64,000 nucleotides of DNA, taken from assembly GCA_009889515.1 (NCBI GenBank), contig WUQR01000139.1, positions 806,001-870,000 on the forward strand. Direction: 5' to 3'. Source of the stretch: Nitrososphaerota archaeon. GTDB lineage: Archaea > Thermoproteota > Nitrososphaeria_A > Caldarchaeales > Calditenuaceae. The translations under genes were made by a program, and so were the position numbers. A model generated the notes under the pieces. The model did not search any database. It saw only the letters and a program-made list of their open reading frames with translations, and had not been told where the DNA came from. Below, one piece after another: positions 1-64,000 of this stretch (positions within the stretch are counted from its first letter, which is position 1; every line of letters begins with the position of its first letter).

Positions 1-1
1 A

Positions 2-274
2 AGGCAGAGGTGCGAATATGTAATGGCAGTCCAGTCCATAGGCGCCTTCATCGAGAACCTACTACTTGCACTCCACATCCAAGGCCTAGGCGCCTGCTGG
101 CGCTGCGGCCCCCTCTTCGCACCAGAAGCCGTACGCAGGGTCCTAAAACTACCCCCACACCTAGAACCCCAAGCCCTAATCGAGATAGCACACCCAGGAG
201 GCACACGCCCCAAAACCCGGAAACCAGTTAAGGAGATAGCTTACAGAAACATGTGGGGTGAGCCGATATCATAA
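2..274 (+). CDS. nitroreductase family protein, C-terminal part (5' end outside window)
   Basis: The frame is open to the left edge of the window, so this is the C-terminal part only. The visible 90 residues carry the usual end of an FMN nitroreductase fold: a helix with 'ENLLLALHIQGLGACW', then 'PLFAPEAVRRVLKLP' and a closing 'PQALIEIAHP' strand. Such proteins bind FMN and reduce small substrates with NAD(P)H or F420H2. The gene ends by overlapping the start region of cofD, so it may act in F420 metabolism; in actinobacteria a nitroreductase domain is fused to the F420 glutamate ligase (FbiB). That link is inference, since the N-terminus cannot be seen. Confidence 0.75.
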   Translation, partial: RQRCEYVMAVQSIGAFIENLLLALHIQGLGACWRCGPLFAPEAVRRVLKLPPHLEPQALIEIAHPGGTRPKTRKPVKEIAYRNMWGEPIS

Positions 275-1209
275 CAATACTTTCTGGCGGTGTTGGCGGT
301 GCGAGGTTCGCCGCCGGAGTCCTCGACGAGACACCGGAAAGCGAGGAGGTCGTAGTTATAGTCAATACTGCTGACGATGAGGAGTTCTACGGCCTCCATG
401 TCTCCCCAGACATAGACACCGTCCTCTACACTCTGGCGGGGGTCGGGGACTGGGAGCGTGGATGGGGGATAAGAAACGATACTTTCAACTGCAACGAAAT
501 GCTAGGAAAGCTCGGCATAGAAAACTGGTTCAAGATAGGCGACAAAGACCTAGCATTAAACCTGATAAGGACCAAGATGTTAAAAGAAGGTTTCACACTC
601 TCGCAGGCAACTGAAAGGCTTAGAAAAGCCCTAGGGGTGAGGGCGAGAATATTGCCGATGACTAACGACCGTGTGAGGACCATGGTCGAGACTGAGCTAG
701 GCGTGCTGCGATTCCAAGAATACTTCGTCAAACATGGATACAGTGTAGATGTGAGGCGTATATGGTTTGAGGGCATTGAGAAGGCTGAGCCCCTCCATGA
801 GGCAATCCAAGCAGTCCTCGAGTCGGACATAATAGCTATCGCCCCCAGCAACCCGATCGTGAGTATAGGACCTATACTGGGCCTCAAAGGCTTCAGAGAC
901 GCGCTAAAAAGAAGCCCGGCGAAGAAAATAGCAGTCAGCCCCATAATCGGCGGCAAGACAATAAAGGGCCCAGCCGATAAGATGCTCCAAATGATCGGAG
1001 TCGAGCCCACAGCATACGGTGTCTACTCACTCTACAGAGACATAATAGACGTAATGGTAATTGACGTAGAAGACGCTGAACTGGCAAGTAAAATCGAGGC
1101 GGAGGGTAGACAATGCCTAGTCCTAGACACACGCATGAATAGCCGCGGAGACGCGCGTAGACTCGCATCACAGATACTCAAGAGTATAGCAAAGCAGCGG
1201 ACTGCTTAG
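268..1209 (+). CDS. cofD: 2-phospho-L-lactate transferase CofD (F420 biosynthesis), non-canonical start
   Basis: CofD transfers the phospholactyl (or phosphoenolpyruvyl) group from its GDP-activated form to the deazaflavin Fo, giving the F420-0 skeleton. The family hallmarks are present: an N-terminal 'ILSGGVGGARF' nucleotide loop, then 'NTADDEEFYGLHVSPDID', and later 'IAPSNPIVSIGPIL' and 'SPIIGGKTIKGPADKML'. About 313 residues is normal for the family only if translation begins near base 268. No ATG, GTG or TTG exists in this frame between the stop at 259-261 and the conserved N-terminus; the candidates are ATC at 268 or ATA at 271. A GGTGAG ribosome-binding site at 257-262 is well spaced for either. 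The first internal ATG at 499 would delete the GDP-binding loop. Confidence 0.88.
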   Translation: MITILSGGVGGARFAAGVLDETPESEEVVVIVNTADDEEFYGLHVSPDIDTVLYTLAGVGDWERGWGIRNDTFNCNEMLGKLGIENWFKIGDKDLALNLIRTKMLKEGFTLSQATERLRKALGVRARILPMTNDRVRTMVETELGVLRFQEYFVKHGYSVDVRRIWFEGIEKAEPLHEAIQAVLESDIIAIAPSNPIVSIGPILGLKGFRDALKRSPAKKIAVSPIIGGKTIKGPADKMLQMIGVEPTAYGVYSLYRDIIDVMVIDVEDAELASKIEAEGRQCLVLDTRMNSRGDARRLASQILKSIAKQRTA

Positions 1210-1303
1210 AATAATGGAAATGGGCGGGTCAAAGAGCTCCTTTTCCCGTGGCAGAATTTCAATGGGGATGGGGTAAAATGTATAAAGAAGCGGGCTATGC
1301 CTG

Positions 1304-2377
1304 ATGCCTGAGGGATTGGCTACGAGGCTTAGCCCACCGTTAATAGATTTGCACGAGGACATCTCGCTATACTACTTTCTTGGAGGCTATGGGTTAAAAT
1401 TTAAGCCGGAGAGCTTCGACGTCGACTTAAAAGGAAGGCATGGCGACATCCCCAAGTTCAAGAGAGCCGATGTCAGGATCGTCTTCTCCTCCATAGCCCA
1501 CATCATCCCTACGCAGAATCCGTCCAGGCTTAGACAGCAGGTAACGGGTTATGGTGTAAAGGTCGGAGCGATGAGGATACGCTCACCCACGATGGTAACC
1601 CTAGAACATGTCAAGACGTACTATAATCTCCTGTCAGCACATAAAAACGATTTAGGGCTTTTAAGGACTTCCTCAGACCTCGGTGAAGCGCGGAGAGGTG
1701 GAAAGACGTGGTTCTTAATGGCTATAGAGGGTGCCGAGCCGCTTGAGGATGTTGAGGACATAGACCTGTTCTACATGCTAGGTATTAGGTCTCTCCAGCT
1801 CACCTGGAACTTCGACAACAAGTATGCCGCCTCATGCATGTCTAAGCGGGACTACGGCTTAACAGGCGACGGAGAAGACCTAGTTGAAAGGTGTAACGAG
1901 CTCGGCGTCATAATAGACTTGGCCCACGCAAGCAAGAAGAGCACCATCGAAGCGCTGAGCCTCTCCAAGCTGCCAGCAATTGTTAGTCACGCAAACGCTG
2001 CATCCATACAAAAACATGCACGCAATCTCGACGACGAAGAACTGGACGCTTTGAAAAGAAATAAGGGCGTTGTTGGCATCACTATGATTCTACCAACGTT
2101 GGGGAAAGACGCAGACGTAAAAAGAGTCGCGGACCATATAATTTACATACATGATAATTTCGGCCCGGATATACCGGCAATAGGAACCGATTTCTTCGGC
2201 ATCATGCATCTTGACGAGCCCCGAGGCCTAGAAGATATCACGATGTTCGGGAATCTCTGGAGCGAGCTTTTGTCACGCGGATTATCGAAGCAAGACGTAG
2301 AAAAGATAGCTTACGGGAATGCGTTGAGAGTAATAGAGGCTAACGCCACTAAATGGCGTGATACGCCATTCACCTGA
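1304..2377 (+). CDS. M19 family membrane-type dipeptidase
   Basis: The protein of 357 residues looks like a zinc-dependent dipeptidase of the renal dipeptidase family (MEROPS M19), an amidohydrolase-type TIM barrel. The metal-site segments can be seen in order: 'LIDLHEDIS' near the N-terminus, 'AIEGAEPLED' (glutamate ligand) in the middle, 'IIDLAHAS' and 'AIVSHANA' (histidine ligands), and 'AIGTDFFG' near the end. There is no signal peptide, so the protein is probably cytosolic and cleaves dipeptides or related amides. A TATA-like TATAAAG lies at 1281-1287. TTG at 1316 is an alternative start. It follows cofD after about 95 bases and need not share its promoter. Confidence 0.85.
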   Translation: MPEGLATRLSPPLIDLHEDISLYYFLGGYGLKFKPESFDVDLKGRHGDIPKFKRADVRIVFSSIAHIIPTQNPSRLRQQVTGYGVKVGAMRIRSPTMVTLEHVKTYYNLLSAHKNDLGLLRTSSDLGEARRGGKTWFLMAIEGAEPLEDVEDIDLFYMLGIRSLQLTWNFDNKYAASCMSKRDYGLTGDGEDLVERCNELGVIIDLAHASKKSTIEALSLSKLPAIVSHANAASIQKHARNLDDEELDALKRNKGVVGITMILPTLGKDADVKRVADHIIYIHDNFGPDIPAIGTDFFGIMHLDEPRGLEDITMFGNLWSELLSRGLSKQDVEKIAYGNALRVIEANATKWRDTPFT

Positions 2378-2506
2378 CACTTACAGGCCGGTATGAGAGG
2401 TGTTAAACCAGTGAGGCATCTCCCTATCCTTATAGACCCCCTGTTTTTTAGTTCAGAAATGGTGGAAAAGCTCGCAAGATTTAGACGCTTCATAGCAAAG
2501 GGCTTA

Positions 2507-2941
2507 TCAAGCGTATCTTTGATCGATTATTGACCTGATTTCTGCGGGTGTCTTTCCTTCTAGGTAGAGGTTCCTCGCGAGTATCGCTTCATCAACACAT
2601 ACTTGGCAGTTTGATCCGTGTGTATCAGTGAAGCATTCATACAGGCTTCTGTGGTAGGGGGTGTGCATTGGATTATCGCAGCCACAATAGCACCTTATCT
2701 GTTCAAGGAGTTCTGGATACTGTTTGGCTGTCATGTATGCTTCCCTCACAACACCCTTGAAAAGGTCAGGGTTTAAGACGGGTTTTCTACCTTCAATAGT
2801 ACCCAAAGATGTCTGGGAGGGTGTCTGAGGCCAGACAAGCCAAGCAATGAGGGCTGAGAATAAGATAAGCGGAAGAAGGGCTTTTAGAGTTGACGACAGT
2901 TTACTACTGGTGCGCTTCTTCACTCTATTTCTCATTTTCAT
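2507..2941 (-). CDS. membrane-anchored CYCGC-motif protein
   Basis: This 144-residue protein has a basic N-terminus, one membrane segment (about residues 17-40, 'LLPLILFSALIAWLVWP') and an external domain with many cysteines. The domain reads 'CYCGCDNPMHTPYHRSLYEC' followed by 'CQVC', which matches the family of proteins defined by a PCYCGC motif, whose biochemical role is unknown to me. The closely set Cys and His residues suggest binding of a soft metal, and the gene stands beside copper genes. Its membrane anchor is nearly the same as that of the cupredoxin at 7990-8496. A TATA-like AATTAA near 2970 puts the transcript start at the ATG. The copper role is inference. Confidence 0.75.
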   Translation of the reverse strand: MKMRNRVKKRTSSKLSSTLKALLPLILFSALIAWLVWPQTPSQTSLGTIEGRKPVLNPDLFKGVVREAYMTAKQYPELLEQIRCYCGCDNPMHTPYHRSLYECFTDTHGSNCQVCVDEAILARNLYLEGKTPAEIRSIIDQRYA

Positions 2942-3182
2942 CCCACAAAGATGCTATCAAAGAACTAATTAAAGTTTGTCAGAGTCTAATCATAACCGGC
3001 GTGGTGGTCGTGGACATATTTTGGCTTTGGACGCAAAATTTCTATACCCTTTAGGCGAAAATTTTTCAGTCCTCATTTCCGAGAAGAGAATGGGCTGGTG
3101 TGTATAAACGGTTCTAACATTTCATACATAACAATAACAAGACATATATAGGAATGTGGGGTTGGATATCCGTAAAAGGGGT

Positions 3183-3890
3183 ATGTCGGAGATCTCGTAC
3201 CTTTTGCCCCTCGCTCTGGTTGATGGTCTAAATATCTGCGTTCTTAGTATAACCGCTCTACTGATATCCCTGATGTTTACATTTGGTTTGAGTAGGATCC
3301 AAACCCTATTGATGGGTGCTGCCTTCATTGCCGCAGTCTATGCATCGTACTTTGTTGTCGGGCTCGGCTTCCTCATATCTATCTCGGGGTTCCCAACTGT
3401 TCCTCACATATTAGCCAGAATCAGCGCCGCGATCATGCTTTTTATAGGATCCGCCAACATAGTAAATTACTTTTACCCGGGCCTGTTGCCGATATACAAT
3501 GTCTCAGAATACTTTGCAAAAGGTGCTGTATATTTGATGAAGAAGGGTGCTGTTCAGTTGACAAAAATGGTGGCGTTCCCAGCACTTATAGGGGCTGGCG
3601 TACTTACTGGGCTGCATAGCTTTCCCTGCGCATGTACAGGCGGAATATATACGCTATTTCTTTCAACCCTCTCTATGCAGAGTAGCCTGAATCTCTTCTA
3701 CCTCTTTCTCTACAACACACTCTTCATAACCCCCTCCACAACCATACTACTGATTTGTACCAATAGGCATGTGGCAGTTCGGGTACGCAGATGGCTGACG
3801 AGTAGGCATGGGCTAGCGAAGCTGTGGCTTGGCGTCGTCATGGTAATTGTGTCGGCCCTCATACTCTGGGGAGCTCTGACCACCCACTAG
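3183..3890 (+). CDS. CcdA/DsbD-like thiol-disulfide membrane transporter
   Basis: The protein has about six membrane helices and the two cysteine-bearing half-repeats of the CcdA family: 'LALVDGLNICVLS' in the first helix and 'SFPCACTGG' in the middle. Proteins of this family carry reducing power from cytosolic thioredoxin across the membrane to extracytoplasmic thiol proteins, including copper chaperones and CuA maturation factors. That fits its position between a Cys-rich membrane-anchored protein and copper genes. A TATA box (CATATATA, 3143-3150) predicts a transcript start near 3173, so ATG 3183 is preferred over the GTG at 3156, which would lie upstream of the transcript start. The partner substrate is not shown by the sequence. 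Confidence 0.8.
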   Translation: MSEISYLLPLALVDGLNICVLSITALLISLMFTFGLSRIQTLLMGAAFIAAVYASYFVVGLGFLISISGFPTVPHILARISAAIMLFIGSANIVNYFYPGLLPIYNVSEYFAKGAVYLMKKGAVQLTKMVAFPALIGAGVLTGLHSFPCACTGGIYTLFLSTLSMQSSLNLFYLFLYNTLFITPSTTILLICTNRHVAVRVRRWLTSRHGLAKLWLGVVMVIVSALILWGALTTH

Positions 3891-4108
3891 TCGCCAGACA
3901 CGGAATCTGCCATGTAGATGGCCTAAAGACGGCCCCCTCTTACATTGTAGGCGCCCTCAACGTTCTAAATTTCATATAGCTTGCCTGAGCTCTGCCCACC
4001 CCTGCGAAAATGCAATTCTAGTATAGAAGAGATTAAGAGACAGGGTAGAAAATACAGTAATCAGCTCACCATAATCTCATATTTATTTTATATGTCACTC
4101 ACGTGTAC

Positions 4109-4720
4109 ATGTGGAAGAGTTTTATCCCACCCGCCGGTTCCAAGCACATGCAGGAGGGAGTTCCTGCACCCCGGACTGTTACCCCACTATCATACGCCAC
4201 ATTAATCGTACCGATAGCTGGTCTCATCATAGCGCTTGCGTCTAGAGATCTCAGGCTCCTCATTTATACGCACGTCATAACAGGTGGGACATGGACCGGT
4301 ATAGACTTGTTCTATGGGCTGGTGTTGAGCCGGGTGATGAAGGGGCTCACTCCAGATTCTCGGGCAGAGTTTGTAAAGAGGATAGTTCCAATCGCGGTAT
4401 TCTTCGTGCCTGTCCTAGCGGGGGTGGCAATAACATCAGGAATTACATTGGCTCTACGCTACAACATTCTTGACTTTAAGTATCCCATGATTGTGATAGC
4501 CGTTGTGGTAGTGACTGTCCTTGTGATACAGGGCTTCGGAATAATATTACCCAGTGAGATAAGGATATACAGGGAGCTGAGGAAGGAGGTTCCGGACAAG
4601 GATAAGATAGTCCGGCTAGGTCTTCGCATCTTCAGGATGACTGGAAGCCAAGCGATCTTCCAGCTGGCCTTAATCTATGTGATGGCTAATCTAAGGCTTG
4701 GGATACTCAACCCATTCTAA
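4109..4720 (+). CDS. four-to-five-helix membrane protein, CopD/DUF2269-like
   Basis: About 203 residues with four or five hydrophobic helices. One helix carries 'YTHVITGGTWTGIDLFYGLV', a histidine followed by a G-x-x-W-x-G pattern also seen in CopD-like, DUF2269 and HemJ-type membrane proteins. The gene at 43218-43706 has the same pattern. The role is unknown; copper transfer or haem binding through the helix histidine are both possible. ATG 4109 is preferred over GTG 4103 because an AT-rich TATA-like stretch at 4081-4088 is about 26 bases upstream. The gene lies in the copper island but has its own promoter. Confidence 0.65.
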   Translation: MWKSFIPPAGSKHMQEGVPAPRTVTPLSYATLIVPIAGLIIALASRDLRLLIYTHVITGGTWTGIDLFYGLVLSRVMKGLTPDSRAEFVKRIVPIAVFFVPVLAGVAITSGITLALRYNILDFKYPMIVIAVVVVTVLVIQGFGIILPSEIRIYRELRKEVPDKDKIVRLGLRIFRMTGSQAIFQLALIYVMANLRLGILNPF

Positions 4721-4789
4721 CACGCGTACATATTCACGATTCCAATCTCCAATCGCTTCCCTCATATCAACCCGGAACAGCTGCCCCGT

Positions 4790-5011
4790 TCATTCCCCTT
4801 TCAACTTTTTGCGGATGAGCGGAACCAATATTGGTGATGAGATGATGAGTGAGAGGGTGAAGACCCATGCGGCTCCTATGTAGATGTCAATCTGCGAATA
4901 CTTGCCGAGCTGTAGTGCAGCCAGCACAAAGAGTGTGGTTACTAGGCCGGCGAGCAATAGGCATGAGCCCGCTGTAACTAACCTAGCAGTCACACGGCTC
5001 ATTTGCATCAC
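4790..5011 (-). CDS. small two-helix membrane protein downstream of copA
   Basis: A 73-residue protein with two hydrophobic segments ('[20 protein letters not shown]' and '[20 protein letters not shown]') and a basic tail. Its start overlaps the copA stop by four bases (ATGA), which argues for a true gene translated together with copA. I do not recognise a family. It may be a small partner or assembly factor of the copper ATPase, but nothing beyond position supports this. It has no Cys pair or Met-rich stretch. Confidence 0.6.
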
Positions 5012-7539
5012 CTGACTCTCGGCTTCATCCTCTTCATCGTGAGGGTGTTCATGGTTACGGTGAAAGAACTGAGGGCCATTAGCAGGGCTGCTAGTTCGGG
5101 GCTCACTACGAAGCTCATGGACGGGTAGAGGATGCCCATGCCTAATGGCACGGCAGTGGCGTTATAGAAGAATGCCCAGAACAAGTTCTCCTTAATCTTT
5201 CTCATAGTGCGTTTGCTGATGTCGATGGCATTCACCACGTCTCGGAGGTCGTCCTTGATAAGGACTATCTTCCCCGCCTCCATCGCGATGTCTGTACCAC
5301 TTCCTAGCGCTATGCCGACATCCGCCTGGGTTAGCGCCGGAGCATCGTTGATTCCATCGCCTACGAATCCCACCTTCTTACCCTCGGCCTGAAGCTTCCT
5401 TACTTCCTCCGCCTTGTCCTGCGGCAGGACCTCTGCCAATACACGCTTAATGCCAAGACGCTTAGCTATCGCGTTTGCCGTCCTCCTGTTATCACCGGTG
5501 AGCATGGCAACTTCGATGCCCATCTCCTGAATAATATTAACGGCTTCTGCAGAGTGTTCCTTAAGAGTGTCTGCGACCGCTATAACTCCGCAGGCCTCGC
5601 CATCATAAGAGAGGATCATAACTGTCTTCCCCTCGTCCTCCAGGGCTGCTATCTTCTCCTCCAGATCGTCTATCCTTATTCCCTTGCTGGTCATCAGTTT
5701 TCTGTTGCCTAGAAGGATTGTCTTTCCATTGTATGCTGCTTGGACCCCCTGCCCCGGTATAGCCTCAAATGACTCTGGGTCTGGTATGTCGAGACCAAGT
5801 TCCCTAGCCCTTTTCACAATTGCCTTCGCTAGCGGGTGCTCCGACCTCTTCTCAGCAATAGCCGCCATCAAGAGCAGCCATCTCTCGTCACGAGGATGTG
5901 GGTTGGCGCGTATAGCTGGTGCTGCCTTTAGCACTACATCGGTTACTGACGGCTCCCCTTTAGTTAGAGTACCTGTCTTATCGAAGATGATGACGTCAAG
6001 CTTATGGGCCATTTCTAGGGCTTCACCACTTCTTATCAGTATCCCGTTCTCCGCCGCCTTGCCTGTTCCCATCATAACAGCTGAGGGAGTGGCGAGGCCC
6101 ACGGCGCATGGGCATGAGATGACTAGTACAGCTATTGAGATAAGCAGGGCGAGTGTGGCTGGAGAGGCTTGGGGAACGACGCGGTACCAGAACCCAGTAA
6201 AGATCTCCTCGCCCTTAGGTACGAAGAATGCTTCATAGCCAATGAAGAACCAGAAGAGAAACGTTATCAGAGCTAAAACGTGTATGGCGAAGATGAAGTT
6301 TCCTGCAACCCAGTCTGCCAGCCTCTGAATTGGGAGCTTAGAGGTCTGAGCCTGCTCAACAAGCTTTATAATTTGTGCTAAAGCGGTATCCTTACCAACT
6401 TTAGTTGCCCTAAACTTGAGAAAGCCTGCCTTGTTCACCGTTCCACCTATAACCTCATCACCTACCTTCTTGTCCACTGGCATACTTTCCCCCGTGATCA
6501 TGGACTCATCTACGGAGGAGTATCCTTCAATCACTATACCGTCTACGGGAATCCTTTCACCTGGCCTCACTAAGACTACATCCCCGATCTGAACATCATC
6601 CGCTGATATCTCCACCTCTTCACCATCCCGGATCACCCTCGCAGTCTTAGGCTTAATCTCCATGAGCCTCCTGATGGCCTCTGAGGTTCTTCCACGCGTT
6701 ATAGCCTCTAGGAAGCGTCCTAGGACTATGAAGGCTGTTAGAAGGGCTGCTGCCTCAAACCAGACGCTTGGGAGCCCACCCCCGAAGGGGAAGAATGTAC
6801 TGAAAGCGCTGACTGAGTATGCAGCGCCTATACCTGTGGCGTAGAGAAGGTTCATGTCCGTTGCGCCGTGCATCAGCCCTCTAAAGGAGTTAACAAAGAA
6901 CTGCCTAGCAGGACCAAACACTACTATAGAAGTGATAGCAAGGAGGAAGAATTTATTCTCCATAAACTCGGGAACATAAAAATAGTTCAGCCAATACATG
7001 CGGAACTCTCCCAGCATAACTATCAACGCTAGTGGAGTTGCAAGGGCAAGGTTGATTGTCTGCCGTCTTATCTCCTTCCTCCTCTCAAGCTTTCCCCTGT
7101 CAATCGTCAGCTCTGCCTCAACAGCCTCCGACGCCTCATAACCTACCTCCCTGACCGCTTTAACCATCTCCGAAATTTTAACGTCAGATGCGTATTCGAC
7201 TGTTGCCTTACCCAAGGCCAAATTTACCGTAGCATCAAAGACTCCATCCACATTTCTGAGCGCATTCTCAACCTTCTGGACGCAGGAGGCGCAAGTCATC
7301 CCCTCAATCTTTAAGGTAACCTTATTTGTGAGAACTCTATACCCCACATCACTTATAATCCTCTTCAAGTCAGAGAGGTGCACTTTACCCGGGTCATACA
7401 CGACGTAAGCTTTAGCAGCATTGAAGTTAACACTCACATCTATCACTCCTTCTAAGCCTCTTAGAGCCTTCTCTATCGTCTGAGCGCATGAGGCGCAGTG
7501 CATTCCACCAATCTGCAGGTCTATTTTCTTCTCCTTCAC
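5008..7539 (-). CDS. copA: Cu+-exporting P1B-type ATPase CopA
   Basis: An 843-residue copper pump that exports Cu+ with ATP. Two N-terminal heavy-metal-binding domains have 'GMHCASC' (C15, C18) and 'GMTCASC' (C83, C86). The membrane part has the P1B-1 signature '[11 protein letters not shown]', with the later '[11 protein letters not shown]' and '[13 protein letters not shown]' helices that complete the Cu+ site. The soluble domains show 'DKTGTLT' (phosphorylated Asp), '[10 protein letters not shown]', '[11 protein letters not shown]' and the 'TGES' loop. The start is GTG at 7539 with an AGAGGTG ribosome site. It follows the YHS gene by 55 bases and precedes a small membrane protein, forming an operon under the palindrome at 7855. 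Confidence 0.97.
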
Positions 7540-7594
7540 AAAATTACACCTCTACTGAGATACGTCCAAAAAGTCTTGTAAGCCGCACCAGTTA

Positions 7595-7813
7595 TCAACA
7601 ACAGCCCGTATGATGGTGCCCTCTATGTCCACCGTGGCTGTGCAGCTCGTCCTCTTCAAGTTCAACTGACCCCCCATGCTTGTTTTCAAATTCATTTGCA
7701 CAATGCTCGCTACAAAAATAATACTCAACACCTCCGACAATTCTCTTGATCGCTTTCTTCTTTTCTACGCTCATGCCACACACAGGATCCTTAGCTTTCC
7801 CGAACCCGAACAT
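7595..7813 (-). CDS. YHS/TRASH-like metal-binding protein with His-rich tail
   Basis: About 72 residues starting at ATG 7813, where a GGTGA lies just upstream. The body is a YHS domain: 'DPVCGMSVEKKKAIKR', then 'EYYFCSEHCANEFE'. The two cysteines of 'CSEHC' and the one in 'VCGM' form the metal site. The C-terminus 'HSHGGHRGHHHTGCC' is a dense His/Cys cluster that should bind copper or a similar metal. As the first gene of the copA operon it is probably a cytosolic copper chaperone or buffer that hands copper to CopA. The longer reading frame, from 7915, would cross the promoter palindrome and is not favoured. Confidence 0.8.
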   Translation of the reverse strand: MFGFGKAKDPVCGMSVEKKKAIKRIVGGVEYYFCSEHCANEFENKHGGSVELEEDELHSHGGHRGHHHTGCC

Positions 7814-7854
7814 CTTCACCACAATATTGAGCACAGTCGAGTAAAAAGCTAGCT

Positions 7855-7870
7855 CTTTACGAATGTAAAG
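7855..7870. promoter_or_regulatory. palindromic operator before the YHS-copA operon
   Basis: CTTTAC-GAAT-GTAAAG is a perfect 6+6 inverted repeat with a 4-base spacer. It lies about 20 bases downstream of a TATA-like element on the minus strand (7879-7888), so it covers or abuts the predicted transcript start. The same half-sites occur at 8501-8516. A copper regulator is the likely ligand. Confidence 0.65.
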
Positions 7871-7989
7871 AATGGGGACTAAAAATCTAACATGTATCAG
7901 ACTATACGAATACACATTTAAGAGAGGAACCTATTAGGCGGATTTTTAATACGTGACCCGCAGTAGACCGATCAATCGTGAAGTCGTTT

Positions 7990-8496
7990 CTAACTCTCGA
8001 CTATTAACTGGCCCCTCATTGACGGGTTATTACGGCCGCCGCAACAGATATCGCAGTAAAATACGTAGGTTCCTGCCTGAGTAGGTGTGAAGGAAGCTTC
8101 ACTTGCGCCTAAGGGAGGCGCGACTATATTCACACCCATCTCGTCGATGGCAAATTGGTGCTTGCCCCCTCCATCAACGTGGTACTCATTGTCTAGACTG
8201 ACAAGTCTTACAGTCAGTTTCTCTCCCACCCTTGCTCGGATTATATTTGGTCTAAAGCCAGCCATATCTGCTTGGACTTCTACTACCCTGCCAGCTCCAG
8301 ACTGTGCCGGGGACTGCGACGTTATCTGCGACTGTGAGTATGACTGTGGTGTCTGAGGCCAGAGCAGCCAACCCAAGAAGATAATAAACAGAATAAGTGG
8401 AAGAGCTGCCTTCAATGCATCAAGGAGGCCTCGCTGCCTTCGTTTTGTTTTCTTACCTTTCATCAAATAGTATAAGACCTGCTCCAATAAATACAT
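7990..8496 (-). CDS. membrane-anchored CuA-like cupredoxin
   Basis: A protein of 168 residues (or 157 from ATG 8463) with a basic N-terminus, one membrane anchor ('LPLILFIIFLGWLLWPQTP'), a Ser/Gln-rich linker and a cupredoxin domain like cytochrome oxidase subunit II. The ligand region shows His in 'GKHQFAI' and 'YCDICCGGRNNPSMRG': two cysteines spaced as in CuA and a Met, but Asn where CuA has the second His. The domain should face outside the cell and bind copper. It is expressed divergently from the membrane protein at 8670, and the palindrome at 8501 sits on its transcript start. Role as electron carrier or copper scavenger is open. Confidence 0.82.
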   Translation of the reverse strand: MYLLEQVLYYLMKGKKTKRRQRGLLDALKAALPLILFIIFLGWLLWPQTPQSYSQSQITSQSPAQSGAGRVVEVQADMAGFRPNIIRARVGEKLTVRLVSLDNEYHVDGGGKHQFAIDEMGVNIVAPPLGASEASFTPTQAGTYVFYCDICCGGRNNPSMRGQLIVES

Positions 8497-8500
8497 CCGT

Positions 8501-8516
8501 CTTTACACATGTAAAG
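8501..8516. promoter_or_regulatory. palindromic operator, second copy (cop-box-like)
   Basis: CTTTAC-ACAT-GTAAAG has the same half-sites as the site at 7855. Its core TACACATGTA equals the TACAnnTGTA 'cop box' known from CopY-regulated bacterial copper genes, though no CopY is seen here. It lies about 27 bases past a TATA-like TTTTTATT (8533-8540, minus strand), over the predicted start of the cupredoxin transcript, and could also affect the divergent gene. Confidence 0.65.
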
Positions 8517-8599
8517 TATGCGAGTCTCACACTTTTTATTTGTAACAAGGAAGGCATATCTTTTAGTTTAAGGATTTAATGTATGAAAGGAGGTAATGC

Positions 8600-8680
8600 A
8601 TGATGCTGCCCAGCCTGTCTTCAGACTATTGTTGCGCAGTACAAGGTATCTCTTTGGAGGGGATGCCCCATGGTAGCTAA
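8600..8680 (+). CDS. possible 26-residue Cys-Cys small protein or leader peptide
   Basis: ATG ATG at 8600 follows a strong GGAGGT ribosome site (8589-8594) with a 5-base gap. The 26 codons include '...SDYCCAVQG...' and end at TAA 8678-8680, which overlaps the first codons of the next gene in another frame. The next gene has its own GGAGGGG site inside this ORF. The arrangement suggests translational coupling, and the Cys pair suggests a metal-binding or copper-sensing peptide. It is short, so chance cannot be excluded. Confidence 0.42.
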   Translation: MMLPSLSSDYCCAVQGISLEGMPHGS

Positions 8681-9617
8681 GCCAAATTATTTGAACAGGC
8701 ACGTAGCCATCGGCTTGCTGTCTGCCGGGGCTTTGTTCACCGTCTATTTCTTCATAATGGTTATTGCACAGTCTCTAGCGGCCGCCGTTGAACAGTTTAT
8801 TCTCCTCTCGCCTCTGATGATTCCATTGTTGGCGGGATTTGGTGTCCAAGTCTCACTCTTCTCCTACGCGAGACACAGAGCCGCAACCCTACACGAAGGC
8901 ACTGCCTGCGTATCCATAACGGGAGGGGTTTCAACAACCGCCATGTTAGCTTGCTGCATCCACCACATAACTGATGTTTTGCCCCTGGTAGGGTTTACGG
9001 CCGCGGCCATATTCCTTACAGCCTACCAACCATACCTCATCGTCGTAGGGCTGCTATCAAATGTTGTTGGCATCACCTTCATGCTAAACCTGATACAGAG
9101 GCACAGACTCTATGAAGACAAGGGTATCCTAGCTGGATTGATGCGTATAAATATGGCTAAGGCTAAAAATACGGCACTAGTAACTTCTGTTATAATAGGC
9201 TCGTTTATGCTGGGCTGGGGAATTCTAGGTACTGTCGCCATGTCATCAGAGCAGGAGAGCAGCAACGTGATAATGCTCCCCAAGCAAGTCAGTGAGGCAA
9301 ATGGGCTGACAGTAGAGGTGACCCCACTCCCATACTCGGTAGGCAAAGAACTCTCCTTCAATATTAAAATGGATACTCACGTAGGTGACCTATATTGGGA
9401 CATGCTCTCTGTCGCCATACTTCAGGACGATAATGGTAGAATTTATTATCCAAAGTCATGGAATGGATCTCCTCCGGGCGGTCATCATAGAGACGGGATA
9501 CTAACATTCCCACCATTAGATTACCAACCCCGCTCTATCAGACTTATCCTGAAAGGGTTGTACGGTGTTGACAGGGTCTTTGAATGGAATTTTGTAGAGG
9601 AGATGGCTTCAGAATAA
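8670..9617 (+). CDS. multi-spanning membrane protein with CCxHH motif and C-terminal beta domain
   Basis: The 315-residue protein has about five membrane helices over the first 190 residues and a C-terminal domain of about 110 residues that looks like an extracellular beta sandwich. The membrane part contains 'TTAMLACCIHHITDVLPLVG', in which two cysteines and two histidines face each other within a helix, a likely metal site. I do not know a characterised family, but its place between a cupredoxin and a TRASH-type regulator and opposite the second palindrome argues for copper handling. The C-terminal domain has 'GSPPGGHHRDG'. The start ATG 8670 has a GGAGGGG ribosome site. Function is inference. 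Confidence 0.7.
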   Translation: MVAKPNYLNRHVAIGLLSAGALFTVYFFIMVIAQSLAAAVEQFILLSPLMIPLLAGFGVQVSLFSYARHRAATLHEGTACVSITGGVSTTAMLACCIHHITDVLPLVGFTAAAIFLTAYQPYLIVVGLLSNVVGITFMLNLIQRHRLYEDKGILAGLMRINMAKAKNTALVTSVIIGSFMLGWGILGTVAMSSEQESSNVIMLPKQVSEANGLTVEVTPLPYSVGKELSFNIKMDTHVGDLYWDMLSVAILQDDNGRIYYPKSWNGSPPGGHHRDGILTFPPLDYQPRSIRLILKGLYGVDRVFEWNFVEEMASE

Positions 9618-9650
9618 GCAGGGCTCTATGGATGAAAAGTACCGCAACCA

Positions 9651-9658
9651 TATATATC
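9651..9658 (+). promoter_or_regulatory. TATA box of the copT-like gene
   Basis: TATATATC centred near 9654 predicts a transcript start at about 9680, which is the A of the chosen ATG. This supports a leaderless mRNA and decides the start against longer in-frame readings from 9584. Confidence 0.6.
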
Positions 9659-9679
9659 CCCATAGTGATGATGTTGTGC

Positions 9680-10309
9680 ATGCCCCTAACTCTTGACAAG
9701 TTAGACATAGCAATACTGCAGGCTCTCATGCGGGATGCGCGGGCATCATATAGACAAATAGCCCGCACCCTGAGAACAACAACGCCTACAATTGCATATA
9801 GGGTCGAGCGCCTCAAGAAGGCTGGATTGCTCAAAGGCTTCATTCCAGTTCTAGACCTTGAGTCGTTCGGCAGGGGGGCCGCCGGCCTAATATTCGCCAA
9901 GGTGAAAGGCAATACGGCAAGAGAAATAATTGAACGCATATTAGCTATGCAGCAGGTACGTGGTGTCTTTCTCATAAGTGGGGAAAGTAACCTACTGATC
10001 AAGGTTGCCTGCAAGGACCTTGTTGGATTCCAGCGGTTCGAGGAAGAGCTAGCACGCATCGAAGGACTTGAGATAAACAATGTAATCATGATTATCCGTA
10101 GTTTGAGGGATGAGCCAGGTTTCCCACTGGAAGAAGGGGTAGTGGTCGAGCTGAAGTGTGACTACTGTGGCGGACCCATCAGAGGGGAGCCGCTTACATT
10201 TAGGGCTGGAGGCGCATACGCCTTCTTATGTTGCCGTTCATGCCTCCAACTCTATAGAGAAAAGTATCGCACCAGAATCAAGAAACTCAAACAAAAACAA
10301 ACAAACTAA
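9680..10309 (+). CDS. copT: Lrp/AsnC-type regulator with C-terminal TRASH domain (CopT-like)
   Basis: 209 residues from ATG 9680. Residues about 5-50 are a winged helix of the Lrp/AsnC type ('LDIAILQALMRDARASYRQI'), residues 55-150 a RAM-type ligand or oligomer domain, and residues about 157-195 a TRASH metal-binding domain with 'CDYCGGPI' and 'FLCCRSC'. This order of domains is that of CopT/CopR of Sulfolobus, which controls copA in response to copper. The protein should bind copper through the TRASH cysteines and control the island; the palindromes at 7855 and 8501 are natural target candidates. A basic tail ('KKLKQKQTN') follows. The link to these operators is inference. Confidence 0.85.
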   Translation: MPLTLDKLDIAILQALMRDARASYRQIARTLRTTTPTIAYRVERLKKAGLLKGFIPVLDLESFGRGAAGLIFAKVKGNTAREIIERILAMQQVRGVFLISGESNLLIKVACKDLVGFQRFEEELARIEGLEINNVIMIIRSLRDEPGFPLEEGVVVELKCDYCGGPIRGEPLTFRAGGAYAFLCCRSCLQLYREKYRTRIKKLKQKQTN

Positions 10310-10466
10310 CCTGATAAATTATCTGTAACTATGCCGCGGCAAAGGATAATATCCCTACACGGATTGGCACGCATACGTGCTCCCGGTTTACCTATTAATC
10401 CATGTTGAACTACGTTAAAATCGGTGGGCCAGCTAGACTTAATATGTACGTAAATAAGAGTTAGTC

Positions 10467-10832
10467 ATGAGCATAAGGAATAAACGATTAGAATCGCCGG
10501 ATGATGTGAGAAGCTTTGAGAACGGGAAAGTAGAGGTGGTGAATCTAGGAGGATTCTCTATAATGCGTATGATCCTGCAGCCTGGATGGAGGTGGTCAAA
10601 GTCTATCAAGCCGATTACAAAGACTGATAGTTGTCAGTTACATCACATAGGATATGTGATTTCAGGTCGTCTTAAGGTGGTTGCGAGTGATGGCAAGGAA
10701 GTCGCTGAGCTGCAGCCTGGAAGCGCCTATGAAATCTTGCCTGGCCATGATGCGTGGGTTGTTGGAGACGAGCCATTCATAGCACTGGAGCTTTCCCAAG
10801 ATACTGTAGCCAAATACGCCAAACCCCTATAA
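10467..10832 (+). CDS. small cupin-domain protein
   Basis: A single-domain cupin of 121 residues. The core shows 'SCQLHHIGYVISGRLKV' (histidines of motif 1) and 'ELQPGSAYEILPGHDAWVVG' (motif 2). Cupins of this size bind a metal or a small ligand; a specific reaction cannot be named. A TATA element at 10438-10446 lies about 26 bases before the ATG, so the mRNA is probably leaderless. It is a single gene with non-coding flanks of about 160 bases upstream and 230 bases downstream. Confidence 0.75.
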   Translation: MSIRNKRLESPDDVRSFENGKVEVVNLGGFSIMRMILQPGWRWSKSIKPITKTDSCQLHHIGYVISGRLKVVASDGKEVAELQPGSAYEILPGHDAWVVGDEPFIALELSQDTVAKYAKPL

Positions 10833-11061
10833 GGGCATACATCATGAACGGGCCTAACAAGCAAAACAAATATCCCAAAAAGAGGCCTGCTCTTGGCTTA
10901 ACTGCTGCGCCATTTTATGTCCAATCATTAGTTTTGTATTCCGAAGCGTGATATCTATATGCCAGAAGACAGTTTAGGAGTTATCTAAAATTATACGATC
11001 ACTTGATGTGATCCAATCACTCGAAATGTCTGACCGCGGTTGAACAAAGTCATAAATTACT

Positions 11062-11649
11062 TCACAGTGTTTTACGCACTATTATCGTGTCTTTAAGTTC
11101 TCTGAAGGGTTTGAAGCCAGCCGACAAGTACAGGGTTAGTGGCCCTCTATAGTTCTCTGCATCTGTCTTCGCCTCCTTAACTGGATAGGCCTCTGCAATT
11201 GAGAGACCCAGACTAGAGAGCAAGTCGCATGCAGCATCTAGCAAGAGGCGGGCAATTCCCCTGCGACGAAACGGGTGAGCTATGATAAAGCAGACGATCG
11301 AGCCAACTCTTTCAGCATCCTCAATCCGCAGTTCAGGGATTGTGCCTAGTCTAGACATTTCCATACGTGGTGCAGCATGACACCAGCCAACAGGCTTGCC
11401 ATCAACATATGCAAGAAGGCCTTGAAACTTACCACGACGGATAAGTTCGCTGACCGCGTCTCGGTTTTCTAAAGGAGGGCGGGCGTCCCATTCTTCATTA
11501 CTTCCGTTGAAGTGAAAATACATGCAGTAGCAGCCGAACCATTGTGGGTTATCTGCGAACGCGTATTCGTCAAAAAATTTTAGATAATCCTCAAGCAGAG
11601 CTGGTGTTAACACCTTAATAGTGACATTGTGCATGATACCGTTTAACAT
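11062..11649 (-). CDS. GNAT family N-acetyltransferase
   Basis: 195 residues with the acetyl-CoA loop of the GNAT fold: 'IIAHPFRRRGIARLLLDAA' fits the Q/R-x-x-G-x-G/A pattern, with a strand 'GLLAYVDGKPVGWCHAAPR' before it and 'NYRGPLTLYLSAGFKPFRE' after it. The substrate is unknown. A TTTAAA on the minus strand near 11676 predicts a transcript start at the ATG 11649. 'FGCYCMYFHF' near the N-terminus is a pattern found in a subgroup of these enzymes. Confidence 0.8.
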   Translation of the reverse strand: MLNGIMHNVTIKVLTPALLEDYLKFFDEYAFADNPQWFGCYCMYFHFNGSNEEWDARPPLENRDAVSELIRRGKFQGLLAYVDGKPVGWCHAAPRMEMSRLGTIPELRIEDAERVGSIVCFIIAHPFRRRGIARLLLDAACDLLSSLGLSIAEAYPVKEAKTDAENYRGPLTLYLSAGFKPFRELKDTIIVRKTL

Positions 11650-11971
11650 TCATCAGTGCTATAAAAACTATGATTTAAAACCAATGTCTCCACGGTATGT
11701 GTAATTCTTTGATGTTGTGATATGGTTATCTGCTTACCTTACCCATAAATTATAAAGGTATCCGGAACCAATAAAAGGGTCAAGAGAAGATCCTAACCAT
11801 CCTGCATAGATGTGTATCATACCCAGCAGCTGGGGTGAGGCGCATTTTTCGCTTCTGCCAAGCCTTTCAGCCTAGACATGTCTCTTGGCCAAGGCTGGTG
11901 TGGAGGCGATGATATGACCGGGCCCCTTAAAACATTCTTTGTTACATCCTGTTAAGACCCTTTAATGCTTG
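11650..11971. other. gene-free stretch with plus-strand TATA and nested palindromes
   Basis: No ORF is convincing here. On the plus strand AATTATAAAGG (11748-11758) looks like a promoter, but no plus-strand gene follows. Downstream are CCAGC-A-GCTGG (near 11823-11833), and two abutting 10-base palindromes, AGACATGTCT (11874-11883) and CTTGGCCAAG (11884-11893), enclosed by CAGCCT...GGCTG arms. A small RNA or a protein-binding site is possible. Confidence 0.35.
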
Positions 11972-12788
11972 CTAGAGACCTCCTTTCACCATCTCCACTT
12001 TGCTTTTTGTGTAGTAGTCGAAGAATCTTATGTAGCCGCGCTTGTAAAAGAAGAGAAGGCCTATGATTAGGTCCAGCGGGAGTAGAAAGACCTTCCCAAT
12101 GTTTCTTATCCCTGCTTCTATTAGATCCAGCCTTCGATTAGCTATTGTTACCACTCTTATCCCGAGAAGATAGCGTCCCGGGGTTTGACCCTTGTATGCA
12201 TCCAGTAGTGTGAGCGTGATGAATATGGCGAAGAAGATATGTGAGTAGGCTGCAACTACTCGAAAGATCAATCCCCCGATCTCAGGGATATGCTCTGGGT
12301 GGAATAGCCAGGGGTGGAGAACTCTCAGCTCGGTGATGTGCATTATCGATTGCATAAGAGCGTTCCAGAGGAATGGGTCTAACCATACTCCGCTGAATAC
12401 GAAGAAGATTAGACCGTCGATAAGGAAGGCTGCGACTCTTCTCGCCAATATGTTGTGGGTGAGGGCTGGCTTCGGAAAGAGCGTGTCCACGGTGGCTAAG
12501 CTGGACTGCACCTTGGTGATGACGTCGTATGCAAGCCTTCCCATGTTTGATAGGACATATTTTCCATCCTCTGTTATGTCTATGAGTTTACGCATAGATC
12601 TTAGATGAAAGTTGAAGAGACCCTCCTCCACCGCAAGCTCTCTTAACATCTCAGAATATGACAGCTCTATTCTTTCGTGGAGCAGAACAATGATCTTTCG
12701 CCTAAGCGGGTGGCAGAGGACGCGGTAAAAATCATCCTCAGTTTGCCCCTTATCTTCTTGAGGCTTCCTCGAGCTCAGAGAAGGTCAC
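11972..12788 (-). CDS. HTH-RDD membrane protein, N-terminus apparently frameshifted
   Basis: The C-terminal two thirds form an RDD-type membrane domain with 'ARRVAAFLIDGLIFFVFSGV' and 'GQTPGRYLLGIRVV'. Upstream of the only ATG (12649) the same frame stays open and encodes a winged helix: 'DDFYRVLCHPLRRKIIVLL' followed by '...SEMLRELAVEEG', so the ATG would cut the HTH in half. A TATA box (12809-12816, minus) predicts a start near 12786, where GTG 12788 begins 'MTFSELEEASRR' and stops after 12 codons in a frame one base away from the HTH frame. The parts suggest one gene joined by a +1 shift or broken by an indel. Role: a membrane-bound regulator, inferred. Confidence 0.6.
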
Positions 12789-12808
12789 TGTAAATGTTAT
12801 GCAGGCTC

Positions 12809-12816
12809 TTATATAT
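12809..12816 (-). promoter_or_regulatory. TATA box of the HTH-RDD gene
   Basis: On the minus strand the sequence reads ATATATAAG, about 26 bases before GTG 12788. It marks the expected 5' end of the gene and is the reason to suspect that the coding frame shifts soon after that GTG. Confidence 0.5.
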
Positions 12817-13044
12817 TCGATGTCCGGCGCCGGTGAAATATCTTTACCTTTTACTTAAGTTTTTCCGAGGATAGAGGATGGTTTGAGAGAAAAACCAGCG
12901 GAAATTTTTCTTTCCCTACGACAATAGAAAATTTCCGTTGCATTTCTGGTAGGGAATAGGGTTTGCGTTTGGTCCTGCATAGTGTATTCCCTAGAAACGC
13001 ATTTTTCCGTGTTAGCGGTTCAAGATGTGCGAGGGAATGTGGTC

Positions 13045-13620
13045 ATGAGCAGAGCGTACTTGGTTCTCAGTCTTGTCAGCTTGGTCATCGCCGTCGCAGC
13101 GGTAGCACTAGTCGTCGGACAAACGTCGTCTACAACGGCTCAGCTCGATGCAATATCAGGCCAGCTCAATAGGCTGTCTGGACAGCTGAACGAGCAGGCT
13201 GTAACTCTTGACGAATTAACGGCAAAGGTAGGCCCGAAGACTCAAAAGTTTACAATCGTACTGGGTGAGGGTAAGATAGTACAAGAGGTGAATGAGGAAG
13301 AGGAGCTTACGGGCGAGTTCCATAGATGGGAGCCGCCTGTTCTAGTTGTGCGGAAGGGTGACAAGGTGGAGCTGACGGTGAAGAACCCGCGGAGCCACGC
13401 GCACTCCTTTGTTCTGGCAGACTTTGGCGTCGATACAGGCAGGATACCTGGGAAGGAGGAGCAGCCCGACGAAGCTAAGCGTACCGTGATGGTGTCCTTT
13501 GTTGCCGACAAAGCTGGAGTGTTCCAGTTTAGATGTGGTATACCATTTGATCATGAAAAAGACGATTGTGATGCAGATCACGCATACATGGTTGGATACT
13601 TGGTCGTATTAGAGGGGTAG
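13045..13620 (+). CDS. membrane-anchored CuA-like cupredoxin with coiled-coil stalk
   Basis: About 191 residues from ATG 13045. One N-terminal membrane segment is followed by a heptad-like stalk ('LDAISGQLNRLSGQLNEQ') and an external cupredoxin domain. The ligand set looks like CuA: 'HAHSFVL' for the first His, then Cys in 'FRCG', Cys in 'DDCD', His in 'DADH' and Met in 'AYMVG'. The second half C-x3-H-x2-M has the CuA spacing, but the two cysteines are ten residues apart instead of three. It probably accepts electrons from the Fe-S/NrfD module that follows. The longer frame from 12982 would add 21 residues without a clear reason. Confidence 0.8.
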   Translation: MSRAYLVLSLVSLVIAVAAVALVVGQTSSTTAQLDAISGQLNRLSGQLNEQAVTLDELTAKVGPKTQKFTIVLGEGKIVQEVNEEEELTGEFHRWEPPVLVVRKGDKVELTVKNPRSHAHSFVLADFGVDTGRIPGKEEQPDEAKRTVMVSFVADKAGVFQFRCGIPFDHEKDDCDADHAYMVGYLVVLEG

Positions 13621-13626
13621 GTTGAT

Positions 13627-13830
13627 GTGTACTCGACAAGGTCTCCCACACCTTTTTTTCATCACACTAATTTTTATTATTGTTTGATTATCACTCCTAT
13701 TCTTCTCACTATGATTTCCTCAGCAGTTTTGATGGGAGCGTTTCCGTTGGGGCAAAGACGCATAGAACCTACGGCCACGCACGCTGGTGAATATCTAGGC
13801 CTATCCATGTTTTGGAGGGTGAGCCTGTGA
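13627..13830 (+). CDS. possible 67-residue single-span membrane protein
   Basis: GTG 13627 begins six bases after the cupredoxin stop, and the frame ends with a GTGA overlap onto the ferredoxin gene at 13827, an operon-like fit at both ends. The product has one strong membrane segment ('FYYCLIITPILLTMISSAVL') and a short polar tail. Against it, the first part is T-rich and could be a terminator plus promoter; a shorter form from ATG 13711 is possible. No family is recognised. Confidence 0.35.
   Translation: MYSTRSPTPFFHHTNFYYCLIITPILLTMISSAVLMGAFPLGQRRIEPTATHAGEYLGLSMFWRVSL
13653..13659 (+). terminator. poly-T tract after the cupredoxin gene
   Basis: Seven T residues 33 bases past the stop, followed by a further run near 13671-13678, would serve as an archaeal intrinsic terminator. 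If used, the cupredoxin is transcribed apart from the Fe-S/NrfD genes. Confidence 0.35.
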
Positions 13831-14612
13831 AGATCTCGAGACGTGAACTCTTAGCTGGAGTAGTATCGGCGCTTGCCGGTACTGTAGCGTCGGCCTCGAC
13901 TCCCGAGGCTAGTCAGCCAACAGAGCTGGAGGTTTCGAGGGTAAGGGCAGAGGAGAGAAAGTGGGTATTCGTCATAGACACGGATCGATGTAACGGCTGC
14001 ATGAAATGTGTTGAGGCCTGCCAGGAAGAGATGAGGGTTCCTCCTGCTTGGGGAGAGCATAACTACAACGGGCGACAGCCTTGGATAGAGGTGTTTGAGA
14101 GGGATGGGTATTTTTTGCCAGTGCTCTGTCAGAACTGCCAGAATGCCCCGTGTGCCAAAGTATGTCCGGTAGGCGCAACATTCTATTCAGAAGACCATAT
14201 AGTCCTAATAGATCAGGAGAGATGCATCGGATGCCGTATATGCATAACTGCATGCCCCTACCAGCGCCGCTTCTTTAACTGGTTCGACCCCCCACAAAGT
14301 GAAGACGAAGCAAACACCCCCTACTCCCCAGACTACAATATTCCCCACAGGCGTGGGGTTGTTGAAAAGTGTATATGGTGTAGGCACAGGATTTTAGAGG
14401 GGAGACTGCCCGCCTGTGTAGAGGCATGTACGAGGGCGGGACACAGGGCCTTATTCTTCGGAGACGCCTCTGAAGACGTCGTGTCAAATGGCGATGAGAC
14501 TGTCAGGCTGTCAGAGATCGTTAAAGGTAGGGCGCCCTTCAGGTTGAAAGAAGAGTTAGGCACAGAGCCGCGCGTGATCTATCTACCGCCTAGGGGTGCC
14601 GGTTCTGTATGA
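13827..14612 (+). CDS. Tat-exported four-cluster ferredoxin, DmsB/NrfC/PsrB type
   Basis: Start GTG 13827 follows GGAGGGTGA by four bases and puts a twin-arginine signal at the N-terminus ('ISRRELLAGVVSALAG'). The mature part has four cysteine groups for [4Fe-4S] clusters: 'CNGCMKCVEAC', 'CQNCQNAPCAKVCP', 'CIGCRICITACP' and 'CIWCRH...CVEAC'. Such subunits carry electrons between a molybdopterin enzyme and an NrfD-type membrane subunit. Here the NrfD gene follows with a four-base overlap, but no molybdopterin enzyme is present nearby, so electrons may pass to or from the cupredoxins instead. That last point is inference. Confidence 0.93.
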   Translation: MKISRRELLAGVVSALAGTVASASTPEASQPTELEVSRVRAEERKWVFVIDTDRCNGCMKCVEACQEEMRVPPAWGEHNYNGRQPWIEVFERDGYFLPVLCQNCQNAPCAKVCPVGATFYSEDHIVLIDQERCIGCRICITACPYQRRFFNWFDPPQSEDEANTPYSPDYNIPHRRGVVEKCIWCRHRILEGRLPACVEACTRAGHRALFFGDASEDVVSNGDETVRLSEIVKGRAPFRLKEELGTEPRVIYLPPRGAGSV

Positions 14613-16552
14613 CCGCATCAACCTATCTGAAGATTGACGCTCTCATCAGGCCAGTACAGCGTCATGGAACCCTCTTCTACGTAGCCTTCGCCACCCTCTT
14701 AGCTGTGGTGGCTTGGGGGGTTTACGCCTGGTCCGTACAGCTTGCCACAGGTCTAGGAGTTACGGGCTTGAGAACGGTCGTTTGGGGGTTCTATATCATA
14801 AACTTCGTCTTCTTCATCGGAATAAGCCACGTAGGGGCCCTCATCTCTGCAATCCTCAGGCTGACAGGCTCTGATTGGCGGCGCCCGATAACAAGAATGG
14901 CGGAGGCCGTAACCTTTGCCTCACTGTTTGTCGCCATGCTTATGCCTTTAATAGACTTAGGCAGGCCGGACCGGATATTGAACTTACTGATGTTTGGAAG
15001 AATTCAGTCGCCTCTAATATGGGACTTCATAGCGATTGGAACATACTTCGTAACGTCCACTCTGTACCTGTATGTTCCGATGATTCCCGATATAGCAGTA
15101 CTCAGAGACTCTGTGAAAGATGCATCATCATGGAGGAGAAGGTTATACAGCCTGCTGTCTCTGAATTGGATGGGGACGCCTGAACAGTGGAGAATACTTG
15201 AGCAGGCCATGCGCATACTCACCATACTAATAGTATTCATGGTGATAACCGTGCATACAGTTGTCTCTTGGGACTTTGCCATGACGTTGAGGGTCGGCTG
15301 GAACAGCACAATTTTCGGACCATACTTCGTGGCTGGGGCCGTCCTCTCAGGAGTAGCAACAGTGATTATCATCATGGCCCTCGTCAGAAAGCTTCTAGGT
15401 CTAGACGCGTTTATCACGGAAAAACATCTACACACAATGGCAAAACTGATGCTCGCACTAGTTCTGATACTCGTCTACCTGACAATCAATGAACACTTGG
15501 TGGTCGGCTACAAGTATCTAGGCACTAAAGAGCTTGAGGGTGTGTGGCTCTCATCACTCTTTTGGGGCTCCTATGCTCCATACTTCTGGGTACAGATAGT
15601 TGGCGGCCTCATAGTCCCGGCCTTCCTTCTCGCCTACCCTGGCACACGCAACATTAAGGGCTACCTCGCTGCATCGATCCTAGTCAACATTGGCATGTGG
15701 TTAGAGAGGTGGAACATCGTTGTCCCCAGCCTAGCAGTGCCTCAGCTCCCATATCCTTGGGGGACATATGTTCCCACATGGGTCGAGCTATCGATAACCG
15801 CGGGCGCATTTTCACTCTTCATGCTCATCTACTTGGTTTTCACCAAGCTCTTCCCCATCGTATCTATATGGGAGACGGTGGGCCATGAGCAGGCTCCGGC
15901 TGCCTTGGCTGCCGAGCCTTCTGCCTATCCAGTTCTAAAACTAATCGTCCCACATCCAGAAGCCCAGGTTGAGAGGCCTATCGAAGTTAGAAGGAGTGCT
16001 ATGAAGACAGTCGCTGTAGCAGCGGTGGGGCTGGTAGCAGGCCTTGTTGGGGGCGCGCAGCTTAAGAGCCTCATAAAGGCTTTGTCAAGCGGCAGAGGCG
16101 CCGCTACGCCGTTAAGAAGAAGCCTGGGTGTCCTGGGGATCGCATCCGATATGAGTGCTTTTAATGACTTAGGACTCAGAGTCAGGAGGGAGGCCCTTCA
16201 AAAGCTGGGCTCAGCCAGACTCACTAGCATAAGATACAACCGGCAGGCAGCCCTAATATCTCTAGCATTCCATGACCCCTCAACACGCAGTCTAACCCTC
16301 TACGATGAGCCGGTATCCGTTCTAGTCCTTATCCAGAGGATAGGCGACAAGTTAGGCCCTCCTGAGACGATTTTGCCGAACGTGACTAAATTCGAACTTC
16401 CGAGGGGCAGCGTCGCCCTACTAAATGAGAAAACGTCGCCGCCCAAGCTAGAGGTGTGGCAGAACCACTACAAAGTCAGTATCCTTGGATACTACGGAGC
16501 GGAGGCACTAAAGAGATTTGCCATGCAGATCGAGGAGGCGATCTTGAAATGA
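14609..16552 (+). CDS. nrfD: NrfD/PsrC-type quinol-interacting membrane subunit with extra C-terminal domain
   Basis: 647 residues. The first 430 or so form eight to ten membrane helices of the NrfD/PsrC/ActC family, including 'FFIGISHVGALISAILRL' and 'MPLIDLGRPDRILNLLMFG', which bind or oxidise quinol. A further membrane segment ('VAVAAVGLVAGLVGGAQL') then leads to an extra domain of about 150 residues that I do not recognise. The gene overlaps the ferredoxin gene before it (ATGA) and the cupredoxin gene after it (ATGA), so the three are one translational unit. The family usually has 300-450 residues, so the added domain is a special feature of this lineage. Confidence 0.88.
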   Translation: MTASTYLKIDALIRPVQRHGTLFYVAFATLLAVVAWGVYAWSVQLATGLGVTGLRTVVWGFYIINFVFFIGISHVGALISAILRLTGSDWRRPITRMAEAVTFASLFVAMLMPLIDLGRPDRILNLLMFGRIQSPLIWDFIAIGTYFVTSTLYLYVPMIPDIAVLRDSVKDASSWRRRLYSLLSLNWMGTPEQWRILEQAMRILTILIVFMVITVHTVVSWDFAMTLRVGWNSTIFGPYFVAGAVLSGVATVIIIMALVRKLLGLDAFITEKHLHTMAKLMLALVLILVYLTINEHLVVGYKYLGTKELEGVWLSSLFWGSYAPYFWVQIVGGLIVPAFLLAYPGTRNIKGYLAASILVNIGMWLERWNIVVPSLAVPQLPYPWGTYVPTWVELSITAGAFSLFMLIYLVFTKLFPIVSIWETVGHEQAPAALAAEPSAYPVLKLIVPHPEAQVERPIEVRRSAMKTVAVAAVGLVAGLVGGAQLKSLIKALSSGRGAATPLRRSLGVLGIASDMSAFNDLGLRVRREALQKLGSARLTSIRYNRQAALISLAFHDPSTRSLTLYDEPVSVLVLIQRIGDKLGPPETILPNVTKFELPRGSVALLNEKTSPPKLEVWQNHYKVSILGYYGAEALKRFAMQIEEAILK

Positions 16553-17496
16553 GGAGGTCTACAACTCTTCTCACAATTATCATGCTGTTGAGTAGCCTGT
16601 ATCTCGTAGCCCTACACCTACCACATACGGCAGTGGCCCAAATAGAGGTGTCAAGCTCGAACACTCAACCCTCGGTGAAGGAGTTTACAATAATCGTCTC
16701 AAGTATGGGGTTCAACGGCTCAGCAGAACTCAGGATAGAGGTGAACCAAGGAGACACGGTTAGGATAACCTTTTTGTACGGAGATCATGGCATGAAAATG
16801 GGTAATCCCCACATAATCGAGATTGAAAAATTTGGTGTAAAGGTTGAACTCAGCGGAGAGGAGGAGAAAAAGGTTGTAGAGCTGACAATTAACCAGCCCG
16901 GAGCATTCAGCATTAGATGCATATTACGCTGTAGGGGTCATGAGAACCTTCAAAACGGGGTATTAGTTGTCAGGGAGACCGAGACATCCATCGAGTCCTT
17001 ACGCCTGACCATTTTAGCCGACGAGAGTCAGCCCGGCATATATCTCCTCACCGCCAAGGCTATGACGGAGGACGGTCAACCCGTACAAGGAATCCTAGTC
17101 GAGTTCCTAGACTATACCCCTCTAGGATATGTGAGCATAGGGGCTATACCTACCAACATAGATGGAATAGCCGCCTTGGAATACAAGCCACCAAAAATTG
17201 GTCCAAGACAAATCTTAGCCGTCTTTGGAGGAAGCGGAAGGTTCAAGCCAGCGAACGCAACTCTCACCATTACCTCTACTATTGCATCACCACCGCGGCT
17301 TCCAATCGATCTCTCTGAAACATCCGTTCGAGGTGAGAACCTGTGGCCTGACCCTAGGCTGGTCGGCGTTCAGGCGGGAGCAAATACTGTCTTGGTCGTC
17401 TTGGCCACATCTGTCGTCGTAACGGCTTGGATGATAGTGCTGTGGACTGTCCGATCTATTCTCAGGCTGAGGCGGGAGGGGATGCCGCGTGGGTGA
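16549..17496 (+). CDS. exported cupredoxin-like protein with C-terminal membrane anchor
   Basis: 315 residues from ATG 16549, which overlaps the nrfD stop. It has a signal peptide ('LLTIIMLLSSLYLVALHLP'), a cupredoxin-like domain, an Ig-like beta domain (about residues 150-250) and a C-terminal membrane helix. The copper site resembles CuA: His in 'GNPHIIEI' and 'RCILRCRGHENLQNG', giving C-x3-C-x2-H-x2-L, with one residue fewer than CuA before the His and Leu in place of Met. It is the natural electron partner of the ferredoxin/NrfD pair on the outer face of the membrane. Partner role is inferred from gene order. Confidence 0.75.
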   Translation: MRRSTTLLTIIMLLSSLYLVALHLPHTAVAQIEVSSSNTQPSVKEFTIIVSSMGFNGSAELRIEVNQGDTVRITFLYGDHGMKMGNPHIIEIEKFGVKVELSGEEEKKVVELTINQPGAFSIRCILRCRGHENLQNGVLVVRETETSIESLRLTILADESQPGIYLLTAKAMTEDGQPVQGILVEFLDYTPLGYVSIGAIPTNIDGIAALEYKPPKIGPRQILAVFGGSGRFKPANATLTITSTIASPPRLPIDLSETSVRGENLWPDPRLVGVQAGANTVLVVLATSVVVTAWMIVLWTVRSILRLRREGMPRG

Positions 17497-17974
17497 CGCG
17501 CAAAGACGGACATCACTAGCCCTTATGCTGGTCGCGGCTCTAGGCTTGGTAGTCGTATCAATAGGTATACTGGACTTTATGAAGCCATACAGTCCAACTG
17601 TTTCCACGACGCTAAATATCAAAGGATACAACTTTGCGAGAGGTCTTTCGCAGCTATCTCTGGCAGTGGCGAACGAGCATGTAGAGCCTGTCTTGATTAA
17701 AAGCATCAAGGTGAACGGTGTCGAGCTGAGGTTTGAACCTTTATCGAGCTCCCAGTTATTTAGGGGGAGCGAGGCTGTATTTGCCCCCTATGGGGGATGG
17801 AGATGTTCATACATAGTTGGCTCGCAATGCGTGATTCCTCCCCGCGGAATAACAAATCTGTACATCGGGATTGCTTGGGAGCCCGGAACAGTCTACAACA
17901 TAGCACTCATCACAGATAAGGGCGTTTTCACCTTTAAATTGACAGCGCCGCAACAACCTACTTCTAAAACCTGA
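17489..17974 (+). CDS. membrane-anchored protein of unknown function, last gene of the Fe-S/NrfD operon
   Basis: 161 residues, GTG start with GGGAGGGG ribosome site, overlapping the previous gene by eight bases. One N-terminal membrane anchor ('LALMLVAALGLVVVSIGILD') is followed by a beta-rich external domain with 'WRCSYIVGSQCVIPPRG', two cysteines that may form a disulfide. No metal motif is visible. Its position makes it a likely accessory or structural subunit of the membrane complex. Confidence 0.65.
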   Translation: MGDAQRRTSLALMLVAALGLVVVSIGILDFMKPYSPTVSTTLNIKGYNFARGLSQLSLAVANEHVEPVLIKSIKVNGVELRFEPLSSSQLFRGSEAVFAPYGGWRCSYIVGSQCVIPPRGITNLYIGIAWEPGTVYNIALITDKGVFTFKLTAPQQPTSKT

Positions 17975-18033
17975 CCACAATGATGAAGGATCTATACATG
18001 AGACGAGAAAAAATGCTATGTAGTTAAATAGGA

Positions 18034-19194
18034 TTATCCGCCGTATCTTTTTCGGAGTATCGAGGCAGCCTCAACCATGTTTTTCAGCTTCTGAAATGCC
18101 GTTTTTGGTGTGTTTACAGGGGATTCTGCAAATGTTCCGAAGCCACAGTCTGGGTTTAGAAAGATTTTATCCGGGTCGAAGTATTTGACAGCCTCCTCGG
18201 CTTTCTTGACTATCGAGTCTGGGCTTTCAACTTCACGTACTCTCGGATTAATTACTCCCAACCCAAGTTCTTCTATGCCTGAAACGTCTTTAAAGACTGA
18301 GAGTTCTCCAGCCCTTTGTGTTGCGAATTCGAGAACAAATTGCCTCACCTTCATCTCTTGGAAGTATGGGATTAGCGGCCTATAGTCGCCTTTCAGCAAT
18401 GCCTCCTCCCTTGTGCTCCAGTTTCCTCTGCAGACGTGGATCCCTAGTCTGACGCCGTCAATTCCTTTAACTGTTTTGTTTATCAGCTCGGTTGCAAAGT
18501 TCAGCTCCTCCTTCGGGTCGATCTTTGAGAAGATGGCAGCGCACATGAATGTCTGCTTGGACGCCTCGCCGTACACAACTTCTGTCAATGTGGGCTCATC
18601 GAGCTGGATGAATGACGCACCGGCATCCCTTAGCTGGATTATCTCCTCCCTTAACAGCCTAACATACTCCCTCGCAAGCTCCTCCCTATTCCAGTAGGCT
18701 GCACGTGAGACAGGGTCTATCCAGCTCGCCCTGGTGAGCATGTAGGGCCCCGGGAGCGTTACCTTCACCTCATGTTTTGTGTGTCTACGGAGGAACTCCA
18801 ACTCGTCTAGAGCAATTGGTCTCTTCTTCTTGACAGGTCCAACAACTACTGGGCTTTTGATGGCGAAGGCTGGGACATCTAGGGCTCTTAAAAGCTGCTC
18901 ATATCTTGAGCTGTCTTCTACAAAGTCCATCACCTCGGCCACCGTCATGAGCTTTATTCCCTCTAGCTTGTCCGCTACAAAGGAGTAGAAGTTATCTCTA
19001 CGTTGCTCCCCATCAGTCAAAACCTCTATGCCCGCATCCTCTTGGTATTTTACGGCTAACAAAACAGCCTCGTCGGCTATGGCACTGAACTCATCATAGC
19101 TTATCTCGCCCTTGTTCTTTCTCCTCAGCTCTGCAAGCAGCCACGGGGGCCTAGGCCAGCTTCCAACAACACTTGTAGTAAACAGCCGGCCCAT
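18034..19194 (-). CDS. MetE-like (core) methionine synthase
   Basis: 386 residues matching the C-terminal catalytic half of cobalamin-independent methionine synthase, the short 'core' form used by archaea. It begins 'TTSVVGSWPRP', carries 'LTDGEQRR', 'SFIQLDEPTLTE', the zinc ligands in 'GIHVCRGN' and 'FLNPDCGFGTF'. The enzyme moves a methyl group to homocysteine; archaeal forms probably take it from methylcobalamin or a corrinoid protein rather than folate. It is the second gene of an operon, five bases after the OsmC gene. Confidence 0.85.
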   Translation of the reverse strand: MGRLFTTSVVGSWPRPPWLLAELRRKNKGEISYDEFSAIADEAVLLAVKYQEDAGIEVLTDGEQRRDNFYSFVADKLEGIKLMTVAEVMDFVEDSSRYEQLLRALDVPAFAIKSPVVVGPVKKKRPIALDELEFLRRHTKHEVKVTLPGPYMLTRASWIDPVSRAAYWNREELAREYVRLLREEIIQLRDAGASFIQLDEPTLTEVVYGEASKQTFMCAAIFSKIDPKEELNFATELINKTVKGIDGVRLGIHVCRGNWSTREEALLKGDYRPLIPYFQEMKVRQFVLEFATQRAGELSVFKDVSGIEELGLGVINPRVREVESPDSIVKKAEEAVKYFDPDKIFLNPDCGFGTFAESPVNTPKTAFQKLKNMVEAASILRKRYGG

Positions 19195-19199
19195 TTTTA

Positions 19200-19733
19200 T
19201 CAGCTCACCACAGATAGTTCTGGAATTATCTTCACGTTTCTTGAGAGGGTGTTCCCCACAGGAGATGTCTCAACCGTCTTCTTCCAAATCTCTTCAAGGG
19301 TTTTAGCATCGGCCGATGATCTAACGTATAGTTTCGCCTTTATCTCACGGTATCCAGGATGACCCTGCTCGCTCAAGCCCAGAAAATTAAGTATATTGTC
19401 TATCCTTCCCTCCAGGCTAATTTCTAGGTCATCTATCTTGACGTTTCTCTTTGTGGCATTTAGGACAAACCCTACAGTCAGGCATGCACCCAGTGCCGAC
19501 AGCACATATTCAACAGCGTTGGGGGCCATGTCTACACCCGCTAGATCAGCAGGCTCATCTATGATGAAGGTGTGGTTCCTCACGTATGCCTTGCTTTGGA
19601 ATCCTCCAGTCCACTTAACTCTAGCCCTCCATACATTGAGTTCCTCAGCCTTCTCCTTCTGAGAAGCAACTATTCTCACAAGCTCCTCAAGCTTTTCCAG
19701 ATTTAGGCCGTTAAGCTCAGTCAAGCCATTCAT
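19200..19733 (-). CDS. OsmC family protein
   Basis: About 177 residues with the OsmC fold. The peroxidatic cysteine region is 'NAVEYVLSALGACLTVGFVL', with the conserved Glu and the first Cys of the family; the second Cys at the end of the fold is absent, so the thiol chemistry may be different. OsmC proteins reduce hydroperoxides or handle sulfur compounds. Close linkage with a methionine synthase suggests a part in sulfur amino acid metabolism. ATG 19733 lies about 24 bases after a TATAAT-like box (19752-19758), so a leaderless mRNA is likely. Confidence 0.78.
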   Translation of the reverse strand: MNGLTELNGLNLEKLEELVRIVASQKEKAEELNVWRARVKWTGGFQSKAYVRNHTFIIDEPADLAGVDMAPNAVEYVLSALGACLTVGFVLNATKRNVKIDDLEISLEGRIDNILNFLGLSEQGHPGYREIKAKLYVRSSADAKTLEEIWKKTVETSPVGNTLSRNVKIIPELSVVS

Positions 19734-19766
19734 CACCTTACGACCATAATGTCATTATATGTGGGA

Positions 19767-19784
19767 TATAACGCTTCCGTTATA
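19767..19784. promoter_or_regulatory. inverted repeat upstream of the osmC-metE promoter
   Basis: TATAACG-CTTC-CGTTATA is a perfect 7+7 inverted repeat with a 4-base spacer. It lies about ten bases upstream of the TATA element of the OsmC/MetE operon and faces the divergent MerA gene. It could be an operator or activator site; no regulator is encoded beside it. Confidence 0.5.
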
Positions 19785-19950
19785 ATATGGAAATATCCTG
19801 AGAAGTAGATTGTAGAGACAGCCAACCGAAGGATAAGAGTTAAAGCATTAGCGGAAAACCCTACCTTGTAAGAGTTGTTAACTCAAAGTTACTCTTCCAA
19901 TGCAAATTTTTACAAGTATTTCAAAAAGGTTAAGCATCTTTACCAGAGGT

Positions 19951-19958
19951 TTTAAATA
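19951..19958 (+). promoter_or_regulatory. TATA box of the merA-like gene
   Basis: TTTAAATA centred near 19954 predicts a transcript start at about 19981, exactly the ATG of the reductase. This decides the start against the longer frame from 19900. Confidence 0.55.
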
Positions 19959-19980
19959 CTTTATGTTTTACAAAGGGAAT

Positions 19981-21402
19981 ATGAGTAGTTACGACCTTGT
20001 TATTCTTGGGGCGGGGGCGGCGGGTTTCGCCGCTGCAATAAAAGTGAGTGAGCTCACAAACGGTGAACTGAAAATTTTGATGGTGTCGGCAGGTAGTTTG
20101 GGTGGCACATGCGTCAACGTGGGATGCATCCCGTCAAAATACTTGATCGAGGCGGCCAAACATTATCATCTATCACATAGCGTGTTGTTCGAGGGGGTCA
20201 GTCCCAAGGGAGCAGACCTAGACTTCAGAAAACTCATGAAATCACTCCGCAGGTTCGTAGAGGAAATGAGGCGTGAAAAATACGAGATGGTTCTACAGCA
20301 GTATGGTAATGTTGAGTTTGTCGAGGGCTGGGCTACGTTCACCTCGAAACGGACCCTCCAAATAGTTTCCGGCGACAACACAAGGGAAATAGGTTTCCAT
20401 AAAGCCCTAATAGCGACGGGTTCGAGACCAGCAATACCAAACATTAAAGGCCTTGAAGAGGTAACATACTACACGACAGATACTATTTGGAGTTTAGAAG
20501 ACATGCCTGAGAGATTGTTACTGGTGGGTGGGGGAGCAGTAGGACTCGAGATAGGGCAGGCAATGCAGAGGATTGGCTGTGAGGTCACGTTAGTAGAGGT
20601 CTTAGACAGGATCCTCCCTGGGATGGAGCCCGATATATCTGAGAGTCTTGCGGAGGTTTTGAGGGGTGAAGGGATGAAGATCATCACGAAGGCTAGTATA
20701 GTAGAACTTTCAAAACATGACGGCCACGCCTGTGCCACGGTATTAACCAGTGAGGGCCCTAAGTCCGTAGAATTTGATGCACTACTACTGGCTACAGGCA
20801 GAGTACCAAACACAGACAAATTAAACCTAGATGTGGCGGGGGTTGAGACAGATGGACGCGGCTTCATAAAGGTTGACGAGACTATGCGCACAACCAACCA
20901 CAGCATCTATGCTGCAGGCGACTGTGTTTCCAAGCGATGGATGCTTGAAACACTCTCGGCTAGAGAGGGAGCCGTCGCTGCATCCAACATAGTCAGAGAA
21001 GGCTCCTCCATAATAGACTATTCAACTGTACCAGTGGTGGTTTTCACAGAACCACAGGTTGGCATGGTAGGACTGACTGAAAGGGAGGTGGTGGAGAAGT
21101 TCGGGGCATGCTCGTGTAGGATTGTGGGATTAGAAAACGTGGCCAAGGCTAGAATAGGCGGTGGAAGGGGTCTGGCGAAGCTTGTCATAAGTCCTAACGA
21201 CGGAAGAGTCCTGGGCATGCACATACTCTCACCGAACGCAGCAGAATTCATCACTGAAGCAACACTCTATATGAAACATGGCGGAACAGTGATGGACATA
21301 GTGGATACAATACATGTTTTTCCGACATATGCCGAGGTCATAAAACTTGCCGCCCAATCGTTCCTCAGGCCTCTCACACGCATGAGCTGCTGCGTGGAAT
21401 AA
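19981..21402 (+). CDS. merA: MerA-type mercuric reductase (class I flavoprotein disulfide reductase)
   Basis: 473 residues. The N-terminus is the FAD-binding 'LVILGAGAAGFAAAIK', followed by the redox pair in 'GGTCVNVGCIPSK' (C44, C49), an NAD(P)H domain with 'LLLVGGGAVGLEIGQAM', the second FAD motif 'IYAAGDC', and a dimer domain. The chain ends 'MSCCVE': the vicinal cysteines C470-C471 are the feature that separates mercuric reductase from dihydrolipoamide dehydrogenase. It should reduce Hg(II) to Hg(0) with NAD(P)H. There is no N-terminal NmerA domain and no MerR or ArsR gene close by. Confidence 0.88.
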   Translation: MSSYDLVILGAGAAGFAAAIKVSELTNGELKILMVSAGSLGGTCVNVGCIPSKYLIEAAKHYHLSHSVLFEGVSPKGADLDFRKLMKSLRRFVEEMRREKYEMVLQQYGNVEFVEGWATFTSKRTLQIVSGDNTREIGFHKALIATGSRPAIPNIKGLEEVTYYTTDTIWSLEDMPERLLLVGGGAVGLEIGQAMQRIGCEVTLVEVLDRILPGMEPDISESLAEVLRGEGMKIITKASIVELSKHDGHACATVLTSEGPKSVEFDALLLATGRVPNTDKLNLDVAGVETDGRGFIKVDETMRTTNHSIYAAGDCVSKRWMLETLSAREGAVAASNIVREGSSIIDYSTVPVVVFTEPQVGMVGLTEREVVEKFGACSCRIVGLENVAKARIGGGRGLAKLVISPNDGRVLGMHILSPNAAEFITEATLYMKHGGTVMDIVDTIHVFPTYAEVIKLAAQSFLRPLTRMSCCVE

Positions 21403-21435
21403 AGCTCGATGGAAATCAGCCTCTTCATTTTTCTA

Positions 21436-22221
21436 CTAGCCGACAAATTGCTCAATAGCGGATGCCATCTGGTCAGGCACCTCGAACATGGGAAAGTGGC
21501 TGCGCGCCTCTAACTTACGTACACTGAACCATGGATGCGAAGCCGCAAATTTTTGTTGAGCGGCCAAATAGTTAGGGTCAGGTGGCTGCGCGTAGAGATG
21601 CAATACTGGCACGGGTGGGTCCAAACGGGAAAGGGCTTGGAGAGGGCTTCCCGCCTCTGTATAGGCTGCACTTATCTCCCTCGCCGCTCTCGCCCACATG
21701 TCAAAACCATACGACCCCATCTCTTGTCGAACAAAGCCGATAAGCCGCTGATTATCTACCCCCTGCAACCAAAGAGAGAAGACCTGCTCCACTGTCTGCC
21801 GCCACTTAGCTGGATCCTGCATCCCCTTCAGGGCTTCCAAGAAAGGCTGAGGTGCTTCGAGAACAAGCCAGTCGACAAGAACAAGTTTTGGAATACGCTT
21901 CCCCAATCTACGCCTCAACTCTATGGCAACCCAGCCACTGTGGGCAAGAGCGACTGGGACGACCTGTTGCGACCCGCTGGCTTTTATTACAGCTAAAGCA
22001 TCCGAAACCAGCGCCTCGACACCAAAATCTCCCTTAGGCTTTCCCGACTCCCCATGTCCACGCCAATCGAGCGCAAGTGTACGACGGTTCAGACTACAAC
22101 GTGGGATCAAGTCTTGGAAAACAGTTCGGTTACTACACCAGCCCGGCATAAAGAGTAGGGCCGGCTCTCCCCTTCCCACGTCATCATACACAATATCCAC
22201 TCCCTCCGAAGACACTTGCAC
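21436..22221 (-). CDS. alpha/beta hydrolase-fold protein, HOD/QDO-like
   Basis: 261 residues with the alpha/beta hydrolase fold. Beyond the fold, the C-terminal half resembles bacterial 1H-3-hydroxy-4-oxoquinaldine 2,4-dioxygenase: 'VLVDWLVLEAPQPFLEALKG', 'MWARAAREISAAYTEAGSPL', 'PHWFSVRK'-like 'SHPWFSVRKLEARSHFPMFE' with the catalytic His. Those enzymes cleave quinolone rings with O2 and no cofactor; others in the group are plain hydrolases. The nucleophile region reads 'LAHSGWVAIEL', two residues shorter than the usual S-x-G-G-W elbow. The similarity to bacterial proteins suggests gene transfer. The reaction is not certain. Confidence 0.72.
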   Translation of the reverse strand: MQVSSEGVDIVYDDVGRGEPALLFMPGWCSNRTVFQDLIPRCSLNRRTLALDWRGHGESGKPKGDFGVEALVSDALAVIKASGSQQVVPVALAHSGWVAIELRRRLGKRIPKLVLVDWLVLEAPQPFLEALKGMQDPAKWRQTVEQVFSLWLQGVDNQRLIGFVRQEMGSYGFDMWARAAREISAAYTEAGSPLQALSRLDPPVPVLHLYAQPPDPNYLAAQQKFAASHPWFSVRKLEARSHFPMFEVPDQMASAIEQFVG

Positions 22222-22519
22222 AGCAGTTCTGCCTCAAGGGTCAACTATCGCATGGATATAAGCACGCGGCGACAACGTATTCTTGAGTTATAATAAGTTG
22301 CGTGTCGTCGCTACACTTTCATCATTCTCTCTTAGCGCGCTGATAATATGTGAAGCAATATTCGTAGACACTCTCATATAAAACTAGCAGCTTCATGGAG
22401 AAAAAATGAAGTAATCCCATGCGCTATCACAGCATTGGAGCCTGCAGCTACCACTTCTGCACTGAAATAACAATGAATATCCGCGAAAACTTATATCCAA
22501 AAATTGTCCGCTACAAACC
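22222..22519. other. divergent intergenic region with two promoters
   Basis: TATA-like elements serve the minus-strand hydrolase (CTTATATCC on the minus strand near 22258) and the plus-strand channel (TTATATC, 22491-22497). Between them GCGGCGACA (about 22267) and TGTCGTCGC (about 22307) form an imperfect inverted repeat around an AT-rich loop. No ORF is supported. Confidence 0.4.
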
Positions 22520-23314
22520 ATGACATCAAAAAGAGAGCTAATCGTTGGGGTAGCAGCCATAATCTCTATTGGTTTAATCTTAGTAGAGTATTTCACCGTG
22601 CCAAGTTTTCTAGAGCTTTTTGCCATTATGATCGCCGACGGCGTAATAGTCTTGGTCCTTCTCACAGACCTCCTTTCAAGGTCCAAGTCATCCGGGAGAT
22701 TTGCAAGGTACCTGATAGAGCACTGGTATGAAGTTCTTGCCCTACTTCCGGTTGCTCTCTTCTACTTTCTAGAAACCCAGACGTTTATTGGAGCCGTTTT
22801 TAGGTCTTTGAGACTTCTCAGGTTTTTCAGACTGGCCGTAACTATAGCACGGACCAGCCGAGCGCTTTCCCACATTACAGACGTGGTGAGAAAAAGCCGT
22901 TTGATCTATCTACTAGTTGTTTCGAGTGCAGTAGTTTTTATGGGGACCATATCTGCATTTATGCTAGAAGTGGATGTCCCAGAGTCAAGGATCAAGGATT
23001 TCGGAGACGCCTTTTGGTGGGCCCTAGCAACTGTAACAACAGTAGGATACGGGGACATAGTACCGGTCACTTTGTTCGGAAGAATCGTAGGGTCAATCCT
23101 AATGGTAGCGGGGATCTCAATACTGGGTGTCTTCATATCGAGCCTAGGCTCAGCGCTTCTCACAGCAGAACAGACCAAAAGATACACGGTCTTCGAAGAA
23201 GTTAAGGAAGTAGTGATGAAGAAGATAAACCAGCTGGACACTCTATCGGATAAGGAGCTAGAAGAGGTCTTGGAACTTATCCGAGCGCTTTACAGGATGT
23301 CTAAGACGAAATAG
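22520..23314 (+). CDS. voltage-gated-type potassium channel
   Basis: 264 residues. A voltage-sensor-like part ends in an arginine-rich S4 helix ('FRSLRLLRFFRLAVTIARTS'), then S5, a pore loop with the selectivity filter 'TVTTVGYGD' (about residues 171-179), and S6. The C-terminal tail is a charged helix ('DKELEEVLELIRALYRMSK') that may form a coiled coil. It should conduct K+ through the membrane, like KvAP. TATA at 22491 is about 26 bases before the ATG. Neighbours do not suggest a special role. Confidence 0.9.
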   Translation: MTSKRELIVGVAAIISIGLILVEYFTVPSFLELFAIMIADGVIVLVLLTDLLSRSKSSGRFARYLIEHWYEVLALLPVALFYFLETQTFIGAVFRSLRLLRFFRLAVTIARTSRALSHITDVVRKSRLIYLLVVSSAVVFMGTISAFMLEVDVPESRIKDFGDAFWWALATVTTVGYGDIVPVTLFGRIVGSILMVAGISILGVFISSLGSALLTAEQTKRYTVFEEVKEVVMKKINQLDTLSDKELEEVLELIRALYRMSKTK

Positions 23315-23383
23315 TATCTACTCAGCGTCTGAACTGTAGACGCATATCTATTCAATGTATCCTTTTCCATCCCATCTAAGATT

Positions 23384-23514
23384 TGCGGGGGGTGGGATTC
23401 GAACCCACGAACCCTTCCGCCCGATTTGATTTCTGGCCTACGGGAGCGGGTCTCCCTATCTCGTTCCACGAGATCTTAAGCCCGCCGCCTTTGACCTGGC
23501 TCGGCCACCCCCGC
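23384..23514 (-). tRNA. tRNA-Leu (anticodon TAA) with two apparent introns
   Basis: Acceptor GCGGGGG pairs with CCCCCGC; the D arm, the T arm (GTGGG-TTCGAAT-CCCAC) and the anticodon stem GCGGG/CCCGC all fit. The loop CTTAAGA gives anticodon TAA. A 23-base insert with an ATCTCG/CGAGAT hairpin lies at the usual intron site 37/38 (about 23452-23474). The variable region is 37 bases; removing about 24 bases (near 23415-23438) leaves TCCC-GTA-GGGTTC, a normal class II arm. Both removed, the tRNA has 84 bases. No CCA is encoded; the discriminator is A. Confidence 0.92.
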
Positions 23515-23619
23515 TCCAAGTGGTAGTGTGGGGGCGCCTAGGAAATAAACTATTGCGGTGTTTACTGTCTAATGATGGGGGTAAAGACTTTAACTTAGCT
23601 TCGGGTTGGTTTCTTTTGG

Positions 23620-23691
23620 GCCCGGGTGGCCGAGCGGCTAGGCGGCGGCCTGCAGAGCCGCTTTACAGGGGTTCGAATCCCCTCCCGGGCT
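23620..23691 (+). tRNA. tRNA-Cys (anticodon GCA)
   Basis: Acceptor GCCCGGG/CCCGGGC, D arm, anticodon stem GCGGC/GCCGC with loop CTGCAGA (GCA), and T arm AGGGG-TTCGAAT-CCCCT form a complete cloverleaf of 72 bases. There is no intron and no encoded CCA. It lies about 105 bases from tRNA-Leu, which runs the other way. Confidence 0.95.
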
Positions 23692-23720
23692 AGGTGGTTG
23701 GGTTTGATGAGGCTTATCGA

Positions 23721-25034
23721 TTACTTGGGTATCCTTTTTATTTTTTCTAGGATTTGTAGCTGGGCTTCGCGGGATTCTTGTAGGATTTTTTCTTGGTCGA
23801 GTGTGAGGACTTGTCTATTCCTCATCACTGTTTTGCCGTCTATTATCAGGTCTGTTATGTCCTCGCCTGTGGCGTATAGGGGGATGAGTGATGGGTCGTG
23901 GAGGGGTGTGAGGTGTGGTTTGCGGGTGTCTATTATTGCTATGTCGGCGGTGTAGCCCTCCTCGATCCTGCCGAGCCGGTCTCCGAACACTTTCGATCCG
24001 TTATATGTCGCGATTCTTAGTGCCGTCTGGGGTGCTATGATGTTGAAGTCGTGGTATGGTGTGCCGTAGTATCCTGTGAGCCCGCTAACCATGATGTTCA
24101 TCTCTAGGAATAGGTCTATGGGCCTGTAGCTGCCGCCATCGCTTCCAATAGCTACATTCGCTCCAGCTGAGATTAGCTCCGGGATTCTTGGGAAGTTCAT
24201 GTAGAGCATCGCGATTGCTGGGCAGTGAACAACGGTGGCCCCTGACTGTGAGAGTTGCTGTATTTCTCTGCTGGTTAGGAATGCGCAGTGGGCTGCTATA
24301 ACCTTGCTGTTCAGGTATCCCTTATAATGGAGGTATTCAACCGGCCTCAACCCCCACCTGCTGAGGCTGTGTTGAATCTCAGAGACTTCTTCATTTAGGT
24401 GCATGTGGACTGGGGCGTCGTCCTCTCTCGCATACTTGAAGGTCTCGTCTATCTGGCTGTCTGTTGAGGTCATGATTTGTCTGATGGAGTAGCACCCTCT
24501 TACTCGCCCTTTCCTATATTTCCGGACCAGCTCCCTATTCATATGGGCTGTCCGCCTATAGTTTTCGGGCCCAGCATCCATCGTGGAGTGTGTCACCAGT
24601 CCGCGTAGACCCGCCTCCGTAGCCACCTGTGCAAGTATTTCAGGGTATGGGCCGCCGGCGTCGGCGAAAGCCGTCACACCCTTCATAATCATGTTTAGAC
24701 AGGCGAGCTCAGCGCTTATCCTCGCCTCGTCACGTGTTAGCTCTGCCTCGAATGGGATTAGGACTCGGAGCCAGATCGGGTGAGCTTGGAGCTCCTTGAG
24801 GGAGAGGGCGCCCCTCAGAAATATCTGGAAGACGTGTGTATGGGCGTCGACGAGGCCCGGAATGGCTATCTTCCCCTCCCCCTCAATCTCCTCGGCCGCG
24901 TCTGCCTTGACCCTATCACCTATCTGGGCTATTTTTCCATCCTTTATTGCTATGTCTACATCGTGAAGGACTTTTGAGCCTGCCGGGTCGAGTACTGTTA
25001 TTTTTCTTATTAGGATGTCAGCCTCTTCCTTCAT
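23721..25034 (-). CDS. amidohydrolase, SAH/MTA or related aminohydrolase family
   Basis: 437 residues of the metal-dependent amidohydrolase superfamily. It has 'GLVDAHTHVF' (first two His), 'PVHMHLNEE' (third His), 'IAAHCAF' (fourth His), and 'AIGSDGGSY' (metal Asp), the order seen in S-adenosylhomocysteine, MTA and cytosine deaminases. It probably deaminates a purine or a purine nucleoside. Its ATG overlaps the stop of the nucleoside-binding-type protein gene before it (ATGA), which supports a nucleoside or base substrate. The exact substrate cannot be read from the sequence. Confidence 0.83.
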   Translation of the reverse strand: MKEEADILIRKITVLDPAGSKVLHDVDIAIKDGKIAQIGDRVKADAAEEIEGEGKIAIPGLVDAHTHVFQIFLRGALSLKELQAHPIWLRVLIPFEAELTRDEARISAELACLNMIMKGVTAFADAGGPYPEILAQVATEAGLRGLVTHSTMDAGPENYRRTAHMNRELVRKYRKGRVRGCYSIRQIMTSTDSQIDETFKYAREDDAPVHMHLNEEVSEIQHSLSRWGLRPVEYLHYKGYLNSKVIAAHCAFLTSREIQQLSQSGATVVHCPAIAMLYMNFPRIPELISAGANVAIGSDGGSYRPIDLFLEMNIMVSGLTGYYGTPYHDFNIIAPQTALRIATYNGSKVFGDRLGRIEEGYTADIAIIDTRKPHLTPLHDPSLIPLYATGEDITDLIIDGKTVMRNRQVLTLDQEKILQESREAQLQILEKIKRIPK

Positions 25035-26320
25035 GTCTCTGCTGCATACTCTACTATCCAGTCCATGTTCATTAGCATGGTCCGGTCTGCCCTCTCACCC
25101 ACACCTACCCTCTCCACACCCTTTGTGTCATGAATGGGCTCACCCATGTTACCCTCACTGCTTATCGGCTCGAAGAGTCCCTCCTTCATCTCCTCATACC
25201 TCTTCTTGATGAGGAGCTGCATATCATCGGGGACAGCGGGGTTGAGCGGGGCCATGTAGACTGGACCCTCCGGCTTGCCCAGTGTGCTCTGCTCTGGAGG
25301 TTTGGCCCATCTAGAGGGCGTGAAGTCGCCCAGCTTAGCCCATATATCGACGGATTGCCACGTACCTGTTAGTACCATCTTGTAAAACTCGAGATATAGC
25401 ACGCCCCAGTTGACTATGTGGCCAGTCAAATGAGAATTGGGGCCGAATCTCGTCATGTCGGTGTAGTGGCTGAAGCACCAGGTCTGCCTTCCCTTCTGTG
25501 TGGTGTATTCTTCAGCCACTTGGAGGGCGGTGGGTGAGTCCTCGGAGGAGGATATAACGTCTGCGTCTATCGTGTCTATTAGTGAGATGACTGCCTCACG
25601 GGCCTTTGTTGGGTCGAACCAAGTGTTCAACCAGACAACCCTCGCCTTAATCTCCTTGCCCGTCCTCTTCTTGTAGGCGTATCGAGCCCCAAGTATGAAG
25701 GAGTTGACAAGCCTAGTAATTACTGGGACAGGGAATGTGGCGACGACTCCGACCGCTCCTGTTTTTGTAACAGCTCCGGCAGCTAGGCCCTCGAGATAAT
25801 AGATCTGGTAGGTGTTGATGTCTCCCACAGACATGTTCTCAGGGGCGTTACCCAGTGCTCCAGCCCTGAAGCCATTTATGTGGACGAAGTATTTCTCAGG
25901 ATATTCGGCAGCGAGCTCGGCCATGGGATCCATGTAGCCGAAGCTAGTTCCAATCACCAGATCGACGCCCTCAACCTCTATGAGGCTTTTCATAGCTCCT
26001 TTTACATCCGCGTCTCCGACCCCCTCGATGTATACGCTCTCAACCCCACGAACGCGGCTGTCAGCCCATCTTCGCCCCTGGTCGTGGGAGTATGACCATC
26101 CGAAGTCCTTCGCGGGGCCTATGTATACGAAGCCCGCCTTTATCTTCTTCTCAACCTGCCTTGTGAGTGTGACCTCTCGTTCAACCGTTGTAACCCTTCC
26201 ACCGCCCGTTGATACGTAGGTGCCGAGCGAGCCGGCTATGCCACCGAGAATCAGCCCACTTACAAGCGCCCTGCCAGCGGAGTTTAAGAAACTCCTTCGA
26301 GAGTTACTACTGGAGCCCAC
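25031..26320 (-). CDS. Tat-exported BMP/PnrA-type substrate-binding protein
   Basis: About 429 residues from GTG 26320. The N-terminus has a twin-arginine signal ('SNSRRSFLNSAGRALVSGL'). The rest is a periplasmic-binding fold of the BMP (basic membrane protein/PnrA) family: 'AGFVYIGPAKDFGWSYSHDQ' and 'GVDLVIGTSFGYMDPMAELA'. These proteins bind purine nucleosides or related compounds for an ABC importer. No ABC permease or ATPase gene is in the window, so it may serve a distant transporter or act as a sensor. The TATA-like element at 26337-26345 supports this start; the frame upstream to 26476 is an overlap with the next gene. Confidence 0.82.
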   Translation of the reverse strand: MGSSSNSRRSFLNSAGRALVSGLILGGIAGSLGTYVSTGGGRVTTVEREVTLTRQVEKKIKAGFVYIGPAKDFGWSYSHDQGRRWADSRVRGVESVYIEGVGDADVKGAMKSLIEVEGVDLVIGTSFGYMDPMAELAAEYPEKYFVHINGFRAGALGNAPENMSVGDINTYQIYYLEGLAAGAVTKTGAVGVVATFPVPVITRLVNSFILGARYAYKKRTGKEIKARVVWLNTWFDPTKAREAVISLIDTIDADVISSSEDSPTALQVAEEYTTQKGRQTWCFSHYTDMTRFGPNSHLTGHIVNWGVLYLEFYKMVLTGTWQSVDIWAKLGDFTPSRWAKPPEQSTLGKPEGPVYMAPLNPAVPDDMQLLIKKRYEEMKEGLFEPISSEGNMGEPIHDTKGVERVGVGERADRTMLMNMDWIVEYAAET

Positions 26321-26394
26321 GCGTCCCCCTATCCAAATCGAAATAAATACGAGATGTGTATGTTGGTCTAAATTTTGCGCGTCTGAATCAAGCC

Positions 26395-27249
26395 TTAGAG
26401 TTGTAGGTAGTGGACGGCGAAGGCAGAGAGTAGTGCGAGTGCGAGAGGTATTGTCAGTCCTGGAACGGTGTCCCACTTCTTTAGGAGTTGGAGGGTTAGG
26501 TAGTATCCGGCCACGATGGCTATGTTTGACGCAATTGCTGAGGCGAGTCCAAGTCTGAAGAAGGCTGCAGTGACGGTTATTGTGTAGAAGAGTAGGTCTC
26601 CTAAGCCGAGATTAATGTTTCCCACCTCAACCACTAGGCCTCTGAGCTGGTATATCCTGTCGCGATACTGTTCTTGGCTTAGGAGGGAGAGGTAGCCGCG
26701 CTTAACCATCACTAGGTCGAAGACAGCCAGCGAAGCCGTCAAGGCTATGAACGTGAATAACGGTATCATGTATCCTATGATTGTTCCACCCGCCGCTGCA
26801 GTGACACTAGCCGCGGCTAGGGCTGCTGGCCCTGAAGCCTTCCTGACCAGAAAGGCTAGAAGTGTTGAGGAGAGTAGGGAGATGGCCAAAATAGCTCCTT
26901 CCGGCATAATAATAGATAGTTGCCCGACATATCCCAAGTGTACCAGAAGTGTGAGGAAGGATACTATCCAGAAGGCGCTGATCGAGATCAGCGATATTAG
27001 TCTCGGAAACTTTTTGAATATGAGGAATAGGATGAAGCCGGCGACTGCTATAACGGAGAGTAGTGTAAGGGTGTTAAGGTACGGGGCTGGGGAGCTTGCA
27101 GGAGCCTCAGCCGGCTCCTCAACCACTACAACAGGGGCTACAGGCTCCATCTCTACCCCGCTACGGAAAAGGTTAAGGATGAAGAGCCAGAGAATGGCTG
27201 TGAGGATTATTGGTGGCAGCGCCTCGTGGCCAAGCATCTTCAACCTCAA
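26395..27249 (-). CDS. presenilin/signal-peptide-peptidase-type intramembrane aspartyl protease
   Basis: 284 residues with about eight to nine membrane helices. The catalytic motifs of the A22 family are in place: Asp178 in 'LAVFDLVMV', 'GLGD' (215-218) in the next helix, and 'LTIPLALALL' in the position of the PAL motif. It should cleave peptides inside the membrane, like archaeal presenilin homologues. A Pro/Val/Glu-rich loop lies between the first two helices. It is 75 bases upstream of the BMP-type gene on the same strand. The substrates are unknown. Confidence 0.87.
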   Translation of the reverse strand: MRLKMLGHEALPPIILTAILWLFILNLFRSGVEMEPVAPVVVVEEPAEAPASSPAPYLNTLTLLSVIAVAGFILFLIFKKFPRLISLISISAFWIVSFLTLLVHLGYVGQLSIIMPEGAILAISLLSSTLLAFLVRKASGPAALAAASVTAAAGGTIIGYMIPLFTFIALTASLAVFDLVMVKRGYLSLLSQEQYRDRIYQLRGLVVEVGNINLGLGDLLFYTITVTAAFFRLGLASAIASNIAIVAGYYLTLQLLKKWDTVPGLTIPLALALLSAFAVHYLQL

Positions 27250-27287
27250 GTCCGAGAATATTCTTATAGGGGTGTAATTATAGATTT

Positions 27288-27659
27288 GTGCAGTTGAAGT
27301 ATAGGTTAATGGATATTCTGGCCTGCCCGATGTGTAGGAACTTCCCCTTAAGACTGATCGTATTTAGAAGGGAGTCAAGATATAGCGTCAATGAGGCGAT
27401 GAAGTGTGAGCTCTACTGCTCTTATCACGACGGCATGATTGAGCAGTTAAAGGAGACTAAATGTGTGGAGTGTTATTCCTACGAGATAATGGATGGGCTT
27501 CTCATTTGTAAGAGGTGTGGGAGGTGGTATGCGATTATCGACGAGATACCGATAATGCTTCCAGACAATTTCAGGGATAGGAAGCGTGAAAAAGAGTTCA
27601 TTGAAAGGTGGGGGGACAAAATACCGCCTGAAGTATTAAAAACCGCCTCTATGGATTAG
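27288..27659 (+). CDS. Trm112-like zinc-ribbon protein
   Basis: 123 residues that start 'LMDILACPMCR' and have a second pair in 'LLICKRCGRWYAIIDEIP', the pattern of Trm112/UPF0434 proteins. Archaeal Trm112 activates several methyltransferases that act on tRNA, rRNA and translation factors. Two further cysteines in 'TKCVECYS' make the zinc site larger than usual. GTG 27288 lies about 26 bases after TTCTTATAGG, so a leaderless mRNA is likely. It is longer than common Trm112 (about 60-120). Confidence 0.78.
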   Translation: MQLKYRLMDILACPMCRNFPLRLIVFRRESRYSVNEAMKCELYCSYHDGMIEQLKETKCVECYSYEIMDGLLICKRCGRWYAIIDEIPIMLPDNFRDRKREKEFIERWGDKIPPEVLKTASMD

Positions 27660-27674
27660 CGGGCTGGCTGACGC

Positions 27675-28604
27675 TTGGAGGTAGATATCCTAGTCCACGG
27701 CTCCGACCTCTCCGCTGCCCTAATCTGGTATGAGCTCAGTAGGGAAGGGTTTCATGTGCTTCTGGCTCATAGGTCGATGCGGGTCTCGGAGCGGATAGCC
27801 TACCTCCCCTTTACGACTGAGTGGGCTAGATACGTCAAGGAGTTGGGTGTGGATGAGTTTTCTGAAGAGCATAGAATCCTGCTTAAGACCTCGGAGAGTT
27901 TTTGGGGGAGATTTTTCCCAGCCATTAAGGTCTGCGTCGGGGATGCTAGGAAGGTATCTGAACGATTGTTTTCGATCGGTGAGGGTTTGGTGGAGCATTG
28001 GTGCAGATATGTAAAATGGCGGAAAGAGGGAGAGGAGGTTGAGTATGTAGTCTCAACTAGGACGGGTGAAAAACTCAAAGGCACAACAAGGGTGTTGATT
28101 GATACAGAATATGGGAAGGTGACTGGTGGGGGAATTGTTATCGGAACCTCCCTGCCAACGGTGGGTGATGCGGTTCTAGACCTTTCCGGGCAATCCATCC
28201 GCCTCACAGTACCTCACAGCAGGCTTGAGACCCATGTTCAAGTAGGCGAAGAAGTGGGGCGTCCAAGGGTCCTGTGCAGAGCCTCGCTCCCACTGAGGAA
28301 GGGAGTGGAATTGGGTGTAATGCCCCTCCTCCTAGCAGGGGTAAGAAGTGGGCTTGTAAAGCCTCCTTGGATAGGAGACTACCTAGCCGCCTCCTCCCTT
28401 GTCAGCGTCAAGATAGCTGAGAATTGGCTGAGCAAGGGGGACCTAAGCCAGAACATATTATCCTATCTCACAGAGCTAACTGCGCGGTCAAACATGTTCC
28501 TAGACGTTTATGAGAGGGCGGCCGGTGGACGAGTAGAAGAACTAGAGCTTTCCTACCTATTTGAAGGGTTGAGGCCTCCGCCCCAACCTAGTTATAGACT
28601 TTGA
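27675..28604 (+). CDS. unrecognised protein with degenerate nucleotide-binding N-terminus
   Basis: 309 residues from TTG 27675. The first 40 residues ('DILVHGSDLSAALIWYELSR') have the strand-turn-helix shape of an FAD-binding flavoprotein, but the glycines are mostly lost. Short matches in spirit to geranylgeranyl-reductase-type proteins occur ('GVMPLLLAGVRSGLVKPPW', 'GDYLAASSL'), where such enzymes have 'GDAAG..P..G.G'. It may be a flavoprotein relative that has lost activity. It follows the Trm112-like gene by 15 bases and converges with rpsN. Confidence 0.55.
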   Translation: MEVDILVHGSDLSAALIWYELSREGFHVLLAHRSMRVSERIAYLPFTTEWARYVKELGVDEFSEEHRILLKTSESFWGRFFPAIKVCVGDARKVSERLFSIGEGLVEHWCRYVKWRKEGEEVEYVVSTRTGEKLKGTTRVLIDTEYGKVTGGGIVIGTSLPTVGDAVLDLSGQSIRLTVPHSRLETHVQVGEEVGRPRVLCRASLPLRKGVELGVMPLLLAGVRSGLVKPPWIGDYLAASSLVSVKIAENWLSKGDLSQNILSYLTELTARSNMFLDVYERAAGGRVEELELSYLFEGLRPPPQPSYRL

Positions 28605-28752
28605 ACCCCAGTAGTGGCCCGACCTCGTTTATGCAGCGCCTACAGATGTAGAGTTTATACTTCCTGATCACGCCTACGCTGGTGCCACAACGCCTACAGG
28701 TTGCCACACCCTTACCGAACTTCCGCTTCTTCGGCGGCCGAATCTTCGCCAC
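28588..28752 (-). CDS. rpsN: 30S ribosomal protein S14 (zinc-ribbon type)
   Basis: 54 residues from GTG 28752: 'AKIRPPKKRKFGKG', then 'CRRCG' and 'CRRC', ending 'GFKVYN', as in archaeal uS14 with four zinc-binding cysteines. It is a part of the head of the small ribosomal subunit. It stands alone here, outside a ribosomal protein operon. A TATA-like CATAAATATT near 28779 predicts a transcript start at the GTG. Its 3' end overlaps the convergent neighbour by 17 bases. Confidence 0.9.
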   Translation of the reverse strand: MAKIRPPKKRKFGKGVATCRRCGTSVGVIRKYKLYICRRCINEVGPLLGFKVYN

Positions 28753-28828
28753 AGCCAAAAGATGACATTTGGCAATATTTATGCTTGATAAAGCGTGGGC
28801 CAGCCCATCCATTATACAGGGTGTAAAG

Positions 28829-29533
28829 CTATGTTATGAAGGTGGTCAAACCTTTAAGGGCAAAGACCGTTGCCTCCAGCCTGCCCATCACCGATTCGCC
28901 AATCCTGCTTCTTATTCGCCTTGCAATGTAGAGCGCTGGCAGTGCAGGTGCGGTCAGGAAAAGAGCATAGAGCATGTTAGCATCATGTAGTGGTACAAAA
29001 AGTCCGAGGACGAGTACTTTGGGCAGGAGGGTCGATAGGTGTAAAAGTCTTGAGTGCTGATTCAGAATAGGATACAGGTTCAGCCGCCAACTACTTCTGT
29101 CCGAGGCATGTGGAAAGGATTTCTGTGATTCGGACGAGACATCCCTATCATCTACCTTCCAGCGTATGGCAAGTAGAGAGGCGAGAATCAGGTTCAGCGC
29201 GACCAACAAGTGCTTCTCATATGGAGTCTCTATATAGCCCATGGCCGCTATACTAGCAAGCAGGGTAGTTGATAGTTTCAGTCCTGAGAATAATGAAGCA
29301 TCTTTTGAGGAGCCTTTCTCCACTGTCTTATTCGTGGTGTATATTTTTCCACCCAAATTAAGAAGAATATCTGAGAGGAGGGTAGTTGAGAGTACCTTCC
29401 CAGGACTTTCACCCGTTAAGAGTAGCGTCCTAAGTACTATGCTGCTCCAGCCCAGTCCAACAAATTCTTGTAAGAATCCTGCGAGAACCCCTGCCAAGGA
29501 TATTGTTAGTTCAGACTGGGACGTGGCCATCAT
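28829..29533 (-). CDS. TauE/SafE-like (TSUP) membrane transporter
   Basis: 234 residues with six or seven membrane helices. The first helices ('GVLAGFLQEFVGLGWSSIVL' and 'TTLLSDILLNLGGKI') follow the two-repeat design of the TauE/SafE/TSUP family, which exports sulfite, sulfoacetate and related organic anions. The second repeat, from about residue 165, is weaker. The substrate is unknown. The loop between the repeats is polar and unusually long. Confidence 0.65.
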   Translation of the reverse strand: MMATSQSELTISLAGVLAGFLQEFVGLGWSSIVLRTLLLTGESPGKVLSTTLLSDILLNLGGKIYTTNKTVEKGSSKDASLFSGLKLSTTLLASIAAMGYIETPYEKHLLVALNLILASLLAIRWKVDDRDVSSESQKSFPHASDRSSWRLNLYPILNQHSRLLHLSTLLPKVLVLGLFVPLHDANMLYALFLTAPALPALYIARRIRSRIGESVMGRLEATVFALKGLTTFIT

Positions 29534-29661
29534 GTAAATAGACTATTGGGTGAGATATATCCTATTTTCTTATATATAGACTATATAGAATCGCCGGAGA
29601 CAGCCGTGTCAAGAATTCCAACTTAAATAAAACAACCTAGCTTTTTACTCAGGATTCTAAA

Positions 29662-31158
29662 ATGAGTGCCCGCATACCTCTCCAAAGGGTGGCTGAGGAC
29701 ATTTGGCTTATTCCTAGGGAATATAGGAGCGACATGAGGGTGCCTGTTTACGTTTTCGCTTCAGAGAAGCTGCTCCAGAAGATGCAGACCGACCGGACGC
29801 TTCTCCAAGGAGTGAACGTAGCAACCTTGCCAGGCGTCCAAAAGCATGTCGCTGTGCTTCCCGACGCCCACGAGGGGTATGGATTCCCCATAGGCGGTGT
29901 AGCGGCCATGGATGCGGTGGAGGGAGTGATATCGCCGGGCGGAGTTGGCTATGATATTAACTGCGGCGTCAGGCTCATGGTGACAAACCTCACGGAGAAG
30001 GATGTCAGGCCGAAGATCGTCGAGCTTATCAACACCATTTTCGCAAACGTCCCCGCTGGGCTGGGTTCGCGGAGGAGGGACTTCGTAGTCACCCACTCAG
30101 ACCTAGACAGAATCGCTGTTGAGGGGGCGAGGTATGTAGTTGAGAGATACGGCCTCGGATGGCACGAAGACTATAAACACATCGAGGAGGAGGGAAAATA
30201 CCCGAGGTATCGTACAGGAAACATACCCGACCCAGATCCCTCTGTCGTCTCTCGAGAGGCCAAGAGCAGGGGAGAGTCTCAGATAGGCACGCTTGGAAGT
30301 GGAAACCACTTCCTCGAGATCCAGAAGGTTGACAAGATTTTTGACAGAGAGGCTGCTAAGGCCATGGGGATCTTCACCGAGGGCCAGATAACAATCCTTA
30401 TACACTGTGGAAGCCGTGGCTACGGGCACCAGATATGCAGCGACTACCTTAAGGTCATGGAGAGGGCTGTCCACAAGTATAACATCAGGCTCCCCGACAG
30501 GGAGCTGGCCTGCACCCCAGCCAGCAGCCCAGAGGCCTCCCAATACCTCAAGGCCTTTGGATGTGCAGTCAACTTCGCATTCGCCAACAGGCAGGCGATA
30601 AGCCACTGGGTTAGACAGAGCTTTGAGCAGGTCTTCAAGAGACCGGCCGAGGAGATGGATCTGAGAATAGTATACGATGTCTGCCACAACATTGTAAAGC
30701 TTGAGAGACACAAGATCGACGGCGAAACCAGAGACGTCTTCGTCCACAGGAAGGGAGCAACGAGAAGCTTCCCAGGCGGCGTGACATACTACTCCGAAAT
30801 GATTCCTGAAACCTATAGAGGCCTGGGGCAGCCCGTCTTTGTTCCAGGGAGTATGGGGACTGCAAGCTGGGTACTACGGGGTATGCCGGGCTCGCTTGAC
30901 TTAACTTTCGGAAGCACAGTGCACGGTGCTGGGAGACAGATGAGCAGGGCTGGTGCGAAGAGGCAGTATCGGGGCGATCAGGTGGTCCGCGCCCTAGAGA
31001 GTAGGGGAATATATGTCAAGGGCGACACAATTGACACAATCGTCGAAGAGGTCCCGGAGGCCTACAAGAATCCCGACGACGTTGTCGAAGTAGCACATAA
31101 CGTGGGCATCAGCTCAAAAGTTGCGAGACTAGTTCCTATAGGCGTCGTCAAAGGCTAG
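29662..31158 (+). CDS. rtcB: RNA-splicing ligase RtcB
   Basis: 498 residues, typical of archaeal RtcB without an intein. Mn2+ and guanylate-site motifs are seen: 'GGVGYDINCGVRL' (metal Asp and Cys), 'GTLGSGNHFLE', 'HCGSRGYGHQ', 'YDVCHNIVKLE', and 'VHGAGRQMSRAGAKR' with the GMP-binding His. It joins tRNA halves after intron removal by the splicing endonuclease, using GTP. The tRNA-Leu in this same window appears to need two such joining steps. It has its own upstream region and is followed after six bases by a phosphoesterase gene. Confidence 0.96.
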   Translation: MSARIPLQRVAEDIWLIPREYRSDMRVPVYVFASEKLLQKMQTDRTLLQGVNVATLPGVQKHVAVLPDAHEGYGFPIGGVAAMDAVEGVISPGGVGYDINCGVRLMVTNLTEKDVRPKIVELINTIFANVPAGLGSRRRDFVVTHSDLDRIAVEGARYVVERYGLGWHEDYKHIEEEGKYPRYRTGNIPDPDPSVVSREAKSRGESQIGTLGSGNHFLEIQKVDKIFDREAAKAMGIFTEGQITILIHCGSRGYGHQICSDYLKVMERAVHKYNIRLPDRELACTPASSPEASQYLKAFGCAVNFAFANRQAISHWVRQSFEQVFKRPAEEMDLRIVYDVCHNIVKLERHKIDGETRDVFVHRKGATRSFPGGVTYYSEMIPETYRGLGQPVFVPGSMGTASWVLRGMPGSLDLTFGSTVHGAGRQMSRAGAKRQYRGDQVVRALESRGIYVKGDTIDTIVEEVPEAYKNPDDVVEVAHNVGISSKVARLVPIGVVKG

Positions 31159-31164
31159 CCCCTC

Positions 31165-31899
31165 ATGCGCCGCCTATCCAGGAGAGGTTTCATAGGCGTA
31201 GCCATCCTCGGAGTCGCGGTCGGGGCAGTCGCCTCCTCAACCCCGCAGCTCAGCAACGAGCTAGAGGTTACGCGCATAGAGGTTGGGCTAGGGGTAAGAC
31301 TCGCTTTTGTCCCAGACCTGCACTTCCACGTTAGCGGGGAAAAACACGTCGAGGCGGCGATGGATGCGATAAGAAGGGCTGAGCCCGACATCATAGTCTT
31401 GGGAGGTGATATGGTTGACGAGGAGACAAGCGATTTCGAGGGGTTTGAGAGGCTACTTAGGGAGATCTACTGCCGGGAGAGCATTGCTGTCCTAGGCAAC
31501 CATGAGTACTGGAGCGACCATGCAGGTAGGGTAGCCAACCTTTTGAAGAAGCACGGCTATAAAACATTATTCAACGAGTTTACAGAGACCTCAGTCGGCA
31601 GGCTCTACGGCTATGACTGGAGTGAAAATAGGTCCTATCCCCGCATAAAGTTTGAAGGGCTTGTAGTCGCCCACGACCCCAACGCGGCCGACAGCGTTGA
31701 GGCAGACTCGCTAGTCTTAGCAGGCCACACTCACGGGGGCTTAAATTTATTCGGCATGACAATCTACTCCAACTCAAAATATACACGTGGAACCTATCAT
31801 CTCCCAAGCGGAGCCATGCTCTACGTCTCCAGAGGCATTGGACAAATGCGCCTTCAACCCAGAATAAACTCAAGGCCAGAACTCCTCCTCATCGATTAG
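31165..31899 (+). CDS. exported metallophosphoesterase
   Basis: 244 residues. The N-terminus has a twin-arginine signal ('RLSRRGFIGVAILGVAVGAV'). The calcineurin-like metal motifs follow in order: 'DLHFH', 'LGGDMVD', 'LGNHEYW', 'VVAHDP' and 'AGHTHGG'. It should cleave phosphate esters outside the membrane, possibly lipid-linked ones as in UDP-diacylglucosamine or YkuE-type enzymes. The substrate is unknown. It is six bases after rtcB, but this probably reflects shared transcription only. Confidence 0.85.
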   Translation: MRRLSRRGFIGVAILGVAVGAVASSTPQLSNELEVTRIEVGLGVRLAFVPDLHFHVSGEKHVEAAMDAIRRAEPDIIVLGGDMVDEETSDFEGFERLLREIYCRESIAVLGNHEYWSDHAGRVANLLKKHGYKTLFNEFTETSVGRLYGYDWSENRSYPRIKFEGLVVAHDPNAADSVEADSLVLAGHTHGGLNLFGMTIYSNSKYTRGTYHLPSGAMLYVSRGIGQMRLQPRINSRPELLLID

Positions 31900-31970
31900 A
31901 CCTAGGCAGCAACCTAGCTTGTGGGGCGGGAAAGCCTAAAAGCTTGAGAAAAGTGTCAGAGGCTTGAGAC

Positions 31971-32738
31971 ATGCCCCATAAACCCCTCATCACGGCGCAT
32001 AGAGGATTCTCTGGCAAGTTCCCCGAGAACACTCTGAGGGCTGTAAAGGAGGCATTGAGGTTGGGAGTTGACGGTATTGAGGTGGATGCGCGGACCACCA
32101 GTGATGGCGTGGTTGTCTTGATGCATGACGAGAGGGTTGAAAGGACGACGAACGGTAGGGGAAGGGTTAGGGACTTGACCTGGCCCGAGATAAGGAGGCT
32201 GGATGCAGGCTCCTGGAAGGGTGAGGAGTTCAGGGGTGAGCCTGTCCCCAGGCTGGACGAGGTGTTAGCCGAGACAGTGGGAAGAGTCGTACTACACGTC
32301 GAGGTGAAGGAGCCGGGTGAAGAGGAGGCGGTCCTAAAAGTCATCAAAGAATGCGGAGCCCTAGACTGGGTTTTGATCACAAGCTTCCACACGGAGGTAA
32401 TCAAGAACACCTACTCCTTAGAGCCGAGGGTAGGGAGAAGCCTAATAGTGGGGTGGCTAAGGGATGCAGAAGACGTTAAGAAAGGACTACCAATCCACTG
32501 GGCGTTAGCATGTAGAGCCAACGCCCTCGCCCTATACCGCGGGCACGTGAGCCGGGAAGTCGTAACCTATGCCCATAAAAGGCTATTATCAATCGGTGCA
32601 TGGACCATAAACGAGGTAGAAGAGGCTGCAAAACTAGCCGAGATGGGCGTCGACACCATCACAACAGACCACCCCGATATCATGCTTAACTATATGAGGG
32701 AAATTAGGAAAGATTTGAGTAAGGGGCCCGTGGCCTAG
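31971..32738 (+). CDS. glycerophosphodiester phosphodiesterase
   Basis: 255 residues of the GDPD TIM-barrel family: 'ITAHRGFSGKFPENT' (catalytic His, Arg and Glu), 'GVDGIEVDARTTSDGVVVLM' with 'HDERVERTTNG', and 'VLHVEVKEPG'. It hydrolyses glycerophosphodiesters to glycerol phosphate and an alcohol. It has no signal peptide. The last codons and the stop (TAG, 32736-32738) lie inside the tRNA-Arg gene, which is unusual. Confidence 0.9.
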   Translation: MPHKPLITAHRGFSGKFPENTLRAVKEALRLGVDGIEVDARTTSDGVVVLMHDERVERTTNGRGRVRDLTWPEIRRLDAGSWKGEEFRGEPVPRLDEVLAETVGRVVLHVEVKEPGEEEAVLKVIKECGALDWVLITSFHTEVIKNTYSLEPRVGRSLIVGWLRDAEDVKKGLPIHWALACRANALALYRGHVSREVVTYAHKRLLSIGAWTINEVEEAAKLAEMGVDTITTDHPDIMLNYMREIRKDLSKGPVA

Positions 32739-32801
32739 CATGGATAGGGCGCCGGCCTCCGGAGCCGGAAGTCCTGGGTTCGAGTCCCAGCGGGCCCGCC
32801 A
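32724..32801 (+). tRNA. tRNA-Arg (anticodon CCG) with encoded CCA
   Basis: Acceptor GGGCCCG/CGGGCCC, anticodon stem CCGGC/GCCGG with loop CTCCGGA (CCG), and T arm CTGGG-TTCGAGT-CCCAG form a full cloverleaf. The discriminator G at 32798 is followed by CCA (32799-32801) in the DNA, unlike the other two tRNAs here. The first 15 bases also encode the end of the GDPD protein. There is no intron. Confidence 0.94.
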
Positions 32802-32842
32802 TAAGCACATTTCCCTCACTTAGCTGGAGGAGGAATACTTTA

Positions 32843-35800
32843 TTACTTCTTGCCTAAAGACTCCAATTCGGAAATAAGGTGGGAAGAAGTCAGGTTCTCA
32901 AAAGTCCTTCTCGCCAGATCCATTTTAGGATATATGACCTCCCTGAAGCCGGTGACTCCCTTAGCACGTCCCGGAACATTTAAACCAAGGGGCATCTTTA
33001 GAAACTCTACTGCGAGCCCATAATTCTGTTCAGAGTTTTCGAGGAAGTAGTTTATGACTCTTTCAATGTACCAGTCCCTGAATTCTTCTTCCTTTCTATG
33101 TCTAAACAAATATTTCCGGAGAAACTTCATCCTTCTAACAATTCTTAACTGCCAGTTTCTAGTATTCATAACAAATTTGATTTTGAGCACGCCATTTTCG
33201 ACATCCAATTCAACCTTTCTGTTCGCCAAATTAGGCGAATGTCTTTTCAAGAAACTTATAATCTTCCCCAAACGTCTTCCCACTCTGATAACTATCTGAG
33301 GCTCTGTCAAATGGATGTATTCAATTCTATCACCTCTCTCCACGTTCACGTTATATCTAATCCTGTCTCTTTCAAGCTTCTCTCTACTTAGTAGTAGCTC
33401 GGAAACCCACAACTCATCCTTTATAGCCATTACTTTGTACAAATTTTCTATGACTGCTATGGTAGCCGCAAATCCTTTTTCCTCCCTGTCTTTATAATAA
33501 ACCTTGGAGACCAGATCAATGTATTTCTTAGCATAGTCTATACCGCCCCACCTGATCAAGTCGTAAACCCGTATTGCAAGATGTTTCAGGGTATCCTCAT
33601 CCAACTTTTTATCGATCATAAAATCTCTTACTAGCTTCTCATACATGTCTGCAATTTTCACACCTCTCGACTTTATCAAATAGTAATCCTTTAGATACGA
33701 CTTTTTCTCAGACAGCACCTCTTCTAACGACTTTCTTGAAAACCAGATGTCTTCATGGTATATTCTCAAGAAATCAGGGTTATTCATCAACCTCTCCAAG
33801 AAATTCTTGTCATGGACAAGCTTCCTCCCGAACCTAAATGCTCTCAAATTCTTTTCTTTCTCAAACTTAACAGACTCTATTATTGCGGCCTCAATATCTT
33901 TAGAGTCCAGTGGTAATAAGCCTAGCTGGTAGCAGACACCCAGCATGACTATATTTGAGAATAGTTTACTTCCGAGGTAGAACTCAGCAAGCTCTGAAAT
34001 TGGTAGGCCAAAATATTTATCTAAACCAAGCCTGCTTCTAATTTTATCGTCTATATCGTGTGGATACTCCTCACCTCCAACAAGCATAGGGATGGTTGGT
34101 AGTTCTGTTTGATTCGAAACAAATCTCGTATTAGCATTTGCATACTTCAACCCCCTTAAGCCTTCCAGCTTATCAAGCCCGATTATCAGATCTGCCTTGC
34201 CAGATACAATAACAGGGGATAATCTATTATTGTTTTTGGTAAACATTATATGACTATACACCCCGCCATTTCTTTGAGCCAGACCCTTCTTATCGTGGCC
34301 TATCCACCCACCAATATTATAGCCGCTCTTCGCACCTGCACGGGCTAAAATGACAGAGAGCAGCCCTCCACCCATACCACCAATAGCCCCGGTGTATATG
34401 GAGTAAGTATCGTTAAACTCCACCTTTTCATCAGGTTCCGGCACGTCATCCAGATCTGCATCACGCAATCTCTCTTGCGGTTTCCCTCCTGCATAGACTA
34501 CTCTAACCTTCTCGAATGAGGGGCAAGCCTCTATTTTCGCACAATACTCGTCTTCGGTACATACGGACATGTCTATCGCGACTTTCTCGCCGTAAGGTGT
34601 ATTGACAAGGGTTAGCCCTGGGCAGCCCGTGTTAATGGTGCACTCCCTACAGTTCTCACAGACTTCGTTAGTTATGTTTATGAATTCCGTCTTGGGTCTT
34701 CCAGCCCTCTCAGCCCTCCTTCTCCTCTCCCTTGTTATGCCGCATTCTTTATCAGAAATCAATACGGCTGTGCCTCTCTTACTCATAAGCTTTTTCAACT
34801 CCTCGATGTAGCCTCGCCTATCATTTGGATCTATTATCCTGATGTAAACATCCTTGCCTCTGCTCATGGCTTTGATTTTTTCCTCCAACTCTTTTGCATC
34901 TCTGATCTGGACTTTTTGATGACCTGTCATAGCAACATAGTGGTTATATAATATTACAATGATGGCGTCTAGATTCTTGTCTATTGCTTCCTGGACAGAT
35001 ACGTATCCGCCATGCAGGAAGGTTCCATCACCCATGAGAAGCACTTTCTTATTCTCGACCAGCCCCATCGAATATGCAGAAGCCCCTGCGCGACCCATCG
35101 CGTTGAAGGCGTGGGCCTCCCTCCAAGGAGTAAAAGCCGACATCGAGTAGCATCCAATGTCTGGTATTGTGAGGAAATCGTTATCAGGATACTTCCTCAG
35201 ATATTTAAGAACGCTATTAGTTCCCCTATGCGGGCAGCCGGCACAATAGCTAGGAATCCTCCTCGGCGCCTGTAATACGTATTTGCTCGCGCCGTCGACA
35301 AGATTGAGCACCTCTTTTATCCTCCTTCTCTCCTCATGTGACAGATTATCTAACACTATGAGTAGTTCTTCGCCTATTGTCCTGATCACATCAGTAGGAC
35401 TCAGGCCACCATGCTCAGGGAAGCCCTCCCTATCGTTAGGGAATCTTTTCCCCCAGACATTAACATATCCGATTTCTCTGTTTTGATATGCATTCTTCAG
35501 AATCAAAGAGATCTCAGACTCTATGAAAGGCTCTTTCTCCTCCACCACGTAAATGTTTTCAACCTGTCTCGCAAAATCTTTAACCAGAATTTCATCAAGC
35601 GGGTATACTAGCCCCAATTTAAGAATAGGGAATCTCCAACTCACCCCAAGCTCATGCAACGCTTGTTCTAGATAGCAATAGGCCAATCCAGAGGTGACGA
35701 ATCCAATTTTACTTTTCCCACCATTCGAATAAAGTATTTTATTCAAAGTCCTCGCTCTTGCATGACGTATTGTAGCTTGAAGACGCCTCAAGACAATATC

Positions 35801-36484
35801 TCTTTCTAATTCTGCCGTCACTGGGGGGAGGCTTACTTCCTTTTCTACGTTTATTTTGCTTATATCAATCCTTTCTTTACCTCGAGGCGGGTATTTGTTT
35901 TTATAGAGTTCGACCGACCCTATTCCATCAGCTTGCCATGATTGGATGATGCATCCGGCTATTAACTGCGATGACCGTGATAATTCCAATGCTTCTCCAA
36001 CGTAATCTTTCACTTCTTGTGGGGTGCTTGGCTCTAAAATTGGTATCCTAAGCTTCTTTAGCAGAAATCTTGAGCTCGAAGCAACCTGTGTGCTAGAAGC
36101 ATGTGGATCATCCCCAACTACAACTACTCCACCCCATCCAATAGTTGCAGCCGCTTGATAATTAGAAATTTCCAAAGGATCCATAGCAACATTTAACCCA
36201 ACACTCTTCATTACAACCATCGCATCCCTGTTGATGATTCTTGCGCCGTTAAGCCTACCTGCCCCTTCGGCTTCGTTTTTTGCAGCTTCCCAATAAAATC
36301 CATTTTCTATAAGCCAATCAGCGTATTTCTCACTGAATGTGAAAAATTCAGCAACCGGAGAACCCGGATAGCCAGATGCTATTTGTATGCCGGCTTCCAG
36401 TGCGCCTTTTATTATTAGTTCGTTTCCATTATAAACATCATATCCTTTTTCCTTCAGAAATCTTTCATCAATAATCAAATTCAT
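32843..36484 (-). CDS. ior: fused indolepyruvate:ferredoxin oxidoreductase (single chain)
   Basis: 1213 residues in one chain. The N-terminal part is a 2-oxoacid oxidoreductase alpha-type domain ('IASGYPGSPVAEFF'), followed by a TPP domain ('MGDGTFLHGGYVSVQEAI', 'NHYVAMTGHQ'), an Fe-S segment ('CENCRECTINTGCPG' and 'CAKIEACPSF'), a gamma-type domain ('GAIGGMGGGLLS') and a long helical C-terminus. It converts aryl or branched 2-oxoacids to acyl-CoA with reduction of ferredoxin. Most archaea have separate iorA and iorB, so this form resembles the bacterial fused type. The gene is visibly AT-richer than its neighbours and lies beside a tRNA, both hints of transfer. A TTTAAA box near 36509 fits a leaderless start at 36484. 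Confidence 0.85.
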   Translation of the reverse strand: MNLIIDERFLKEKGYDVYNGNELIIKGALEAGIQIASGYPGSPVAEFFTFSEKYADWLIENGFYWEAAKNEAEGAGRLNGARIINRDAMVVMKSVGLNVAMDPLEISNYQAAATIGWGGVVVVGDDPHASSTQVASSSRFLLKKLRIPILEPSTPQEVKDYVGEALELSRSSQLIAGCIIQSWQADGIGSVELYKNKYPPRGKERIDISKINVEKEVSLPPVTAELERDIVLRRLQATIRHARARTLNKILYSNGGKSKIGFVTSGLAYCYLEQALHELGVSWRFPILKLGLVYPLDEILVKDFARQVENIYVVEEKEPFIESEISLILKNAYQNREIGYVNVWGKRFPNDREGFPEHGGLSPTDVIRTIGEELLIVLDNLSHEERRRIKEVLNLVDGASKYVLQAPRRIPSYCAGCPHRGTNSVLKYLRKYPDNDFLTIPDIGCYSMSAFTPWREAHAFNAMGRAGASAYSMGLVENKKVLLMGDGTFLHGGYVSVQEAIDKNLDAIIVILYNHYVAMTGHQKVQIRDAKELEEKIKAMSRGKDVYIRIIDPNDRRGYIEELKKLMSKRGTAVLISDKECGITRERRRRAERAGRPKTEFINITNEVCENCRECTINTGCPGLTLVNTPYGEKVAIDMSVCTEDEYCAKIEACPSFEKVRVVYAGGKPQERLRDADLDDVPEPDEKVEFNDTYSIYTGAIGGMGGGLLSVILARAGAKSGYNIGGWIGHDKKGLAQRNGGVYSHIMFTKNNNRLSPVIVSGKADLIIGLDKLEGLRGLKYANANTRFVSNQTELPTIPMLVGGEEYPHDIDDKIRSRLGLDKYFGLPISELAEFYLGSKLFSNIVMLGVCYQLGLLPLDSKDIEAAIIESVKFEKEKNLRAFRFGRKLVHDKNFLERLMNNPDFLRIYHEDIWFSRKSLEEVLSEKKSYLKDYYLIKSRGVKIADMYEKLVRDFMIDKKLDEDTLKHLAIRVYDLIRWGGIDYAKKYIDLVSKVYYKDREEKGFAATIAVIENLYKVMAIKDELWVSELLLSREKLERDRIRYNVNVERGDRIEYIHLTEPQIVIRVGRRLGKIISFLKRHSPNLANRKVELDVENGVLKIKFVMNTRNWQLRIVRRMKFLRKYLFRHRKEEEFRDWYIERVINYFLENSEQNYGLAVEFLKMPLGLNVPGRAKGVTGFREVIYPKMDLARRTFENLTSSHLISELESLGKK

Positions 36485-36990
36485 TAATAGTTCCTGCCTT
36501 GAGGTTTAAAAAAATTCTGAAACTACCAATAGATGAGGATGTTGCGAAAATGCTTTAAAAGGTTATAATAGCCTTCCCTCAGGCTACGGCCGCTCGTACC
36601 CCACAGCGATGGGGTTGGCAGAAATGGGTAAACATGGCTACATGACGTATCTGGACTCTGCCTTACCCTTATCCTCACGGCTCAGTCCGACTACCTCGAG
36701 AATCCTCCAGCTATGGAAGCTGTAGACCGTTTCGTTGGGCTTTCTCTTATAGACTGAAGAACGCTTGTCCTGAGTATCAGCACTTACTTCTAACGCGTTT
36801 TTAGAAGGGGAGAGTACTTAGGGATATAATGGGTGAAACCCAATAGTTTTTCTTTTCCTCCGGTTCTTTAATTCTCATTTTATATATTGGTGTGGGTGAT
36901 GGTGGGTTGGTTTGTGGATTCCACAATTATAGCTGGTTTTTTTGTTGAAAGTGAAAAGTAATATAGAATCTGTTGGAGTGCCTATGCAGC
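36485..36990. other. 506-base gene-free region with hairpins and a decayed reading frame
   Basis: It holds the promoter of the oxidoreductase (minus strand), a plus-strand TATA-like CTTTAAAAGG (36553-36562), and downstream of it a perfect hairpin ACCCCA-CAGCGA-TGGGGT (36598-36615) and a GCCT/AGGC hairpin just before. The minus strand from about 36815 to 36640 reads as an open frame without a clear start. A small RNA or the remnant of an insertion element are possible. The hemA promoter lies at the right end, with ATATAG near 36961. Confidence 0.4.
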
Positions 36991-38238
36991 ATGGATTTGG
37001 AGGGGGTTAAGCCGGAGATATTGCTCGTAGGGTCAAATTTTAGGACTTGCTCGCTAGACGTCTTGGAAAGGCTTGTCAGCAACCTTACGCCTGATAAGGT
37101 TGTTCAAGCTTTAGGCATGGTCTGCGACGACTTCAGCCTTTCCATCCTATCCACGTGTAATAGGTTTGAGGTGTATTTGGTTTCTGATAAGATGGCCGCG
37201 TTACGGCGTAGAATCGAGGCACTTTTCACAGAAGTTGGCGTATCCAACGGCCAGTTTTACAAGATGGAGGGGAGGGAGGCGATAAAACATCTGATAAAGG
37301 TGGCTTGTGGGCTCGACTCACTCGCGCCCGGCGAGCCACAGATATTACAACAGGTGAGAGACGCTAAATTTCATGGCATAGGAAGGTACAGTCAGATTTC
37401 GAAGGAACTCTTTATCAGGTCCTATAACGCGGCGAGGCGCATTAGGATGGCAGTCGGGATAGATGACTCGATAAACATTGGCACACTCGCCGTCCAGTTC
37501 TTGAAGGCTAAGCTTGACGCTACGCGCCCAGTATTGGTTGTAGGTGCGGGGAAGATTGGGAGGGCCGTGATAGAGGGGCTTGCCCGGTCCGGGTTTGAAG
37601 AGGTATTCGTCGCGACGAGGACCCCCTCAATGGTCCCCCAGCACGTCAAGAGGCTTGTGAAGTCTGTCGAGGGGTTGGAGTCCATTCGTGAAATCTTAGG
37701 CAGGGTTGATGGTGTGATAGTAGCCACATCATCAAAGGGGTATGTGATAGATGAAGGGGTGTTAGACGGTGTTTCTGATGGGAAAAGGCTCGTGATGATA
37801 GACCTCTCTGTTCCGCGAAATATAGACCCGCGCCTTTCAACAAATTATTCTGCCGAGCTCTACAACATAGATGACTTGAAATCGATTACTTCTGCACCCA
37901 GGCTCTCTAACGGTAATGTAGATGTTGATGAGATGTTGGAGGAGGAGGCTGAGAGGCTTTTTGCGTGGCTGCGCGCTATTAGCGCGGCTGACATAATAAA
38001 ATCGCTAAGGGCTAGGGCTGAGATGTTGAGGCAGAGGGAGCTTTCGAAGGCTCTCAGACTCCTAGCCGGCTCTCAAGAGAGTGACATTCGCGTGTTGGAG
38101 GCACTGTCAAAGAGCATAGTCAACAAGCTGTTGCATGAACCCACTGTTCGGCTCAGGAGGCTTGCAGCGTCAGAGCACGGGGAGCTTTACGTGAAGCTTG
38201 CTAGGGAGTTGTTCGGGATTGGTGAGCCGAGTAATTAG
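36991..38238 (+). CDS. hemA: glutamyl-tRNA reductase HemA
   Basis: About 415 residues from ATG 36991. It has the active-site cysteine in 'STCNRFEVY', 'GLDSLAPGEPQILQQVRDA', the NADPH site 'VLVVGAGKIGRAVIEGLA' and the C-terminal dimer helices. It reduces glutamyl-tRNA to glutamate-1-semialdehyde, the first step of C5 tetrapyrrole synthesis. It is the first gene of an eight-gene operon in which the genes overlap or nearly touch. The longer frame from 36973 (TTG) is less likely, as the TATA-like element is about 26-30 bases from 36991. Confidence 0.95.
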   Translation: MDLEGVKPEILLVGSNFRTCSLDVLERLVSNLTPDKVVQALGMVCDDFSLSILSTCNRFEVYLVSDKMAALRRRIEALFTEVGVSNGQFYKMEGREAIKHLIKVACGLDSLAPGEPQILQQVRDAKFHGIGRYSQISKELFIRSYNAARRIRMAVGIDDSINIGTLAVQFLKAKLDATRPVLVVGAGKIGRAVIEGLARSGFEEVFVATRTPSMVPQHVKRLVKSVEGLESIREILGRVDGVIVATSSKGYVIDEGVLDGVSDGKRLVMIDLSVPRNIDPRLSTNYSAELYNIDDLKSITSAPRLSNGNVDVDEMLEEEAERLFAWLRAISAADIIKSLRARAEMLRQRELSKALRLLAGSQESDIRVLEALSKSIVNKLLHEPTVRLRRLAASEHGELYVKLARELFGIGEPSN

Positions 38239-39142
38239 GGTAGGGTGTAGGAGGAGTAGACTCGCAATCAGCCAAACCCAATCTGTAGTGGAGGCTCTAC
38301 GATCTATTCGGCCTGACCTGAGGTTTGAGATCGTACCCATGGCTACTGAAGGTGATGAGGACTTTAAGGGGAATCGGCCTGTTAGGGGGAAGGATGCCTT
38401 CGTCAAAGCTATAGAAGTGCGACTCTTAGAGGGTGAGATTGACTTCGCGGTACATAGTATGAAGGATATGCCGGCTAGGCTGCCAAAAGGGCTGGTAATC
38501 GCCGCCGTTCCCCCTAGAGAGGATCCCCGAGACGCTTTAATTTCGAGGCATGGGAAAGGATTATCAGAGCTACCCGAGGGTGCAAGGGTCGGAACCAGTA
38601 GCATTAGGCGGAGGGTTCAGCTCCTATCGCTAAGACCTGACCTGCATATCGTGGAGATTAGAGGAAATGTTGACACTCGGATAAGGAAACTTTCGGAACT
38701 TAATCTAGACGCCATCGTGCTTGCGTTTGCTGGGTTAAAGCGGCTCGGTCTAGCCGACTTGGTAACGGAGGTCTTACCGGTTCAATCGGTGTTACCTGCC
38801 CCTGGCCAGGGTGCCCTCGCTGTGGAAGCCAGGGAGGATGATGAGGATATCATCGAGGTATTGAGGCTGATAGATCACCGCGAGACGAGGGTCTGCGTTG
38901 AGGCGGAGAGGGCCTTCATGGCCGGGATTGGGGGTGGGTGCGACATTCCTGTGGCGGCTTATGCGCGTGTAGAGGATGGAAAGCTGTTATTGGAGGGTAT
39001 GGTTTCTTCAACTGATTCTCGGGGAATCATTAGGCTTGTTGAGTATGGTGAGGTTTCAGAGGCCGAGGCGATTGGCTACAGGCTTGCCGACCGCCTCATG
39101 ACGGTGAAGGCCCAAGTGGCGTCAAAGGGTGGTGAGCATTGA
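38222..39142 (+). CDS. hemC: hydroxymethylbilane synthase HemC
   Basis: 306 residues from GTG 38222, which overlaps the end of hemA. Motifs: 'RVGCRRSRLAISQTQ', 'FAVHSMKDMPARLP', 'GTSSIRRRVQL', and the cysteine that holds the dipyrromethane cofactor in 'GGGCDIPVAAYA'. It joins four porphobilinogen units to hydroxymethylbilane. Length and motif order are normal. Upstream TTG at 38219 is an equal alternative for the start. Confidence 0.95.
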   Translation: MSRVIRVGCRRSRLAISQTQSVVEALRSIRPDLRFEIVPMATEGDEDFKGNRPVRGKDAFVKAIEVRLLEGEIDFAVHSMKDMPARLPKGLVIAAVPPREDPRDALISRHGKGLSELPEGARVGTSSIRRRVQLLSLRPDLHIVEIRGNVDTRIRKLSELNLDAIVLAFAGLKRLGLADLVTEVLPVQSVLPAPGQGALAVEAREDDEDIIEVLRLIDHRETRVCVEAERAFMAGIGGGCDIPVAAYARVEDGKLLLEGMVSSTDSRGIIRLVEYGEVSEAEAIGYRLADRLMTVKAQVASKGGEH

Positions 39143-39888
39143 CAAAACCGCTTAAGGGTAGAAGAGTCCTCTTCTTAAGGCCAAGCGACGAAGCTGACGA
39201 GCTGAGCAGAATAATATACGAGCTGGGAGGAGAGCCTGTCCCCCTCGAACTTATACGGAGGGAGCCTCCGACCGACTGGTCTGCCCTGGATAACGCTCTA
39301 GGCAGGCTGGACAGCTATGACTGGATAGTCTTCACAAGCAAGGCGGGTGTGAGAGCATTCGTAGAGAGGAGCAATTATAGAGGAGTGGACCTCAGTCGAG
39401 TGAAGGGTAGGGTTGCGGCAGTCGGCCCAGCTACGGCGGAGGAGGCTGAGAAGAACGGCCTAAAAGTCTCCTTCATTCCCCCCAAATACCTGACAATGGT
39501 TCTAGCGGAACAGCTACCCGACGTTTCCGGCAAGAGGGTATTGCTTGTCCGGAGTGAGGGTGTGGACGATTCGATGGTAAGGATGCTAGCGGCGCGGGGT
39601 GCTGTTGTCGAGCAGGTGGCCGCATACAAGGTCAGCACCGTAGACTGCTCAACACCACTCCCGCGGTTTGACGTGGTGATATTGACGAGCCCCTCAACGG
39701 CGGCGGCGTTGAAGAGGGCTTTGGACTCACACGGTGAGACTCTTAGAGACGATGTTACTGTGTGTTGTATTGGACCTGTAACTGCTGGGGCTGCGGAGGC
39801 CCTCGGTTTGAGGGCTGACATAGTCGCAGAGACACACACTGTCTGGGGGGTTGTGGAGACCCTGGTTAAGGTGTTGCACCCATGCTAA
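39139..39888 (+). CDS. hemD: uroporphyrinogen-III synthase HemD
   Basis: 249 residues from TTG 39139, which overlaps the hemC stop (TTGA) and follows a GGTGAG. The sequence is variable as usual in this family, but has the two-domain layout with '[16 protein letters not shown]', '[17 protein letters not shown]', '[17 protein letters not shown]' and '[16 protein letters not shown]'. It closes and rearranges hydroxymethylbilane to uroporphyrinogen III. Its end overlaps hemB by seven bases. Confidence 0.9.
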
Positions 39889-40874
39889 AAACAATCGCCG
39901 GAACAAGAGGTCTAGTGAGGCCGAGGAGACTGAGAAGAACCGCCCAGATACGTGGACTGGTCAGGGAGACGGAACTCTCGGTCAACGACCTGATCTACCC
40001 CATATTCGTCAAGGAGGGACTGGTTGGGAGGGAGGAGATACCCTCCATGCCGAGGGTCTACCGTCTTTCACTAGACGAGTTAGTTGTGGAGGCTTCAATG
40101 GTGAAGGAGTTGGGAATACCTGGAATACTCCTCTTCGGCATCCCACAAGTTAAGGATGAGCTGGGCTCTTATGCCTACAGACCGGACGGGATAGTCCAGA
40201 AGGCTGTGAAGGCAGTTAAAGAGAATGTAGGCGGCCTGCTCGTGATGACTGATGTCTGTCTATGTCAGTATACATCCCACGGGCATTGCGGTGTAGTTAG
40301 GGAGGGACGCATCGACAATGACGAGAGCGTCGAGATTTTAGCGAGGATAGCCATCTCGCATGCAGAGGCTGGCGCCGACGTGGTGGCGCCCAGCGCTATG
40401 ATGGATCACCAAGTACTTGCTATCAGGGAGGGCCTCGATAAGGCCGGGTTCACGGATGTCGCCATAATGAGTTATAGTGCTAAGTTTGCTTCGGCCCTGT
40501 ATGGCCCCTTCAGGGAGGCTGCATACTCCTCCCCATCCTTCGGCGACAGAAGTAGCTACCAGATGGACCCCTCGAACATTAGGGAGGCCTTCCGGGAGAT
40601 AGAGTTAGACTTGAGGGAGGGTGCGGACATTGTCATGGTCAAACCTGCCCTAGCCTACTTGGACATTATAGCTAGGGCTCGCTCAAAATTCAACGTCCCG
40701 ATAGCAGCATACAATGTGAGTGGAGAATATTCGATGATAAAGGCGGCTGCTGAAAAGGGCTGGATTGACGAGAAGCGTGTGGTCATGGAGGTTATGACCT
40801 CTATTAAGAGGGCTGGAGCAGACATCATAATCACGTATTTTGCACCTCAGGTTGCGGGGTGGCTAAAAGCGTGA
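39882..40874 (+). CDS. hemB: porphobilinogen synthase HemB (zinc type)
   Basis: 330 residues. The Schiff-base lysines are in '[16 protein letters not shown]' and '[14 protein letters not shown]'. A Cys-rich zinc site '[14 protein letters not shown]' shows that this is a zinc-dependent enzyme. It condenses two aminolevulinates to porphobilinogen. ATG 39882 lies within the end of hemD and the gene overlaps hemL by 16 bases, so translation is coupled. Confidence 0.96.
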
Positions 40875-42187
40875 CGGTCAAACAGCCTATCCTGAGATTG
40901 GAGGAGTCGCGCAGGCAGTATGCGAGAGCCACAAGAGTGTTGGTTGGAGGGGTCAACAGCCCTGTGAGGTCCTTCATGTCTGTCGGGGGTGAGCCCCTGA
41001 TTGTAGAAAGAGGAGAAGGACCCTTCATCTACGACGCCGACGGAAACGAATACGTGGACTTCATCTGTGGATGGGGCGCGCTCATACTAGGCCACGCGAG
41101 GAGGGAGGTTTTACAGGCTGTTCAGGCAACGTTAGAGAAGGGGACAATTCTCGGTCTTACAAACGAGCTCGAAATAGAGCTGGCCGAGCGTATAATCGAG
41201 GCTTTCCCCTCGATAGAGCTTGTTAGATTCGTCAATTCAGGGACAGAGGCAGCCATGACGGCAATCCGCCTGGCAAGGGCCTATACCGGCAGGAGGAAGA
41301 TACTGAAGTTTGAAGGATGCTACCACGGCCATCTCGACTACCTCCTGACGAAGGCTGGCTCAGGTCTGGCGACCTATTCGCTGCCAGCCTCAGACGGTGT
41401 ACCGGAAGAAATAACAAGGGACACGATAACAGTTCCCTACAACGATGCCGACGCGGTGGAGAGCGTCTTCAAACAAGCAGGCCCTGAGATCGCCTGCGTG
41501 ATAGTCGAGCCTATAGCCGGGAATATGGGTGTCGTGCCGCCTAAGCAGGGTTTCCTCGAGGCGCTTAGAGAGATAACGGAGAGGTATGGCTCCCTGCTGA
41601 TATTCGATGAGGTAATAACGGGGTTCAGGGTCGCTAGGGGCGGGGCCCAAGAACTCTACGGTGTTCGCCCAGACCTCACATGCCTAGGAAAAATCATTGG
41701 TGGAGGTTTCCCAATAGGGGCTGTCGGCGGCAGGGCAGAGATTATGAAGTTACTGACGCCTACCGGGAGAGTCTACCAAGCTGGGACATTCTCCGGGAAT
41801 CCTATCTCTATGTCAGCTGGCATAGCCACCATCGACCTCCTCACACCCCAACTGTATGAGAGGCTCGAGCACCTATCCTCGACGCTGGAGCGAGGGGTAG
41901 TCGAGGCGGCAAAGAACTCTAACGCCAACATACTCACCAACAGGGTTGGCTCGATGTTCAGCCTATTCTTCACCGACAGACGGAGGGTCGAGAATTACAG
42001 CGACGTGCAAAGCAGTGACAGGGCGCGCTTCACGCAGCTCTTCTGGGAGATGGTTAGGAGAGGAGTCCTACTTCCACCTTCACCATTCGAGACAATCTTC
42101 GTTTCAGCCTCACATGATGAGGCGGTTGTGAAGCGGGCGGTTGAGGCATTTGCTGAAGCCTTCCGCGTAATCGGTGAGGCGGCATGA
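40859..42187 (+). CDS. hemL: glutamate-1-semialdehyde 2,1-aminomutase HemL
   Basis: 442 residues from GTG 40859. It is a PLP-dependent class III aminotransferase: '[14 protein letters not shown]', '[20 protein letters not shown]', '[12 protein letters not shown]' and the PLP lysine in '[16 protein letters not shown]'. It makes 5-aminolevulinate from the product of HemA. Its stop overlaps the hemE start (ATGA). Confidence 0.96.
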
Positions 42188-43221
42188 ATGACAGGCTTCT
42201 AAAGGCGTGTAGGCTTGAAGAGACCGATAAAAAGCCCGTCTGGCTGATGAGGCAGGCTGGCAGATATCTGCCCGAGTACAGGAAGTTGAGAAGAGATCGC
42301 GACCTACTCTCATTATGCAAAGACACTGAGGCCGCTGCGGAGCTAACTGCTCTGCCAGTTTTAAAGTTCGGTGTAGACGCTGCCATACTATTCGCCGACA
42401 TAGCCCTGCCACTCGAGGGCCTGGGCGTGCCGTTTAGAATGGTTGATGGTGAGGGCCCAGTAGTCGAGAAGCCGGTTAGAGATGAGTGGGGCGTCAAAAA
42501 TATACGAGAGTTTGACAGCTCTAGGGTCAACTATGTCTATGAGACTATCCGTCTTGCTAGGTCCATCCTGAATGATAGAGTACCAATAATTGGTTTTGCG
42601 GGCGGGCCCTTCACCATCGCATGCTACATTGTGGGTGATGTGGGGTCGCGAGACTTCCCCCTAGCGAGGTCACTAATCCATATGAAACCGCGTCTCTGGA
42701 GGGAGCTAATGGAGATCCTCACCATGGCTATGGCGCAATACTCTAAAGCACAGGTCGAGGCGGGAGCTAGGGTCTTCCAGATCTTCGACAGCTGGGCTGG
42801 GAGCCTCTCACCTCTAGACTACGAGGAGAGCGTCCTCCCATACGTGAAAGCCTTGGTCGATGAAATTAGAGGTCGAGGGGTGCCGGTCATATACTTCACT
42901 ACCTGCAGCGCGGGGATGCTCGAACTCTTGAGGAGGACAGGAGCCAACGTGATAGGTATTGACTGGCGCGTAGACATTGGCCGTGCTTGGAGGAGTATCG
43001 GATTTGATGTGGGTATTCAGGGGAACCTAGACCCCGCTGTCCTGCTTGGGGACCGCGACAGCATTGTATTGAGGGCTGGTCAGATAATGGAGGCGACGAG
43101 AGATAGGCCGGGACACATTTTCAACCTGGGCCACGGAGTGCTTCCAGAGACCCCGCCTGAGAACGTGGCAGCCCTCGTAGAATTTGTCCACGGATATGAG
43201 GAGGACGGTGTAGAACATTGA
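42184..43221 (+). CDS. hemE: uroporphyrinogen decarboxylase HemE
   Basis: 345 residues with the classical signature 'KPVWLMRQAGRYLPEYR', 'AAILFADIALPLEGLG' and 'GFAGGPFTIACYIV'. It removes four carboxyl groups from uroporphyrinogen III to give coproporphyrinogen III. Its presence points to the coproporphyrinogen route and not to the sirohaem (Ahb) route common in anaerobic archaea. The next gene starts within its stop codon. Confidence 0.95.
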   Translation: MNDRLLKACRLEETDKKPVWLMRQAGRYLPEYRKLRRDRDLLSLCKDTEAAAELTALPVLKFGVDAAILFADIALPLEGLGVPFRMVDGEGPVVEKPVRDEWGVKNIREFDSSRVNYVYETIRLARSILNDRVPIIGFAGGPFTIACYIVGDVGSRDFPLARSLIHMKPRLWRELMEILTMAMAQYSKAQVEAGARVFQIFDSWAGSLSPLDYEESVLPYVKALVDEIRGRGVPVIYFTTCSAGMLELLRRTGANVIGIDWRVDIGRAWRSIGFDVGIQGNLDPAVLLGDRDSIVLRAGQIMEATRDRPGHIFNLGHGVLPETPPENVAALVEFVHGYEEDGVEH

Positions 43222-43706
43222 GCACCCTAACGGTCCTAACAATTATTAAACTGGTCCACATAGTCAGCGCATCACTATGGGTTGGGGGAATACTCTTCAC
43301 GGTGATTGTTAATAGGCGTTTGAGGAAGACCTACCCTCCTGTTGAGGCCACGAAACTGCTGGGAGTTGTTGGGAGGGCTATTCAGAGACCTATGAGGTAT
43401 TCTCTCTACATAGCCGTTGTAACTGGGCCTCTCCTCCTTCTTACGAGGGGGTTTGGCGTACAGTTGCTTACAAGCTCCCAATTCTATGGGACCCACTTCG
43501 GCGCGATTTTGCTGCTCAAGATGATTTTAGTCGCAGCGGTGCTCCTAATGCTTCCCCTACACTCGAGCCTAGGGAGGAGGCTCTACGAGATGGAGGATGG
43601 CCCTGAATATGCTCGGGAGAGGTTGAAGATGTTGGTGGTTGGGTGGGCTACACTGTATCTGACGCTCGCCATAATAGGGTTGGGCTCACTACTAAGATTC
43701 TCATGA
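43218..43706 (+). CDS. CopD/HemJ-like membrane protein in the hem operon
   Basis: 162 residues with four membrane helices, TTG start overlapping the hemE stop. Helix 1 has 'LVHIVSASLWVGGI' and helix 3 'ILLLKMILVAAVLLMLPLHS' with 'LGRRL'. The pattern of a His with W-x-G-G, then a Lys and a His seven to fifteen residues later and G-R, is close to HemJ, the protoporphyrinogen oxidase of many bacteria; it also fits CopD-type copper proteins. Its place between hemE and a radical SAM gene favours an oxidase in the last part of haem synthesis. Function is inference. Confidence 0.7.
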   Translation: MSTLTVLTIIKLVHIVSASLWVGGILFTVIVNRRLRKTYPPVEATKLLGVVGRAIQRPMRYSLYIAVVTGPLLLLTRGFGVQLLTSSQFYGTHFGAILLLKMILVAAVLLMLPLHSSLGRRLYEMEDGPEYARERLKMLVVGWATLYLTLAIIGLGSLLRFS

Positions 43707-43721
43707 GGTGAATATCGATAT

Positions 43722-44855
43722 ATGAGGATTGAAGACTGGATAAACAGGTTTCATGAAGCACCTCTCCTTGTCTTCTGGGAGTCCACCAAGGCCTGTCCAC
43801 TAGCATGTAAACACTGTCGCGCAGACGCTATACTTAAGCCCCTGCCGGGCGAGCTGACCACAAGTGAGGGGAAAAACCTCATAGAACAGGTAGCTGCCTT
43901 CGGCAACCCGACACCGCTGCTAGTGATAACCGGTGGCGATCCCTTGATGCGGCGAGACCTCTTTGAGCTGATCGACCATGCGCGCTCGAATGGTGTGCCA
44001 GTGGCTGTCTCGCCGGCCGTATCATCAAACCTTTCGAGCGAGATTTTAAAGCAACTCAAGGATGCGGGTGTGAAGAGCATATCCATAAGCCTCGACGGCG
44101 CTACCGCCGAGACACACGAGGAGATGAGGCAGATACCCGGAAACTTCGCAGCAACGGTAGACGCAATATCGAGAGCTGTTAAAGCCGGGCTTTTGGTACA
44201 GGTCAACACGGTCGTCTGGAGGAAGAATCTCAGAGAACTTCCAAGCATAGTGAAACTTATCACTGATCTGGGGATCAGGATTTGGGAAGTTTTCTTCCTA
44301 ATTGTTACTGGACGCGCCGTGAGAGAACTTGACATAACGCCTCAAGAGTATGAGGAGGTAGTTCAGTTCCTAGTCGATGTATCTAGGTATGGCTTGCAGC
44401 TACGCACTGTTGAGGCGCCATTCTTCAGGAGGGCCAAGCTGGAGAGAGCTAATGGAAACGGATATGATGGGCCGCTCTACCGTGAGTTGGTTGAGGGGCT
44501 GCGCTCACTCATGGGTAATCCCACCCGCGCCACCGACCAGACCATACTACCGACAAGAGACGGCTTTGGAATAATTTTCGTCTCCCATAACGGGATCGTT
44601 TATCCCTCAGGCTTCCTACCCTATCCTCTCGGCAACATCAAGGCGAGGAGCCTCGTAGAGATATACAGGATGCATCCCCTACTCGTCAAAATGCGGCAAG
44701 GCATGTTTAGCGGGCGCTGTGGTGTCTGCGAGTATAAGTCGATATGTGGGGGCTCTAGGGCGCGGGCCTATGCCGAATTCGGCGACCCACTAGCCACTGA
44801 CCCAGCCTGCATATATGAGCCGAAGAGCACTGCCGTACAGAGGGTACCGGGCTAG
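43722..44855 (+). CDS. radical SAM/SPASM protein, probable late haem biosynthesis enzyme
   Basis: 377 residues. The radical SAM motif C-x3-C-x2-C is in 'TKACPLACKHCRADA', and 'VITGGDPLMRRDLFEL' follows. A SPASM-type C-terminal Fe-S site is seen in 'CGVCEYKSICGGSRARAYAE' and a final Cys in 'DPACIYEP'. These features are shared with AhbD/NirJ-type enzymes that change tetrapyrrole side chains. With HemE upstream, it may decarboxylate coproporphyrinogen or Fe-coproporphyrin. A GAGGTGA ribosome site precedes ATG 43722. It is the last gene of the hem operon. Confidence 0.82.
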   Translation: MRIEDWINRFHEAPLLVFWESTKACPLACKHCRADAILKPLPGELTTSEGKNLIEQVAAFGNPTPLLVITGGDPLMRRDLFELIDHARSNGVPVAVSPAVSSNLSSEILKQLKDAGVKSISISLDGATAETHEEMRQIPGNFAATVDAISRAVKAGLLVQVNTVVWRKNLRELPSIVKLITDLGIRIWEVFFLIVTGRAVRELDITPQEYEEVVQFLVDVSRYGLQLRTVEAPFFRRAKLERANGNGYDGPLYRELVEGLRSLMGNPTRATDQTILPTRDGFGIIFVSHNGIVYPSGFLPYPLGNIKARSLVEIYRMHPLLVKMRQGMFSGRCGVCEYKSICGGSRARAYAEFGDPLATDPACIYEPKSTAVQRVPG

Positions 44856-44885
44856 GTTTCCAGTAAAACCTCCAAGCTAGGCGTG

Positions 44886-45164
44886 TTATCTAAAACGGTA
44901 GTTCGCCTCTAGCTGACGGTAAAGTTCTTCACTGCAGATGAACGTGAATTGGGGAAGACCTTCAACCTTAATTTTTCCATCTATCACGATGGTTGGTACA
45001 CATCTAATACCGTATTCGCGAATCTTGGCCCGGATAGAGTCGTAGCTTGTTGCCAAGTCATATATGTCGAGCCTGCAGCCGGCACACTTGCCCACCTCCA
45101 ACATGTTGCGCACCTCCTCACACAGCGGGCATCCTCCCATGAAGAGCTCAATGTGATGCGGCAC
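44886..45164 (-). CDS. small thioredoxin/glutaredoxin-like protein
   Basis: 92 residues with a thioredoxin-like fold: 'IELFMGGCPLCEEVRNML' carries a CPLC active site, and 'GIRCVPTIVIDGKI' holds the cis-proline with a Cys before it. A second pair, 'KCAGCRLD', lies between. It may reduce disulfides or bind a soft metal such as Hg or Cu. GTG start. It lies 46 bases downstream of the aldo/keto reductase on the same strand. Confidence 0.78.
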   Translation of the reverse strand: MPHHIELFMGGCPLCEEVRNMLEVGKCAGCRLDIYDLATSYDSIRAKIREYGIRCVPTIVIDGKIKVEGLPQFTFICSEELYRQLEANYRFR

Positions 45165-45210
45165 GTACCTTCAATGCATGTCTGGTCATATATCTTTTCG
45201 CTCGCCGCTG

Positions 45211-46236
45211 TCAGCGGGTGGTTGGCTGTGTTATGTGGATGACTGGTTTAGGCCTGTAGGGCTCCTCCAAGTATTTTATCTCCTCGTCTGTCAGCTTGAT
45301 TTCAAGAGAACCTACCGCTTCTTCGAGGTGCTCCACTTTGCTAGTACCAATTATTATGGATGTGACGCCTTTGTGGATGAGCCAAGCCAAGGCTATCTGG
45401 GATGGCTTTACGCCCTTACGTTCAGCTACCTCGATAACTCTTCTCACAATCTCCGCGTTTTCCGGCGGTTCTATGTATGCCTTGTAGGCGTAGAAGCCTG
45501 TCTCGGGCTTGAGACGGTCAGGCGCATCAGGGCCTACTACGAGCTTTCCGTCCCTGTAGAATCTGCCCGAGAGGACACCAACAGCGGTTGGGCTATAAAC
45601 CATGTATCCAATGTTGTGAGCCTTGCAGAACGGGATCATTTCTCGTTCCTCCTCCCTGTAGAGGAGGTTGTAGGGCGTCTGGGTGCTTGTGAATTTCTCA
45701 TAGCCCTTTAGCTCGGCGATGAAGAAGGCTTTTGCGAACTGCCACGTCCACATGCTTGATCCTCCGATGTATCTTACGAGGCCTTGTCTAACTAGGTCTG
45801 TGAGGGTTGCGAGGGTCTCTTCAATCGGTGTCTCCGGGTCCCACCTGTGCGTCTGGTAGAGATCAACATAGTCAGTCTTAAGTCTGCGGAGAGAGTCTTT
45901 AATCTGTTTCATTATGTGTTTCCGCGACAACCCCCTGTCGTTAGGCTTGTCGCTCATTGGGAAGAATACCTTCGTCGCCACTACTGCGTCATCCCTCCTG
46001 CCTTGGAGGAACTCGCCTAGGATCTCCTCTGACAGGCCCGCGGAGTAGACGTTTGCCGTGTCATAGAAGTTTATCCCGAGGTCCCACGCCCTATTCAGCA
46101 CTTTGAATGCCTCCTCTTTACCTACAATCCATCCCCCACCTCCCATTGGCTGACGTTTGGGATCGCCGAACGACATACAGCCTACACAGATTCTTGAGAC
46201 TTTAAGCCCAGACCATCCTAGACGTACGTACTCCAT
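45211..46236 (-). CDS. aldo/keto reductase
   Basis: 341 residues of the AKR fold: 'VSRICVGCMSFGDPKRQP', 'GINFYDTANVYSAGLSEEIL' (Asp, Tyr), the Lys in 'VVATKVFFP', and His in 'LYQTHRWDPETPIEE'. The C-terminal 'IIIGTSKVEHLEEAVGSL' binds NADPH. It reduces aldehydes or ketones of unknown type, probably sugars, since sugar enzymes follow. No transmembrane segments. Confidence 0.9.
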   Translation of the reverse strand: MEYVRLGWSGLKVSRICVGCMSFGDPKRQPMGGGGWIVGKEEAFKVLNRAWDLGINFYDTANVYSAGLSEEILGEFLQGRRDDAVVATKVFFPMSDKPNDRGLSRKHIMKQIKDSLRRLKTDYVDLYQTHRWDPETPIEETLATLTDLVRQGLVRYIGGSSMWTWQFAKAFFIAELKGYEKFTSTQTPYNLLYREEEREMIPFCKAHNIGYMVYSPTAVGVLSGRFYRDGKLVVGPDAPDRLKPETGFYAYKAYIEPPENAEIVRRVIEVAERKGVKPSQIALAWLIHKGVTSIIIGTSKVEHLEEAVGSLEIKLTDEEIKYLEEPYRPKPVIHITQPTTR

Positions 46237-46406
46237 GCCAGTTAGTCCTTTCCATTCCGCTTATAAAGATTAACGGCTCCTAGTCAGAATTCTACAAACA
46301 CATGCATAACTATAATCGGTGTGGGCTCAACTCTGTGTGGCTGTGCTGTAAACAGGATGTGGGTGGGGGAGGATTTATCACTGGCCTTTAGTGTCTTGTT
46401 CACGAC

Positions 46407-47444
46407 TTGGATAGGGTTGGCTTTGCAGTATTAGGTGCTGGGGTTATCGGACAGGTCCATGCGAGAAACATCTCGATGCTTGAGAATTGCAGGCTCATAG
46501 CGGTGGCAGATCAGGTGAGGGAGAGGGCGGAGCTCGTTGGAAAGCAGTTTGGCGCCAAGGCTTACACCTCGATAGACGAGGTGGTTAAAGACCCGGAGGT
46601 GGAGGCCGTGGTGGTTGCGACTCCCTCATACCTCCACGCACCTCAGACACTCTACGCCCTCCAACACGGCAAACATGTTCTGGTAGAGAAGCCTATGGCC
46701 ACGACGCTCAGGGGGGCGCGCCTAATCTCTAAGACAGCAGAGGATATGGGGCTCAGACTGGGGGTTGTTTTTCAGGAGAGGTATCTCGAGGCTGCGAGGC
46801 GTCTTAAGGAGCTGGTCTCAAACGGCGGCCTGGGGAAGGTCTACCTGATTGAGGCAGAGCTTAAGTGGTGGAGGGGTGAGGCCGAATATTACAGGTCGGA
46901 CGAGGTCGCGCGGAGTTGGAGGGGTTATTGGGAGACGGAGGGTGGCGGGGTCTTGATGAACCAGGCAATACACACGCTAGACCTGGTTCTCTGGCTCGGC
47001 GGAGATGTTGAGGAGGTTTCGGGATTCATATCCAACGCAGCGCATCCCTCGATAGAGGTTGAGGATGTGGCCGCTGCAGCAATAAGGTTCCGAAGCGGGG
47101 CTCTCGGAACAATCTCCGCAACAGTGAACATGCGGCCGACCAACAGGCAGTATCGGAAGATACGAGTATTCGGCACCAAGGGGTCCGCCGAGATACATGA
47201 CCTCTCCCTTAGAGTATGGACGGATGAGGGTGAGGCCCAGGTCGACGGTAGCGGAATAGCGTTTGGAGACCTCCATAGGGCATTACTAGCGGATTTCGCC
47301 GAGTGTGTAAAGAGTGGGAGAGAGTTTCCAGTTAGTGGTGGGGAGGGTATTAAGAGCATCGAGCTTATCAAGGCTATTTATCTGAGCTCCGAGAGGGGTG
47401 TGAAGGTTTCTCTACCTCTCGAGCGGGGTGATGGCCCTCTATGA
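46407..47444 (+). CDS. Gfo/Idh/MocA family oxidoreductase
   Basis: 345 residues from TTG 46407. The Rossmann motif is 'FAVLGAGVIGQVHARNI' and the catalytic segment 'HVLVEKPMATTL'. The C-terminal alpha/beta domain has 'GGGVLMNQAIHTLDLVLWLG' with the His of the active site. It oxidises or reduces a sugar or inositol with NAD(P). It overlaps the isomerase that follows by four bases, so the three genes 46407-49020 form a sugar-catabolic operon. Confidence 0.88.
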   Translation: MDRVGFAVLGAGVIGQVHARNISMLENCRLIAVADQVRERAELVGKQFGAKAYTSIDEVVKDPEVEAVVVATPSYLHAPQTLYALQHGKHVLVEKPMATTLRGARLISKTAEDMGLRLGVVFQERYLEAARRLKELVSNGGLGKVYLIEAELKWWRGEAEYYRSDEVARSWRGYWETEGGGVLMNQAIHTLDLVLWLGGDVEEVSGFISNAAHPSIEVEDVAAAAIRFRSGALGTISATVNMRPTNRQYRKIRVFGTKGSAEIHDLSLRVWTDEGEAQVDGSGIAFGDLHRALLADFAECVKSGREFPVSGGEGIKSIELIKAIYLSSERGVKVSLPLERGDGPL

Positions 47445-48214
47445 GGCTGTGTTTCACGAGCCTGGCCTATCCTGAGCTAGGCTTGGCTGAGGTTTTGGAG
47501 CGGGCGGTCACCATGGGTTTTGACGGAGTCGAGCTCAGAGTTGCTGACGACGGAGTCCACTTAAAGCCTGTCTCGCCTATTCCGCGACAACAGCTGGAGC
47601 TCCTAAAGTCCTACAACCTTCCAGTCCCAGTCCTCTCGAGTTATCTCAGGCTCTCCGAAATACATAGTGGTGAAAAAAGTCCGGTCTTCTCTCTTGGGAA
47701 TAATTTGGTCAAACTTGCTGCCGAGATTGGCGCATCGGGCTTAAGGGTTTATGGTGGCGAGTTTCCGAAGAGCCCCGAGGCGGTAGTTAATGGCTACAAG
47801 CTGCTAGCCCGGATGGCGGGGGACTATGGTGTCAAAATATTGATTGAGACCCATGACCATCTAGCGGATACTTCTAACATCGCGGAGCTGCTACGCCTCT
47901 CGGACGAGCCTTTATTCCTCTACGACCCGGCAAACATAATCTTCGCCGGTGGTTCGCATGGTGAGGCGTTTAAGCTGTTGGCAGGTCGGATATGTCATGT
48001 GCACTTGAAGGACTTTGTGGTAAGGGAGGGGAGGAGGGTTTTTACGCCTCCCGGTGAAGGCGTTGTCCCCCTAGGAGAAATAGTCTCCGACCTCAAAAGG
48101 TCAGGATATACTGGCTATATCTCCGTGGAGTGGGAGAGGTTCTGGCACAGAGACCTACCAAGCGGAGATTATATCCTTCCCCTCTATCGCGACCATCTGA
48201 GGCGGCTGTTATGA
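47441..48214 (+). CDS. sugar phosphate isomerase/epimerase family protein (copy 1)
   Basis: 257 residues of the xylose isomerase-like TIM barrel. Metal ligands appear in 'KILIETHDHLADT' (Glu), 'FLYDPANII' (Asp), 'ICHVHLKDF' (His) and 'GYISVEWERFW' (Glu). It probably acts on a keto-sugar made by the dehydrogenase upstream. It ends in an ATGA overlap with the second copy. Confidence 0.85.
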   Translation: MRLCFTSLAYPELGLAEVLERAVTMGFDGVELRVADDGVHLKPVSPIPRQQLELLKSYNLPVPVLSSYLRLSEIHSGEKSPVFSLGNNLVKLAAEIGASGLRVYGGEFPKSPEAVVNGYKLLARMAGDYGVKILIETHDHLADTSNIAELLRLSDEPLFLYDPANIIFAGGSHGEAFKLLAGRICHVHLKDFVVREGRRVFTPPGEGVVPLGEIVSDLKRSGYTGYISVEWERFWHRDLPSGDYILPLYRDHLRRLL

Positions 48215-49020
48215 AGCTCGGAATAATCTCTGACGAGATATCGCAGGACCCAGACCACGCGTTCAAGATAGCGAAGCGCCTCGGAGCATCGCACGTCGAG
48301 ATACGCGACGTGTGGGGCAAGAATGTCTGTGGACTAAGCGAGAATGAAGTCCTCGAACTCAAGAAGATTGCCCAGAGGCACGGGCTTGAGATCTCAAATA
48401 TAGACTCCTACGCCTTCAAAAACTATATCGACGACAGGGAAGGACATGCCCAAAGCCTAAGGACCCTTAAGAGGGCGATAGAGCTCACAAAGCTGCTTGA
48501 CCTAAGATTCACGAGGATATTCACCTTCTGGTGGCAAGGAGGGCTTGCCAGGCATCTCGACCGTATAGCTGAGCTTCTCAGCCCTGCCCTAGACTTGGCT
48601 GCAGACGAGGGTGTTGTGCTCGCAGTCGAGAACGAGTATAGCTGCATGGTTGGGACTGGGGGTGAGACTAGGATTCTCCTCGATAAGATGAGGAGCCAGT
48701 GGCTGAAAGTGCTATGGGACCCCGGGAATGCCTTCTTCGCGAGGGAGGAGCCCTACCCACAGGGCTACGAGCATGTGAAAGGAGACATAGTCCACGTCCA
48801 CCTGAAGGATGCTGCGGTGGAGAATGGTGCATTCAAGTTTAAGCCCATTGGGGCCGGCATGATAGACTATTTCGGGCAGCTCCGGGAGCTGGGGAGAACA
48901 TTTGACGGCGTTGTCTCGCTCGAGACACATTATATTCCGCCGGGCGGGAAAAGGGAGGATGGTACAGTTGAGTCTTTCAACGGTCTCCTCAGAATTCTCC
49001 AAAGCCTAAAGGATGGCTGA
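48211..49020 (+). CDS. sugar phosphate isomerase/epimerase family protein (copy 2)
   Basis: 269 residues from ATG 48211, overlapping the stop of copy 1. It starts 'LGIISDEISQDPDHAFKIAK' and has metal ligands in 'VLAVENEYSC', 'VLWDPGNAFF', 'DIVHVHLKDA' and 'GVVSLETHYIP'. The two copies share only the fold, so they are likely to act on successive sugars. Earlier in-frame starts lie inside copy 1 and are not needed. Confidence 0.87.
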   Translation: MKLGIISDEISQDPDHAFKIAKRLGASHVEIRDVWGKNVCGLSENEVLELKKIAQRHGLEISNIDSYAFKNYIDDREGHAQSLRTLKRAIELTKLLDLRFTRIFTFWWQGGLARHLDRIAELLSPALDLAADEGVVLAVENEYSCMVGTGGETRILLDKMRSQWLKVLWDPGNAFFAREEPYPQGYEHVKGDIVHVHLKDAAVENGAFKFKPIGAGMIDYFGQLRELGRTFDGVVSLETHYIPPGGKREDGTVESFNGLLRILQSLKDG

Positions 49021-49023
49021 ACA

Positions 49024-50256
49024 CTACTTTCTAGAGAGGAGCTGTCTGAGCCCATCCAAATATGCCTCCCTGTCCTCAAGGCCTCTCCCCCTAAGTGGTC
49101 TCCGGGCCCCATAGCAGGCTGCGCCTAGCGCGTAAATTGGCTCAACACCACTCGCTAGGAAGGCTGCAGAGAGTGAGGTAACAACGCCAAGGACATATTT
49201 TGAGCTGACAGGTGGCTCGATCCAGTTGGACTTCAGGCTAACGCCGTCTGAGATGGAGTCCCAGCCGCCGACGAGGTAGACAGGCTTCCCCAGCTTCTTC
49301 GAGAGGCTGGCCGCGTCCACCCCCGCTTGGTCTTGGAGGGGCTTTACTACGGCTCTAAGACCCTCCATACCCTCAGCAGCGCCGTAGCCTGCCAACACGC
49401 CGTCCACACTTACAGCCAGCCCCTCTTCCAGCCACCCCATTCTAGGCTCCACGCCAAGTATTCTCAAGGCGTCAACCGCTCCTTGAGCCTCCTCACCCCC
49501 ACCCATCACACTCGCTGATGAAGGATGTCTCAGCCTAGTAAGGGTGTAGGCTAGGTCGCCCGGGCCGGCTATGGCCTCTGCGTCGGGCGGTGCACCGATC
49601 GGCTCGACGTAGGTCTTGCCAGACAGTTCGGGTTGGAGAGTCACGAATGGTTTAGCTCCATGGAGTGTAATCGTGATATTCGGCCTGACTGTTACTGTGT
49701 ATCTGCCCGTGTCCGGGTCCATGCCTGATGGGACGTCTATGGAGAAGACCCTAGCCCCTGAGGAGTTGATGAGGTTGATGGCCGTCCTGTAGGGCTCTCT
49801 AACCTCACCCCTGACACCTGTCCCGAATATGCCGTCTATAATGATGTCTGCGTCTCTGAAGAGCTGCTGGATACGTTGGAGACCCTCAAGCGTGTCCGCG
49901 ACATAATAGTCGATTGTCCGCCTCATTCTGCATATCGCCTCCCAGTTGGCCGCCGCTTCGGAGGTTCTTATCTGGTCTGGCCTAGCCAGCAGGATAACAG
50001 CCAGTCTAGCAACCCTGCCTGCCAAGTGGCGCGCAGCAACAAAGGCGTCTCCACCATTATTACCAGGCCCGGCGACGACTAGTACTTTGGCCGACGCGAG
50101 GTCCGGTGATTCCCCAGCCACGACCCTAGCCACCGCAGCACCCGCGTTCTCCATTAGAAGTCTCCTATCGACACCAAGGTATGCAGAGTTCTCATCGATT
50201 ATTCCTATCTCGTAGCCCCTGTACAGCCGGCCCGAAAGCAGCCTCTTCTCTCCCAC
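49024..50256 (-). CDS. nnrE: NAD(P)HX epimerase domain protein with reduced second domain (Nnr-like)
   Basis: 410 residues. The first 220 form the YjeF_N epimerase: 'LMENAGAAVARVV', 'VVAGPGNNGGDAFVAARHL', 'DIIIDGIFGTGVRG' and 'SIDVPSGMDPDTG'. It repairs damaged NADH and NADPH hydrates. The last 180 residues stand where the NnrD dehydratase domain should be (about 280 residues in bifunctional proteins), but the ATP/ADP-site motifs, including the G-x-G-D segment, are not visible. The second function is probably lost or changed. It converges with the isomerase gene, three bases apart. Confidence 0.8.
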   Translation of the reverse strand: MGEKRLLSGRLYRGYEIGIIDENSAYLGVDRRLLMENAGAAVARVVAGESPDLASAKVLVVAGPGNNGGDAFVAARHLAGRVARLAVILLARPDQIRTSEAAANWEAICRMRRTIDYYVADTLEGLQRIQQLFRDADIIIDGIFGTGVRGEVREPYRTAINLINSSGARVFSIDVPSGMDPDTGRYTVTVRPNITITLHGAKPFVTLQPELSGKTYVEPIGAPPDAEAIAGPGDLAYTLTRLRHPSSASVMGGGEEAQGAVDALRILGVEPRMGWLEEGLAVSVDGVLAGYGAAEGMEGLRAVVKPLQDQAGVDAASLSKKLGKPVYLVGGWDSISDGVSLKSNWIEPPVSSKYVLGVVTSLSAAFLASGVEPIYALGAACYGARRPLRGRGLEDREAYLDGLRQLLSRK

Positions 50257-50312
50257 AAACCCCTCATAGACTGACAGGGTCTAAAACCTTATCCGCGAAA
50301 ACGGGCGTCTAT

Positions 50313-51002
50313 CTACTTTGGGGCCGTGGCGCCGGACCTAGCCTTGTTCCGCCTCAGGGCAAGTATCTCTGATAGATTCGCAAGAACAGCCCTCACCCCA
50401 CCTCTCTCAAGATGATTTGCAAGCAGCTCCCAGTCCACCCGCAAGATGATGATTGTTATCACCACCAGCACGACTATCGAGATGATGGTTGCACCGGGGC
50501 CTCCATTCAAAAGCATGTCTAAAACCTCCATGTAGGTCCGTCCCAGATATGCGACTAAGATTGCCAAGAGAATCTTACCCGCCGCGCTATAAAGCATGAA
50601 TTTTGCGAAGGAGTATCTAGTCATGCCGATGGGTATGTAGTAGACGTCGTCGGGGAGCGGCGTAAGGGCGAAGATGAAGACCCCTATCGCGCCATACCTA
50701 CCAATCAGCCTGTTGAGTGCATCCATGCTCCGCCTCCTCTCCTGTCCAAGAAACCGATACCCCAACCTGCCAAGTAGGTAGGAGGTTATCTTTCCAATTG
50801 CTCCGCCAAGGCCCGAGACAAGTCCGAGGAGAAAAGGGTCGAGGACGCCCGAGAGTATAACTACTATGAATAGATAGGGGAGGGGGAGGAAGGGTATCGC
50901 GCTCCCAGCCAACGAGAGGAGGAAGACACCCGGGTACCCGTTCCTGACAGCGTAGATTTCAAGCTGCTTGAAGAAGTCGCTCAGCACTGTGAAGTCAGGC
51001 AC
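50313..51002 (-). CDS. DedA/VTT-domain membrane protein
   Basis: 229 residues with five or so membrane helices. The VTT (SNARE-associated) domain shows in 'SAIPFLPLPYLFIVVILSGV', 'LGGAIGKITSYLLGRLGYRF' and 'FALTPLPDDVYYIPIGMTRY'. Such proteins help move lipids between membrane leaflets, including polyprenyl phosphates. It overlaps the phosphohexomutase by eight bases, which could reflect a link to sugar-lipid or surface glycan synthesis. That link is inference. Confidence 0.83.
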   Translation of the reverse strand: MPDFTVLSDFFKQLEIYAVRNGYPGVFLLSLAGSAIPFLPLPYLFIVVILSGVLDPFLLGLVSGLGGAIGKITSYLLGRLGYRFLGQERRRSMDALNRLIGRYGAIGVFIFALTPLPDDVYYIPIGMTRYSFAKFMLYSAAGKILLAILVAYLGRTYMEVLDMLLNGGPGATIISIVVLVVITIIILRVDWELLANHLERGGVRAVLANLSEILALRRNKARSGATAPK

Positions 51003-52353
51003 TCGGTTTCAGCACCTCTTTGATAGCCTCTTCCGCCATCAGGATAAGCTTGTTAAGACCGTCTGGCGTCGTCGACTCTGCAGTATACTTCACCTGCGGC
51101 ATTGTATTGGATGGTCTGACAAGCACCCAGCCATCCCTGAAGAACGCCTTTACGCCATCTATGTCTATGACTCTTTGGGCCTTGGGTCGTAGAATCTCAG
51201 CAACCTTCTCGACAACTCTCTGCTTCAGCTCGTCAGGAACCTCAATGACTCTGATGCTTGTAGCGTAGTATCTTGGGAGGCTGTCCACCAGCTTGGATAG
51301 TGGCTGGTCGAGCCTCGAGACGAGTTCAGCCATCTTAGCTACGGCGTATAGGCCGTCGTCAAATCCATGGAGTTCTGAGAAGTAGATGTGGTTGCTCTTC
51401 TCACCGCCTATGACAGCCCCAACCTCCCTGACCTTGCTGAGCATGAAGGCGCGGCCTGTCCTGCAGAGAACCGGCTCGAATCCAAGCCTCAAGCCTACTT
51501 CCTCCACCACAGAACTGCAGCTCACGTCATAGACTATTCTACCCCTTTTATCGAGTCCGTGGAGGAAGACAGTGAGTGTAAGGTCGCCCTCAAGGAACCG
51601 GCCCCTGTCGTCAACGAACACGGAGCGGTCGGCGTCTCCGTCGAGTCCAGCCCCCAGGTCCGCAACCCCACGCCTCATGGATTCAGCGAGCTGTTTTAGA
51701 GTCTCGGGAGTCGGCTCAGGCAGGTGGGCTGGGAAACGACCGTCAGGCTCCTCGTTAAGGGCTGTCAGATCGCATCCGATCTCTCTCAAAAGCCTCGGAC
51801 CTATTATTCCTGCCGCTCCGTTTGAGAAGTCCACAAGCAGTCTAACCCTCCTCCGAAGCTTTACAAGACCCTTAATCCTCTCGATGTAATGCGTGGTTAT
51901 GTCTACCTTCTCCGCCTCGGCTTTCCGGGGCCTGCCTGCCTTAACCTCCTCGAAGAATATTTTCTTGAGTGTGCTCATCCCGCGCACTTCTGATACAGTC
52001 TCGCCATCACCCAGCACCAGCTTGAATCCATTCCACTCGGGCGGGTTGTGGCTCGCAGTCACCTGTACTCCACCACTGTAGCCCAATTCAACGACGCCGA
52101 GGTATAGGACAGGAGTAGGGACCATGCCTGCATCTCGGACTTCGAGCCCTCCGTCGAGGAGGCCTGCAGTCAGTGCTTGTGAGAGGGCTGGGCCGCTGAG
52201 CCTGACATCCCTCCCGACCAAGACCTTGCCTTCGCCGCCGAGCATCTTCGCAAAGGATAGGCCAACGCGATAGGCTACGGTCTCGTCCAAGTCTGCAGGA
52301 TATCTTCCACGGATGTCGTATGCCCTGAAGATCGCCTGGCTTGCCTCTCTCAA
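50995..52353 (-). CDS. phosphomannomutase/phosphoglucomutase family protein
   Basis: 452 residues of the alpha-D-phosphohexomutase family: 'FRAYDIRGRYPADLDE', the phosphoserine loop 'QVTASHNPPEWNGFK', the metal loop 'GLDGDADRSVF' and the sugar loop 'IGGEKSNHIYF'. In the last domain the phosphate-binding loop reads 'VRPSNTMPQVKY', with Met where most members have Glu after SNT. It interconverts hexose 1- and 6-phosphates for glycan synthesis. Specificity for mannose, glucose or glucosamine cannot be fixed. Confidence 0.88.
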   Translation of the reverse strand: MREASQAIFRAYDIRGRYPADLDETVAYRVGLSFAKMLGGEGKVLVGRDVRLSGPALSQALTAGLLDGGLEVRDAGMVPTPVLYLGVVELGYSGGVQVTASHNPPEWNGFKLVLGDGETVSEVRGMSTLKKIFFEEVKAGRPRKAEAEKVDITTHYIERIKGLVKLRRRVRLLVDFSNGAAGIIGPRLLREIGCDLTALNEEPDGRFPAHLPEPTPETLKQLAESMRRGVADLGAGLDGDADRSVFVDDRGRFLEGDLTLTVFLHGLDKRGRIVYDVSCSSVVEEVGLRLGFEPVLCRTGRAFMLSKVREVGAVIGGEKSNHIYFSELHGFDDGLYAVAKMAELVSRLDQPLSKLVDSLPRYYATSIRVIEVPDELKQRVVEKVAEILRPKAQRVIDIDGVKAFFRDGWVLVRPSNTMPQVKYTAESTTPDGLNKLILMAEEAIKEVLKPSA

Positions 52354-52377
52354 CCTACAATACTCGCGGCCTGCCTT

Positions 52378-53046
52378 TTAGATATATGTAAACCTTATTC
52401 CAGCCCTGTCAGATTTGTACTGCCTGTTCAGACTTATCAGCAGCACTGTCAGCCTCTCTGTGATCCTAGAGTACTTCAGTCCGCCTGCGTAGAGTGGTCT
52501 AATACCCTTAATCAGTGAGAGGACCTCCATGACCTCCTTAGAGGCCTCCTTCTCGCCGCAAACCACCACGTCGCAGTCCACAGGACTGTCCAACTCCTCC
52601 AAGGCATGGGCCGGAACATAAGTCAGCGCCGACACAACCTTAACCCTATCGCCTAGGATTGCCTGGAGGGCCTCAGCCGCCGATCCGCTGGAAGGCTCCA
52701 GATACTCGGGCCCACCGCCCAAGTCAGACTCTAGGGGAACGATGCAGGAAACAGCGATAGCCCCCTCCTTCATTACACTTTTCACATTCTTGGCAAGCTG
52801 GTATAGGCCGGGGAAGGGGACGGCGAAGAAGACGAGGTCGACTCTTGCTGCCGCCGCCTCATTCAGATCTCCCTCCGCGAACACTCCGCCTATGATCCTA
52901 TTCACATCCTCGGCAGCCTTTGCCGCTCTCTCAGCGTCCCGTGATCCGATTATAACCTTCTTCCCAGCTTGTGCGAGCCTTAGAGCAAGGGCTTTTCCAA
53001 GCCCTGCCGTCCCGCCAAGAATAGCTATAGACTTCTCAGAGGTCAT
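52378..53046 (-). CDS. fno: F420H2:NADP+ oxidoreductase (Fno) family protein
   Basis: About 222 residues from ATG 53046, which overlaps the stop of the upstream cupredoxin (ATGA). It has the Fno fold: 'IAILGGTAGLGKALALRLAQ' (NADP), 'VIIGSRDAERAAKAAEDVN', 'DLVFFAVPFPGLYQLAKNV', and 'VVSALTYVPAHALEEL' where F420 binds. It moves hydride between F420 and NADP and fits with CofD at the left end of the window. The longer frame to 53133 is overlap with the neighbour. Confidence 0.88.
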   Translation of the reverse strand: MTSEKSIAILGGTAGLGKALALRLAQAGKKVIIGSRDAERAAKAAEDVNRIIGGVFAEGDLNEAAAARVDLVFFAVPFPGLYQLAKNVKSVMKEGAIAVSCIVPLESDLGGGPEYLEPSSGSAAEALQAILGDRVKVVSALTYVPAHALEELDSPVDCDVVVCGEKEASKEVMEVLSLIKGIRPLYAGGLKYSRITERLTVLLISLNRQYKSDRAGIRFTYI

Positions 53047-53702
53047 TGCTGGGGACCAATCCCGAGGGAGGAGAGGATCTGCTGGACCTCCTCGTCCGAG
53101 ACTCGGACAACCTCGACAGAACCTCTCATCCAAGGATGTGGAATACAGAAGTACTGGTAGAGGCCTGGGTCGCGGAAGGAGTAGCTCCAGTTTTGACCGG
53201 GCCCAAAAAGCCCCGAGTCGAACAACCTGTTAATATGCGTAACAGTATGGGAGACATCGATGATCTCCTTATTGATCCAAACCACCGTGTGGTTAACGCC
53301 TACTACAACCCGTATGTTCTTGGGCACGAAATTATCAGGCTGATTTGGGTCCCAAGACCCGGGAATGATACTCACTATGACCTTGATGGGTGATTCCCGG
53401 AACTCCTCCTTAGCCTTTAGAAGCTTGAAGGGCCCCGTATATGTGACGGCGGAGACCGTGAGACCTGCCGTGGACAGGAAGACCACTAGGCCGATACTCA
53501 CAATGTGTACCGGCTTCACGTCTGGGAACCCGCCCCTAGCGAGGCCGCCTGCAAAGATTATGACCCCCATGAATAATAGCAGGGCTGATAGGGCCTGCAA
53601 TCCAAGTTCGAAGGTGTGTGAGATTCCCGAATAGGTTAGGAATATGCCGGCTACACCTAGGAGAATCATTGCTACGCCTATCCATGTGGAGGTCGAATCC
53701 AT
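53043..53702 (-). CDS. membrane protein with type 1 blue-copper domain
   Basis: About 219 residues from ATG 53702. Three membrane helices (residues about 8-95) precede an external plastocyanin-like domain. Its copper ligands are clear: His in 'DVSHTVTH', then 'YFCIPHPWMRGSV', giving C-x2-H-x2-M of a type 1 site. It should carry single electrons at the outer membrane face and could be the acceptor of quinol-derived electrons. A TATA-like GTTAAATAA at 53726-53735 predicts the transcript start at the ATG. It shares a transcript with fno. Confidence 0.85.
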   Translation of the reverse strand: MDSTSTWIGVAMILLGVAGIFLTYSGISHTFELGLQALSALLLFMGVIIFAGGLARGGFPDVKPVHIVSIGLVVFLSTAGLTVSAVTYTGPFKLLKAKEEFRESPIKVIVSIIPGSWDPNQPDNFVPKNIRVVVGVNHTVVWINKEIIDVSHTVTHINRLFDSGLFGPGQNWSYSFRDPGLYQYFCIPHPWMRGSVEVVRVSDEEVQQILSSLGIGPQQ

Positions 53703-53746
53703 CAAAAATCCAACTCCAGAGCCCCTTATTTAACCTGAGGCCCAGC

Positions 53747-55918
<2,172 letters not shown>

Positions 55919-56019
55919 CTAACTAATATGAAGCCATCAACCATAAAATCTTTACCTCACAAACCACTCAGAATCGATAAAACTTAATATTTAGATTGTA
56001 TAATGAAAATATTGCCGAG

Positions 56020-56469
56020 ATGAGGGGTGGGAGCCGGGCTGGACACCCCGTATCCAATTCAAAGGGCCTTGGCAGACACCTAATCGTAGAGCTATTTGGG
56101 TGTGACCCACGTATTTTAAGTGATGCGAATCTGCTGAACGAAATTTTGACCGAGGCAGCCATCTACAGCGGCGCCACTATAGTAGGCAAGTATTTCGAGA
56201 GGTTTGGGGGCGGAGGAGGTGTTTCGGCGATAGTAGTGATTAAGGAGAGCCACATCTCGATACATACGTGGCCAGAGCTCGGCTACGCTGCGCTCGACAT
56301 CTATACTTGCGGGGAGAGCGTAGATCCCTGGAAGGCCTATGAGCTGATAGTGGGGAAGATTGAGCCGGCTAACGTGGGGGCGTTTGAGATAATACGCGGC
56401 CTAAATGTTTTCAGAAATAATAGTCGAGTGAATCTTCAGGCGCAGGAAGAGAAGCTTAGAGGTGGATGA
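56020..56469 (+). CDS. speH: S-adenosylmethionine decarboxylase proenzyme
   Basis: About 149 residues from ATG 56020. The small prokaryotic AdoMetDC type: 'GRHLIVELFGCDP', the self-cleavage site in 'KESHISIHTWPE' (Glu-Ser, the Ser becomes pyruvoyl), 'DIYTCGESVDPWKAYELI'. It makes decarboxylated AdoMet for polyamines; in some archaea related enzymes act on arginine. The spermidine synthase gene follows with an eight-base overlap. A TATA-like TTAATATT near 55984-55991 supports a start at 56020 over TTG 55996. Confidence 0.93.
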   Translation: MRGGSRAGHPVSNSKGLGRHLIVELFGCDPRILSDANLLNEILTEAAIYSGATIVGKYFERFGGGGGVSAIVVIKESHISIHTWPELGYAALDIYTCGESVDPWKAYELIVGKIEPANVGAFEIIRGLNVFRNNSRVNLQAQEEKLRGG

Positions 56470-57373
56470 GCTGGCCTACTGGTATGCAGAGTGGATTTCT
56501 GATTCTGTAGTCGAGTCTTTTAGAGTTGTTAGGCCGATTTACAGGGGTAGGACCAATTATCAGAGGCTTGAGATTCTGGAGACAGAACCCTACGGCACAT
56601 GCCTACTACTGGATGGAAAAATGCAGTCAGCTCTCGTGGACGAGCATATTTACCACGAGACACTGGTCCACCCTGCCATGTGCCTATGTGGAGAGCCTAG
56701 GCGCGTGGTCATAATAGGGGGTGGAGAGGGGGCAACCCTCAGGGAGGTTCTCAGATGGCAAACCGTCGAGGAGGTGTTCTTAATAGATTTAGATAAAGAG
56801 GTTGTCGAGCTTTGTCAGAAATATCTACCCCAGCTTTCCTCCGGGGCATTCAATGACCCGCGTGTTAAGCTGTTTTTCGAGGATGGGAGGAGGTGGGTGG
56901 CTGAGAAGCTGGAGGGTAGTGTAGATGTCTTTATCGTTGATGTTACTGACCCCCTCGAGCGGGGGCCTTCCTACCTCCTCTACACCTCAGAGTTCTATGC
57001 CCTACTAAATTCAAAGCTCTCAGAGAACGGTGTGGTAGCCACCCACGCCACATCCCCCACCCACACACCGCTTGCATACCAGTCTATCAAGAAGACAATG
57101 CAGACGGTCTTTACCTATGTCTCCGAGCTGGCTACATTCATCGTATCATTCTCCTCTGTATGGGGTTTCCTCTATGGCTCGAGGAAGAGAGGGCTTGAGT
57201 CGCTTAGGGGGGTAGAGGTTGATGAAAGGCTTAGAAACGCGGGGGTGAGGGGGCTCAGGTTCTATGGTGGGGCAACACATGATGCCCTACTTGAATTGAC
57301 GAGACACTATGTAGGGCTTAAGAGTGTTGAGCCGCGTGTGATAAGGGACTCTGAGCCACTATTCATTGTCTAA
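56462..57373 (+). CDS. speE: aminopropyltransferase (spermidine/thermospermine synthase type)
   Basis: 303 residues from GTG 56462. It has 'TCLLLDGKMQSALVDEHIYH', the decarboxylated-AdoMet site 'VVIIGGGEGATLREVLRWQ', 'FFEDGRRWV' and 'IVDVTDPLERGPSYLLY'. The 'DVTDP...GP' form of the catalytic loop is common in thermophilic enzymes that make longer or branched polyamines. It is translationally coupled with the AdoMet decarboxylase. Its stop overlaps the convergent Nudix gene by 11 bases. Confidence 0.93.
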   Translation: MDELAYWYAEWISDSVVESFRVVRPIYRGRTNYQRLEILETEPYGTCLLLDGKMQSALVDEHIYHETLVHPAMCLCGEPRRVVIIGGGEGATLREVLRWQTVEEVFLIDLDKEVVELCQKYLPQLSSGAFNDPRVKLFFEDGRRWVAEKLEGSVDVFIVDVTDPLERGPSYLLYTSEFYALLNSKLSENGVVATHATSPTHTPLAYQSIKKTMQTVFTYVSELATFIVSFSSVWGFLYGSRKRGLESLRGVEVDERLRNAGVRGLRFYGGATHDALLELTRHYVGLKSVEPRVIRDSEPLFIV

Positions 57374-57794
57374 TACCGAGGACCCGCGCCATTACTTTCC
57401 AAGCGGTAGGCGTGATGTCGTAGTTTTTTAGCTCGTGTATCGGGACCCATCTCGCATCCTCAGCGTCTGTTCCCGGTCTTATATCTCCTCCAAGATACTT
57501 GCCGGCAAAGCAGACCACTACATAGTGGTATAGAAGCTCGCCACCTTCTCTATAAAGTACGTCAACGACGTCTAAGACCTGACCCACTTCTATCAGGACA
57601 CCCGTCTCCTCCAAGACCTCTCTCACAACTGCTTCTCTAATCGGCTCTCCCCACCGGACTGCGCCGCCTGGCAGAGCCCATTTCCCGCGGGCAGGCATCC
57701 TTCCACGCTTCACCAACAGAACCGTCCCCTCCTTCTCGACTAGGGCGCTGGCAGCCGCTACTGCTCGCCTCTCCTCAGACATCCGCCACACCAC
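57363..57794 (-). CDS. Nudix hydrolase
   Basis: 143 residues. The Nudix box is 'GGAVRWGEPIREAVVREVLE' with 'ETGV' after it, matching G-x5-E-x7-R-E-x2-E-E. It cleaves a nucleoside diphosphate linked to another group, perhaps ADP-ribose, as the length and 'YHYVVVCFAGKYLGG' suggest. The start may be GTG 57794 or ATG 57782 (four codons later). The substrate is not certain. Confidence 0.88.
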   Translation of the reverse strand: MVWRMSEERRAVAAASALVEKEGTVLLVKRGRMPARGKWALPGGAVRWGEPIREAVVREVLEETGVLIEVGQVLDVVDVLYREGGELLYHYVVVCFAGKYLGGDIRPGTDAEDARWVPIHELKNYDITPTAWKVMARVLGIRQ

Positions 57795-57885
57795 TCCCCC
57801 AGCTAGCGCTAGGACTCTAGGTAATGTTTTTGAAAAGGGATAAAAATGGTGCTACATATAGTCGGGGTCTTACGCTGCGGCTGTA

Positions 57886-58503
57886 TCAGATTGTCTTCGT
57901 CTCGGAGCCCGCCTCGCTTACCTTCAGGGTCTCTGGGATCTCTGGGAAGGCTGTCTTCATTCTCTGCGCAGCAATCTCTGCCGCTTCTTGGAGTATCTTC
58001 TGGGCTTCGCCGTCGCTTATGGAGACGCTTGTTATGGACCCTGTAACGGAGCCGGCCTCTATTATTAATCCCTCAAGCATCTCGTCCACATATCGCAGGT
58101 TCTCCGCAACCTCGGGCACGACACCTGCCAAGTCTGACTGTACATGCTTTATGATGGCGGTGGCGGGTCCGAGAACGTGCATCACGTCGCCAAACTCCTT
58201 AACCGTCTCAAGCCTTAGTATGACCTTTTCAAGCGAGAGCTGGCTTCTGACGACAACCCTCGACATCTTTCGAAGCTGTGCTATCTCGTTGGCATAGATT
58301 GTGGCGCGTCCCGTGTCTCCCTCCTGCTGAGCCCTTACACACTGTTCGAAAAGCTCCTTGCCCCTCGCCATTAGCCTCTGAGCCGTCCTGTTCAGCTTCT
58401 CAGACTGAATCTTCAGGGCTGTGACTATCTCTAGGTATCTGCTATCAGAGGCGACTATTCCTCGACCGTGTCCAACATCTCTCTTGAAGGGGTTTTTCAA
58501 CAT
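57886..58503 (-). CDS. cdvB: ESCRT-III/CdvB-type (Snf7-like) protein
   Basis: 205 residues, mostly helical. The basic first half with 'SEKLNRTAQRLMARGKELFE' and 'MSRVVVRSQLSLEKVILRLE', and the acidic second half with 'VDEMLEGLIIEAGSVTG', follow the Snf7/ESCRT-III design. It polymerises on membranes in archaeal cell division or vesicle release. A typical C-terminal MIM motif and the winged helix of full CdvB are not seen, so it may be a paralogue. A TATA-like CCTAAATAC near 58532 predicts a leaderless start at 58503. cdvA and cdvC are not in the window. Confidence 0.87.
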   Translation of the reverse strand: MLKNPFKRDVGHGRGIVASDSRYLEIVTALKIQSEKLNRTAQRLMARGKELFEQCVRAQQEGDTGRATIYANEIAQLRKMSRVVVRSQLSLEKVILRLETVKEFGDVMHVLGPATAIIKHVQSDLAGVVPEVAENLRYVDEMLEGLIIEAGSVTGSITSVSISDGEAQKILQEAAEIAAQRMKTAFPEIPETLKVSEAGSETKTI

Positions 58504-58648
58504 GTATCAAGTGGCAAACCCCTCTGGAGTGTATTTAGGTTTCGTGGAGGCCTCTGCTGGGAGAATATATGCGCATTACTCTGAAAATCCACCCCTAGTT
58601 CCTAAAAATGTTAATTAGAGCAGACCCACTAAATTCGTTGTCAAGGCC

Positions 58649-59260
58649 TTGACCTCCACTGCAATTGTATTGACCGATTTCGCGGGAATAGGCGGGGTAG
58701 AGAGGGGGTTATACCGAATCCTCGATAAGCCGATGATCGAGTATGTACTGGAAGCCCTCCCGGATGAGGTGGATGAACTGGTGATCTCTGTGAGGGATGA
58801 GGCTGGGAAAGAGGCTTACTCTGAGACTGCTGAGAAGTATATGGCGAGGATACACATCAGCAGTGGGGGGCTGGGGGGTGCGCTGAAATCCTATATGCCC
58901 CTCTCGGAGTCTGACAGGTTCCTTATACTGCCCTGCGACGCCCCCCTAATAAGCCAAGAATTCACGACATTCATCCTAGAGTCTTGCAGAAAGTTCTCTG
59001 CGGCAATATTGAGGGATGCTGCGGGGAGGGCTGACTACCACTTCTCAGCCTATAGGAAGACGCCTTTTCTGGAGGCCTGCAGCGCCACTGGTAGCGAGGA
59101 GATCGATGAGATATCCCGGCACATGAAAAACGTCCTTTACATATACATTGGAGCCCTGAGGGTCTTTGACCAGAAAATGAACCTCCTCTTCAGGGTCGCC
59201 AACAGTTCAGACGCCAAGCGGGCCGAGAGGGTTATCAGGGGGAGAATGAAAAGACTGTAG
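58649..59260 (+). CDS. MobA-like nucleotidyltransferase
   Basis: 203 residues. The fold is that of MobA/CobY-type NTP transferases: 'DKPMIEYVLEALPDEVDELV' and 'RFLILPCDAPLISQEFTTFI' with the metal-binding Asp. The N-terminal loop, normally LAGGxSxRMG, reads 'LTDFAGIGGVERGLY' and lacks the usual GGxSxR residues, so the nucleotide may be bound in another way or catalysis changed. Possible jobs include molybdopterin guanine dinucleotide or cobinamide-phosphate guanylyl transfer. TTG start. Confidence 0.7.
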   Translation: MTSTAIVLTDFAGIGGVERGLYRILDKPMIEYVLEALPDEVDELVISVRDEAGKEAYSETAEKYMARIHISSGGLGGALKSYMPLSESDRFLILPCDAPLISQEFTTFILESCRKFSAAILRDAAGRADYHFSAYRKTPFLEACSATGSEEIDEISRHMKNVLYIYIGALRVFDQKMNLLFRVANSSDAKRAERVIRGRMKRL

Positions 59261-59328
59261 CATCCCACCTCGATTCAGTTAGTATTGGGGAGAGCGTTTT
59301 AAATAAGGGCTCACCCGGTGGATTAGGC

Positions 59329-60807
59329 GTGGACAGAGTCTACGACGTCATAGTTGTAGGGGGCGGCGTCGCGGGCGCCCACACGGCTATGGCCGTGGAG
59401 CGCTTCTCCAAGGGACAGCTGAGGGTACTCCTAATCGATAGAAACGATTCTAAAGAGTTTGGTAAGAAGACCCGGACAGGCTGGTCGTGCGGAGATGCGG
59501 TCAGCAAGAAAAGCCTAGACTACGCATGTAGCAATCTCGGAATCTCCTACGACTTCCCGGAGATCGAGCATAAGGTTGACGGCGTCCTAGTCTACTCACC
59601 CGACCACGAGTCGAAGGTCTTGTTCGACGGTGAGGGCTACATATTGAATAGACGGGTCTGGGCCGCCCGCCAGCTCGAGTATCTTGAGAAGTTTGGCGTA
59701 GAGGTGAGGCACGGGCTAGACGCCCACACACTGATAGCCGATGACGGGTTTGTCCGGGGTGTTAAATGTAAAGACTTGGCCACTGGGGAGGAGTTGAGTT
59801 TCTATGCTAAAGTGGTTGTAGATGCGTCCGGTTCAGCCTCAAAGCTCCGCTCAAACCTCCCCATCCCCAGCTTCATCGAGAGGGAGATAGACAAGGAAAA
59901 CGACATCATAGGCACTGGCAGATACATAGTGGAGTTTGAGCATGGAGAGGAGGACGAGACATGGTTCAACCCCCGATACTGCATCATACACTTGGACCAG
60001 TTCCTAGCGCCAGGCGGCTACTCCTGGGTCTTCCCAAAAGGAGAGAATAAGGCCAACATAGGCCTCGGCGTGCTGAGACGCCTACTCAACAGGAGAAACG
60101 CCGCCCTAGGGGTCAACGAGGGCCTCCAAGACCTGATAGAGAAGTATCTGAGCCTGAACCGCGCAGTTAAGAACCCGAGACCCTCCTCCTCACCCCTAGA
60201 CGCAAACAACACATTCAACATTTGGCAAGTCCCTGTGAGGCGTCAGAACGACTGCCTCGTCGCAAATGGCTTCGCGATCGTGGGGGACGCCGCTTGGATG
60301 CCAAGGCCAATTGATGCGGGAGGTATTGGACCTGCCCTAGAGGCGAGCATTATTTTGGGGCGCTGCCTCGTAGAGGCCATAGAGTCTGGGGACGTCAGCC
60401 AAAAGGGTCTCTGGAAATATAATGTTGAATACGTGAGGAGGCGTGGCTATCAGATGGCAAGTTTTGAAGTGCTTAGACGCTACCTCCAAGGACTCACAAA
60501 TAAGAGGATTAGCTTCGGAATGAAGCACTTCCTATCGCAGGAGGATGTAGAGAGCATTAAAAGGAGAGAGCACCCCCGGTTCCCACTCCTCACCAGTCTG
60601 ACACGATACCTCCTCGATGGAGAGTTGAGAAGAAGAATAAAGGAGGACCCCGAACTCGCGAAGGGGCTTAGGCTCACAGCGGAAAAGAGTAGGCGACTGA
60701 TAGCCCTATACGAGAAGTATCCAGAGGATCCGAGCGGCTTTGAGGCGTGGCACCGCCGCTTCCTAGCAGAGCTCCACGACGCATATAATAGATTATCTCC
60801 TCAATAG
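59329..60807 (+). CDS. geranylgeranyl reductase family flavoprotein
   Basis: 492 residues from GTG 59329, with TTTTAAATA about 26 bases upstream. FAD motifs: 'VIVVGGGVAGAHTAMAVERF' and 'GFAIVGDAAWMPRPIDAGGI'. The segment 'TRTGWSCGDAVSKK' with the conserved Cys and 'GGYSWVFPKGENKANIGLGV' are typical of archaeal digeranylgeranylglycerophospholipid reductases, which saturate the isoprenoid chains of membrane lipids. The protein is longer than common members (about 390-450), with an added helical C-terminus. Confidence 0.9.
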   Translation: MDRVYDVIVVGGGVAGAHTAMAVERFSKGQLRVLLIDRNDSKEFGKKTRTGWSCGDAVSKKSLDYACSNLGISYDFPEIEHKVDGVLVYSPDHESKVLFDGEGYILNRRVWAARQLEYLEKFGVEVRHGLDAHTLIADDGFVRGVKCKDLATGEELSFYAKVVVDASGSASKLRSNLPIPSFIEREIDKENDIIGTGRYIVEFEHGEEDETWFNPRYCIIHLDQFLAPGGYSWVFPKGENKANIGLGVLRRLLNRRNAALGVNEGLQDLIEKYLSLNRAVKNPRPSSSPLDANNTFNIWQVPVRRQNDCLVANGFAIVGDAAWMPRPIDAGGIGPALEASIILGRCLVEAIESGDVSQKGLWKYNVEYVRRRGYQMASFEVLRRYLQGLTNKRISFGMKHFLSQEDVESIKRREHPRFPLLTSLTRYLLDGELRRRIKEDPELAKGLRLTAEKSRRLIALYEKYPEDPSGFEAWHRRFLAELHDAYNRLSPQ

Positions 60808-61890
60808 TGTCATAATGGACTTCAAGGCGTTGAGAAATCTGTTATTCTGGCTCCTTAGACCTACTGTTACCCTGAGACAGTTCTTCGTGAGTGGGTTCTG
60901 GGAGAGGTTTCTTACAACTATTCCGCGCTTCAACAGCTCGTTATAGACTTGGTTGGCGTCTATCCCTCTGAAACGGATGAGGAGGAAGTTAGCTTGTGAG
61001 GGGTAGACCTCCAACCCGTCCATGCGTGATAAAACGTGGTGCATCCTTTCACGCTCGCTGACTACGCTTTTGACTGACCTGTACATGTAGCTCCGATGCG
61101 TCAGGGCGTGTTGGGCAATCTCTATATTTACTGTGCCGAGGCTGTTGGGCGGCCTGGCCTTGTTGACCAGCTTCACGGTCTCCTCGCAGGCGAGGATGTA
61201 TCCTATCCTTGCGCCAGCCAAGCCGAACCCCTTTGAGAGCGTCCTGATTACTATGAGGTTGCTGAACTTTCGGAGGAGTGGTTGTACGGAGACTCCACAG
61301 TACTCGTAGTAGGCCTCGTCTACTACTATGCAGGCCTCTGTCTCAGAGCATAGCCTCTCGACGTCCCGTGTCGGGGTTATATTGCCAGTCGGATTATTGG
61401 GGCTGCAGAGGAATACCACACCCGTGGTATCGTCTAGGCGTGAGAGGATTCCATCCACGTCGTCTTGTAGATTCTCTAGGCGTGGGACCCCGATGAACTT
61501 GGCTCCCTGAAGCTCAGATGCTATTCTGAAGTAGCTGTAAGTAGGTGCTGAGGCTAGAGCCGTGGTCCCCTTCTCAAGAAAAACTCTCGCCACTATGTCG
61601 ATGGCCTCATCAGCCCCGTTCGTCGGAATTATGGCCTCAGGGTCGTGGGAGGTGTAGTCCGAGATGGCCTGCCTCAAGGAGGAGTAGCTGGTATCAGGGT
61701 AGAGATTGATCTTGGTTTTAGGAAGTTTTCTCGAGGCAGCCTTAAGCGAGGCGATAGGGGGTGTGGGGGAGGTGTTGAGGTCTAGTCGAAGAATCCTGCC
61801 CGGCTTGATTCCCAGGCTGGAGGCTATCTGCTCCGTAGACGGCTCCCAGCCATAGGGTTCAAAAATGTCTAGTAAAGCCCTGTACTTCAA
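60793..61890 (-). CDS. hisC: histidinol-phosphate aminotransferase family protein
   Basis: 365 residues, class I/II PLP aminotransferase of the HisC type: 'LDLNTSPTPPIASLK', 'IIPTNGADEAIDIVARVFL', 'FLCSPNNPTGNITP', 'IVVDEAYYEY', and the PLP lysine in 'RTLSKGFGLAGARIGY'. It probably moves an amino group between histidinol phosphate or an aromatic amino acid and 2-oxoglutarate. No other his genes are nearby, so the assignment to histidine synthesis is not sure. Its 3' end overlaps the reductase gene by 15 bases. Confidence 0.86.
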   Translation of the reverse strand: MKYRALLDIFEPYGWEPSTEQIASSLGIKPGRILRLDLNTSPTPPIASLKAASRKLPKTKINLYPDTSYSSLRQAISDYTSHDPEAIIPTNGADEAIDIVARVFLEKGTTALASAPTYSYFRIASELQGAKFIGVPRLENLQDDVDGILSRLDDTTGVVFLCSPNNPTGNITPTRDVERLCSETEACIVVDEAYYEYCGVSVQPLLRKFSNLIVIRTLSKGFGLAGARIGYILACEETVKLVNKARPPNSLGTVNIEIAQHALTHRSYMYRSVKSVVSERERMHHVLSRMDGLEVYPSQANFLLIRFRGIDANQVYNELLKRGIVVRNLSQNPLTKNCLRVTVGLRSQNNRFLNALKSIMTLLRR

Positions 61891-61949
61891 GACTTCCTGG
61901 GAAGATACTCATATAGACTCGATGTCTTAAGGATTGCTTTAGGAGAAGG

Positions 61950-63245
61950 TTGGAGAGGATACTGCGGATAGGTATTGACGATACTGACTCGAAGCGCACC
62001 ATGTGCACTACCTATGTCGCGGCGCAGGCCTTGAGGGAGTTGGAGAGGAACGGGTATAGGACTGGAGACCTCCCATGGCTCATAAGGCTCAACCCCAACT
62101 GCCCCTACAAGACCCGCGGGAACGCGGCAATCTGTCTCTCTATAGAAGCCGATCCAAGCGACCTACCCCGTATTGAGGAGATAGTGAACTCCACCGTTGA
62201 GCGGTGGGCGGACCTCGAGTCTGAGGGCACAGACCCGGGAATCGTATACGTGTGGGATGAGCAGGCTGAGCAGTTGAGGGAGCTGTATTGGAGGGCTGTT
62301 CGGGAGATTGTCGAGCCTGAGGAGGTTGTGCAGAGATGCGATGCGCTGGGTATCCGCTATGTGCGGATGAAAGAGGGTAGGGGCATCGTTGGGGCGGCAG
62401 CTGCAGCAGGGGCGGACCCAGACTCTCTGAAGACCTACGAGGCCATCGCATATCGCGTACCCGAGATGTGGGGGCGCGAGAGGCTCGTCGACGAGCAGAG
62501 CGTAATAGAGATGGATAGGGCGCTCGCACAATACACTTTCGACAACTACGACTATGAGAAGGGAGAGGTCAGGATCACTCCACACACCCCATGCCCCGTC
62601 TTGGCCGGTGTCCGCGCAATAACCCCTCAGCACGCGGAGCAGGGCTTGAGAATGGTTAGGTTCTACGAGCCGGTCGACTTCTATATGATCTTCAAGACGA
62701 ATCAGGCGAGCGACCTGCACTACATACCAGCCAGAATCCGTGACATGAAGCCGAACACATCATACGTCGTGAGAGGAATAGTCTCATCACCGCCAACCAT
62801 CATACCCGGTGGACATGTCTTCATCAGAATCAGCGACGGGACTGGGGAGGTCACGCTCGCCGCCTATGAGCCTACTGGAAGTTTCAGGAGGGTTGTCCAG
62901 GGACTGGTGGCCGGTGATGAGGTTCTAGCCTATGGGGCTCTCAAGGTGAAGCCCTACGGATTAACTATGAATCTGGAGAAGCTCGCGATAATCAAGCTGG
63001 TGAAGGCAGTGACAAAGGTCGCACCCACCTGCGACGTCTGCGGCCGTCGTATGAAGAGTATGGGGCGGGATAAGGGCTACAGGTGTGAGAGGTGTGGGAT
63101 TAAGAGGCCTGAGCTAAAGCCTGTTTACACAGAGTTGGCGAGAAAGATATCCGAGGGGGTGTATGAGGTCAGCGTCTCGGCGCGGAGACACCTCACCATG
63201 CCTCTGAAGCTAGGGTCACTCGGGCGACATGACGAGCATTGTTAA
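61950..63245 (+). CDS. tiaS: tRNA(Ile2) 2-agmatinylcytidine synthetase TiaS
   Basis: 431 residues from TTG 61950. The N-terminal catalytic part starts 'ILRIGIDDTDSKRTMCTTYV' and has 'IRLNPNCPYKTRGNAAICL'. A middle ferredoxin-like part, an OB-fold ('YVVRGIVSSPPTIIPGGHVF') and a C-terminal zinc ribbon ('CDVCGRRM...CERCG') follow. It joins agmatine to C34 of tRNA-Ile(CAU) with ATP so that it reads AUA. The set of domains is complete. It overlaps the end of the convergent RAM-domain gene by 30 bases. Confidence 0.94.
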   Translation: MERILRIGIDDTDSKRTMCTTYVAAQALRELERNGYRTGDLPWLIRLNPNCPYKTRGNAAICLSIEADPSDLPRIEEIVNSTVERWADLESEGTDPGIVYVWDEQAEQLRELYWRAVREIVEPEEVVQRCDALGIRYVRMKEGRGIVGAAAAAGADPDSLKTYEAIAYRVPEMWGRERLVDEQSVIEMDRALAQYTFDNYDYEKGEVRITPHTPCPVLAGVRAITPQHAEQGLRMVRFYEPVDFYMIFKTNQASDLHYIPARIRDMKPNTSYVVRGIVSSPPTIIPGGHVFIRISDGTGEVTLAAYEPTGSFRRVVQGLVAGDEVLAYGALKVKPYGLTMNLEKLAIIKLVKAVTKVAPTCDVCGRRMKSMGRDKGYRCERCGIKRPELKPVYTELARKISEGVYEVSVSARRHLTMPLKLGSLGRHDEHC

Positions 63246-63452
63246 TGTGGACCTGACCTTCTCGAGCCTTCTAATATTCCAGGACACAGTTTCCTTGAGC
63301 TTGTCCATCGACTCTGCCTCCACCTTGGCCACGATATCATAGACGCCGTACACGAGGTAAGCCTCTTTAACGGGCGGCATCTGCCTCAACTGCTTCAATA
63401 CCTCCTCTTCGGCCCCTATCTCTGTGTTGATTAACACGTATGCGGTCGGCAA
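63216..63452 (-). CDS. stand-alone Lrp/AsnC ligand-binding (RAM) domain protein
   Basis: 78 residues from TTG 63452. It holds only the RAM domain of Lrp regulators: 'TAYVLINTEIGAEEEVLKQL' and 'VYGVYDIVAKVEAESMDKL', with no DNA-binding part. Such proteins bind amino acids and may join with full-length Lrp proteins. A TATA box (63479-63487, minus strand) predicts a start near 63458, so the TTG is preferred to the ATG at 63497, which would precede the transcript start. Confidence 0.83.
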   Translation of the reverse strand: MPTAYVLINTEIGAEEEVLKQLRQMPPVKEAYLVYGVYDIVAKVEAESMDKLKETVSWNIRRLEKVRSTLTMLVMSPE

Positions 63453-63478
63453 TCCGAGAGGTAAACTTATCCATCCCT

Positions 63479-63487
63479 CATATATAT
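63479..63487 (-). promoter_or_regulatory. TATA box of the RAM-domain gene
   Basis: The minus strand reads GATATATATG. Its centre is about 26 bases before 63458, which decides the TTG start at 63452. The same AT-rich stretch may also serve the divergent Pcc1 gene. Confidence 0.5.
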
Positions 63488-63528
63488 CTTTTAACACATT
63501 AATTCTCGATAAAAGGAAGGGGGAGGAG

Positions 63529-63810
63529 ATGGGACGAGTCCTCGCGGGGCACTCCTCAAATCTCAGGATAACAGTCGAGACACCCTATGGTGAGATTATT
63601 TTAAAGGCGATAGAGCCAGAGCTGTCCTCTCTCCCCTCAAGAAGGATTAGAGCCTCTATCCAGCTCAAAAACGGGGCCCTAGATTTAGTCCTCGATGCTG
63701 ACGACCTAGTGGCCTTGAGGGCTGGGCTCAACACTTTCCTCCGCTGGATAATAGCCCTCGACAAATGTCTCCGACTCCTCGACCCCAGCATGCACGAGGA
63801 GACGACCTAG
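63529..63810 (+). CDS. pcc1: KEOPS complex subunit Pcc1
   Basis: 93 residues from ATG 63529, with a GGGGGAGGAG stretch just before it. The small alpha/beta fold fits Pcc1: 'ITVETPYGEIILKAIEPEL', 'RIRASIQLKNGALDLVLDAD' and 'DLVALRAGLNTFLRWI'. Pcc1 dimers hold together the KEOPS complex, which makes the t6A base in tRNAs that read ANN codons. The tRNA-modification gene tiaS is close by. The frame upstream to 63424 is overlap with the neighbour on the other strand. Confidence 0.85.
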   Translation: MGRVLAGHSSNLRITVETPYGEIILKAIEPELSSLPSRRIRASIQLKNGALDLVLDADDLVALRAGLNTFLRWIIALDKCLRLLDPSMHEETT

Positions 63811-63889
63811 GAAAAGGTTCAGGTGTGGGGATTTACGGGGAGGGGTGTTAAGTGTTTAATAAGAGTTGGAGCCCAGCCTAGAGTTGGGG

Positions 63890-64000
63890 ATGCCTCAGAA
63901 GGAGAGGGCGAGGGAGGGGGAGAGGAGGTATAGCGACATATCAGAGCTTCCAGGTGTAGGTCCTGCAACGGTTGAGAGGCTGAGGGAGATTGGATGCTCC
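63890..64000 (+). CDS. radA: DNA repair and recombination protein RadA, N-terminus (3' end outside window)
   Basis: Only the first 37 codons are in the window. After a charged head the helix-hairpin-helix 'ISELPGVGPATVERLREIG' appears, the usual N-terminal domain of archaeal RadA, the RecA/Rad51-type recombinase. The ATG follows GTTGGGG, and a TTTAATAA near 63854-63861 is a possible TATA box. Other HhH proteins could start this way, so the call rests on these residues only. Confidence 0.75.
   Translation, partial: MPQKERAREGERRYSDISELPGVGPATVERLREIGCS

Follow-up and report, generated by a model that had tools for sequence, protein, structure and literature searches.

A molybdopterin-free ferredoxin-NrfD module with CuA-like cupredoxins as a probable quinol:cupredoxin oxidoreductase beside the alternative complex III lineage

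In a 64,000-nucleotide stretch of contig WUQR01000139.1 from a Nitrososphaerota archaeon, referred to below as the window, five genes code for an exported ferredoxin, an NrfD-type membrane subunit, two cupredoxins, and a small membrane-anchored protein. As judged from sequence comparisons, this module is probably a molybdenum (Mo)-free membrane quinol:cupredoxin oxidoreductase. It belongs to a cross-domain clade beside the lineage of alternative complex III (ACIII) with an exchangeable electron exit domain on an adaptor composed of an immunoglobulin-like (Ig) domain and a transmembrane (TM) segment. Quinol:cupredoxin oxidoreduction, put forward in the original prediction, remained the best reading of a Mo-free NrfD-ferredoxin pair wired to cupredoxins, but the proposed replacement of a cytochrome bc complex and the restriction to archaea had to be given up.

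Table 1. Genes of the module and the divergent neighboring gene (positions in the window)
Feature	Coordinates	Strand	Remarks
Cupredoxin 1: N-terminal TM anchor, C-x10-C-x3-H-x2-M copper loop	13045..13620	+	ORF, family matches; orthologues in HR01 and L035
Tat-type four-cluster ferredoxin (DsrO/NrfC/PsrB/ActB C-terminal kind), 16 Cys	13827..14612	+	Alternative start TTG 13812
NrfD/ActC-like membrane subunit with predicted quinol site (aa 1-430), followed by a C-terminal TM and a soluble domain of ~150 aa (aa ~460-647)	14609..16552	+	
Cupredoxin 2: signal/TM, CuA-fold cupredoxin (C-x3-C-x2-H-x2-L), Big/Ig-like domain, C-terminal TM	16549..17496	+	
Small protein: N-terminal TM anchor and soluble domain	17489..17974	+	Orthologue in HR01
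Divergent RDD-family membrane protein with HTH-like N-terminus; candidate regulator	11972..12649	-	Beside the module in HR01 (L021) and a DOMON-type module in L024

The genes for the ferredoxin, NrfD, cupredoxin 2, and the anchored protein overlap successively by 4, 4, and 8 bases, and the reading frames and protein families agree with the original description of these four genes as one unit. The overlaps, together with the synteny described below, suggest that the products assemble into a complex. Cupredoxin 1 may form a separate transcription unit, because the gap of ~200 bp between its gene and that of the ferredoxin contains T-runs. For the ferredoxin, the GTG start codon, which lies behind GGAGGGTGA, appears more likely than the TTG alternative. 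The RDD-family gene with the HTH-like N-terminus is oriented divergently to Mo-free NrfD modules in three genomes (Table 1; L021:12454-13200; L024:2602-3648), and these modules include both cupredoxin and DOMON types.

To the left of the module, a copper island (2507-10309) codes for a PCYCGC protein, a CcdA-like membrane protein, a copper P-type ATPase of the CopA type with two HMA domains, an AsnC-type regulator with a TRASH domain, and a TM-anchored NosZ-CuA-like cupredoxin (7990-8496) with a C-D-I-C-C loop that lacks the usual His. Judged by reading the sequences, a compact heme biosynthesis cluster (36973-43221) comprises glutamyl-tRNA reductase, porphobilinogen deaminase, uroporphyrinogen synthase, ALA dehydratase, GSA aminotransferase, and uroporphyrinogen decarboxylase. 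On the minus strand, a gene for a 1213-aa protein (32843-36484) appears to join the alpha and beta portions of indolepyruvate ferredoxin oxidoreductase to an additional domain.

The 16 cysteines of the ferredoxin are arranged in four groups, and its translation starts with an RR signal (MKISRRELLAG). Its best NCBIfam model was DsrO with 188.7 bits, below the cut-off of 200, and it also scored with QrcC. NrfD (647 aa) is the single match to PF03916 in the genome (E 8e-34) and weakly matched DsrP and QrcD. Its closest solved relatives are the ActC chains of ACIII, to which its core aligned over ~400 aa with E values of 8e-71 (6f0k_C) and 3e-92 (five-sequence profile). In the alignment with ActC, residues S164, D169, D253, and R395 of Rhodothermus (R. 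marinus) ActC correspond to S134, D139, D222, and R367 of the window NrfD, and His139 corresponds to D116. The quinone-site and gate residues were named by Calisto and Pereira (PMC8076601), and Asp occupies the ActC His139 position in PsrC of Wolinella, HybB, DsrP, QrcD, and TtrC (PMC8076601). As the four residues are retained and D116 is an Asp as in these relatives, NrfD preserves both its quinone site and the gate proposed for protons. The subunit exceeds the core by ~200 aa, which form the additional C-terminal TM and soluble domain. The soluble part was modeled from a two-row alignment with a pLDDT mostly of ~85. No identity is claimed for this domain, which had no Pfam family above the cut-off and in a fold search with that model gave weak matches (best 1vr8, E 0.011; RseB weaker).

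The lack of a molybdopterin subunit in the module extends to the whole genome (2.1 Mb, 95.5% complete), in which PF00384 had no match; the same search gave matches in 10 of the 15 genomes tried. This search detected no subunit hidden elsewhere in the genome, and the co-occurring molybdopterin subunit that the original prediction had named as evidence against itself was not found. The five other genomes of the genus lack the module, so that one of six contains it. Three of these five (G006, G009, and G010) instead possess an operon of a Mo subunit, a ferredoxin, and an NrfD, and an operon of this composition forms a second locus in Archaeon HR01. The Mo-linked NrfDs of the same-genus genomes and HR01 share ~42% identity with the window NrfD and form a separate clade with a support of 100/100. 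The NrfDs of G006, G009, and G010 were therefore rejected as members of the same module and assigned, by gene neighbors and tree, to the Mo-linked paralogue.

A scan of GTDB genomes yielded at least 568 related stretches, 80 of which were kept; because the seeds were Mo-free archaeal sequences, the proportions of Mo-free and Mo-linked loci, into which the set divides by neighboring genes, do not represent a census. When 89 NrfD cores were placed in a tree, those of 48 Mo-free modules, the window module among them, formed one clade (support 98/93). In a quick tree with three ActC sequences added, the 48 again grouped together (SH-aLRT 87), whereas ActC was nested within the sister lineage of Mo-linked loci. 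By these phylogenies, the Mo-free clade appears as the sister of the lineage holding ACIII. It contains archaea and bacteria and is mostly bacterial, and calling the oxidoreductase archaeal was too narrow.

A protein of the Ig-TM type was encoded at position +1 or +2 in 37 of the 45 clade members with a downstream gene versus 0 of the 31 Mo-linked loci, the latter number being the useful control because some of the Ig-TM query sequences derive from the same loci. In most Mo-free modules, the third gene combines an Ig domain and a C-terminal TM with a variable N-terminal redox domain. This exit domain is a CuA-like cupredoxin in the window, HR01, and the cupredoxin-Ig-TM genomes listed below, a cytochrome c in L037, L038, L041, L045, L054, and others, and a DOMON domain in L025 and L023, where Pfam gave it 59 and 51 bits, respectively. 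L023 also has a Big_1 domain above the cut-off and falls outside the 48-member clade. Acidobacteria (L048, L056, L110) have a separate cupredoxin with the CuA motif and an NrfD-Ig fusion, and Bacteroidota (L072 and kin) have an Ig-Ig-TM protein with an EB_dh heme protein and a cytochrome c nearby. A single clade of the cupredoxin-Ig rows was rejected (AU p 8e-41), and exit domains have therefore been exchanged or lost several times. An Ig-TM third gene whose redox domain varies between cupredoxin, cytochrome c, and DOMON heme supports the view that quinol is oxidized and that the carrier receiving the electrons can be exchanged. The archaeal Mo-free NrfD modules in which a DOMON heme domain replaces the cupredoxin are L023, L024, and L025, from genomes G390, G319, and G315, respectively.

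The linkage to cupredoxins, whose conservation in relatives was to be checked according to the original prediction, was confirmed in full in HR01 and in part in more distant genomes. HR01 (BEHD01000002.1), which belongs to the same order and another family, contains all five genes in identical order, with the RDD-HTH gene known from the window and a gene resembling methionine synthase on the flanks, and the NrfD cores are 75% identical. Orthologues of cupredoxin 1 are present at the equivalent place in HR01 (50% identity) and next to ferredoxin-NrfD in L035, a Euryarchaeota MAG (43% identity), where the protein is encoded after NrfD and shows the same C-x10-C-x3-H-x2-M spacing. The order ferredoxin-NrfD-cupredoxin-Ig-TM was found in a Thaumarchaeota MAG (L034), in Chloroflexi (L033, L055, L059, L069), and in a Symbiobacterium MAG (L062), and ferredoxin and NrfD with a carrier recur across dozens of genomes. 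Since the five-gene order recurs in HR01 and ferredoxin-NrfD-cupredoxin in further genomes, the cupredoxin link is more than an accident of the window genome.

Both cupredoxins had been described as CuA-like, which applies to fold and ligand order and fails for the exact CuA motif. The ligand loop of cupredoxin 2 (C-x3-C-x2-H-x2-L) is one residue shorter than that of CuA (C-x3-C-x3-H-x2-M) and has Leu in place of Met, with the upstream His conserved. This loop is present in most archaeal and Chloroflexi cupredoxin-Ig-TM members; L034 has C-x4-C. In cupredoxin 1, ten residues separate the two Cys, and it and its homologues keep the His, the two Cys, the second His, and mostly the Met. The axial Met is missing from cupredoxin 2 and from HR01 cupredoxin 1, and neither cupredoxin of the window shows the His plus C-x3-C-x3-H-x2-M pattern of CuA proteins. 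Cupredoxin 2, modeled from an eight-row alignment with a pLDDT of 71, superimposed on the CuA domain of Thermus ba3 with 2.2 A over 100 columns, a fold that fits a CuA domain. Sequence searches of the PDB returned cupredoxin domains of copper nitrite reductase for both proteins and, for cupredoxin 2, also the CuA domains of N2O reductase and CoxB. Because loop spacing and ligands deviate although fold and ligand order agree, sequence and model point to proteins that are CuA-like but not CuA. In another family of the same phylum, L138-L142 contain Met-rich and related copper proteins with the loop of cupredoxin 1, and L142 has an additional CuA-motif cupredoxin adjoining an EB_dh-like piece.

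The proposal that the module takes the place of cytochrome bc is rejected for the window genome, because Rieske and cytochrome b genes lie side by side on the same contig at 803-804 kb, just left of the window and ~15 kb from the module. Almost all relatives without the module contain cytochrome b, too. The module therefore seems to act beside the usual cytochrome bc-type complex and not instead of it, and the presence of a second quinol oxidoreductase has to be explained by different conditions or partners. In G315, G319, and G390, which harbor DOMON-type modules, neither Rieske nor cytochrome b matches were found; as these MAGs are 79-86% complete, the modules might possibly serve as complex III there. 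The window genome encodes heme-copper oxidases whose CuA subunits are canonical (CFELCGDGHGVM and CLEFCGDGHSAM), and a further oxidase lacks CuA. In a search of the genome for PF13442 (cytochrome c domain) and PF01578 (cytochrome c assembly), neither family had a match, and the module unit contains no CXXCH protein. As no cytochrome c was detected with PF13442 and PF01578, a cupredoxin is the likely carrier to the CuA oxidases in this organism. Another possible electron carrier is a multi-TM protein (53043-53705, minus strand) whose C-terminal domain is blue-copper-like (CIPHPWM).

For a quinol:cupredoxin oxidoreductase, we propose that quinol would bind to NrfD near the outer membrane face and be oxidized there, and that the exported ferredoxin would relay electrons singly along its four Fe-S clusters to cupredoxin 2, which is tethered to the membrane. 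From there they would probably reach CuA-type heme-copper oxidases via cupredoxin 1 or another cupredoxin, or pass directly to the CuA of the oxidase. NrfD may in addition shift protons via two half-channels, as proton movement through NrfD has been proposed for the family (PMC8076601). The direction of electron flow, the cupredoxin as physiological acceptor, and proton pumping are the parts of this scheme that we infer.

The same core could also run in reverse, as a cupredoxin:quinone reductase through which a periplasmic donor would supply the quinone pool, similar to Qrc with cytochrome c3. Qrc and Psr share the ferredoxin-NrfD core, Qrc operates towards quinone, QrcC and DsrO are among the models matched by the ferredoxin, and the Asp at D116 is shared with QrcD and PsrC. 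Cupredoxins, however, generally have high potentials, so that quinone reduction would be uphill; moreover, the unit lacks a periplasmic donor enzyme and CuA oxidases are available as electron acceptors, which makes reverse operation unlikely. Somewhat less credible still is a role in copper handling or oxidase assembly, in which quinol electrons would reduce copper or disulfides for the biogenesis of copper sites and the cupredoxins would be copper chaperones. The copper island left of the module speaks for such a role, but none was present within the 20 kb examined around the HR01 module, and in other clade members the cupredoxin is replaced by cytochrome c or by heme proteins of the DOMON/EB_dh kind; because heme proteins can stand in for it, the exit role fits electron carriers and not copper chaperones.

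We consider it very improbable that the ferredoxin-NrfD pair is a remnant or unlinked part of a molybdoenzyme of the CISM type and serves a catalytic subunit encoded elsewhere. The Mo-containing operons of the three same-genus genomes and HR01 would be compatible with this idea, but their NrfDs belong to the separate paralogue clade, the genome lacks a PF00384 match, and the module genes are intact, with the 16 Cys and the quinone-site residues retained.

If the module is a quinol:cupredoxin oxidoreductase, quinol oxidation by NrfD and ferredoxin would be possible without the Mo-like ActB domain or multiheme cytochromes, and since these would be dispensable, a minimal core of the ACIII type would become accessible in three to five proteins. 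It would also explain how quinol is linked to CuA oxidases via copper proteins in organisms without detectable cytochrome c, and would show that archaea and bacteria have equipped one core with either copper or heme exits; the existence of a Mo-free sister clade bears on the origin of ACIII. The chances are evenly balanced for the wider view that these modules represent a family of Mo-free quinol oxidoreductases that spans both domains, has not been described before, and is the sister of the ACIII lineage, with a ferredoxin-NrfD-Ig-TM core, an exit that differs between lineages (a CuA-like cupredoxin, a cytochrome c, or a heme protein of the DOMON or EB_dh type), and a function as sole complex III in some archaea without Rieske and cytochrome b.

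Among known systems, the Rieske/cytochrome b complex likewise transfers electrons from quinol to a high-potential periplasmic carrier, but it consists of unrelated proteins and is encoded at a separate locus in the same genome. DsrMKJOP and QrcABCD resemble the module in the ferredoxin, which is near DsrO, and in NrfD, weakly similar to DsrP and QrcD, with scores below the family cut-offs; the unit lacks DsrMKJ and QrcAB. CISM molybdoenzymes of the Psr, Ttr, or Dms type differ by their catalytic Mo/W-bisPGD subunit, which is absent from the window genome by the PF00384 search. ACIII (ActABCDEF), a menaquinol:cytochrome c or auracyanin oxidoreductase, is similar in its ActC-type NrfD with quinone-site and gate residues, in the ActB C-terminal part, to which the exported ferredoxin is homologous, and presumably in quinol oxidation. 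A precedent for a copper protein as acceptor is auracyanin, the blue cupredoxin that some ACIIIs reduce (PMC8552683, PMC3150298). In contrast to ACIII, the module has the ferredoxin part alone without the Mo-like domain of ActB (no PF00384 in the genome), lacks the multiheme ActA and the heme c protein ActE (no CXXCH in the unit; no PF13442 or PF01578 in the genome) as well as a second NrfD-like subunit ActF (single PF03916 match in the genome), contains no recognizable ActD, ActE, or ActF, and has an NrfD outside the lineage containing ActC. ActB was reported to have no archaeal members (PMC10100899).

Another closely related system is formed by NrfD-ferredoxin-multiheme cytochrome clusters of Methanoperedenaceae, which were proposed to be menaquinone:cytochrome c oxidoreductases (PMC7327174, PMC7082337). 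There, too, NrfD and a 4Fe-4S ferredoxin are encoded side by side without mention of a Mo subunit, and quinol electrons are proposed to move outwards; the window module shows the corresponding gene set, an exported 4Fe-4S ferredoxin with an adjacent periplasmic carrier and no Mo subunit. The partner is a multiheme cytochrome c in Methanoperedenaceae, whereas here cupredoxins on an Ig-TM adaptor were found and no cytochrome c. Some of the Methanoperedenaceae NrfDs cluster with Dehalococcoidales RBG-16-60-22 (PMC7327174, PMC7082337), which is probably the lineage of clade member L041 (Chloroflexi RBG_16_60_22). In the openly licensed literature we found no paper in which NrfD is linked with a protein of the cupredoxin-Ig-TM type, which is weak evidence of novelty, and no description of the cupredoxin version, the Ig-TM adaptor, exit-domain swapping, or the sister position to ACIII. 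Because of the Methanoperedenaceae clusters, Mo-free NrfD-ferredoxin quinol oxidases are already known as a proposal, relative to which the cupredoxin version, the Ig-TM adaptor, and the swapping of exits appear to be new.
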